A program made the translations under genes and the position numbers. Below the pieces are notes generated by a model. That model did not search any database. It saw only the letters and a program-made list of their open reading frames with translations, and was not told the origin of the DNA. From NCBI GenBank assembly GCA_900696625.1, contig CAADGU010000006.1:1-33100 (forward strand): a stretch of 33,100 bases of DNA, written 5' to 3'. Source of the DNA: an uncultured Chloroflexota bacterium (GTDB lineage: Bacteria > Chloroflexota > Anaerolineae > Promineifilales > Promineifilaceae). Of this stretch, positions 1-33,100 are shown in pieces. How positions within the stretch are numbered: position 1 is the first letter of the stretch; the number at the start of each line of letters is the position of its first letter.

Positions 1-114
1 CTACCAGAGTACCTGGCCCATCGTGCGACTGACTTGGGCATTGTCAAACAAAAGCGAAAAAACCGGATGAGTGTGTTTGAATCATGGCCCTTGACAATTG
101 CCTCAAACCCTTAA
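1..114 (+). pseudogene. C-terminal fragment of an ORF, possibly transposase
   Basis: The first frame is open from base 1 to a TAA at 112-114 and encodes 37 residues rich in basic amino acids, with YLAHRATDLG near the start and RMSVFESW near the end. The composition and ending are reminiscent of the C-termini of IS4-like transposases, but the fragment is too short to assign a family. It is cut by the window edge, so it may be the end of an intact gene outside. The stop codon lies inside the 108-136 hairpin. It could also be a chance frame. Confidence 0.3.
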
Positions 115-136
115 CTTGTAGCCTATGAGTTAAGGG
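108..136 (-). terminator. Inverted repeat, possible terminator of the kinase operon
   Basis: CCCTTAACT (108-116) and AGTTAAGGG (128-136) form a perfect 9-bp stem with an 11-nt loop. It lies about 46 bases downstream of the last kinase stop on the minus strand, where it is followed only by a short TTT, so the U-tract is weak. It also overlaps the stop codon of the plus-strand fragment at 1-114. It could be a shared terminator or part of an insertion-sequence end. Confidence 0.35.
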
Positions 137-182
137 GATGGCTACCGTTGCCCGCACGGGTTTTACGCACAACATGTACGAA

Positions 183-1280
183 CTACCCTTTCCAAAAGGA
201 TATGGAGAAGTGGGCGCCGTGTGGTTGACGGTTGTTTACAGAGATAACGCCTTGGTGGAGATCGGCAACCATTTTGCAGAAAGCGAGTCCCAGACCAATG
301 GCACGGCCGTTGCCCCATGTTGGCTGTAGAGTCTCAAACTTCCCAAAAATTCGCCCTTGTTCAATATCTGGTATCCCCGGTCCGTCATCCAGCACGGAAA
401 GGGAAAAAGCTGCTCCTTTGGCGTCTTGCTGGCGTGGGTAGCAGACGTTCAGGGTAATGATGCCCCTGTTGGGGCTGTGTTTGATTGCGTTGGTCATCAG
501 ATTATCTACGGTACGAGTAAATAAATGTGTGTCCAGGAATATGGGATAAGGCTGCTCAGGCACATCCAGTTGTAATGTCAGATTGGTTGCTTGCAGTTTA
601 ATGTCCAGGTGCTTAACCTGGTTAACCAGTGCCTGCTGTATGTCTACTGGTTTAAAGTCCGGGACCAGGACGCCATGTTCCATCTTTGCTGACAGCAACA
701 AATCATTGAGAAATGTTTCTGTCTGTCGCGCTAATTCCAGGATGGCACAAGCGGAATGGGCGACTTTTGCTTCGGATAGTTGGGCAGAAGCCAGTAAACT
801 GCTGTGCAGCATGATGGCGTTTATGGGATTGCGAATGTCATGCACAATCATATTGGCCATATCTTTTCGCATTTGCAAAGCGGCCTGTAACTGATCATGT
901 TGCCGTTTGATGCGCAGCATAGACAGAATTCGCGCCAGCAATTCACTGGTGTCTACCGGTTTATTGAGAAATTCATCAGCGCCGGCCATCAGGCCCCGTA
1001 ACAAATCCTCCTTGTCGTTTAAGGCGGTTACCAGGATGATGGGTAGATGCTGCCAGCCTGGATTCTGCCGAATATGCCGACATAAGGTGAAACCATCCAT
1101 CTCCGGCATCATCACATCCAGCAGCAAAACATCAGGGTTGAGAGTTTCTAATTTTTCCAGAGCTTGCGCCCCACTATTGGCGGTGGCAGTGGTAAATCCC
1201 CTGGCCTTCAGGATGTCCTCAAAGCTTTCACAATGGATGGGATCGTCGTCAATGATGAGAATTAGAGGCGACTGGTTCAT
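183..1280 (-). CDS. REC-histidine kinase (365 aa)
   Basis: Cytoplasmic hybrid sensor with an N-terminal receiver domain (about 5-125) and a histidine kinase core. The receiver has the acidic triad D11-D13, phosphoacceptor D55 in LLLDVMMP, and the T/K switch residues in LVTA and LNKP. The H-box is VHDIRNP with H147. The ATPase domain has an N-box (DNLMTNAIKHSP), a G1 box (DDGPGIP), an F-box region (IFGKFE) and a G2 box (GRAIGLGLAF), so it appears catalytically complete. No membrane segment is visible. It is the last gene of the minus-strand operon. Its ATG lies 32 bases inside the end of the preceding kinase gene, with GGAG about 11 bases upstream, suggesting translational coupling. The receiver probably accepts phosphate or regulates the attached kinase; the input signal is unknown. 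Confidence 0.9.
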   Translation of the reverse strand: MNQSPLILIIDDDPIHCESFEDILKARGFTTATANSGAQALEKLETLNPDVLLLDVMMPEMDGFTLCRHIRQNPGWQHLPIILVTALNDKEDLLRGLMAGADEFLNKPVDTSELLARILSMLRIKRQHDQLQAALQMRKDMANMIVHDIRNPINAIMLHSSLLASAQLSEAKVAHSACAILELARQTETFLNDLLLSAKMEHGVLVPDFKPVDIQQALVNQVKHLDIKLQATNLTLQLDVPEQPYPIFLDTHLFTRTVDNLMTNAIKHSPNRGIITLNVCYPRQQDAKGAAFSLSVLDDGPGIPDIEQGRIFGKFETLQPTWGNGRAIGLGLAFCKMVADLHQGVISVNNRQPHGAHFSISFWKG

Positions 1281-2763
1281 CGAGTTCTGGCACTCCGGTT
1301 ATAGATACGGTAGGCAAGCGGATTTCCACAATAACGCCGGGAGTGTCTGGGCGGTTGCGTATCTGGCAACGGCCGTTGGCCCTGTGTACCAGTGACTCCA
1401 CCATCGGCAGCCCCACGCCTAACCCCGCCGCATTACCGGTGAAATACTTCTCGCCCTGGTAATACGGCCGCCAGGCGTTTACCAATTGTTCGGGCGAAAG
1501 ATGGATGCCATCATCCATTATCACAATCCGAATATGTTGCCCCTCAGCAACCACCCGCATGGTGATCTGGGGGTTTTGCTCAGGATGAAATTTCCGCGCA
1601 TTCTCCAGCAATTCGCGCAATACTTTCCCAAATTCTTCCGCGCTCAAGGGTAAATGACGGTCATTATGAGAGAAATCGCCCTCAAAGCTAACTGATGGCG
1701 AATCAAGCCCCATTTCGGTGGCAAGCCATACGATCAAGGCGCGCACTTTTCTGGCCGGAAAGTAAACCTTCTCTTTGAATTGAGAATGGTGTATGGCATC
1801 GGCGAACTCATTGATACGCTCCACTTCCTGGCGTAGTTGTTCGGCTTTCTTATATACCGCATCCAGGAGATCCATACAGTGCGCTTCAGAATCGTTATGG
1901 AGACGTCTCTTAAGCAGCGCCAGTCCCGGTAATATCACCATCAGGGGAGTTCGTAATTTATGCTGCACCAGAATATGAAATGCCCGCACCTCTTGTTGCA
2001 GCCGGACATGTTCGGTCGCATCTGACAGGCCAATGACCCATTTGTCACCACCAGGGTCAGGTAATCTGGCCAATGTGTGAATGCCCAGCCAGAAAGATTG
2101 CGCCGACCCATTTGCTGGTTTTGTCAGGTAGCGTGTGTGGCCTGGTTGGGTCGGGGCCGGCCAGGAAGCCCACGATTCTGACATCATCAGGCGATAAGCC
2201 TTGGTGGTTACATCCCAAAAGCGGGGCGGAGACGCTTCCAGAGAGGGAAGTTCGGGCAAGTGGAGATACTGGCAGGCCAGGCTGTTGGCAAAGACGATTT
2301 CATCTCGATCATTGATAATCAGATACCCCATATTGGCATGGGCCACAACCTGTTCAAACTTAGTGCGTTCATTAAGTAGCTGGCGATAACGATTGAGCCG
2401 TAGGATGGTACGCACGCGGGCTTGCAGTTCAGCAATGTGGTAGGGCTTGGTCAGGAAATCATCGGCGCCGGCCTCAATACCACGCACTCGTGACTCCTGG
2501 TCATCCAGAGCAGTGAGAAGGAGGATAGGAATTTCGGCCGTTAGCGGATTGCCGCGTAATGCCTGACACACAGCAAACCCATCCAGACCTGGCATCATCA
2601 CGTCAAGCAAGATCAAATCCGGCAAAATCCCCTGAGCGCGTTCTAACCCGGCCTGCCCGTGTGTTTCTGTGAAAATTTCGCAGTCTTGTCCTTGCAGGAT
2701 GTCGGTCAATGTTTCTCGACTGATAGGGTCATCGTCTATGATAAGAATCTGGCTGTGTGTCAT
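1249..2763 (-). CDS. REC-PAS-histidine kinase with degenerate G1 box (504 aa)
   Basis: Receiver domain at about 4-122 (D10-D12, phosphoacceptor D54 in LLLDVMMP, TALDD, LTKP), a PAS-like segment at about 135-255, then a kinase core with H268 in VQHKLRTP. The ATPase domain has an N-box (ELLENARKFHP) and a G2 box (AAGLGVGLPMVESL), but the G1 motif reads MDDGIHLSPE and lacks the usual second glycine (DxGxG). ATP binding may therefore be altered. There is no transmembrane segment. The start ATG overlaps the stop of the upstream kinase as ATGA (2763-2760), with a good ribosome site (GAGGGAG) just upstream. It is the middle kinase of a three-kinase operon. Whether it is an active kinase, a phosphatase or a scaffold cannot be told from sequence. 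Confidence 0.88.
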   Translation of the reverse strand: MTHSQILIIDDDPISRETLTDILQGQDCEIFTETHGQAGLERAQGILPDLILLDVMMPGLDGFAVCQALRGNPLTAEIPILLLTALDDQESRVRGIEAGADDFLTKPYHIAELQARVRTILRLNRYRQLLNERTKFEQVVAHANMGYLIINDRDEIVFANSLACQYLHLPELPSLEASPPRFWDVTTKAYRLMMSESWASWPAPTQPGHTRYLTKPANGSAQSFWLGIHTLARLPDPGGDKWVIGLSDATEHVRLQQEVRAFHILVQHKLRTPLMVILPGLALLKRRLHNDSEAHCMDLLDAVYKKAEQLRQEVERINEFADAIHHSQFKEKVYFPARKVRALIVWLATEMGLDSPSVSFEGDFSHNDRHLPLSAEEFGKVLRELLENARKFHPEQNPQITMRVVAEGQHIRIVIMDDGIHLSPEQLVNAWRPYYQGEKYFTGNAAGLGVGLPMVESLVHRANGRCQIRNRPDTPGVIVEIRLPTVSITGVPELDEPVASNSHH

Positions 2764-5700
2764 ATAGCTCCCTCAAGCTGGTATGAATGGTCTTCGATAT
2801 TGGTCACCTCCTCGATGAGTGTTGCCAGGTCGCGCAGCGTAAAGGGCTTCGTCAGGTATGCCGTAGCGCCTGCTTGCAGGCAACGTTCACGGTCGCCGGG
2901 CATGGCCAACGCCGTCAGCGCCACAATGGGTACATTAGCCGTCTGGATGCCATTATGACGAATGCGTTGAATGGCTTGCAGGCCGTCCATATCTGGCATG
3001 TGGATATCCATCAGTACCAGGTGGGGTAGTACCTGACCAATCTTCTCTAAAACTTCAACACCATTGCGCGCTAACGTCACCTCAAAACCTACATCCGCTA
3101 AATAATCTTGCAGCGCCTCGGTGATTTCTTTGTTGTCCTCAGCAAGAAGAATGCGTTTTCTTGTACTGTCTGCGACAGTAGCTAAATCTTGTGTTGGTAG
3201 TAATTTGTCGGTATCATGCTTTTTCATTTTTTCTTTCCGTTTCCAGGGCAGGCGGATAGTGACTTGCGTACCCTCATTTACAATACTATTGATTTCAATG
3301 CCGCCGCCATGTAGATCAACCAACTGGCGAACCAGTGTCAGCCCTAATCCTGTGCCTTCATATTTGCGATCCAGGCCACTATCTAGCTGCACAAAGGGCT
3401 GAAAAAGCGTGGGCATGTTGGCCGCGGCGATGCCGATACCAGTGTCGGAAACGGTAAAGGCAACGGCATTGAGGGTTATCTCTGGCTGGACGTTCAGGCA
3501 TACCTGGCCGCCGTCTGGGGTGAATTTAACCGCGTTGCTCAACAAGTTGACCAGAATTTGTTTCACGCGGCGGGAATCAGCCTCTATTTCCTTAATGTCT
3601 GGGTTTACTTCCAGAGATAAGGAAATGTTCTTGTGTTGGGCCTGCTGCTGCACCATGATCAGGCTTGATTGAGAAACTTCCTGAACGGAAACCCTGGCCA
3701 GATCTAGCGTCAGTTTGCCGGCATCAATCTTGGCAACATCGAGTATGTCGTTGATCAGCGATAGCAGATATTGGCCGCTGTTACGAATGATTTCTACGGA
3801 ACGCGCCTGTTTTTCATTTAATGGGCCGTAACGGATGTTTTGCAGCAAGTCAGTGCGCAACAAGATAGAACTGAGAGGTGTGCGCAGTTCGTGGCTCATG
3901 TTGGCCAGAAATTCATCACGGCTGCGCATGGCGCTGCTTAACCGGGTATTGGCGATGTGGAGGGCTGCGGTTCGCTCCTCCACACGATGGGACAGATCGT
4001 GGGCTTGCTGTTGTACCTGTTGGAACAAAGCGGTACGGTAAAGGGCATTGGCGGTAATGTCGGCAACGGCCGTTAATAACTGCACGTCTTGTGCCTGGAA
4101 AATTGCCTGGCGTCCAATCCAAAATGCGCCAAACTCTTGCTCTGGTACTTGTAATTGAATACTGGCTAATGCTTGAATGGGGTCCAGATCAGCCCGCATA
4201 GATGGGTCTATCCGGGCTGAAAGGTCATTGATGAGGGTGGCTTTTTCCGTTTTGTTGGGGGTGTGATGCATCCCATTAAGAACCGGCAGCCATTCCCCTT
4301 TGGCAAATGCCGGATGCCCTACCGCACATTCCAGGGTATAGGCGCCGGTGTGGGGATCCTGTTGTACCAGGGCTGCCCCATCAGCTTGAAAAATAGCTTG
4401 TAGTTCGTACAGGGTGGATAACAGTATCTCCGTGTGGTTGTTGGCCTGGCGCAGCGCCGAGGCCACACGGGCAATGGCCGCCTGTTTCTGCTGTGACCGG
4501 ACTCCTTCGCTGACGTTGCGCATGACAATACCCACGCTGTTGCCCGGCTGGTCTGGTTCATTAATGGGAAAGACATCGGTGTCTACGTATAAGATATTGT
4601 CGTTCTGGAAACGCAGGCTAAGCCGCCCCTGCCATTTTTCTTCGTCGGTGAGGGCATTTTGCACCAGCCGATTCAGGTCTACTTCGTGAATTGCGTCTGC
4701 CAGCAATTGTAACGGTTGCCCGATAACCTCCCTGGTGTCTTTGCCGGTGAGGGCAGTGAAGTAGGGGTTGGCGTAGATGATGTAGTTGTCCCGATCTACG
4801 ACGATCTGGAGTTCCGTGGCCTGTTCCACCAGGGCGGCCAACCGGGCGATTTGGACGTCGTGTTGACGGCGCTCGGTAAGGTCGCGGACTATGGCCAGTA
4901 CGGCCGTGATGCGCCCTTCGGTGTCATATTCTGGCGTTAGACGCCAATCGATATAAAAACGGCCGTACTCACTCTCATAGTAAAACTCGGCTTCCACCGG
5001 CTGCCCGGTTTGCCACACGCTCTGAAACTTTTGTTGCCATATGTCGGCAAGTTCCGGGGGAACGCCCAGGTCGCTGTATGTTTTGCCCAGATATAGTTCG
5101 GTGGGCAGGCCAGACACGGCCGTGACATTTGAGCTGACATACACATGGCGACCCTGGTTGTCAAAACGAAAAACCATATCCGGCAAATTTTCAACCAGGT
5201 TACGGAAACGGGATTCACTTTCCTGTAATGCTTTTTTCGCCTCTCGATCTTGGGTCACGTCCTGTTTGATGGCAATAAAGTGCGTAATCTCCCCGGCTTC
5301 ATTTTTCAGCGGCGTAATGGTCATTTCCTCCACATACTCTTGCCCGCCACGCCGGCGGTTGATCATCTCTCCATGCCACACTTCACCTGACTGAATTGTT
5401 CGCCAGAGATGTTGGTAGAAAGCTGGTGACTGTCGGCCAGATTTCAAGATTGTGGGAGTATTACCCACTACTTCCTCCGGCGAAAATCCGGTTAGCCTGG
5501 TGAAGGCGGCGTTGACCCAATTTATTTTTCCCCCATTGTCGGTGATGAGTACTGCATTGGCGGTGGTCATAAGCGCCGTAGATAACAGGTGCAACTGATC
5601 TTGATCCTCTCTGCGGCGCGTAATGTCTCGCGCCACAAAAATGAAATCAGCCTGCCCGGCCACAGCCCGCATGGTTGTTTCCAGCCAGACGTAATGGCCG

Positions 5701-6362
5701 TGTTTGTTCCTGACCTGGCATTCAAACAAGGGGCAGCCCGCTGCCGTATAAGCCAGACACGCCATCTCGTCAATGAGGGGGCGGTTATCGGGATGAAGCC
5801 AATCATAAATGTTCGTGTTGACCATCTCTTCCGGTGCCAGATCCAGCAGTGTGCCGCACGCCGGTGACATATACTGAATCCACCCTTCCTGATTGACACA
5901 ACCAATGAGGTCTGTGGCGTTTTCTGCCAGCAGCCGGTATTTTTGCTCACTCGCTTTTAGGGCGATATGCTGTCGCCACAGCCGGCCAGCAGCCTGTACC
6001 CGCGCCAGCATCTCGCGTGGGCTGATCGGCTTAATCAAATAATCATCTGCCCCGGCATCCAGTCCACTTATGCGGTCTGTCTCCCCAACTCTGTACCCGG
6101 AGAGCATAATAACCAGGGTATCTGGGTAAACTGTTTTAATTTGCTGGCAAAGCTCCGTGCCATCCTGATCAGGCAAATGACGGTCCAGGAGGACAATAGC
6201 GGGCTGATGGGCCGCAATACTGTTCCAGGCAGTTTTGGCGGTGGCGGCTGTGGTTACATCATGCCCCGCCTTCTCCAACAGATGTTGGTGCAGGTTGAGC
6301 TGCCAATAGTTGTCATCAACAATCAGGATGTGGAGTGGTAAATAGTTGGTTTGGGTTGTCAT
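2760..6362 (-). CDS. Hybrid kinase REC-PAS(x4)-GAF-HK-REC (1200 aa)
   Basis: Large soluble hybrid histidine kinase. Approximate domain order is REC (10-130, D60), four PAS domains between 140 and 640 (the second and third end in QDVTQ- and RDLTERR-type PAC motifs), GAF (650-800), HisKA with H824 in NMSHELRTP, HATPase (NLLSNAVKFTPDG, SDTGIGI, EGTGLGLTL) and a C-terminal REC (1080-1195, D1119 in LVLMDIHMPDMDG). Phosphate can plausibly pass from H824 to D1119. I chose the ATG at 6362 rather than an in-frame ATG at 6506. A 29-codon ORF with a strong ribosome site ends exactly here with an ATGA overlap, and the extra 48 residues do not resemble a domain. No membrane helix is visible. It is the first kinase of the 183-6448 operon. 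Confidence 0.9.
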   Translation of the reverse strand: MTTQTNYLPLHILIVDDNYWQLNLHQHLLEKAGHDVTTAATAKTAWNSIAAHQPAIVLLDRHLPDQDGTELCQQIKTVYPDTLVIMLSGYRVGETDRISGLDAGADDYLIKPISPREMLARVQAAGRLWRQHIALKASEQKYRLLAENATDLIGCVNQEGWIQYMSPACGTLLDLAPEEMVNTNIYDWLHPDNRPLIDEMACLAYTAAGCPLFECQVRNKHGHYVWLETTMRAVAGQADFIFVARDITRRREDQDQLHLLSTALMTTANAVLITDNGGKINWVNAAFTRLTGFSPEEVVGNTPTILKSGRQSPAFYQHLWRTIQSGEVWHGEMINRRRGGQEYVEEMTITPLKNEAGEITHFIAIKQDVTQDREAKKALQESESRFRNLVENLPDMVFRFDNQGRHVYVSSNVTAVSGLPTELYLGKTYSDLGVPPELADIWQQKFQSVWQTGQPVEAEFYYESEYGRFYIDWRLTPEYDTEGRITAVLAIVRDLTERRQHDVQIARLAALVEQATELQIVVDRDNYIIYANPYFTALTGKDTREVIGQPLQLLADAIHEVDLNRLVQNALTDEEKWQGRLSLRFQNDNILYVDTDVFPINEPDQPGNSVGIVMRNVSEGVRSQQKQAAIARVASALRQANNHTEILLSTLYELQAIFQADGAALVQQDPHTGAYTLECAVGHPAFAKGEWLPVLNGMHHTPNKTEKATLINDLSARIDPSMRADLDPIQALASIQLQVPEQEFGAFWIGRQAIFQAQDVQLLTAVADITANALYRTALFQQVQQQAHDLSHRVEERTAALHIANTRLSSAMRSRDEFLANMSHELRTPLSSILLRTDLLQNIRYGPLNEKQARSVEIIRNSGQYLLSLINDILDVAKIDAGKLTLDLARVSVQEVSQSSLIMVQQQAQHKNISLSLEVNPDIKEIEADSRRVKQILVNLLSNAVKFTPDGGQVCLNVQPEITLNAVAFTVSDTGIGIAAANMPTLFQPFVQLDSGLDRKYEGTGLGLTLVRQLVDLHGGGIEINSIVNEGTQVTIRLPWKRKEKMKKHDTDKLLPTQDLATVADSTRKRILLAEDNKEITEALQDYLADVGFEVTLARNGVEVLEKIGQVLPHLVLMDIHMPDMDGLQAIQRIRHNGIQTANVPIVALTALAMPGDRERCLQAGATAYLTKPFTLRDLATLIEEVTNIEDHSYQLEGAI

Positions 6363-6448
6363 TTGTGAGCGTCTGTGTCTAAATTTGAGATGATCTGATT
6401 TTCTTCCGCAAGTTCGGGCCAGGTCTGGTTTCTTACTTCGTTTGTCAT
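6359..6448 (-). CDS. 29-residue leader ORF coupled to the hybrid kinase
   Basis: Reading down the minus strand, AAAAGGAT is followed 4 bases later by an ATG at 6448-6446. The frame runs 29 codons (starting MTNEVRNQTW, ending DTDAHK) to a TGA at 6361-6359, which overlaps the kinase ATG at 6362-6360 as ATGA. The kinase start has no clear ribosome site of its own, so coupling through this small ORF is a reasonable explanation for how it is translated. The peptide is hydrophilic and acidic with no recognisable motif. It may be a pure coupling device or a small protein. Coding status is inferred only from the ribosome site and the overlap. Confidence 0.5.
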   Translation of the reverse strand: MTNEVRNQTWPELAEENQIISNLDTDAHK

Positions 6449-6598
6449 AGGGATCCTTTTCTATACAGACAAGCGCATAATCTGGTGTTACTACTCCCAA
6501 AGGCATGGAGTACCTGATAGCCAGAAGAATAATGGCTGGGGGGGATTTAGCATATCAGCAGGAATGGGAGGTCATTATCAGAGAAGAGGACAGGCAAC

Positions 6599-6617
6599 TG
6601 TCAGACAAAATCTGACA
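6599..6617. promoter_or_regulatory. Inverted repeat, putative regulator-binding site
   Basis: TGTCAGA and TCTGACA are perfect 7-base arms separated by CAAAA. The 17-mer TCAGACAAAATCTGACA at 6601-6617 matches 16 of 17 bases at 10889-10905, upstream of the NarL-type kinase. The site lies 151 bases upstream of the leader ORF start. Binding by a response regulator encoded nearby is an inference. Confidence 0.45.
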
Positions 6618-6660
6618 TAAGGGAAAGGAGGCGAGTGTTGTGCCGGACGGGGCGCAGCCG

Positions 6661-6682
6661 GAAAACAGCCCAGACAGGCTGT
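6661..6682 (-). terminator. Rho-independent-like terminator after the NarL-type regulator
   Basis: On the minus strand ACAGCC (6682-6677) pairs with GGCTGT (6670-6665) across a 6-base loop and is followed by TTTTC. It lies 38 bases past the regulator stop codon. The stem is short, so termination may be modest. Confidence 0.5.
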
Positions 6683-6720
6683 GAGATTACCAATGCAGGT
6701 ATATGAGCAATACCGATCAA

Positions 6721-7353
6721 TCAATCACTGAGGTTATGTTGCAGGGCGTAGCGGATAATGTCAGCCGTGGTTTCCAGGCGCAGTTTTTCTAAAATGCGGC
6801 GGCGGTAGGTGCTGACTGTTTTGACGCTTAACGAAAGGTCTGTGGCAATGTCGCCAACCGTCTTGCCTTTGGCTAACAAGACCATTACCTGATACTCCCG
6901 GTCAGAAAGCGTGGTATGAGGCAAAGCAGACTGTTCGGCCATCATTTCGCCAACAAGCAACTCACCGAGAGCCTGGGAGATATAGCGGCTGCCACGGGCG
7001 ACCTGGCGCACGGCCGTGACCAGCTCGGTAGGCACACTCTCTTTGGTCAGGTAGCCCAGCGCGCCAGCTTTGAGCGTGCGCACAGCGTATTGTTCTTCAG
7101 GGTAGATACTGAGGATCAGGGTGCGCGCGTCAGGTTTTAACCCTTTGATCTGCCGCAGTACCTCCAATCCGTTCATATCCGGCAGGCTCATATCCAGGAC
7201 CAAAACATCAAAGTGTCGCTGGCGGGCCAACTGTAGCGCTTCCTGCCCGGTGCCAGCCTCGCCCACCACGGTCAGATCGGGTGCCTCGTTCAAGATTTCC
7301 GTAACGCCGCGACGGACAATGGCATGATCGTCCACTACCAATATACGAATCAT
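6721..7353 (-). CDS. NarL/FixJ-family response regulator (210 aa)
   Basis: Two-domain response regulator of typical length. The receiver domain (1-120) has D8/D9, phosphoacceptor D54 in LVLDMSLPDMNG, and the switch lysine in YLTKES. A LuxR-type helix-turn-helix sits at about 145-205, with LSDREYQVMVLLAKGKT, the recognition region LSVKTVSTYRRRI and the dimer helix after it. It is expected to bind DNA as a dimer when phosphorylated. It lies 43 bases downstream of the 7397-10804 kinase, whose HisKA_3-type core is the class that partners NarL regulators, so the two form a cognate pair. A very strong ribosome site (GGAGGGAGGT) precedes the ATG. Its targets are not known; the tandem sites at 10888-10917 and 6599-6617 are candidates. 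Confidence 0.93.
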   Translation of the reverse strand: MIRILVVDDHAIVRRGVTEILNEAPDLTVVGEAGTGQEALQLARQRHFDVLVLDMSLPDMNGLEVLRQIKGLKPDARTLILSIYPEEQYAVRTLKAGALGYLTKESVPTELVTAVRQVARGSRYISQALGELLVGEMMAEQSALPHTTLSDREYQVMVLLAKGKTVGDIATDLSLSVKTVSTYRRRILEKLRLETTADIIRYALQHNLSD

Positions 7354-7373
7354 TGTCTACCTCCCTCCAAACG

Positions 7374-7400
7374 GTAGGACGATTTGGAAAATCGCCCTAC
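7374..7400. repeat. Near-perfect intercistronic hairpin
   Basis: GTAGGACGATTT (7374-7385) and AAATCGCCCTAC (7389-7400) form a 12-bp stem with one mismatch, which is a G-U pair in the minus-strand RNA, and a 3-base loop. It starts at the stop codon of the kinase gene and ends 20 bases before the regulator ATG. It could attenuate readthrough, protect mRNA ends, or be one copy of a dispersed REP-like palindrome. Confidence 0.6.
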
Positions 7401-10400
7401 AACATAGCAGTCAGCGGCGCGCTGGCATCCAGGTCGTCTGCGGTGGGCGACAAAGGAAGTTGCAGGGTGATGGTTGTGCCTTGTCCTGGCCTGCTTTTGA
7501 CAGCAGCCGAGCCTCCCAAAGCCCGGGCGCGCTCCTGAATGCCAATCAGCCCCAGAGATTTTGTGCTGTTGAGTTGGCTTTTTTTAATGCCCTGACCGTT
7601 ATCCTTCACTGTCAGGGTAAATTGGTGTGGGGACTGCTTCACCATTATTGCCACCTGGGTAGCATCGGCATGGCGCGCAATATTAGTCAGCGCTTCTTGA
7701 AAAATGCGGAAAATAGCGATGTTTGCTTCCAGACCGAGGTCAACAGGTGTTGCCGGTACATCCAGGGTGCAGGGAATACCGGCGCGCCTGCTGAAATGAT
7801 GCGCCTGCCATTCCAGTGCAGCGATCAACCCCAGGTCGTCTAACAGACCAGGCCGCAGCTCGGCCGCCAGATTCCGTACCGTATTGATGGCCTGGTCAAT
7901 CAGAGAGGCCATTTCGTTTGCCTTTTCTTGAAAACTCCCGTTTTCAGGCGGCAACCGTTTACCCAGCCAGACAACATCCATTTTCAGGGCTGTCAAAATC
8001 TGACCAAACTCGTCATGAATTTCGCGGGCAATGTGGGCGCGTTCTGCTTCGCGTGCTGTTTGCAAATAATTGGTCAGGTTGCGCAATTGCTCTTGCGACT
8101 GCCGTTCACGGTCAAGTAGCTGTGCGTTTTGAATGGCAATGGCTATTTGAGCGGCTATCGTTTCTAGTAGCTGCTGTTCGCCCGCGCCATAAGCGTGGGG
8201 GCGTGAGGTTTCCACGTTGATGACGCCAAAGACAATTTCGCCGGCCAGCAGGGGGGCACAAAGTTCTGATTGAATTCCTTCGTGCAGGGGGTAGTAACGG
8301 CCGTCAGCCGACACATTATTCAGGTAAACACTCTGCCCATGCTGAGCTACCCAACCAACGATGCCCTGACCCAACCGCATTTCCACTGATCGTTTGCCAG
8401 CGGCTGCGGCCGCCGGGCCGGGTGTGGTATAGACGAAGGGAACGAGACGATCTGGCTCTTCAATGAGCAGGATGCTGCAATACTCGTAGTCGAAGGTTTC
8501 ACCGAGCACCTGGGTGATTTCTTGGGCCAACTGTTTAGATGTTAACACGCGCTGCAACCGCTGGCCTAGCTGGTGAATGGTGCTAAGTTCCACCACCCGC
8601 CGTTCCAGCCGGGAAACCAGGTTGGCGTTCTGTAAGGCCAGCGCGATTTGCCCGGCTAACCCCTGGGCAATGAACACTTCCTCTTGCGTAAATATCTCTT
8701 CCTGATTGCGGCCCAGATTGAATGAACCGATCAGCTTTCCTTGCACCAGCAGCGGCAGGCTGAGAACGATACGAATGCCTTCTTTTTGATAAAGCTGCTG
8801 CTGCATGGTGGTTGGCCGGGAAATTTTGGTTAAGTTGTAAAGTATTGGCTCACCGGCTGCCAATTGCTGGCGGTCTTCGGCCGGTAAATGGGTGCGCGCG
8901 CCGGGCAAAACGGCCGTTTCCCCATCTCGATGAACTGCATATACCGTACCTTCTCCCGTTTCTTCGTCTAATAACATGACGCTGCTGCGTGAGCAGGCGA
9001 TCAGGTCGCGCACCAATCCCAGTGACTTGTACAGCACCTCTTCAGCGGGGCGAAATGCCAGAATTTCCTGGTCAATCTGGTGCAAGATGCTTAGCTGGTG
9101 TACTCGCTGCCGTAAATCCTCTTCTGCCTGGTGGCGGGCCACCATCAGGCCGATAAGATTTGCCGTCTGCTGTAAAAAGGCGATCTCCTGATAGGTCAAT
9201 TCCGGCCGCGACGCCAGAATTGCCAGGACGCCGAAAGTATCCTGACGGCCGTGTACAACCTGGGCCGCGCCGCTGGCAATACCTGATGCGCGCAGCCATT
9301 CATCCGCGGGAAAGGGCGCCCACTGCCCCGCCGCCGTGGCCAGCCCATCTTCCGCCTGCAAAGCGGCCGTGAACAAAGAGGGGTCGCGGACAGAAATGCT
9401 CTTTTCTTTTGCCGCCGCGGCCCAAGCGCCAGCAGCAAAACCCACCTGTAATGTCTCGTGCGAGCGTTTCCATTCCCATAGTAGAGTACAGGCAAGATTG
9501 AGGGTGTTGGTGAGACGATTTACACTGGTTTGTAACAGCGATGCTAAATCATGCCCGGTCAAACCCAATTCACCAAGAACGGCCAACAGGGTTTGCCGCT
9601 CTGCCTGCGCTGCCAGGGCCAGAGTCACCTCTTCTCGCTCGGTCACATCACGGGCAATACCCTCTACCGCCACCAGTTGACCCGTTTCATCATATACCCG
9701 CGTATTGCGCTGTTCCGTCCAAATAATCCGTCCATCTTTGTGTTGCCAGCGCAGCAGCAGGGGTCTGCCAGCCATATTCGCTTCGGCATAAGAGTTCAGC
9801 AGGTGGCGGTCATCGTGATAGATCAACTTCCGGCCCAGCTCCGGGTCGGCGTAATACTCTTCTGGAGTGTAACCGGTAATATTCGCCGCTGCCGGACTGA
9901 CGTATTCGAAACCAGGCGTGGGCCGCAGTCGGTAGCGATAAACGATGTCTTGTGCCTGTTCGGCCAGCGTACGAAACCGCTCTTCACTTTGGCGCAGGGC
10001 GATCTGCTCCTGCTGGAGTTTGCCATAGTGGTAAGCGTTTTCCAAAGCGGCCGGCAGTTCAAAGAGATAGCTGGTATGTTTCACCAGATAATCAGCAGCG
10101 CCCAGGTTCAGCGCCTTAACGGCCACTTCTTCGCTGCCCTGCCCAGTGACTAGAATAACGGGCAGTGTCAAACGACGTTCCTGTCGTATGATTTTGAGAG
10201 CATCAAGAGCATTAAGACCAGGCAAACTGTAGTCTAGAAGAAGGACATCATAAGCGCAGCCATCTTCTGGGGTAGCTGGCAGCCGGGCCAGGGCGCTGTC
10301 GGCGTCATGGGCAATGTCCAGGCGGATGTGCGGCGCATGATGGGAGAAATGGTGGCGGGTGAGGTCTATATCGGCGGCGTTGTCTTCAGCGTAGAGGACG

Positions 10401-10804
10401 CGCAGGGGGCGACTGTGGCGCGTGGCGGCAACCTGATGGCGCTGGATGACGGCGCTAACCAGGGTTGGTAGGTGGGTGAAGTAGTTGAGTTGTTTGACAA
10501 CGTATTCATCGGCGCCAGTTTTAAGGGCAGCTACGGCCGTTTCTTCGCTGCCGCCGCCCGTTAGGACGATGATGGGAAACGACCATCCGGCTGCCCGTAG
10601 TTCTGCCAGGAAATCCAATCCGCTGCCATCTGGCAGGGAAACATCGAGCAGTAACGCCTCATAAATGTGGCCTTCCGCCAGCCGGTTGCGGGCCGCCTGG
10701 AGGGTCGTTACAGCATCCAGTTCATATTCAGGTAGTTCCCGAAATAGTTCGCGCCGTGTCAGTTCTGCATCCTGCACATTGTCTTCAACATACAGTATTT
10801 TCAT
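7397..10804 (-). CDS. NarL-type sensor kinase REC-REC-PAS-GAF(x3)-HisKA_3 (1135 aa)
   Basis: Soluble sensor kinase. Two N-terminal receivers (1-122 with D54 in LLLDVSLPDGSG, and about 137-255 with LLLDYSLPG) are followed by a PAS/PAC domain (about 275-390, ending GIARDVTEREE), three GAF-like domains (about 400-560, 575-740, 745-900), a HisKA_3 dimerisation helix with H930 in AREIHDEFGQ, and an HATPase domain (ALTNIARHA, VKDNGQGI, SLGLIGIQERA). This core is the NarX/DesK-type class. The start chosen is the ATG at 10804 (MKILYVEDN), which begins the receiver exactly; in-frame ATG 10825 and GTG 10870 are alternatives. No membrane segments are seen. It is co-transcribed with its likely partner at 6721-7353. 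Two receivers ahead of a kinase suggest that it takes input from other kinases. Confidence 0.92.
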   Translation of the reverse strand: MKILYVEDNVQDAELTRRELFRELPEYELDAVTTLQAARNRLAEGHIYEALLLDVSLPDGSGLDFLAELRAAGWSFPIIVLTGGGSEETAVAALKTGADEYVVKQLNYFTHLPTLVSAVIQRHQVAATRHSRPLRVLYAEDNAADIDLTRHHFSHHAPHIRLDIAHDADSALARLPATPEDGCAYDVLLLDYSLPGLNALDALKIIRQERRLTLPVILVTGQGSEEVAVKALNLGAADYLVKHTSYLFELPAALENAYHYGKLQQEQIALRQSEERFRTLAEQAQDIVYRYRLRPTPGFEYVSPAAANITGYTPEEYYADPELGRKLIYHDDRHLLNSYAEANMAGRPLLLRWQHKDGRIIWTEQRNTRVYDETGQLVAVEGIARDVTEREEVTLALAAQAERQTLLAVLGELGLTGHDLASLLQTSVNRLTNTLNLACTLLWEWKRSHETLQVGFAAGAWAAAAKEKSISVRDPSLFTAALQAEDGLATAAGQWAPFPADEWLRASGIASGAAQVVHGRQDTFGVLAILASRPELTYQEIAFLQQTANLIGLMVARHQAEEDLRQRVHQLSILHQIDQEILAFRPAEEVLYKSLGLVRDLIACSRSSVMLLDEETGEGTVYAVHRDGETAVLPGARTHLPAEDRQQLAAGEPILYNLTKISRPTTMQQQLYQKEGIRIVLSLPLLVQGKLIGSFNLGRNQEEIFTQEEVFIAQGLAGQIALALQNANLVSRLERRVVELSTIHQLGQRLQRVLTSKQLAQEITQVLGETFDYEYCSILLIEEPDRLVPFVYTTPGPAAAAAGKRSVEMRLGQGIVGWVAQHGQSVYLNNVSADGRYYPLHEGIQSELCAPLLAGEIVFGVINVETSRPHAYGAGEQQLLETIAAQIAIAIQNAQLLDRERQSQEQLRNLTNYLQTAREAERAHIAREIHDEFGQILTALKMDVVWLGKRLPPENGSFQEKANEMASLIDQAINTVRNLAAELRPGLLDDLGLIAALEWQAHHFSRRAGIPCTLDVPATPVDLGLEANIAIFRIFQEALTNIARHADATQVAIMVKQSPHQFTLTVKDNGQGIKKSQLNSTKSLGLIGIQERARALGGSAAVKSRPGQGTTITLQLPLSPTADDLDASAPLTAML

Positions 10805-11063
10805 CACTACACCCGTTGGAGCCATCTGGTTCTTGAAAAAGGGATGGCTAATGCCAACTAATCTTACCACAAGATAGTACCGTAGTTATCAGACAAAATC
10901 GGACAAACCTGTCGGATAGGTCTTATAGCCAATACCTGCTTTGGCTGATAGGTGTAATGGGCATACTGTTTTATGCTTCGTCCATAGCGTGAACGGCCGT
11001 AAAGTTTAAGCCGCATGATTCTAAAAAACAATATCTATTGCTCTAACAGAACAGGAGTATGTC
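10805..11063. other. Divergent intergenic region between kinase and polysaccharide operons
   Basis: About 260 bases separate the divergent kinase gene (minus) and first glycosyltransferase (plus). It must hold promoters for both directions, but I could not pick convincing -35/-10 pairs. It contains the tandem decamers at 10888-10917 and one of only two intergenic ACGGCCGT copies (10993-11000). The ribosome site AGGAG (11053-11057) for the plus-strand gene lies at the right end. Confidence 0.6.
10888..10917. promoter_or_regulatory. Tandem 10-bp sites, candidate operator
   Basis: ATCAGACAAA (10888-10897) and ATCGGACAAA (10898-10907) are adjacent direct repeats, 9 of 10 identical, spaced by exactly one helical turn. 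They are followed by an inverted relative, ATCCGACAGG on the minus strand (10917-10908). The shared half-site is ATCNGACA. The cluster is 84-113 bases upstream of the kinase ATG and about 150 upstream of the first polysaccharide gene, a fit position for a regulator acting on either or both. Confidence 0.5.
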
Positions 11064-11981
11064 ATGTTACAAGCACTTGCCCCTTACAAGATTGTTGCTG
11101 TTGTCCCCGCCTTTAACGAAGAGAGGTTCATCGGCAGCGTGATACTTAAAACGAAAAAACACGTTGACCAGGTCATTGTGGTGGATGATGGTTCCAATGA
11201 CGCCACTGCCGACATTGCCCGTGCGGCCGGCGCTATTCTGGTGGCCCATGACAAAAACCAGGGCAAAGGTGAGGCGCTAAACAATGGCCTGCGGGCAGCG
11301 CGCGAACTGGGCGCTGACGTGGTGGTGGTTTTAGACGGGGATGGGCAGCATTTACCCGAAGAGATGTCCCTTGTAATAGCTCCGGTGCTGCAAAATGAGG
11401 CGGATATTGTTGTTGGCTCGCGTTACATTCACAGTGGGTGTGCCGTGCCGCGCCATCGCATTTTGGGGCATTGGTTTTTTAACTTGCTTACCAGTATGGC
11501 TTCTGGCGTCCATGTCACCGATTCACAAAGTGGCTTCCGTGCTTTTTCGCGCCATGCTTTGGAAGTCCTTAACTTCCAATCGGCCGGGTTTTCGGTGGAG
11601 TCAGAAATGCAGTTTATTGCCCACGAAAAACGGCTGCGGGTGAAAGAAGTGCCCATCACCATTCGCTATCTGGACCCTCCCAAACGTTCTGTCCTGGGAC
11701 AGGGTCTTAACGTCTTAAACGGGGTACTGCGCCTGGTGGGCCAGTATCGGCCGTTGCTTTTCTTTGGCCCTTTGGCGGCTTTAGCCATTCTGGTGGGATT
11801 GGGGATGGGGCTTATGATCATTGATATTTATCAACGCACCACCAATCTGGCGGTGGGGTATGCGTTGATCAGTGTATTGCTGTTTATCATTGGCACGGTC
11901 ACTTTTTCCACTGGCGTGATCCTTCATTCCGTGCGCGGCCTGTTATTAGACACACTCCAGGTCCGCAGCCAAACACCGTAA
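11064..11981 (+). CDS. DPM1-like family 2 glycosyltransferase (305 aa)
   Basis: Inverting GT2 of the polyprenyl-phosphate-hexose synthase type. The GT-A domain covers about 5-230: VVPAFNEE near the N-terminus, the nucleotide-binding VVDDGSND, and LDGDGQH carrying the DxD-type metal site. GSRY and DSQSGFRAF are characteristic of this subfamily. Two C-terminal hydrophobic segments (about 228-250 and 262-290) anchor it in the membrane. Its expected role is to transfer a sugar from a nucleotide sugar to a polyprenyl phosphate, giving a donor for membrane GT-C enzymes such as the one proposed at 17683. It is the first gene of the plus-strand operon, with AGGAG six bases before the ATG. The sugar identity cannot be inferred. 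Confidence 0.88.
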   Translation: MLQALAPYKIVAVVPAFNEERFIGSVILKTKKHVDQVIVVDDGSNDATADIARAAGAILVAHDKNQGKGEALNNGLRAARELGADVVVVLDGDGQHLPEEMSLVIAPVLQNEADIVVGSRYIHSGCAVPRHRILGHWFFNLLTSMASGVHVTDSQSGFRAFSRHALEVLNFQSAGFSVESEMQFIAHEKRLRVKEVPITIRYLDPPKRSVLGQGLNVLNGVLRLVGQYRPLLFFGPLAALAILVGLGMGLMIIDIYQRTTNLAVGYALISVLLFIIGTVTFSTGVILHSVRGLLLDTLQVRSQTP

Positions 11982-11986
11982 AACGC

Positions 11987-13087
11987 ATGAGCAGCTTTAT
12001 GATGATCCCCCTGGTGCATGAGCGTGTGACTGAACCGGCCATTACGGTATTGGCTTCGGTTATCATCGTCAACTACAACGGCCGTTTCCATCTCCCCCGC
12101 TGTCTGGACAGCCTGTTGGCTGACGATATGACGGAGGTGGAAATCATTGTCGTAGACAACGCTTCCGGCGATGGTAGCCCTGACCTGATTGCCCGCGATT
12201 ACCCCCAAGTACGGCTCATCCGCAGCCGGGAAAACCTGGGTTTTGGCGGGGCCAACAACCTGGCGGCCGCTCACGCCCAGGGAAGTTATCTGGCCTTTTT
12301 AAACCCAGATACGGTGGTGACTACCGGCTGGCTGGGCGCACTCATTACGGCGCTGGAAACGCAGTCCCAGGCTGGGCTGGCGACCTCCCAGCTTTTGCTG
12401 TTGGACCAGCCAGAGCGCATCAACGCGGCCGGGAATGAGATGCACCTGACGGGGTTGACGCTGTGCCGGGGGCTGGGTGATGAGGCAGTTTGTTGGCAGC
12501 AGGGGGATAGGGTGACGGCCGTTTCCGGTGCAGCTTTTGTCATGCGGCGGTCACTCTTTGCCGAATTGGGCGGTTTTGACGCCGATTTTTTCATGTATTT
12601 TGAGGATACAGATCTCTCTTTACGCACCCGGCTGGCAGGTTATGAATGCCTCTACGTGCCACGCTCTGTGGTATACCATGATTACCAACTGCGCTTCGGT
12701 CCGCGCAAAATCTATTACGAAGAGCGCAATCGCTACGTAACACTGCTCAAGACACTGCGCTGGCCCACGCTACTGCTGCTGCTGCCGGTATGGCTGCTGG
12801 CCGAGGTTATCACCTGGGGTTTTGTCCTGTCGCAAGACCGGGCCAACTGGCGCAATAAGGTGCGGGCATATGGGGCTGTCTGGCGGCAACGGCCGTTTAT
12901 TCAGCAAAAACGGCGGCAGATACAGGCCACTCGCCGGGTTGCCGACCACGTATTGTTGCGAGACTTACCATATCGGCTGGCATTTGCACAGACGGGCGAA
13001 GGATTTGCACCCAAACTGGCGCACTATCTGTTCACCCCCCTGTTTTGGCTGCAAAGCCATCTGTCAAATTTTTTGGTGAGGTGGTAA
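11987..13087 (+). CDS. Family 2 glycosyltransferase, rhamnosyltransferase-like (366 aa)
   Basis: GT2 of the WbbL/rhamnosyltransferase-like group, with SVIIVNYNG near the N-terminus, IIVVDNASGDGS, FLNPDT as the DxD-equivalent, and FEDTDLSLR near the acceptor site. A hydrophobic stretch at about 262-282 (LLLLLPVWLLAEVITWGFVL) may lie at the membrane, followed by a basic tail. It probably adds a sugar to the growing lipid-linked glycan on the cytoplasmic face. The gene starts 5 bases after the preceding stop. Several ATG codons lie near the start (also 11999 and 12002), so the exact start is uncertain. Its stop codon is immediately followed by the ATG of the next gene. Confidence 0.85.
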   Translation: MSSFMMIPLVHERVTEPAITVLASVIIVNYNGRFHLPRCLDSLLADDMTEVEIIVVDNASGDGSPDLIARDYPQVRLIRSRENLGFGGANNLAAAHAQGSYLAFLNPDTVVTTGWLGALITALETQSQAGLATSQLLLLDQPERINAAGNEMHLTGLTLCRGLGDEAVCWQQGDRVTAVSGAAFVMRRSLFAELGGFDADFFMYFEDTDLSLRTRLAGYECLYVPRSVVYHDYQLRFGPRKIYYEERNRYVTLLKTLRWPTLLLLLPVWLLAEVITWGFVLSQDRANWRNKVRAYGAVWRQRPFIQQKRRQIQATRRVADHVLLRDLPYRLAFAQTGEGFAPKLAHYLFTPLFWLQSHLSNFLVRW

Positions 13088-13537
13088 ATGAAAATCTGCC
13101 TTGTCTGCTCTCACGGAGGGCATCTCACGGAAACCATGCAGATCCTCGAAGCCTTTGCCGGGCATGAACTCATTTTCGCCACGTATCATAGCTCCCGCGA
13201 AGCCGAAGTGGCGTCCCTTGGCCGTGCCTATTTTACGGAAAACATTGGCGCCAGCGCCCGACGTATGTTTTTAGCCCTGTTTTGGGCTTTGCGCGTTCTA
13301 CGCTGTGAGAAACCAGACCTCATTCTCAGTCTGGGCGCGGAAATTGCGCTGCCCTTCATCTACTGGGGCAAGCTGTTGGGGATCAAAACCGTTTTTATCG
13401 AAAGTTGGTGCCGGGTTGAGGATTTATCGAAAACAGGACGGTTAGTTTATCCCATTGTGGACGTTTTTTGGGTGCAGTGGCCCCAATTGCTCGCTGTGTG
13501 TGGTCCCAAGGCACAATACAAAGGAGCAGTCATTTGA
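13088..13537 (+). CDS. pssD: PssD/Alg14-like glycosyltransferase subunit (149 aa)
   Basis: Resembles the Alg14/PssD/EpsF-type subunit that anchors and recruits the catalytic partner of a two-part GT28-like glycosyltransferase. Visible family marks are CSHGGHLTE at the N-terminus, LSLGAEIALPF, the FIESWCRVEDLSKTGRLVYP block and VQWPQLL near the C-terminus. The hydrophobic segment around 60-72 may associate with the membrane. The length is normal for the family. It abuts the preceding gene (TAA then ATG) and overlaps the following PssE-like gene by 4 bases. In the family, the D/E pair transfers a sugar such as glucuronate, glucose or GlcNAc onto a lipid-linked acceptor; the sugar here is unknown. 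Confidence 0.85.
   Translation: MKICLVCSHGGHLTETMQILEAFAGHELIFATYHSSREAEVASLGRAYFTENIGASARRMFLALFWALRVLRCEKPDLILSLGAEIALPFIYWGKLLGIKTVFIESWCRVEDLSKTGRLVYPIVDVFWVQWPQLLAVCGPKAQYKGAVI
13521..13526 (+). promoter_or_regulatory. Ribosome site that sets a TTG start for the PssE-like gene
   Basis: AAGGAG lies 7 bases before TTG at 13534-13536, which overlaps the upstream TGA as TTGA. No ATG is available in the right place: the nearest in-frame ATG (13468) would add 22 residues that do not match the family. Confidence 0.75.
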
Positions 13538-14040
13538 TACTCGTAACCGTTGGCACACACAATCAGGGCTTTAATCGACTGATACAGCCCATGGATGAAC
13601 TGGCGGCGGAATTAGACCAGACTGTGGTCATCCAGCGGGGCAACTCCACTTACGAGCCACAACACGCCGGGCATTTCCAATTGACCAGCAGTGAGAAGAT
13701 GGCTCAACTGACACAGGCGGCCGCCGTCATCGTCACCCATGCCGCAGCCGGGGCTGTCATCCTTGCCTTGCAACAAGGTAAGCCGCTCATCGTGGTGCCC
13801 CGACTGCAACAATTTGGAGAACACCTGGATGACCATCAACTACAACTGGCAAAAGCTCTGGAGAATCAAGGCAAAGTAACGGTTGTGTATGAGCCGTCCA
13901 CGCTGAGGTTGCGTGTGGCGCTGGCACAGGCCAGCGCCGCCAACAAACAACAGTCACAAGGCGTGGCGCAACTGGTGTCGGCATTACGCCATTTACTAAA
14001 TGACAACTTAGTACAGGTGGCGTATCAACTGGAGGGTTAA
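13534..14040 (+). CDS. pssE: PssE/Alg13-like glycosyltransferase catalytic subunit (168 aa)
   Basis: Corresponds to the C-terminal, nucleotide-sugar-binding half of GT28 enzymes (Alg13/PssE). It begins ILVTVGTHNQGFNRL right after the TTG initiator, which is the canonical family N-terminus. It also has VIVTHAAAGAVILALQQGKPLIVVPR, the donor-binding region, and a GEHLDDHQ block. The TTG at 13534 is chosen because it matches the family start, has AAGGAG at good spacing and overlaps the previous stop by 4 bases. With the PssD-like protein it should form a membrane-bound heterodimeric transferase. The next gene follows after 2 bases, its ribosome site GGAGGG lying within this gene's last codons. 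Confidence 0.88.
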   Translation: MILVTVGTHNQGFNRLIQPMDELAAELDQTVVIQRGNSTYEPQHAGHFQLTSSEKMAQLTQAAAVIVTHAAAGAVILALQQGKPLIVVPRLQQFGEHLDDHQLQLAKALENQGKVTVVYEPSTLRLRVALAQASAANKQQSQGVAQLVSALRHLLNDNLVQVAYQLEG

Positions 14041-14042
14041 AG

Positions 14043-15182
14043 ATGCAAATTTGTATGATCACGTCTTCGCCTATGCCGCCCAAAGAGGGGATTGGTTTCT
14101 ATGTCTGGAATCTGTCCAAACAACTAGCCAATTTGGGGCATCAAGTTCAGATTATTACACGCGGTCAGGCGCATCCGCTTCGCCGTGAGGTTATAGACGG
14201 CGTCGTCATCTGGCGGCCAACTTTTTTGCCTGTCTACCCTTTTCATGTGCATGTGCATCGCCTATTTGTTGACAGGCTGTTGCATGAGTTGAGCGCCGAT
14301 ATTGACCTGATTCACTTACATACACCTCTGGTGGGACTGCCAAATGTCAAGAAGCCCATGGTCGTCACCGTGCATACACCGATGAAGGCAGATGTTAATT
14401 CGGTACGGGCCAATCATTGGCTGGGTATATTAACCAAACTCCAGGGGCCAATTAGTTACAAGATCGAGCAGCAGCTCTTTAGTCGGGCGCATAAAATGAC
14501 GGCCGTTTCCCACAGTGTTGCCGCCGAATTACAGGACTATGGCTTGAAGCCTGAAAATGTGGCAGTTTTGGGGAATGGCGCTGATACGGATATCTTTTCC
14601 CCAGGGGAAATGCCTCAGAAGGCTGAACCTTATTTTTTGACGGTTGGCCGTCTGGCCCCACGTAAGGGATTGGAAGATCTCATCCACTGTGCCCGTATCG
14701 TTGTCAACAAATTTCCAGCGGTGCGCTTTTTGATCGCCGGTTCGGGGCCATTGGAAAACAGCCTGAGGGCTGAAATAAAGAAGCAGGGCTTAGATGCCCA
14801 CGTACAGCTTGTGGGGCACGTGGCGGACCGGGGCGAATTGGTCAATTTATACCGGGGGGCGGTGGCCTACGTTCATGCGGCCCATTATGAAGGTTTGCCT
14901 ACGGTGTTGCTAGAGGCAATGGCTTGTGGTCGGCCGGCCGTGGCCACGGCCGTTAGCGGCGCCCTGGATGTGATTGAAGATGGTCATAATGGACTTCTGG
15001 TACCGGTCAGTCAACCGTCACAAATGGCTACGGCCGTGATGCGTTTGCTGCAACAACCAGATTTGGCCCAAAGCCTGGCTGCGCAGGCGCGACAGACCAT
15101 CGAAGAGAAGTATTCCTGGCGCGTTGTTAGTCGCCATTATGCTGAACAATACAACTCGTTGTTAGCTGGAGGAACCGCTTGA
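14043..15182 (+). CDS. Family 4 glycosyltransferase (379 aa)
   Basis: Retaining GT-B fold enzyme. The N-terminal Rossmann half begins MQICMITSSPMPPKEGIGFYV, with the glycine-rich acceptor loop and HLHTPL. The C-terminal half has FLTVGRLAPRKGLEDLI, FLIAGSGP and the donor-binding EGLPTVLLEAMACGRPAVAT with the EX7E-type glutamates. The length is typical. It should transfer an activated sugar in the cytoplasm during repeat-unit assembly. The ribosome site GGAGGG is 6 bases upstream. The stop overlaps the next start as TTGA. It carries three ACGGCCGT copies, all read as Thr-Ala-Val. Confidence 0.9.
   Translation: MQICMITSSPMPPKEGIGFYVWNLSKQLANLGHQVQIITRGQAHPLRREVIDGVVIWRPTFLPVYPFHVHVHRLFVDRLLHELSADIDLIHLHTPLVGLPNVKKPMVVTVHTPMKADVNSVRANHWLGILTKLQGPISYKIEQQLFSRAHKMTAVSHSVAAELQDYGLKPENVAVLGNGADTDIFSPGEMPQKAEPYFLTVGRLAPRKGLEDLIHCARIVVNKFPAVRFLIAGSGPLENSLRAEIKKQGLDAHVQLVGHVADRGELVNLYRGAVAYVHAAHYEGLPTVLLEAMACGRPAVATAVSGALDVIEDGHNGLLVPVSQPSQMATAVMRLLQQPDLAQSLAAQARQTIEEKYSWRVVSRHYAEQYNSLLAGGTA
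15168..15172 (+). promoter_or_regulatory. Ribosome site for a TTG-initiated glycosyltransferase
   Basis: GGAGG lies 6 bases upstream of TTG at 15179-15181, which overlaps the previous TGA. This is the second TTGA junction in the operon and fixes the start of the downstream gene. Confidence 0.7.
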
Positions 15183-16384
15183 GCGAGAAACAGTATTCCA
15201 TCTGCCTGGTTACCGGCAATTTTACGCAACACAACAGGCGTTTACAGCCCTGGCGTTATTTATCTGAAGCAGCCTGCCAGTTAGCTGCACTCGGCCACAC
15301 GGTGGCCATTGTCACCAATGGCGCATCACCGGATTTTGTGCCGCCCTTAGAGAATGTGGCCATACATCGTCTGGCAACGGTCAGTAATCCCTGGTGGCGG
15401 CCCAATATGGCCTTGCAACAAACCATCCAACAGCTAAAACCGGATGTTATTTTCTGGCACGTGGGCCTGACCAGCTTCTTCCACCAGCAGTTGAGCCATT
15501 CCGGCGCTGCGCCCATTGTGGGGATATTGACCAGCCCTATTTATCATCTGTCCGAGTTATCCCTGATTGGCACAAAAAAGCTTATTTCTGGATTTGGCCT
15601 GACGTTTGTGCATATCCTGGGAACGTTGGCTCCCAAATGGCTTTTACGTCACCTGGCGCGTAAAAATCGCCAGCTTCAATTGCTGGTGGCGCAGACGGAA
15701 AGCACACGTCAGCGGCTCCTTAGCACAGGGGTATGGGCAAAGAGGGTGGAGGTGATAAAACCGGGTGTTGATGCGATATGGTCGCAGGATCATACCAATG
15801 CCGGCAGTCACCTTCGTACTCACTTAGGCTACCATTCGGCCGACAAAGTGGTCTTGTATTTTGGCTCACCGGCACCTTTGCGTGGCCTGCACACATTGAT
15901 TCAAGCGGTACAGCAGGCAGCAACGGCCGTGCCCTCCCTCAAATTGCTCATCTTAAGCCGCCGCCATGCTGACGAGCTAATGCAAGAAGACGCCCAAATG
16001 CGCCACTTATTGGTTCACACTGCTGTAGAGAAGCAGGTTCAGGTAATAAGCGGTTTTTTAGAGCCAGAAGATCTGGCTACATACCTGGCGGCTGCCGATA
16101 TTGTGGCTCTTCCTTTTGAACTGGTGCCATCAGATGCCCCATTGAGTCTGCTAGAGGCTAAAGCATCAGGCAAACCGGTCGTGACCTCAACTGCGGCCTG
16201 CCTGCCCGAATTAGTGGCTGACAGTCCTCATTACCTGGCGCAACCGGCCGATGTCACCTCTCTGGCAAATGCGCTTATACAAGCTGCCAATGATTTGGAA
16301 GGTAATAAGTTTCGACCGTATCCCACAGGGCGTACCTGGCAGCAAATGGGATCAGAATGGCTACACCTGATACAGACATTATGA
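15179..16384 (+). CDS. Family 4 glycosyltransferase (401 aa)
   Basis: GT-B fold enzyme related to GT4. The N-terminal half starts with ICLVTGNFTQHNRR and has CQLAALGHTVAIVTNG. The C-terminal half has VVLYFGSPAPLRGLHTLI, LKLLILSRR, and a donor site APLSLLEAKASGKPVVTS with the second conserved glutamate. A moderately hydrophobic segment near 132-152 may lie on the membrane. It starts at a TTG overlapping the upstream stop and is 4-base coupled at its 3' end (ATGA) to the kinase-like gene. It probably adds one sugar of the repeat unit; donor and linkage are unknown. Confidence 0.85.
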   Translation: MSEKQYSICLVTGNFTQHNRRLQPWRYLSEAACQLAALGHTVAIVTNGASPDFVPPLENVAIHRLATVSNPWWRPNMALQQTIQQLKPDVIFWHVGLTSFFHQQLSHSGAAPIVGILTSPIYHLSELSLIGTKKLISGFGLTFVHILGTLAPKWLLRHLARKNRQLQLLVAQTESTRQRLLSTGVWAKRVEVIKPGVDAIWSQDHTNAGSHLRTHLGYHSADKVVLYFGSPAPLRGLHTLIQAVQQAATAVPSLKLLILSRRHADELMQEDAQMRHLLVHTAVEKQVQVISGFLEPEDLATYLAAADIVALPFELVPSDAPLSLLEAKASGKPVVTSTAACLPELVADSPHYLAQPADVTSLANALIQAANDLEGNKFRPYPTGRTWQQMGSEWLHLIQTL

Positions 16385-17043
16385 TAATGAGACAAAGCCA
16401 CCCTCTGTTTATTTATATCACCGGCTGTGACGGTACAGGCAAAAGCACTCAGGCCAACCTGCTGCGCCAGAGAATGGCCGGTGAGGGGATTGAGACATCT
16501 CATTTGTGGCTGCGCTTTCCCTTTCTGTTCAGCCTGCCGTTGTTGGCCTATGCCCGGTGGCGTGGCTACAGCTGGTATGAAAAAAACGGTAATGTACGTC
16601 ATGGGTACTGGGACTTTCGCCAATCCCATTTATTACGTCTCCTGTTTCCCTGGTTTATGTTGTGCGATGCCACTGTTGCCACCATCCATCAAATCGTTAT
16701 TCCCCAATGGTCAGGAAAAGCCATCGTTTGTGAACGGTTTGTGCTTGATATGCTCGTTGATATGTCCCTGGCCTTTGGCGAAAAGATGCATCGTACCTTG
16801 CCTGGCAAATTATTCTTACGCCTGCTGCCTGCCCATACCCAGGTTGTCATCCTTTATCTGGACGAGGCTACCACCCGTGAGCGACGCGCCGACCTGGTTT
16901 GGGATAAACGCCTGGCAGAGCGCCTGGCAGTATTTAACCATCTGGCGGCCGATTTATCGTTACCGCACTTTTCTAGCTTAATACCTGTTGCCGATTTAAA
17001 CGACAATATCTGGCAGAGGGTTGGAGTAACACATGAGCGTTAA
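16381..17043 (+). CDS. Thymidylate-kinase-like P-loop protein (220 aa)
   Basis: Belongs to the thymidylate kinase superfamily, with a Walker A motif GCDGTGKST (G15-T23 from the chosen start), an ERF motif in IVCERFVLDMLVD corresponding to the DR(Y/F) nucleotide-binding element, and an arginine-rich lid (RERRADLVWDKRL). The 27-75 region is unusually aromatic and hydrophobic compared with housekeeping Tmk. The chosen ATG at 16381 overlaps the previous stop as ATGA; an upstream ATG at 16357 is possible but less likely. It overlaps the next gene by 11 bases. The operon context argues against a DNA-precursor role. Kinases of this fold recur in polysaccharide loci, where the substrate is not established; a lipid or sugar phosphate is one possibility. 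Confidence 0.8.
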   Translation: MIMRQSHPLFIYITGCDGTGKSTQANLLRQRMAGEGIETSHLWLRFPFLFSLPLLAYARWRGYSWYEKNGNVRHGYWDFRQSHLLRLLFPWFMLCDATVATIHQIVIPQWSGKAIVCERFVLDMLVDMSLAFGEKMHRTLPGKLFLRLLPAHTQVVILYLDEATTRERRADLVWDKRLAERLAVFNHLAADLSLPHFSSLIPVADLNDNIWQRVGVTHER

Positions 17044-17653
17044 AGGGTACGCCAAATTTGAGTCAGCCTGGGTTCGCTATTTGTTGCAAAAGCCGTTTAC
17101 GGCCGTTGCCATGCATTGGATGTTTCAAAGCCTGTTTTATATGGACAAAACAGAACGGCGATTCAAGCTAGGTTTAGATGTGGTACTCACTATTCTTTTT
17201 TGGTTACTTTTTCAGCGATGGCTGTCCTGGTTCGTGGCAATCCTTGCCGCATTCTTAATTTCACACACACTCAACTTCTTGTTGAACGGCCACTTGTGGG
17301 GAGTCCTAAAGCATTATGGATATGTCGAGAACAGTTACGAAACGTTCTCGGCATATGCTGCTTGTTTGGCAGTAAGAACAAAAACGAACCAGAGTATCGT
17401 TTACGCCGCAGTTTACGGGAGTTGTGTCAGAGAGGAGTGGCATCCTGCATCGGATCTTGATGTCAGGCTTGTTCGCAACAAAGGATTGGTGAATGGACTT
17501 AAAGCGTGCTGGTATTGTGCAAGGGAGAGAACTCGCGCGCTTCTCTATGGATTTCCACTAGACATTTATCTGTTGGATGACGTGAAAGGTCTGGATCATT
17601 TGCGTTTGGGTGAAATGCCAACAGTTCTACTTGATAGAACTCAGAAGAGTTAG
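17033..17653 (+). CDS. Membrane-anchored nucleotidyltransferase-fold protein (206 aa)
   Basis: Two hydrophobic segments (about 48-61 and 63-84) precede a C-terminal nucleotidyltransferase domain of the MNT/pol-beta type: VYGSCVREEWHPASDLDVRLV, where G129-S130 and the D141/D143 pair form the GS...DxD active site. It is therefore expected to transfer a nucleoside monophosphate (or be a degenerate relative) at the inner membrane surface. GGAG precedes the ATG, and the gene overlaps the kinase-like gene by 11 bases, so the two are probably translated together and may act in one step. No HEPN partner is present, so a toxin-antitoxin reading is unlikely. The acceptor molecule is unknown. Confidence 0.7.
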   Translation: MSVKGYAKFESAWVRYLLQKPFTAVAMHWMFQSLFYMDKTERRFKLGLDVVLTILFWLLFQRWLSWFVAILAAFLISHTLNFLLNGHLWGVLKHYGYVENSYETFSAYAACLAVRTKTNQSIVYAAVYGSCVREEWHPASDLDVRLVRNKGLVNGLKACWYCARERTRALLYGFPLDIYLLDDVKGLDHLRLGEMPTVLLDRTQKS

Positions 17654-17682
17654 TGACCAGATACTCCATTCAGCGTTGACGT

Positions 17683-19509
17683 ATGCGCAAGATCCCGCAG
17701 ATCTGTACGATTTATGAACTTATGATAGCCATGAAAAACTACCTGAAGAAAGCACATCCTCAAGTGCATCTCTTTTGCGCTTTCAGCCTTTTTATCTTTC
17801 TGTCTATTTGGACGCTTTTAAGTGCTGTCTGGGCCAACAGGGCATATCAGGACTCCTGGATACTTGAGAGTTTACTTATCCCTTTGTTACTTACCGTGTT
17901 GTGTTTCATTGTGGTTGTCTATATCAGTTCAAATATTCAGATTGTTACTACAGCCACAATGATATTAACCTTCTTGTTCTTTGCGCTCCCGTCTCTTAAG
18001 TATATTGCACCTTACGGTTCTGCCATTGATGTTTCCGCACACATGTCTTTGATTCGACACATTGCCGATACCGGACAGGTTGATCCATCAAATGTTTATC
18101 AATATACGACGGGCTTTCATGTCTTACCGGCAATTTTGGGCAGATTATCCGGTGGAGACCCAGAACGCTTTGTTAAGGTCATCCCAGCATTGTTGGGGAG
18201 TTTAGTACCAGCTATTTACTGTCTTGTCCTGAGACGGATTGAAGCCCCAACTGATTTAAATAAAATAATCATTGTACTCTCTGGGTTGAGTCTCCCCCCT
18301 TTATATTCCCTCAATGGAACCACCTTCACAACACCGTTGTTTGTCTTTTTCTTTTGCTTGCTTCTGATCCGTTATTTTGAAAGTCCATGGATTCAACGCA
18401 ACGCTTTTGCTCTTACCGTGCTTCTATTACTCGTGGGGGCAACCATCATCATTTGGCATCCTTCTAGTTCATTGGTGTTGGTTTTCATAACCATTACATC
18501 AGGCCTTCTGGCGCGCGCATTGGGTTTTTCAAATGATAAAGGGGAAGCTCTTTGGCGGATTGGATTGCTCATTCTTGTGGGCACATTTTCATACTGGATG
18601 TTCAAAGCCGATCTGGTATGGGAACATTTTGTGCGAAACCTGTATTTGACCCTGCAATCAGAACTTACGCCTGATCTTGTTCCTAAGCGTTTATTTGAAC
18701 TCTCTTTTGTGGAGCAGATACAAATTGGCCTCTACACTCATGTACGAGATGTCCTATTCATAGGGATGGGCAGCCTTGGATTCTTGTTGCAAATGAGGGC
18801 AAGCAGTCATGCCAATAGAGGCAACAGAGTAGGACGGCTTTTGGCTATTTTATGGTTATCCAGCCTGCTGATGGTTACGGTGATTTTTGCCGCTGGATTC
18901 GGGTCGCAAGGGTATCGGCGGTTTCTAAATTACATTGTGGTATTTAGCCCGTGGTTAGCAGGATTTGGTATGTGGAGTAGTATGAAGGTCTTTTCAGCTC
19001 AAGTACCAAAGGCAAAAACAACATTCATGGCTGCCGGATCATTGTTAATAATCATTTTGATATCCGGTGTGCAGTTGTTTCCCTATCAGCCGGCTTTACC
19101 GGCCATATCTGTAACTGAAAACAACGATATGGGCACACCTGTCATGTGGATGCATCAGGTGAATACTTCCTATCAGTATCAGATGCTTGACTACGCGCTT
19201 CACCAACTGCCTGAAAATGTGAAGCTAACTGCGGATTATGTTGGGCAACGGCAAAGCGGGATATTTTTTAACAGGCAGGCGCAGTCCCGCATACAACGCC
19301 TGGAGACGCCACTTGCCGGATCTGTGGTCCTTTTACACTGGCCGGGACAGGCCGGCCCCTATTTTGAGCAGGCCGGTTCCCGATCTATAGACGCAATCAG
19401 TAATTGGCGTAGTTATCCTGGGATCATGACGATCTATGACAATGGCGGTTCCTTTATCCTATTTGATCCTATCGGGGTAGTTAAAGTTTCAAGAGTGGAG
19501 AGTGAGTAA
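17683..19509 (+). CDS. Polytopic membrane protein, putative GT-C glycosyltransferase (608 aa)
   Basis: At least ten hydrophobic segments fill residues 30-465 (for example 33-50, 62-84, 86-104, 215-228, 240-258, 262-275, 290-305, 355-370, 385-405 and 447-465), followed by a soluble tail of about 145 residues. After the third segment an extracytoplasmic loop reads GSAIDVSAHMSLIRHI, which places an acidic residue and a histidine as in the first loop of GT-C enzymes. I infer a polyprenyl-phosphate-sugar-dependent transferase, which would fit the DPM1-like gene at 11064, but no family is firmly recognised. The start is uncertain: ATGs at 17683, 17722 and 17731 are possible, and none has a clear ribosome site. 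It is AT-richer than the upstream genes. A polymerase is an alternative function. Confidence 0.6.
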   Translation: MRKIPQICTIYELMIAMKNYLKKAHPQVHLFCAFSLFIFLSIWTLLSAVWANRAYQDSWILESLLIPLLLTVLCFIVVVYISSNIQIVTTATMILTFLFFALPSLKYIAPYGSAIDVSAHMSLIRHIADTGQVDPSNVYQYTTGFHVLPAILGRLSGGDPERFVKVIPALLGSLVPAIYCLVLRRIEAPTDLNKIIIVLSGLSLPPLYSLNGTTFTTPLFVFFFCLLLIRYFESPWIQRNAFALTVLLLLVGATIIIWHPSSSLVLVFITITSGLLARALGFSNDKGEALWRIGLLILVGTFSYWMFKADLVWEHFVRNLYLTLQSELTPDLVPKRLFELSFVEQIQIGLYTHVRDVLFIGMGSLGFLLQMRASSHANRGNRVGRLLAILWLSSLLMVTVIFAAGFGSQGYRRFLNYIVVFSPWLAGFGMWSSMKVFSAQVPKAKTTFMAAGSLLIIILISGVQLFPYQPALPAISVTENNDMGTPVMWMHQVNTSYQYQMLDYALHQLPENVKLTADYVGQRQSGIFFNRQAQSRIQRLETPLAGSVVLLHWPGQAGPYFEQAGSRSIDAISNWRSYPGIMTIYDNGGSFILFDPIGVVKVSRVESE

Positions 19510-19514
19510 AAAAC

Positions 19515-20252
19515 ATGTTCGACAGCACTATACAAGCAAATCTGGTTATTGCATCTTTTTTTCTGGTGCTTTTTGCTCCAGGCTTTTCCCTTACCCTCTT
19601 GCTGTTTCCAGGGTCGGAAATTGACTGGTTAGAACGATTCACTTTGGCAGTAATCACAAGCGTTGCTTTAGCCAGCCTGATTGGCGCCGCATTACTGGTG
19701 ACGTTTGATGCCTTAATCCTTTCCTGGTTTTCCTTTATCCTCATTGGATTCACGCTGCTTTTTATGTGTGGCGCCTGGTGGCGCAGCCGTGACAGAGATG
19801 ATGGGGTGACGTTAGCCATTTATCCAAAACGGAACACCTGGTTTACAGCGCTTGTTTTATGCATTGCCCTGATGCTCATTACCTTAGGGGGGCAAACATT
19901 AAGTGACCTGCGTTCCCCCTTGCAATTCACTGAATTCTTCATTGAACCTGGGCAATCTAGTCGGGCCTTTGAAGCAGAAGTAGATGTAGAGGGCAAATTG
20001 ATCATTCCAGTTGTTGTCAAGGCCGGACTAGATCACCCAGGACCATTTCAGATAGAGGTTTATGCAGAACAAGAAAAGCTGTGGGAGTCAGCTGTTCCTG
20101 ATATGCAGCCGAATGAAAGTTGGAATCAGACTTTGCGTATTCAACCACCTTCAAACACCAGGGCAAATGCATTGCACTTATATTTAACCTCTGAAGTAGA
20201 TAAAGAGCCAATCAGACAATTAACTGTGTGGTTCTCTGACAAGGACTCTTAA
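19515..20252 (+). CDS. DUF1616-like membrane protein (245 aa)
   Basis: Four hydrophobic segments (about 8-30, 40-62, 67-87, 106-126) precede a beta-rich soluble domain (130-245) predicted outside the cytoplasm. The N-terminal pattern FFLVLFAPGFSLTLLLFPG followed by DWLERF matches my recollection of the DUF1616 family, which is best known from archaea and found beside glycosyltransferases. The function of that family is not established. The gene lies 5 bases after the GT-C-like gene, with GGAGAG in that gene's last codons as a ribosome site, so the two may work together. It contains no ACGGCCGT. Confidence 0.6.
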   Translation: MFDSTIQANLVIASFFLVLFAPGFSLTLLLFPGSEIDWLERFTLAVITSVALASLIGAALLVTFDALILSWFSFILIGFTLLFMCGAWWRSRDRDDGVTLAIYPKRNTWFTALVLCIALMLITLGGQTLSDLRSPLQFTEFFIEPGQSSRAFEAEVDVEGKLIIPVVVKAGLDHPGPFQIEVYAEQEKLWESAVPDMQPNESWNQTLRIQPPSNTRANALHLYLTSEVDKEPIRQLTVWFSDKDS

Positions 20253-20300
20253 AGTGACAGATTTAACCAATGTAGTATATGTCGAGAATGTAGGCTAACA

Positions 20301-21572
20301 ATGGGTAACATGCTTATATCAGGTAGAAGCTATCTGGTCAAACAGAATAGACTGGCGACCAATTCGCTTGTGATTATGATGACTCGCCTGGTGGGGCCAG
20401 GGGGCAGTTTCCTCTTTTGGGCGCTTGCGGCGCGTCTGATTTCGGCTCAAGAATTGGGATTAGCTGCCGCAGTTGTGGCATCGGCAACATTTCTGAGCAG
20501 CATGGCGCAGATGGGAATTGGATTTGCTTTGATACGGTATCTGCCACATGAGAAGAACCCGATACGATTGACAAACCTGGCTTTGGAAGCGGTTGGCGCT
20601 TTAGCGGCGGTTATTGCTTTGGTGTTTATCCTGGGAGCCCAGCTGTGGTCTCCGGCTCTTGTCCTGCTGCGCAGCCATTGGCTGATAGCGTTAGCGTTCG
20701 TGGCTACCATTGTCATGTATAGCCTGATTCAATTACTGAATGCTGTGTATGTAGCTAGACGCCTGCCAATATTTTCGCTCCAGTTAAGTAGCATACAGTC
20801 TGTGCTTTCCATACTTTTCTTGCTCTTATTGCCCTTCTGGTTTGAGGGATATGTAGCTATTCTTGTTGCTTACCTGTTTTCTTTTATAGCCAGTTTTGCA
20901 CTGGCCGTTTTTGCCTTCTTGCCACGCTCAGAGCCAGGATTTCGACTTGCTTTGGTGGTTCCTGAGAAACTGCGGACTCCGTTCAGTCGCTATGCTTTTA
21001 CCAACCATGCTGCCCAACAGTTGATTCAAGCCCCTGGAAACCTGATGACCCTCGTGGCAATCAATGTGTTGGGCCCTGGCTTGAGTGGCTTTTTCTTCAT
21101 TGCCTGGGCTATTGTGCAGGGAGTTTTCATGGTGGCTGGTTCTGTTGCCTATTCGTTATTGGCTGAGGGGTCAAACAAGCCCGGGTTGACTGCTACCTTT
21201 ACCCATCAGGCATTCAAACTGGGATTGCCAATTGCTGCAGGTTTTACGCTTTTACTTTTGTTACTTGGCAAACCGTTATTGGCAATTTATGGACAGGAGT
21301 ATGTGCAAAACAGCCTGATCCCACTCCAGCTTCTTGCACTTTCGATAATCCCCAGTGTAATAATCGCCATCTTTTTTAACGTGCTGCGCATTCGCATGGC
21401 AATAAGATCGTTGGTGGTGATTGCGCTCTTTTGGTCCGTGATTAGTTTTTCCTCCACGATCCTTTTCATGTGGGAATTTGGGGTTAATGGTGCGGCGTTC
21501 GGCTGGTCTCTTTCGCAAATTGCACTTGCCATAGCCTTAACCGTTCTCTGGAAACGGCGATTGCTTGTATAG
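20301..21572 (+). CDS. Wzx-type polysaccharide flippase, MOP superfamily (423 aa)
   Basis: About twelve hydrophobic segments over the whole length, starting with the amphipathic NSLVIMMTRLVGPGGSFLFW and FGFALIRYLP-like region (IGFALIRYLPHEK) typical of Wzx/RfbX and MurJ-type transporters. It should flip the lipid-linked repeat unit across the cytoplasmic membrane for polymerisation by the Wzy-like protein at 23701. The length is usual for the family. The ribosome site is weak, and the second ATG at 20310 is an alternative start. A 48-base gap before it and a 74-base gap after it are the widest so far in the operon, which may allow internal promoters. Its base composition is AT-rich for the window. 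Confidence 0.85.
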   Translation: MGNMLISGRSYLVKQNRLATNSLVIMMTRLVGPGGSFLFWALAARLISAQELGLAAAVVASATFLSSMAQMGIGFALIRYLPHEKNPIRLTNLALEAVGALAAVIALVFILGAQLWSPALVLLRSHWLIALAFVATIVMYSLIQLLNAVYVARRLPIFSLQLSSIQSVLSILFLLLLPFWFEGYVAILVAYLFSFIASFALAVFAFLPRSEPGFRLALVVPEKLRTPFSRYAFTNHAAQQLIQAPGNLMTLVAINVLGPGLSGFFFIAWAIVQGVFMVAGSVAYSLLAEGSNKPGLTATFTHQAFKLGLPIAAGFTLLLLLLGKPLLAIYGQEYVQNSLIPLQLLALSIIPSVIIAIFFNVLRIRMAIRSLVVIALFWSVISFSSTILFMWEFGVNGAAFGWSLSQIALAIALTVLWKRRLLV

Positions 21573-21578
21573 AACACC

Positions 21579-21603
21579 TGGTGACAGGCCAATGAAGTCA
21601 CCA
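21579..21603 (+). repeat. Intercistronic inverted repeat
   Basis: TGGTGAC (21579-21585) and GTCACCA (21597-21603) form a perfect 7-bp stem with an 11-base loop, 7 bases after the flippase stop. A T-run (21622-21627) follows 18 bases later, too far for a standard terminator. It may be a weak attenuator or coincidental. Confidence 0.35.
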
Positions 21604-21646
21604 CATATTGGTATTTGAAAGTTTTTTCGTGAAAGGATGAAGATTT

Positions 21647-23623
21647 ATGTCTGAAATGATCAAAAATAAAGTTAGTTGTCCATCTTGTCATGAGTATTTA
21701 GGCTCTGTTGGATTGAGAGGCTGTTGTCCCGAATGTGGTACTGTCTACGAATATAGATATGGCATTTATGACTTTATCCCAGGTGAGGATTTTTATTGGG
21801 GTGAGGTTAGCCAGGAGAAAATGTGGCAGATCAACGAACAAGCGTTGCAAGATGGCTGGTTAACCAGTCTTCGGGAAAATCTCCGTGATCGGGCTAATCT
21901 CATACCCTATATTACCAGCCCGGCTCGTTTAGGTTGGCTTTGTCATGGCTACGCTACAGAATCCAGAGGGGTTTGTGTTGATTTTGGCAGCGGTTGGGGA
22001 TCGCTTAGTTTTGGCCTCAGCAAGTTTTATGACACTGTATATAGCGTTGACGGTGTTCACGAGAGACTCCGTTTTCAAGCGATACGGGCTGAATTGGATG
22101 GAGTTGACAACATTTGCCTGATCAGAAGTTCACTACTTAAGGTACCGCTGCCGGATAACTCCGTTGACCTGGTTGTCCTCAATGGTGTTCTGGAATGGGT
22201 TGGATTGAGTATGCCTCATTTGGATCCCCGTAAGGTGCAGTTGCTCTTGCTACGCGAGGTGAGGCGCATCCTAAAACCGTCAGGAAAGGTTTATATTGGC
22301 ATTGAGAACCGTCTGGGTTTGCAATACTTTCTGGGAGCCAGAGATCACTCTGGTTTGCCCTTCACCAGCCTTGTGCCCAGAAAGGTTGCCGACAAAATGC
22401 TTCGGTTTGTTAATAGAGGCAAGACGGAATTGGTTACCGATGCCCACGTTTTCTCCGGCGCCGAATCTGAATATCGCACTTTGACATATTCCCTGAAAGG
22501 GTACCGTGAGCTTTTGGCCGAAGCGGGCTTTCCACGAATGAAATCATATTGGGCATGGCAGAGTTACAGCTACCCCCGCGTCAGCGGTCCATTTGATGGA
22601 AACGGAGCGAATATACGTTATTTGGTTCGCTACCTGCGTGATTTGACGGACAATCATGGGTTGCGTCTGATGATGGGCCTGGTGTTGTTTTTGCCGTCCT
22701 TTTTGCTCAGTTGGCTGAGTTCACTGTTTTCACCGTTTTTCCTGATCTTTGCCGACAGTGGTACGGCCATTACTGGTCTCGAAGACGAGATATTGCAAGA
22801 GAACCCAGGCGCCGAGAGTTTTTTACGGACAAGTCTGGGTGATAGTCTGGCGTATAAGACGACATATTTGTTATTAAATAGAAAGGGGAGTGTGCAAAAA
22901 GCAGTGAGAGTTGAGGCAGATTCGGATAATTCATCAAGGATGACGCTTATGGCAACACAGGCAACGGGGGGTGTTGACGGCCGAATGCTGCGCCCCTATC
23001 GAAAGGATGAGCTAGAGACGGTGGCTCATTGGATAGCTCGTTATCAGCAGAGTACCACATCAGATGAGTGGCCATTGGCTACGTTGGAACAAGAAATTGA
23101 CGAGATCATGGCTGTGATACGGCCGTTGCCCGGCCTGGATGATTGTTCTGAACTGTTGGACGCCTATCACCAACACTATAAGAACACATTGGCTAAAACC
23201 AAGCTGCCGGTTGTGGGGGAACACGGCGACTACACCCCACCCAATATCCTGGTGACTACCAATGGAGAAATTGAAGTTGTTGACTGGGAATTTTCGCGAA
23301 CTCCAGGCAATCCTTTGCTTGATGTAGGCGGCATGGGCCTTTCCTTATTAAGACGTTTCGCAGATAAACAGGCTGTTAGCGCGAAGGTAAACCTCAACGA
23401 CCCGGCGCACCACTTTTTTGTGACGTATCTCAACCATATGCCGGGATACATTCCCGTTCACCTTGCGCCAGCGTACTACTTGCTAAGGCTGATTGCCAGG
23501 AAAGCCCGTGAGAACAGTTCTGCGCCAGAGAATCATCTTGCCCTTGGTGCGTGGCTTCCTTTACTAAAGCCAACACTTGCTTGGAGTATTGCCTCGGCCA
23601 GATTGCCGATGTTCAGCAGGTGA
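21647..23623 (+). CDS. Zinc ribbon-methyltransferase-kinase fusion (658 aa)
   Basis: An N-terminal zinc ribbon with CPSC (C11, C14) and CPEC (C27, C30) is followed by a class I SAM-dependent methyltransferase (about 85-310), motif I being VDFGSGWGS with D112-G118. A hydrophobic stretch (about 340-370) separates it from an aminoglycoside-phosphotransferase-like kinase domain (about 395-640). The kinase has the catalytic loop HGDYTPPN (H526, D528, N533) and the metal-binding DWEF (D546); its N-lobe looks short. AAGGA is 9 bases upstream of the ATG. E. coli WbdD, a methyltransferase-kinase, caps O-antigen chains, and by analogy this protein may modify or terminate the glycan. That is inference: the zinc ribbon and APH-like kinase differ from WbdD. 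Confidence 0.8.
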   Translation: MSEMIKNKVSCPSCHEYLGSVGLRGCCPECGTVYEYRYGIYDFIPGEDFYWGEVSQEKMWQINEQALQDGWLTSLRENLRDRANLIPYITSPARLGWLCHGYATESRGVCVDFGSGWGSLSFGLSKFYDTVYSVDGVHERLRFQAIRAELDGVDNICLIRSSLLKVPLPDNSVDLVVLNGVLEWVGLSMPHLDPRKVQLLLLREVRRILKPSGKVYIGIENRLGLQYFLGARDHSGLPFTSLVPRKVADKMLRFVNRGKTELVTDAHVFSGAESEYRTLTYSLKGYRELLAEAGFPRMKSYWAWQSYSYPRVSGPFDGNGANIRYLVRYLRDLTDNHGLRLMMGLVLFLPSFLLSWLSSLFSPFFLIFADSGTAITGLEDEILQENPGAESFLRTSLGDSLAYKTTYLLLNRKGSVQKAVRVEADSDNSSRMTLMATQATGGVDGRMLRPYRKDELETVAHWIARYQQSTTSDEWPLATLEQEIDEIMAVIRPLPGLDDCSELLDAYHQHYKNTLAKTKLPVVGEHGDYTPPNILVTTNGEIEVVDWEFSRTPGNPLLDVGGMGLSLLRRFADKQAVSAKVNLNDPAHHFFVTYLNHMPGYIPVHLAPAYYLLRLIARKARENSSAPENHLALGAWLPLLKPTLAWSIASARLPMFSR

Positions 23624-23628
23624 CGGTT

Positions 23629-23684
23629 CAGACCTGACAGATTACTCAACTTGAACTGTTGCAAGTCAAAGACCTGTCAGGTTT
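23629..23684 (+). repeat. Structured intergenic stem-loop before the polymerase gene
   Basis: ACCTGACAG (23632-23640) pairs perfectly with CTGTCAGGT (23674-23682), and the stem extends by a G-U and an A-U pair. The loop contains a second inverted repeat, ACTTG/CAAGT (23649-23667). The right arm is itself an imperfect palindrome (ACCTGTCAGGT). The element fills most of the 77-base gap between the fusion gene and the polymerase gene. It may be a mobile palindrome or an mRNA processing or attenuation site. Confidence 0.5.
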
Positions 23685-23700
23685 AAGGTGTGAGATCCAA

Positions 23701-26046
23701 ATGACAACTACAAAAAAAAACTGGCTCTCAGCAGCCAATCAAGAAGAAATAGCGACATTGCGACATAATCGCCCCGGACAGCGGCTGGTTGAGCCATTGT
23801 GGGCATGGATTGTTACCCTGTTGTTGGTAACAGCGATTATCGGGGCTGCTGTGGCTCCCGATAAAGCCCTTGCTCTTAACCGGTTGTCACTGTTGATGTT
23901 GGGTGTCGTTGTATTCTACACCATTACCCTCTTGATTAGATCTGCTCAAGATGTGAACAAAGTGACCCTTGTACTCATGGGTCTGAGCATCGGCGTAGCT
24001 GGTTTAAGCCTGGTTGTAACCAACTGGTCAATGGGGGTGTTGGTGAGAAGTTTGCCCGTAGCAGGAAATATCCCATTGCTGCTGGACCTGCCTAACAGCG
24101 GTGTACCTAAACCTTATGCGGGGGTAAACCCGCGACTGATCGGTGGCACTATGGCCTTTTTGCTGCCTTTGTCGCTGTCGGTAGCTTTTTGGGGGGAGAG
24201 GAACAGGTTACGGCTTTTTGCTGGCCTGGCTTCTCTGGTAGTAACGCTTCCCCTACTTCTATCTCAATCTCCCCAGGCGTATTTAGGTTTTGGGCTGGCG
24301 TTGGCCGTGCTGGTTGCCTGGCGCTTCCCCCGCAGTGTGCTGGTTCAAATTCCGGTGGGGTTGGCAGTGGTATTTACCTGGTGGCGCTGGCGTTGGTGGC
24401 TTTCTGATGCGCTAGTAGAGCGATTGGAGATCGGTATTGTCGCCCGGTTCCCCATCTGGGCGAAGGCGTGGCTGATGATACGGGATATGCCTTTTACCGG
24501 GAGCGGACTAAACAACTTTCCGGTGATGGATAGGTTATACAGCCCGATTCCCAGCCAACAGGTGAGCGCCCACAATATTTTTCTGCAAACGGCCGTTGAC
24601 CAGGGCATCTTCGGTCTTGTTGCCTTTATCGCCTTATTTGTTGTCGCCCTTACAGCTGGTTGGCGGGCATACTACCGCACCGATGACCGGAATCTGCGAG
24701 CCATTATCCTCGGTTGTGTGGGTGGGTGCATCGCCTTTCTAGGGTTTGGCTTGTGGGACGTGATCTCCTTAGGGCACAAACCGGCGCCCGCTTTATGGGC
24801 CATGCTGGCCATACTGGCTGCCGGAGAGCGGCTGACGGCAGCGGGCGGGATCTCATTACGGCCAAAGATCGGGGCGGGCAAGATGCTGGCGCCTCTGGTG
24901 GTGGTTGTTTTGCTCCTGTCTCCGTTATGGGCCAGCGCACTGCTGGTCAACGTGGGGCGGATAACGTGGCATCAAGGGACAATAAGTCCAGAAGCCATCA
25001 CCCCGGCCCAACTGGATCAGGCAGAAAACCTTTCCCGGCAGGCTGTTGCACTGTATCCGAATAACGGCCGTGCCTACTCCCTGCTGGGGTTGCTGGCTGA
25101 TGGGCGCGGTGATCGGGACACGGCCGTTGTTTACTGGCAACGTGCTGTAGATTTAGACCCTGCGGATTTCTCCGCCCACTTTCAACTTGGGGCAGCCTAC
25201 CACACGACCGATCAGACCCATCTGACACTCCAACATTGGTATCAAGCCGGGGGTCTGGAGTTGCTCTACTGGCAAGGTAGAGACGCTATAAAAGAAAACC
25301 AGTTTGTCCTGGCTGAAGCTTGTTTTGACTATATCATGCAGCTCAACCCAGCCTACAAAGAGGCGTGGTGGTACCTGGCTCGGATGCAAATACGGCATGA
25401 AGAATGGGGTTCAGCCAGACAAACCTACCAAATGCGAATCAGTCTTTCTCCTGGCGATGTGCGCGCTTACGAAGGTCTGGCAAGTCTTTTGCGTAACCAC
25501 CTGAACGATCCCATTTTAGCCCTGCAGGTGATAGAGCAAGGTTTTGTTCAGACGCAAATTGAAAGCCCACAGCTCTATTATTTGCGCTCGCGCATAACGG
25601 CCGATAGCGGGGATTTTGTGGCCGCCGAACAAGACGCAAAAATGGCTGTCACGCTGTTACCGGCCAATGATGAGTACCGTACCGGGTTAGCTGACCTGTA
25701 TACCAGGCAGGGCAAACATCAGGAGGCGCTGGCACAATACGACTATATTATCGCCAACACCACCAATCAGGACATGGTGTGGCGTACCTATCAACGCCAA
25801 TCTCGCATATACGCCGCGCAGGAAAATTGGCTTCTGGCTATTGCCGCTTATGAGGTTGCTATCCCCATAAGCCACAATCAGGGCGCTTCACCGGCAGCTA
25901 CGGCCACTCTCTATGCGTCGTTGGGTATTGCCTTGTTTCAAAACGGCGATCTGGCGCGAGCCAGTTGGGCCGCCAATGAAGCACTGGTGCATGACCCAGA
26001 AAACACAACAGCCAGGCAACTGCTGGCGAAGATAGAATCAGGATGA
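23701..26046 (+). CDS. O-antigen polymerase/ligase-like protein with TPR tail (781 aa)
   Basis: The N-terminal half (about 35-415) has ten or more hydrophobic segments and the Wzy/WaaL-type block: PRLIGGTMAFLLPLSL, then GSGLNNFPVMD and SAHNIFLQTAVDQGIFG, where the histidine in HN is characteristic of the Wzy_C family. The C-terminal half (about 430-781) is a run of TPR-like helical repeats, for example NGRAYSLLGLLADGRGDRDTA and EAWWYLARMQIRHEEWGSA. It probably polymerises or ligates flipped repeat units outside the membrane while the TPR domain recruits partners. The ATG at 23701 is preferred over 23659, whose extra 14 residues would be encoded by the stem-loop element. It overlaps the protease gene as ATGA. 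Confidence 0.85.
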   Translation: MTTTKKNWLSAANQEEIATLRHNRPGQRLVEPLWAWIVTLLLVTAIIGAAVAPDKALALNRLSLLMLGVVVFYTITLLIRSAQDVNKVTLVLMGLSIGVAGLSLVVTNWSMGVLVRSLPVAGNIPLLLDLPNSGVPKPYAGVNPRLIGGTMAFLLPLSLSVAFWGERNRLRLFAGLASLVVTLPLLLSQSPQAYLGFGLALAVLVAWRFPRSVLVQIPVGLAVVFTWWRWRWWLSDALVERLEIGIVARFPIWAKAWLMIRDMPFTGSGLNNFPVMDRLYSPIPSQQVSAHNIFLQTAVDQGIFGLVAFIALFVVALTAGWRAYYRTDDRNLRAIILGCVGGCIAFLGFGLWDVISLGHKPAPALWAMLAILAAGERLTAAGGISLRPKIGAGKMLAPLVVVVLLLSPLWASALLVNVGRITWHQGTISPEAITPAQLDQAENLSRQAVALYPNNGRAYSLLGLLADGRGDRDTAVVYWQRAVDLDPADFSAHFQLGAAYHTTDQTHLTLQHWYQAGGLELLYWQGRDAIKENQFVLAEACFDYIMQLNPAYKEAWWYLARMQIRHEEWGSARQTYQMRISLSPGDVRAYEGLASLLRNHLNDPILALQVIEQGFVQTQIESPQLYYLRSRITADSGDFVAAEQDAKMAVTLLPANDEYRTGLADLYTRQGKHQEALAQYDYIIANTTNQDMVWRTYQRQSRIYAAQENWLLAIAAYEVAIPISHNQGASPAATATLYASLGIALFQNGDLARASWAANEALVHDPENTTARQLLAKIESG

Positions 26047-26915
26047 GATTAATGATACACACAACTCCCCTTGCTTCTTCCCTGTCACGCTATTCTACTC
26101 AGCGCGTGGCCTTGTTTTACCTGGTAGGAGTTACCCTGGCAGAATTACTGACCGTTTTTTCTGATCCTCGCCTGGGCTTAATCGGGCACACCATGCTCCT
26201 GATTGCACTGATTATTCACAGCAGCCGAATTCGAGGGCGGTCAGGACTTCAGCTACTTCTGGCGCTTATCCCCCTCCCCCTGATTCGTCTTGTCAGCCTG
26301 TCGCTGCCCTTAGCCGATTTCCCACTGATTTACTGGTTTTTTTTGATCAGCCTGCCGCTCTTTATAACCATCTTTATGGTCATGCGCCTGTCAGGCTGGG
26401 GTTGGCGTGATTTGGGTCTGGCTATATCGTTCAAAAGAGTTCCGGTGCAACTGCTGGTGGCTACAACTGGTTTCTTCTTTGGCTTCGTTGAATATCTGAT
26501 TTTACGGCCGGAACCATTGGTAGAGCGTTTTACCTGGCAGGCTACCTGGCTGCCGGCCATTATACTTCTCATCAGCACCGGCTATTTAGAAGAGCTGCTG
26601 TTTCGTCGAGTTCTGCAGCGCCCGGCTATTAAGGTCATGGGTATCTGGCCGGGTATCACGTATGCTGCCCTTCTGTTTGCTGTTTTCCACATAGGCCATC
26701 AATCCCTTGTTGATGTGGTATTCGTATTTTTGGTGGGGCTTTTCTTTGGCTGGATTGTGTGGAAAACCGGTAGTCTGATCGGTGTCACCCTCGCCCATGG
26801 GCTGACTAACATTGTCTTTTTTCTAGTGATGCCTTTTTATGCCAGTGGCGCCGGTATAGTGGCCATGGGTGGCATAGATGAAATGGTTCGGGTCGTTACA
26901 ACTTTTTTTTATTAG
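26043..26915 (+). CDS. CPBP-family intramembrane metalloprotease (290 aa)
   Basis: Eight or so hydrophobic segments and the three motifs of the CPBP (Abi, Rce1-like) family: EELLFR with E183, E184 and R188; FAVFH with H216; and HGLTN with H252 and N256. The catalytic glutamate and both zinc-ligand histidines are present, so it is probably an active membrane protease. It starts inside the polymerase stop codon (ATGA), which implies a linked function. It could process the polymerase, the small membrane protein downstream or a surface anchor. Some family members confer immunity to peptides, but nothing here suggests a bacteriocin. Confidence 0.88.
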   Translation: MRLMIHTTPLASSLSRYSTQRVALFYLVGVTLAELLTVFSDPRLGLIGHTMLLIALIIHSSRIRGRSGLQLLLALIPLPLIRLVSLSLPLADFPLIYWFFLISLPLFITIFMVMRLSGWGWRDLGLAISFKRVPVQLLVATTGFFFGFVEYLILRPEPLVERFTWQATWLPAIILLISTGYLEELLFRRVLQRPAIKVMGIWPGITYAALLFAVFHIGHQSLVDVVFVFLVGLFFGWIVWKTGSLIGVTLAHGLTNIVFFLVMPFYASGAGIVAMGGIDEMVRVVTTFFY

Positions 26916-26964
26916 CAGCGATAAAAAGCGACCGAAGTGCGCGTTTGTTCAAAAGAGGTTTTAC

Positions 26965-27198
26965 ATGATTACCACCGTTACAACTACTACTATCACTACC
27001 GTTGCCGTAGGCGGCACAATTACCCTGATAGCCATTCTGGCCTTACTATTCTTTTTGATTTACCATGAGATTATGAGCGCCTCGGCTACTATCAATGCGC
27101 GGGTCACACGCCGTTTACTTAATGTGGCAATTGTGCCCCTGCTCATTGTTTTTGCCTTTGTGAGCCTGGTCAAAATTGCTGGCGTCCTGAATCCATAA
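26965..27198 (+). CDS. Small Thr-rich two-helix membrane protein (77 aa)
   Basis: Starts at ATG 26965, preceded by AAAAGAGG with 6-base spacing; an ATG at 26878 inside the protease gene would add 29 residues and is unlikely. A threonine-rich N-terminus (MITTVTTTTITT) leads into a first membrane helix (about 13-33), then a short basic loop with NARVTRR and a second helix (about 51-69). It is the last gene of the operon, 49 bases after the protease. I do not recognise a characterised family. It may be a subunit or regulator of the export machinery, or a substrate of the neighbouring protease. It ends 15 bases from the convergent kinase gene, with no terminator between them. Confidence 0.7.
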   Translation: MITTVTTTTITTVAVGGTITLIAILALLFFLIYHEIMSASATINARVTRRLLNVAIVPLLIVFAFVSLVKIAGVLNP

Positions 27199-27213
27199 CC
27201 TGGATAACAGTAA

Positions 27214-29253
27214 CTAGGTAGAAGCGGGTTCAATCCCTGCGGCGATTGGCAACCAGACAGTAAAAGTGCTGCCTTTGCCGGGCAGACTATCAACCACAAT
27301 TTCCCCATCATGGCGGGTAATGATTTCTTGGGCAATGGCCAACCCCAATCCGGTACCAGGGGCAGCTGATTCGTGCCCGACATTGCCCCGGTAGAAACGT
27401 TCAAATAATTTTGCCTGCTCGTCCAGGGGAATGCCGGGGCCATCATCTTGCACCCGAAACCCCACCATGACTGGCTCTGAAGCTGACCAGGCGACACTGC
27501 CAACCATAATGTGCCCATGCGCCGGTGTGTAATTAAGGGCATTGGTTAGTATGATGCTTAAGACCTGTTCCAACAGGCCGGCGTCGCCAAATGTCAGCGC
27601 CGGTTCGGGGTTTTGCGCCAGAGTGAGGGTGATTTGTTTTTCTGCGGCCAATACCTGGCGGTCGGCCACCACCTCGGTTACAAGTTGCTGTAAGTCTACC
27701 GTTTTTTTAGCCAGTTTTACCTGCCCCTGGTCCAGGCGAGACAACCGCAGTAAATCTTCAATGATGAGGTTGAGCCGCCCGATTTCGCGGGCTATTTTGT
27801 CATTGAGTTCACTCCACTTGTCAGGGCGTTTTGTCAGTGTGCCATGATAAAGAAGCAAAACGGAAATAGGGGTGCGTAGCTCATGAGAAACGTTGGATAC
27901 AAAAGCCTCCTTCATACGCTGTACTTCTTTGAGGGCAGTAATGTCACGCAGGCTGCAAACCAGCAAATGGATTTCTTGCCCATCTTTGTCTACGGGAGAC
28001 AGCGTCAGGTCAATATCCAGTTGACGGCCGTCCTTGTTTTGGGCCACAATTTCCAGGCGGCGGCGTTCGTGGCTGGACAATACGTCTGCTAATATCTCCA
28101 TGAAGGGATCAGCCGACTGAGGTGCCATGAGATTTAATAACCCTAGCTGTGATATTTCGGAAAATTCATAGCCAAAAACTTCTTTGAAGGCCGGATTCCC
28201 TGTTTCAATACGGCCGTCTGGTTTCACCAACAAAATGGGGTCAGGGCTGTTATCCAGGATGGTTTGCACTTGATTCAGGGTGCGACGCAGTTCTGCGGTA
28301 CGCAGGGCTACCTTCTTTTCTAGCATTTCATTGTGGTGTGCCAGGGCGGTATAGAGGCGGGCATTCTGCAGCGCGGTGGCTACCTGGGCCGTAAAAGCAG
28401 CCAGGCGTTGCGCCTGCTGCTGGCCAAAAAAGCCGGCCGTGGCGCTGGTCAGATTCAAGAAACCAATACATTGGTCATGGAGTTGAATAGGCGCGCCGAT
28501 GTAGGAGCGAATCCATTCACGCTCCGTGAGTTGTCGCCAATGGGGATCAAGGGCAGTGTCGGGCACAACGGCCGTTTGACCCATTTCGGCCATCCATTGG
28601 TAATAATACATATCCTGTAGGCGGTGGAGAGCAGGGGAGGAATGATTCCCCTGTATTTGCCTGTATGTTCCCTGGTGGCGCACAGTACGAACGATGCCAT
28701 CTTCCAGCAGCATAATGCTTACGCCGTCGTGGGGTATCACGCGTCGCACGTTTTCTAAAACGCGGTCCAAAACATCCTCCAGGTGTAGCGAACTGTTCAG
28801 GGCAATAGCCGTATCTGCCAGAGCGGCGGCAAAACGCCGCTCTTCCCGTTCGGCCTCTTCTGCTGCCTGCTTTTCCCGCCGCAAGGCCCGTTCACCCAGC
28901 GCATGGCGTATCGCCTGTCCTAACCGGCTCAGCCGATCCTTCAGCAGGTAGTCGGCTGCTCCCAGCTTCATGCAGCGCAGCCCGTTCTCTTCATAAGCGC
29001 CGGTCACGATGATAAAGGGAATGTCTAGCCCCCGTGCCTGTAATAACTGCAAAGCATCCAACCCCGTGAATTGGGGTAGTTGATAATCGGCCAGGATAAT
29101 ATCAACAGATGACGTCAGATGAGTCAAATAAGCCTCTCTGGTATCTACCCGATGCCATTGAACGGTAAAACCGGCTTCACGCAGAGCTATCACGATTAAT
29201 TCGGCGTCATCAACACTGTCTTCAAGTAACAACACATGTAACGTGTCAGACAT
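27214..29253 (-). CDS. REC-GAF-PAS-histidine kinase (679 aa)
   Basis: Receiver (about 5-122: E11, D12, acceptor D56 in ILADYQLPQ, YLLKD), a short coiled linker, GAF (about 145-310), a coiled segment, PAS (about 335-440, ending SLRDITALK), HisKA with H457 in VSNVSHELRTP, and HATPase (ILTNALNYTP, DDGPGIP, FERFYRG, GTGLGLAIAQ). All kinase boxes are intact and no membrane helix is visible. AGGA lies 8 bases before the ATG. It is convergent with the polysaccharide operon and about 100 bases downstream of the Rcp1-like regulator gene, so it may be read from the same transcript. It has no output domain, so its partner regulator is unknown. Confidence 0.92.
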   Translation of the reverse strand: MSDTLHVLLLEDSVDDAELIVIALREAGFTVQWHRVDTREAYLTHLTSSVDIILADYQLPQFTGLDALQLLQARGLDIPFIIVTGAYEENGLRCMKLGAADYLLKDRLSRLGQAIRHALGERALRREKQAAEEAEREERRFAAALADTAIALNSSLHLEDVLDRVLENVRRVIPHDGVSIMLLEDGIVRTVRHQGTYRQIQGNHSSPALHRLQDMYYYQWMAEMGQTAVVPDTALDPHWRQLTEREWIRSYIGAPIQLHDQCIGFLNLTSATAGFFGQQQAQRLAAFTAQVATALQNARLYTALAHHNEMLEKKVALRTAELRRTLNQVQTILDNSPDPILLVKPDGRIETGNPAFKEVFGYEFSEISQLGLLNLMAPQSADPFMEILADVLSSHERRRLEIVAQNKDGRQLDIDLTLSPVDKDGQEIHLLVCSLRDITALKEVQRMKEAFVSNVSHELRTPISVLLLYHGTLTKRPDKWSELNDKIAREIGRLNLIIEDLLRLSRLDQGQVKLAKKTVDLQQLVTEVVADRQVLAAEKQITLTLAQNPEPALTFGDAGLLEQVLSIILTNALNYTPAHGHIMVGSVAWSASEPVMVGFRVQDDGPGIPLDEQAKLFERFYRGNVGHESAAPGTGLGLAIAQEIITRHDGEIVVDSLPGKGSTFTVWLPIAAGIEPAST

Positions 29254-29353
29254 CAGAATATCCTCACTTGTTCTTTGGTGGTAACTGGAATCGATGTGCT
29301 TTCAGTTTGATAGGGCGCCAAAAGCGACTGGCAACGAAGTGGGTAGGGAACGT

Positions 29354-29791
29354 TTAGCTAGGGAGGCGGTTTAACAGTAACCAATAAAATCCCAACTGTT
29401 GAATGGCGGTCACAAATTGTTCAAATTCAACTGGCTTGCTAATGTAGCTGTTCACACCTGACTGGTAACTGTCCACCACGTCTCTCTCTTCTTTCGAGGA
29501 GGTAAGAATGACAATGGGGATGAACTTTGTTCGTTTATCGCCCTTGATGGCCGCCAACACTTCCAGGCCGTCCACTTTGGGTAGTTTCAGATCGAGTAAG
29601 ATGACTTTCGGATGGTCGTTAATATCGCGCTCCGCATATGCTCCCCGGCAAAATATAAAATCAAGGGCCTCCGCACCATCGCGTAGGACCTGCACGTGGT
29701 TTGCCAGGTGATGGGAGCGTAAAACGCGCAGGGTTAGCTCCACATCATCAGGATTATCTTCCACCAACAAAATTTCAACTGACTTTGCCAT
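29354..29791 (-). CDS. Rcp1-like single-domain response regulator (145 aa)
   Basis: Stand-alone receiver with EDN at the acidic site (E11, D12), acceptor D67 in [21 protein letters not shown] and [10 protein letters not shown]. The long loop before the acceptor ([15 protein letters not shown]) and the C-terminal helix are typical of Rcp1-type regulators, which partner Cph1-like kinases. It lies 84 bases downstream of such a kinase (29876-31864). With no output domain, it likely passes phosphate to another protein or acts by binding. Upstream is GAGAGA as a ribosome site and a hairpin at 29811-29838. Confidence 0.92.
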
Positions 29792-29810
29792 TTTTTCTCT
29801 CTCAAACCAT

Positions 29811-29838
29811 GAGAATGGCCGAAATAACGGCCGTTCTC
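29811..29838. repeat. Hairpin containing an intergenic ACGGCCGT
   Basis: GAGAATGGCCG (29811-29821) and CGGCCGTTCTC (29828-29838) form an 11-bp stem with one mismatch and a 6-base loop. It sits between the Cph1-like kinase and its regulator gene, about 20 bases upstream of the regulator ATG. It may stabilise or attenuate the mRNA, adjusting the regulator-to-kinase ratio. Confidence 0.5.
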
Positions 29839-29875
29839 GCCATTAAATATCCGCCTGCCGCCATGCGCCAGGCTG

Positions 29876-31864
29876 CTATTCCATTATTTCTTCAGGGGGA
29901 AAGCCAATCGTGAAGTAAAACGTCGCTCCCTGGTCTACGACCGCTTCCACCCATATCTCGCCGCTGTGACGATGAATGATGCGCTGTACTAACGCCAGCC
30001 CTACGCCAGTACCTTCATATTCTTCCGCCCGGTGCAGCCGTTGAAAGACGCCAAAAATCCTTTCGGCATACGCCAAATCAAAACCGGTGCCGTGGTCGCG
30101 CACAAAATAGACCGGCTGGCTGCGCGCAACGGCCGTCGGCGCCAACTCCTGCGCCCCCACGTGAATCCGTATCACGTCACGTTGTCGTGAATACTTGACA
30201 GCATTTTCAATCAAGTTGAGAAACACCTGGTATAGCAGTTGGGGATCTGCCTGACAGCCGGGTAACTCATCCACAACAATATCCAGCGGGGCAGCAGCCG
30301 GATCCAGGTGGAGGTCGGCCAACACCTGGTGAACAACGGCCGTCACATCCACCCTTTCCCGCCTCACCGGTTCCCGGATCAAACGCGAGAACTTCAGCAA
30401 ATCATCAATCAAGGCGCCCATCTGACTGGCATTTTCTCTGATGCGCTGTAAATAATGCTGCCCACCCTCATCCAATATGTGGTTGTAATCTTGAATGAGA
30501 ATCCGTGAAAACCCACTCATGGCCCGCAGCGGTGCGCGCAGGTCGTGGGAAACGGAGTAAGCAAACGCTTCCAGTTCCTTGTTGGCCACCTCCAGTTGCA
30601 CAGTCCGTTCGTGTACCCGCTTTTCCAGTTTTCGGTTCAGACGCCGGATTTGAGCTTCTGCTTCCTTACGGTCAGTGAGGTCGCGCGTGATTTTGGCAAA
30701 GCCCAACAATTGCCCCTGTTCGTCTCGCAGAGTACTGATACTTACATTAGCCCAGATTCTTGAACCATCCTGCCGTACTCGCCAACCTTCATCCTCCACA
30801 CTGCCCTGTAGGGCGGCGATGTGCAACAATTCTTCTGCTTTACCATGTGCCCTGTCCTCGGCGGTATAAAAGAGTGAGATGTGTTGCCCGATGGCATCTT
30901 CGGCCTGATACCCTTTGATGCGCCTGGCGCCATCATTCCAACTAACGATACGGCCGTCAGGATCAAGCATAAAAATGGCATATTCCTTCACGCCTTCTAC
31001 CAACAGGCGAAAACGTTTTTCACTCTCCAACAGCGCTTCTTCCATCTGTTTGCGCGCAGTGATGTCGCGCAGGATGACGGTGTAAAGCCTGGCGCCGGCC
31101 GCCTCAATTTGGGAAATAGAGGCCTCGACAGGAAACTCTTCACCATTGGCGCGCGCCCCGATAATGGCGCCCAACCTGCCCATGGAACGGTTGGTGACGC
31201 CAGAGTGTCCAAAACCACGAATGTGTTCACGGTGCGCCTGGCGGAACCGTTGCGGGATGAAGCGGTCCAGGGATTGCCCCATCACTTCGGCAGCCTGATA
31301 GCCAAACATTGTTTCGGCAGCGGTGTTGAAAAGGACAACCTGCTGTTTTTCATCCACAGAAATGATGGCGTCCATTGCCGAGGCGATAATCCCATGCAGG
31401 CGAGCCTCACTGTTTTGGGACACCATTTCTGCTTTTTTACGCTCGGCAATATCCAGAGTGAGAACGAAGATGCCTTCGGGTTCAGGTTGGATGGTAAACT
31501 GGAACCAGCTTGTATCCCCATCAGGGTAACTAAACTCAAATTCGGCGATCCGGGCAGTGCGTTCGGTCATGCACTGATGCATCAGAGCAAACAGTTCCGT
31601 GTTTTCAATGCCGGGATACTTCTCCATCACCGTATGGCCTAGCAACGATTCTTTGGTCTGACGGCCGTAGCGGGCGGCGGCATTGTTCACATAGAGATAC
31701 CGCCAATCAAACCCAATGATCTGGCAACCTTCCAGCATATTGTCTAATGTGTGCCGGAACCGTTCTTCATTGGCAAAAGCCGTCATCTGGCGCTCTGGCA
31801 AAGCTGGTGGAGATGTATGCTGCGTCTGACCACCTGTTTTTTTGTTTTCCGCTCTTAACGTCAT
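29876..31864 (-). CDS. PAS(x3)-histidine kinase, Cph1-type core (662 aa)
   Basis: Three PAS/PAC domains (about 30-150, 165-285, 290-405; the last two end ILRDITARK and ITRDLTDRK), a coiled helix, and a kinase core with the phytochrome-type H-box AYSVSHDLRAPLRAM (H440). The HATPase motifs are NLIENAVKYS, RDHGTGFD, FGVFQRLHRAEEYEGTGVGLALVQ. No chromophore-binding GAF/PHY module is present, so light sensing is not implied; the signal may be redox, a ligand or protein contact through PAS. Its partner is the Rcp1-like regulator immediately downstream. No membrane segment is seen. The ribosome site at the ATG is weak. Confidence 0.92.
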   Translation of the reverse strand: MTLRAENKKTGGQTQHTSPPALPERQMTAFANEERFRHTLDNMLEGCQIIGFDWRYLYVNNAAARYGRQTKESLLGHTVMEKYPGIENTELFALMHQCMTERTARIAEFEFSYPDGDTSWFQFTIQPEPEGIFVLTLDIAERKKAEMVSQNSEARLHGIIASAMDAIISVDEKQQVVLFNTAAETMFGYQAAEVMGQSLDRFIPQRFRQAHREHIRGFGHSGVTNRSMGRLGAIIGARANGEEFPVEASISQIEAAGARLYTVILRDITARKQMEEALLESEKRFRLLVEGVKEYAIFMLDPDGRIVSWNDGARRIKGYQAEDAIGQHISLFYTAEDRAHGKAEELLHIAALQGSVEDEGWRVRQDGSRIWANVSISTLRDEQGQLLGFAKITRDLTDRKEAEAQIRRLNRKLEKRVHERTVQLEVANKELEAFAYSVSHDLRAPLRAMSGFSRILIQDYNHILDEGGQHYLQRIRENASQMGALIDDLLKFSRLIREPVRRERVDVTAVVHQVLADLHLDPAAAPLDIVVDELPGCQADPQLLYQVFLNLIENAVKYSRQRDVIRIHVGAQELAPTAVARSQPVYFVRDHGTGFDLAYAERIFGVFQRLHRAEEYEGTGVGLALVQRIIHRHSGEIWVEAVVDQGATFYFTIGFPPEEIME

Positions 31865-31978
31865 TCCGTAAGGCCCCGCTATTTTCGGATACTGCGTTAA
31901 TAAGGAAAAGGCTTATATGGCAATGACCTTCCCCAAAAATGTAATTGCACTGATAAATATATACCAACGAAGGGCATA

Positions 31979-31986
31979 ATCTGACA
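31979..31986. promoter_or_regulatory. Third ATCTGACA half-site upstream of a kinase gene
   Basis: The 13 bases CATAATCTGACAT (31975-31987) match CAAAATCTGACAT (6606-6618) at 12 positions. The site is about 115 bases upstream of the Cph1-like kinase ATG. The 8-mer alone can occur by chance, so this is a weak call resting on position. Confidence 0.3.
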
Positions 31987-31989
31987 TTT

Positions 31990-32102
31990 TAGCCGGCGGT
32001 TGAAACCGCGCCTACACGTGCAAAGTCGGCCTTCGCCGACTGGTCCCCAGACCGCGCAGGCGGTCTTTGCACTTCTTGCCGCGAATTCCATTCGCCGGGC
32101 AA
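31990..32102. repeat. Multi-hairpin palindromic element (about 113 bp)
   Basis: Four stems are visible: GCGGTT/AACCGC (31996-32009); AGTCGGC/GCCGACT with loop CTTC (32024-32041); AGACCGC/GCGGTCT with loop GCAG (32049-32066); and GCGAAT/ATTCGC (32081-32095), extended by TTGCC/GGCAA to 32076-32102. The second and third hairpins are enclosed by GTGCAAAG (32018-32025) and CTTTGCAC (32065-32072), giving a cloverleaf-like fold. It is more GC-rich than its surroundings and has no ORF. It is probably a copy of a dispersed, non-autonomous repeat family. Confidence 0.65.
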
Positions 32103-32236
32103 AATGACACTTTATGGCCTTTGACAGTATAGCTTCAGAGTTGCTACCAAATCAGTTTAATCATTTTGTCTAATTGGATCAAGATGTTTTTAATGTTTCA
32201 TGTTTGCTGGAAGGGTATAGGAATTACCCTGGGTTC

Positions 32237-32974
32237 CTAAAGATCCGGCCACATCTTGATAAATTGCCGCAGCGTGTTGAGCAAGTTGTCGAAAACGGAT
32301 AGGCAGGCGACTTCGTAACCGTGACTGTTTTCACGCGCGTGGCCGATACAGGCAATACGCGGCGACAGGCCGGCATAAGCCAGCAAACTGGCGTCACTGG
32401 CGGCGCCATCGTAAACGGCCGTCTGTAATTCCGTTCCCGCTGCCAGCGCCGCCTGGCAGAATTGTTGCAGCAGCCGCTGGTCATAGGTTGCCAACCGGTC
32501 TTTGCTCCAGATGGCCGGACGGCCGTCAATCTGCAACGGCACACCGGCGGGGATAGGCGCGCCATCCACCGCCACAAGCAGTTCTGGCTGCACCTGGCGC
32601 GCCAGATGTTTGGCTCCGTGCCCGCCCAACTCTTCGCTGGTGACAAAGGCGATGATGGTCGGGGAGAAGGGCTGAATCTCTTCTTCCTTCAGGCAGGCCA
32701 GCAGCCGCAGCAAGGTCATCACGCCGGCCCGGTCATCCAACGTCCAGGCGGCAATGAGGGGGTCGTCGGCATCGCCAAAAAGGATAGGGCCACGTCCGGC
32801 TGCCACCGGCACACCGGCCGACCCCACCCGCACTCCCCTGGCCTGTAGCTGGGCTGGCGACAGACCGGTGAGGATACTCACATCCGCCCAGGCAATGACC
32901 TTTTCGCCCAACTCACCGCCATGTGTGGACCCCATGGAGAAGATACCGGTGATCGTCTCCTGATCTCCCAGGAT
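32237..32974 (-). pseudogene. 5'-truncated M42-family aminopeptidase
   Basis: Matches the C-terminal two thirds of an M42 (co-catalytic zinc) peptidase: SMGSTHGGELGEKVIAW, then AWTLDDRAG with a bridging aspartate, FVTSEELGGHGAKHL with the catalytic/ligand glutamates, VAVDGAP, and the final ligand in RENSHGYEVA. The family is normally about 340-360 residues. Here the homology-like frame begins at about 32974, and the part with the first metal-binding histidine is missing, so it is probably inactive. Upstream in frame is a TAG within an inverted repeat belonging to the insertion sequence at the right edge. An internal ATG at 32935 could give a 232-residue product. Insertion of the element into the gene is the likely cause. 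Confidence 0.75.
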
Positions 32975-32992
32975 ATTCGAGTTTAGAAAAAT

Positions 32993-33023
32993 AAGGGTGG
33001 TCTACGACAAGTAAACCACCCTT
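32993..33023 (+). repeat. Hairpin at the insertion-sequence left end
   Basis: AAGGGTGGTCTAC (32993-33005) and GTAAACCACCCTT (33011-33023) are arms with one mismatch around GACAA. It lies between the broken peptidase and the transposase start. Subterminal hairpins at this position are used by some elements to block readthrough from outside or to bind transposase. Confidence 0.55.
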
Positions 33024-33064
33024 TGGTAAACTGTGTTGTTATGAATGACAATACAGTTACCAAA
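33022..33064 (+). repeat. Second inverted repeat flanking the transposase start codon
   Basis: TTTGGTAAACTGT (33022-33034) and ACAGTTACCAAA (33053-33064) are complementary except for one extra base. The loop holds the ATG at 33041, so folding of the mRNA would hide the start codon and limit translation. Confidence 0.45.
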
Positions 33065-33100
33065 CAGCAGCTTAACAAGTTAATCGAATTTAGGCAACGC
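33041..33100 (+). CDS. N-terminus of a probable transposase, cut by window end
   Basis: ATG at 33041 opens a frame of 20 codons to the window edge, beginning MNDNTVTKQQ and continuing LNKLIEFRQR. The KLIEFRQ pattern near the N-terminus recalls transposases common in cyanobacteria and Chloroflexota, but the family cannot be assigned from so little. Support comes from context: it follows two nested inverted repeats and a peptidase gene broken just upstream. Confidence 0.5.
   Translation, partial: MNDNTVTKQQLNKLIEFRQR

Follow-up and report, generated by a model that had tools for sequence, protein, structure and literature searches.

Candidate operators of a NarL-family response regulator bracket its kinase-regulator gene pair in an uncultured Chloroflexota bacterium

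Among described response-regulator operators, the GacA/UvrY/SirA box is the closest to the sites analyzed here. According to PMC4682653, UvrY recognises an inverted repeat of 18 nt ahead of csrB and csrC, and the GacA/UvrY/SirA box is given as TGTAAGNNNNNNCTTACA (TGTAAGN6CTTACA); this box and our two sites have in common palindromic TGTNRG half-sites and a reader, in our case a probable one, of the NarL/FixJ family. The spacer differs, being 6 bp in the GacA/UvrY box (an 18-bp palindrome) and 7 bp at both of our sites (19 bp), and so do the targets, which are small RNAs for UvrY and probably signalling genes beside the regulator at our locus. At csrB, the same paper (PMC4682653) places the centre of the upstream UvrY site near -182, whereas our site would overlap the -35 element. 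No csrB/rsmZ-type small RNA matched Rfam at the gathering score within the window, by which we mean the whole 33,100-nt stretch of DNA that was analyzed, from an uncultured Chloroflexota bacterium. The nearest solved full-length relatives of our regulator by sequence are NarL (1a04; E 4e-34), DevR (3c3w), and VraR (5hev), whose binding sequences are not known to resemble the palindrome in the window, and a search of one paper library by sequence string and by topic listed nothing on this operator. To our knowledge, few operators are known in the large two-component networks of uncultured bacteria; here, the operator of one regulator and its probable targets appear to be readable from sequence, and the consensus can be searched for elsewhere.

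A palindrome pair in a two-component locus

The window contains two related 19-bp palindromes (Table 1). The first lies upstream of a hybrid kinase operon starting near 6362-6506 and has perfect 7-bp arms around a 5-bp centre, and its half-sites fit the TGTNRG / CYNACA of the family consensus, TGTNRG-N7-CYNACA. The second has imperfect arms and lies upstream of a kinase-regulator pair, between that pair and a divergent polysaccharide operon. An extra inverted half-site beside the second copy, which is matched neither at 6599 nor in the sister genome (G002), is possibly an accessory half-site. The regulator encoded between the palindromes belongs to the NarL/FixJ family, with a receiver (PF00072, E 6e-29) and a LuxR-type GerE domain (PF00196, E 7e-16), and it adjoins a HisKA_3-type kinase, as it also does in a more distant relative, G036. 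The start of this kinase was set at ATG 10804 by comparison with G002, the mechanical open reading frame beginning at GTG 10870.

Table 1. Coordinates of the features discussed, as positions in the window
Feature	Position	Strand	Remarks
Hybrid kinase with N-terminal receiver	2760..6506	-	Follows the 6599 site; by comparison with G002, probably starts at about 6362
GATAAT, -10-like hexamer	6574..6579	-	19 nt past the edge of the 6599 palindrome; GATAAC in G002
Candidate palindromic operator, 19 bp	6599..6617	-	TGTCAGACAAAATCTGACA; TGTCAGATTTTGTCTGACA in the direction of transcription
NarL/FixJ-family response regulator, 210 aa	6721..7353	-	Receiver + GerE (Pfam); proposed binder
Hybrid kinase	7397..10804	-	Receiver, PAS, GAF, HisKA_3, and ATPase (HATPase_c) domains; likely partner of the regulator
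Polysaccharide cluster, about 16.4 kb	10820..27213	+	Absent from this place in G002
TAAGAT, -10-like hexamer	10861..10866	-	20 nt past the second site, kinase side; weak, 4/6
Second palindrome copy	10887..10905	.	TATCAGACAAAATCGGACA; 2 mismatches versus the 6599-6617 site
Extra inverted half-site	10910..10916	-	TGTCGGA on the + strand; beside the second copy
TATAGC, -10-like hexamer	10924..10929	+	18 nt past the second site, polysaccharide side; weak, 4/6

The first-pass annotation had described the second site as tandem decamers followed by an inverted relative and sharing a 17-base segment with the region upstream of the other kinase operon. These readings were accurate to the letter: ATCAGACAAA and ATCGGACAAA are each present a single time, at 10888 and 10898 respectively, in direct 10-bp register; the inverted half-site is present at 10910; and TCAGACAAAATCGGACA (10889-10905) agrees with TCAGACAAAATCTGACA (6601-6617) at 16 of 17 positions. 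The decamer did not stand as the basic unit. Where the site is conserved in relatives, it takes the form of the 19-bp palindrome, and a tandem 10-bp array for a helical-turn binder was rejected as the unit; the tandem look arises because TCNGACA half-sites sit 10 bp apart when read along one strand. The weaker relative claimed at 31975-31987 likewise turned out to be a single half-site, differing from the full site at 6 of 19 positions and not kept in G002. This half-site borders a GC-rich, hairpin-like stretch at about 31990-32110, which is intergenic, is built of inverted repeats, and has a mobile- or REP-like look; no matching stretch aligned at its place in G002.

Occurrence of the palindrome in the genome and beside related regulators

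Since the pattern was read from the window, its presence there is by construction, and the informative part is its absence elsewhere together with its conservation. In the window, ATCNGACAAA with up to one mismatch gave 20 matches against 7.63 expected from shuffles, only 2 of them exact, and the 19-mer TGTCAGACAAAATCTGACA with up to three mismatches gave 2 against 0.01 expected. Across the 6,949,307 bases of the bacterium's own genome, the strict pattern TCNGACANNNTCNGACA matched exactly twice (reversed control, 0), and both matches bracket the kinase-NarL regulator pair. Strict patterns revealed no wider regulon in this genome beyond the two sites, and looser ones stayed at the control level, as with GTCNGACAAANTCNGAC at up to one mismatch (4 matches against 4 in the control). 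The same genome encodes at least 52 scored homologues of our regulator, so that a different NarL-family protein, whether a paralogue or a global regulator, could in principle control these kinase operons through the sites. A regulator with other targets should, however, show more than two sites in the genome, and the site follows relatives of our own regulator in several phyla; we regard this reading as unlikely.

The first-pass annotation had also proposed conservation in related genomes as a check, and in the sister genome the 6599 site is fully conserved. The G002 regulator is 95% identical to ours, and the site beside it (L037:8863-8881) is identical to the 6599 site at 19 of 19 positions, within an alignable block (window 6552-6626) that is 83% identical; the remaining intergenic region around the 6599 site had no local match in G002. 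Also conserved in this block are two other runs: CTTCTCTGATAA, containing the -10-like element, and ATTCCTGCTGATAT, close to where the transcript is expected to start. That the likeness of the two window sites arose by chance and was picked out by an eye seeking repeats is extremely improbable: looser forms of the pattern do stay at the control level genome-wide, but perfect conservation within diverged DNA and a held-out site at the nearest more distant orthologue (G036, below) both speak against it.

A scan of named genomes yielded 74 loci with a regulator relative, of which 73, including the sister genome as L061, were retained after a partial 27% match (L134) was dropped. With the sister left out, a consensus from the window only gave 10 matches at up to four mismatches, 4 of them within 700 bp of the regulator, against 3 and 0 in the reversed control (such near DNA makes up 9.5% of the total); at up to five mismatches, the counts were 32 and 9 against 18 and 3. 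The generalised TGTNRG-N7-CYNACA gave 11 matches in the 73 loci, 9 of them within 700 bp of the regulator (reversed control, 1 and 1), and a leave-one-out matrix scan placed 10 of the 73 loci at or above the 99th percentile of 560 far blocks; because some of the tested loci had suggested the generalised pattern, these two results are not independent of it. Near matches numbered 9 with a spacer of 7 bp, 2 with a spacer of 6 bp, and at most 2 with any other spacer (3-6, 8-12). Three relatives carry the site 245-294 bp upstream of the regulator.

Cleaner tests than these are the window-only consensus and two held-out scans of 28 loci each, with a matrix fixed from 11 sites; in these two scans and in the leave-one-out scan alike, the matrix was partly built from sites picked for nearness to a regulator. 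On the Anaerolineae side, G036 scored 22.7 and all other loci 10.3 or less. G036 belongs to another family of the same order. Its regulator shares 56% identity with ours, more than any other relative from beyond the genus, and the site TGTAGGACAACATCCGACA begins 43 bp after the stop codon of that regulator gene. The second scan covered the order to which G099 belongs, here taken to be Burkholderiales (G099 is the source of the Gallionella locus L071); 150 genomes were searched and 30 loci fetched, which with L213 (G098) made 31 scored. With the three known-site loci left out, 4 of 28 loci scored 13.9 or more (L205, L203, L207, and L208), all with the site downstream of the regulator, and the highest reversed-control score among the 31 was 11.9. 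Most relatives of the regulator carry no recognisable site, falling below the cut in 63 of the 73 named loci, 27 of 28 on the Anaerolineae side, and 24 of 28 in the order of G099. On a tree of 74 regulators, site-bearing rows number 12 and need at least seven changes, so that they do not form one clade there, although the starred branches force only two.

Enrichment was not seen in every search. A 17-mer pattern across 98 relatives (20 matches against 26 in the control) and TGTNRGACAAANNCYNACA across 301 Chloroflexota genomes (6 against 11) were not enriched, and matches of GTCAGACAAAATCGGACC in G006 and G027 were set aside, no NarL-type regulator being recognised by eye among the open reading frames beside the G006 match. 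In 300 genomes of the order of G099, TGTNRGACAAANNCYNACA gave 17 matches in 14 genomes against 6 control matches; 3 sites are next to the regulator, and 5 adjoin flhD-flhC, which encode the flagellar master regulator (L163, L164, L169, L170, and L177; site at 1501-1519; FlhD and FlhC identified by Pfam in L177). No NarL regulator of this kind lies within 1.5 kb of the box at these five loci, which lends something to the reading with a different NarL-family regulator; the box is therefore not private to our regulator across bacteria, and other proteins may read it. At our locus, the combination of genome-wide uniqueness, sister identity, the held-out G036 site, and adjacency in several phyla supports well the proposal, first made in the first-pass annotation, that the 6721-7353 regulator is the binder, and we consider it probable, with good confidence, that this NarL-family regulator, whose gene lies between the two palindromes, uses both of them as operators.

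Signalling genes commonly follow the sites. At 6599, the next gene is the hybrid kinase that carries an N-terminal receiver. In relatives, it is often a stand-alone receiver, as in L062, L071, L129, G036, L167, L203, and L141 (another site of the L129 genome); in L207 and L173, the gene is a CHASE3/PAS sensor and a chemoreceptor, respectively. A receiver-like gene lies within 1.8 kb downstream of the regulator in 7 of the 73 loci, and 4 of these 7 have the site, one of the four being the sister genome, where the gene is the hybrid kinase. Among 42 further loci, such a gene follows the regulator in 7, of which 5 have the site. L206 and L210 have the receiver and no site, which counts against a strict rule. 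As a separate observation, a locus in another genome of the family (L048; G014:C98:15903-15988) carries four copies of TCAGACATTTTCTGACA, 23 bp apart.

Promoter geometry and predicted signal flow

Beside both window sites lie -10-like hexamers (Table 1). Single matches of this kind are each weak; the likeness to TATAAT, summed over nine sites oriented to the next gene, peaks 19 nt past the palindrome (26; next, 22). Taken as -10 elements, the hexamers would put the centre of the palindrome near -41/-42, where activators in contact with the -35 region are located, and this geometry suggests activation from about -41/-42 with the palindrome overlapping -35. It also bears on the very unlikely reading of the 6599 palindrome as an RNA hairpin or terminator of the kinase-regulator operon, with the 10887 copy a coincidence. 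The position about 100 bp past the regulator stop codon and the perfect 7-bp arms would suit such an element; against it stand the recurrence of the -10-like element and its spacing, a second copy that lies upstream of genes with imperfect arms, the upstream position of the site in the three relatives mentioned above, and the lack of any Rfam match in the window.

The box at 6599 and 10887 is best read as the regulator's own operator, a GacA/UvrY-like element with a 7-bp instead of a 6-bp spacer. A signal reaching the HisKA_3 hybrid kinase would lead to phosphorylation of the regulator, and the phosphorylated dimer would bind TGTNRG-N7-CYNACA, overlapping -35, and aid transcription start by RNA polymerase. 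From the 6599 site, the regulator would switch on the hybrid kinase operon that follows, a feed-forward step into more signalling capacity, and from the 10887 site it would drive its own kinase-regulator pair.

The polysaccharide junction and the origin of the second site

By comparison with the sister genome, the second site falls on a junction, because a 16.4-kb segment of the window is missing there. Only 18 bp separate the end of the G002 kinase gene that corresponds to window 27214-29253 from the counterpart of the 7397-10804 kinase gene, and homology between the window and G002 stops at 10819 and resumes at 27234. The intervening cluster encodes glycosyltransferases, a Polysacc_synt protein, and a Wzy_C/TPR protein. 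The second site is missing from G002 because the upstream kinase gene and the kinase-regulator pair are just 18 bp apart in that genome, without an intervening cluster. Both breakpoints are at gene ends, and no direct repeat of 9 bp or more was found between the two cluster ends.

Insertion in the window lineage rather than deletion in G002 is favoured, because the other five genomes of the genus match the cluster DNA in short pieces at most and the 18-bp spacing in G002 is operon-like. Deletion in G002 is the less probable alternative; no close regulator orthologue was found in the other four genomes of the genus (best E 1.5e-45, about 40%), so these genomes cannot polarise the event. With insertion as the preferred reading, the likeliest origin of the second site is its emergence or recruitment as the cluster split the operon. 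Most simply, the insertion would have cut the kinase-regulator pair off from its operon promoter, and a promoter with this operator would have taken over, in which case the 10887 site may have replaced the promoter of the split operon. The sister comparison would accordingly provide a possible example of an operator that appeared at the point where an inserted cluster divided an operon. Control of the divergent polysaccharide operon by the same regulator, also proposed in the first-pass annotation, is a weak possibility that draws on the TATAGC hexamer facing that operon, and conservation offers no check on it because G002 lacks the cluster at this place.

What goes beyond an ordinary operator here, judging from these comparisons, is the apparent recurrence of the order regulator, operator, signalling gene in distant phyla, together with a second copy where the operon appears to have been split. 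We tentatively propose a module, widespread and undescribed, of a HisKA_3 kinase, a NarL-type regulator, and a 19-bp TGTNRG-N7-CYNACA operator that would drive either a sensor or a stand-alone receiver of the G[AS]DYF.DK type. The regulator would in this way feed forward on the signalling component that comes next, and the module would be present at least in Chloroflexota, Gemmatimonadota, Pseudomonadota, and the BMS3Abin03 lineage. At our locus, under the same tentative proposal, cluster insertion would have split the operon, and a new operator copy would have restored expression of the regulator and made it self-activating, perhaps capturing the polysaccharide genes.

Two further features of the cluster were observed. 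Window 17683-19509 encodes a 608-aa protein with no Pfam match at E 1e-5, and where two cluster genes meet (window about 23619-23682), there is a dispersed repeat of about 65 bp, roughly 73-80% identical across many copies in the genus, most of them in G001.

Follow-up and report, generated by a model that had tools for sequence, protein, structure and literature searches.

A zinc ribbon-methyltransferase-kinase fusion between flippase and Wzy_C genes of a Chloroflexota bacterium, with an O7-like methyltransferase and a reduced kinase N-lobe

Methylphosphate capping has been documented for a few enterobacterial ABC-transporter O-antigens. In WbdD of Escherichia coli O9a a methyltransferase is followed by a kinase, and the enzyme adds a phosphate and then a methyl group to the end of the glycan; the kinase is Src-like and the protein carries a coiled-coil ruler (PMC3482155). 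ORF6-O7 of Klebsiella pneumoniae was shown in 2024 to phosphorylate a glycan in vitro and then to methylate it, and it caps the O-antigen with methylphosphate. Its kinase is APH-like, closest to AmiN, and the D441A substitution abolishes activity (PMC11231755). In Wzx/Wzy systems Wzy joins each new unit to the growing chain at its reducing terminus (PMC12004945).

Here we describe a gene found in a window of 33,100 nucleotides, the whole stretch of DNA analysed, from an uncultured Chloroflexota bacterium. The first-pass annotation had read its product as a possible glycan capping enzyme joining a C4 zinc ribbon, a methyltransferase (D112-G118) and an APH-like kinase (H526, D528, N533, D546), and we found all of these elements at the positions it had given.

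The fusion gene and its neighbours

The features discussed below are, by position in the window:

20301..21572, + strand: neighbouring flippase-type protein, Polysacc_synt (Pfam E 1.2e-6)
21647..23623, + strand: whole gene, zinc ribbon, SAM methyltransferase and APH-type kinase, 658 aa (open reading frame, Pfam domains, AlphaFold2)
21677..21736, + strand: C4 zinc ribbon, Trm112p-like, C11, C14, C27 and C30 (cysteines across relatives)
21785..22756, + strand: class I SAM methyltransferase core, about residues 47-370 (Pfam, fold matches, O7-type homology)
22664..22756, + strand: hydrophobic stretch, residues 340-370 (DSSP of the model; Kyte-Doolittle)
22814..22990, + strand: kinase N-lobe, reduced (AlphaFold2 models; beta3-to-hinge spacing)
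22991..23620, + strand: kinase C-lobe with HGDYTPPN (526-533) and VVDWE (D546) (Pfam APH; Foldseek LicA; fold matches)
23659..26046, + strand: neighbouring Wzy_C protein (O-antigen ligase/polymerase family) with TPR repeats (Pfam E 9.4e-12)

The 658-residue reading frame opens with ATG, preceded by AAAGGATGAAG as a plausible ribosome-binding site, and the gene is present in one copy in the window's genome. AlphaFold2 modelled the whole protein with a mean pLDDT of 79.9 and a pTM of 0.82. Pfam places Methyltransf_11 at residues 111-217 (E 5.9e-13) and APH at residues 440-566 (E 5e-7), the latter match beginning only at profile position 75 because the N-lobe of the kinase is short. The cysteines of the zinc ribbon are nearly invariant across 15 relatives, and the relative L006 matches Trm112p weakly in Pfam (E 0.005). 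Since the four cysteines and both sets of catalytic motifs recur in the family at 27-45% identity, the combination of domains is more than chance.

The gene had been annotated as lying between a flippase and a polymerase, which the Pfam matches bear out: a Polysacc_synt protein is encoded upstream across a gap of 74 bp and a Wzy_C protein with TPR repeats downstream across 35 bp. The cluster also contains GT2, GT4 and Alg14/GT28 genes. No ABC genes were found within 11 kb of the gene using profiles of those at a related locus, L003; a flippase and Wzy_C adjoin it, not an ABC transporter (Wzm/Wzt).

Several other genes in this part of the window deserve mention. Positions 17683-20252 encode a 608-aa polytopic protein without a Pfam match, followed by a DUF1616 membrane protein; a similar-sized pair lies upstream of the fusion at locus L008, and BLASTP similarity between that pair and the 608-aa and 245-aa membrane proteins of the window was not significant. 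Within the glycan cluster, at 16357-17653, a thymidylate-kinase-like P-loop protein and a Polbeta-type nucleotidyltransferase are encoded with an 11-base overlap, and the nucleotidyltransferase has a hydrophobic N-terminal part with a weak match to GtrA. An Rce1-like CAAX-type membrane protease (26043-26915) adjoins the Wzy_C gene at the end of the cluster.

The methyltransferase family and its coupling to kinases

The methyltransferase of the window protein contains the family motifs GVLEWVG and GIENRLGLQYFLGARDHSG, and comparison of the model with known folds returned class I methyltransferases at Z of about 15-16, covering residues 45-373. One of these is RlmA(I), in which a Trm112-type ribbon likewise precedes the SAM fold (1p91, aligned over window residues 8-373, Z 15.6). 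RlmA(I) methylates rRNA; the window protein differs from it in sitting in a glycan locus and in carrying a kinase. Also among the fold matches is CgnL (7pd7, Z 15.4), which in the O7 study had been found closest to ORF6-O7 (PMC11231755).

It had been suggested that the hydrophobic stretch at residues 340-370 might hold the protein at the membrane. The best 19-residue Kyte-Doolittle mean in this stretch is 1.84. In the model, DSSP assigns helices to residues 337-346 and 351-361 and then a strand of the methyltransferase sheet to 364-370. With two short helices and the final strand of the fold occupying residues 337-370, in agreement with the fold matches, we rejected the stretch as a free membrane anchor, although it may still contact the membrane peripherally.

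When plasmid proteins were compared with the window protein, two of those that matched best were P0002 from Pseudomonas asturiensis and P0003 from Citrobacter braakii. Each is encoded in a sugar-polymer locus, where its gene follows directly on genes for an ABC permease and ATPase, and in P0002 the residues Y28, Y66, G91, G93, E112 and Y158 carry exactly the numbers that they have in the published ORF6-O7. On this residue numbering and gene order, rather than on the Klebsiella sequence, we take both as O7-type terminators. With hhalign the profile of the family methyltransferase aligned to P0002 and P0003 over 250-281 columns with E values of 4.5e-24 to 3.1e-20, including the motif IEN(R/Q)xG...G...DH.G, and five unrelated methyltransferases from glycan loci, used as controls, gave 2.4e-4 to 3e-9. 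By these alignments the window methyltransferase is assigned to the same subfamily as that of the O7-type terminators. Against WbdD of E. coli HS the same profile gave E 7.9e-6 over 75 columns of the SAM core only, a score no better than that of ordinary methyltransferases. Strict membership of the WbdD family was rejected.

Single-sequence pattern scans of genome and viral contigs found no relative, whereas an alignment of the methyltransferase did. In all, 20 loci of the family were found, 12 of which came from the methyltransferase-only query, and the search with the alignment reached Chloroflexota, Armatimonadota, Acidobacteriota, Woesebacteria, a Hebobacteria MAG and a Deltaproteobacteria/Myxococcota MAG. 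In 19 of the 20 loci the methyltransferase has an APH-type kinase fused to it or directly adjacent: the kinase is fused in six (the window, L008, L009, L011, L013 and L031) and directly adjacent in 13 (L003, L006, L007, L012, L014, L015, L017, L018, L019, L029, L030, L032 and L039), and L016 is the only locus without such a kinase nearby. L009 and L011 are near copies, as are L017 and L018, which leaves an independent count of about 17 of 18. In the window protein two genes that are neighbours in relatives have been joined into one. The distribution is patchy. The methyltransferase occurs in 3 of 56 genomes of the window's order and in 8 of 396 genomes of the class, and none of the five genomes of the same genus that were searched has it.

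Glycan genes accompany most of these loci. With profiles built here, a glycosyltransferase (GT), flippase, Wzy, sugar-transferase or epimerase gene was found no more than 8 kb away in 16 of 19 loci, the exceptions within that distance being L007, L014 and L015. In six loci a flippase lies within 1.3 kb, confirmed by Pfam for the window, L006 and L017 and recognised by profile alone for L018 and L031; the sixth, at L032, had served as a seed for a profile and is without a Pfam match. At L006 the methyltransferase and kinase genes overlap by 4 bp, and the order flippase, methyltransferase, kinase, Wzy_C is the same as in the window. At L003 genes for an ABC-2 ATPase and permease adjoin the methyltransferase and kinase genes.

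Many proteins of the APH fold are detoxification or resistance enzymes, and the APH match in Pfam would fit an enzyme acting on a small molecule in this way; fusion or pairing with a methyltransferase in the glycan loci of several phyla makes such a role very improbable.

Some of the related loci have features of their own. At 10678-13508 of L003 (G194), immediately before its ABC, methyltransferase and kinase genes, we recognised by eye Radical SAM/SPASM-like, HprK-like and signal-peptidase-like genes. The Woesebacteria fusions L009 (9995-11878) and L011 (9998-11878) lack the zinc ribbon, have a full kinase N-lobe and begin 4 bp inside the preceding GT2 gene. At L007 (9894-11946, G440) the methyltransferase and kinase genes overlap and both have lost catalytic motifs (GCDWG, HGA, NW); this pair, near pyrimidine genes and outside any glycan locus, may possibly be pseudoenzymes that have been kept together. 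At L029 (7595-8695, G479) HGN, S and NW replace HGD, N and DW in the kinase, and the adjoining methyltransferase is apparently intact. A second APH-type kinase with full motifs (Pfam E 4.9e-20) is encoded at 5974-7251 of L008, 2.7 kb upstream of the fusion.

The kinase and its reduced N-lobe

The kinase of the window protein retains the catalytic motifs of the APH superfamily (PF01636), HGDxxxxN and the aspartate of the DFG-like site. As in the O7-type proteins an APH-like kinase with a catalytic aspartate follows the methyltransferase, as seen from D528, D546, Pfam and the fold matches. Fold searches placed small-molecule and sugar kinases closest to the model: LicA choline kinase was matched by Foldseek with E 2.7e-6, glucosamine kinase and maltokinase each reached a Z of 13.9, and N-acetylhexosamine kinase and APH enzymes were also found. 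The kinase shares the fold and the HGDxxxxN and DW motifs with the APH/choline-kinase superfamily (PF01636; LicA, NahK, maltokinase, glucosamine kinase), and differs in lacking helix C and strand 4 and in being fused to a methyltransferase.

This difference lies in the N-lobe. The models have strands at residues 391-395, 404-410 and 416-423, followed by a low-confidence stretch in the place of helix C and strand 4, which are absent both from the whole-protein model and from that of the kinase folded alone (mean pLDDT 74.8), leaving three or four strands. The beta3 lysine of APH kinases aligns with K418, whose role is putative, and a complete APH N-lobe, with this lysine and the helix C glutamate, is not found. 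The first-pass annotation had named the lack of a nucleotide pocket as evidence against its reading, and the predicted structure bears this out in part, as the N-lobe is modelled without helix C. The beta3-to-hinge spacing is 24 residues for the window protein as for L008, 26-28 in the O7-type proteins and 41-55 in other relatives. An assembly artefact was rejected as the cause of the short lobe, as L008, from an independent genome and 41% identical overall, has the same length there.

In the tree of the methyltransferases the window protein and L008 group together (100/98) and are sister to a Woesebacteria fusion (97/97), although bootstrap support is not fully settled. As the sister fusion keeps a full N-lobe, the shortening is, by this tree, derived within the clade of the window protein and L008, and could mean that the kinase is decaying. 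Kinship with the O7-type kinases through the short N-lobe was considered and found unsupported. Between the window family and the O7 type the kinase domains could be aligned at the catalytic loop alone, with no significant relation beyond it, and the O7-type pair stands apart on the methyltransferase tree, so that the shortening looks independent in the two groups.

It is possible that in the lineage of the window protein the methyltransferase works alone and the APH-like domain is a pseudokinase, which binds the acceptor or holds the methyltransferase, so that a methyl group and no phosphate would be added. This is the main rival to an active kinase, and we give it a smaller but real chance. 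It would explain why helix C and strand 4 are missing from both the window protein and L008, why the N-lobe is of low confidence in both models and why L008, the nearest relative, has His in place of the metal-binding Asp (HW for DW); degenerate kinases also occur elsewhere in the family, at L029 (HGN, S, NW) and L007 (HGA, NW). Yet the window protein retains H526, D528, N533 and D546 together with the beta3 lysine K418, and the O7-type kinases are about equally short (26-28) although ORF6-O7 is active (PMC11231755). Given the short N-lobe, the shared loss and the missing metal Asp in L008, and the similarly short O7-type kinases, the kinase activity of the window protein is uncertain. A lobe of this length, close to that of the O7 type, leads one to ask how small an N-lobe a sugar kinase can do with.

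Proposed function and comparison with known terminators

We tentatively favour a bifunctional glycan-modifying enzyme, which would place a phosphate on a lipid-linked glycan in the cytoplasm and then methylate it before flipping. On the cytoplasmic side the APH-type kinase would phosphorylate a lipid-linked oligosaccharide at a hydroxyl; the methyltransferase would then methylate that phosphate, and the flippase would afterwards carry the modified glycan across the membrane. Here we infer the active kinase, the distal-sugar acceptor, the methyl on the phosphate and the order of the steps. In support of this proposal are the domains with their catalytic motifs, the coupling of methyltransferase and kinase in nearly every locus, the glycan genes that usually lie nearby, and the homology of the methyltransferase to O7-type terminators; the short, partly low-confidence N-lobe, the missing metal Asp in L008, the derived shortening, the kinase's lack of a significant sequence relation to the O7-type kinase outside the catalytic loop and the three loci where no glycan gene of the kinds sought lies near count against it. 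Phosphorylation and then methylation of a glycan end would be the most likely activity of the window protein.

The glycan loci, the coupling in 19 of 20 loci and the O7-type methyltransferase make a glycan-modifying methyltransferase-kinase the best reading and so uphold the annotated capping enzyme in part; a role in chain-length control in a Wzx/Wzy system is unsupported. Nor is a cap made by a methyltransferase and an APH-like kinase new, as it had already been published for K. pneumoniae O7 (PMC11231755). No coiled-coil ruler follows the kinase: the protein ends at the C-lobe helix 627-650 of the model, and a crude heptad score is 0.48, against 0.95 for WbdD and 0.81 for P0003. A ruler mechanism is unsupported for this reason. 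As Wzy adds at the reducing terminus (PMC12004945), a cap placed in the cytoplasm at the non-reducing end would not end growth in the manner of WbdD; in a Wzx/Wzy pathway it would mark the distal (first) repeat unit and bar it as a Wzy acceptor.

A WbdD-like terminator in which a physical ruler fixes the chain length would share both activities and would suit L003, where ABC-2 genes adjoin. For the window protein we find it improbable, since there is no coiled coil, the match to WbdD is limited to the SAM core, and a flippase and Wzy_C are present in the window, with Wzy adding at the reducing terminus (PMC12004945).

In a second alternative no end is capped and the repeat unit or its precursor is decorated: an internal sugar would be phosphorylated and methylated, or one hydroxyl methylated and another position phosphorylated, in every unit. 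In a locus of the Wzx/Wzy type the enzyme meets every repeat unit in the cytoplasm, the window protein has no ruler, and some family members have no close GT gene, all of which would agree with decoration. The non-reducing end, however, is where the one homologue of the methyltransferase that has been characterised acts (PMC11231755), and we regard decoration as unlikely.

A conjecture in which we place little confidence is that the ruler-free module of Chloroflexota, Acidobacteriota, Armatimonadota and candidate phyla caps a fraction of the units before flipping. Capped units would then be found only at the distal end of chains, and the ratio of capped to uncapped units, not a ruler, would set chain number and length. 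A literature search of partial coverage returned no report of a methyltransferase-kinase module in a Wzx/Wzy system. The family would extend likely methylphosphate chemistry to several poorly studied phyla. It presents both activities in a module of two genes, sometimes fused and patchy in distribution, and this module stands next to flippases, a setting in which a ruler of the accepted kind cannot operate.

Compared with WbdD, which has a Src-like kinase and a ruler, the window protein has no coiled coil and its best kinase fold matches are APH/choline kinases. Comparison of the kinase profile A6 with WbdD gave a probability of 36%, and WbdD was absent from the kinase profile search at E 0.1 and from the best 50 fold rows, an absence that proves nothing alone. 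ORF6-O7 is the closer system. A methyltransferase of one subfamily is followed in both by an APH-like kinase, with a short N-lobe also in P0002 and P0003. ORF6-O7 has a coiled coil and two GT2 modules, has no reported zinc ribbon and works with Wzm/Wzt, whereas the window protein does have a zinc ribbon, stops after the kinase and is encoded between a flippase and Wzy_C. What we describe is an O7-like methyltransferase-kinase module without a ruler, found mainly in flippase-type loci, split or fused, and with a reduced N-lobe in the window clade.
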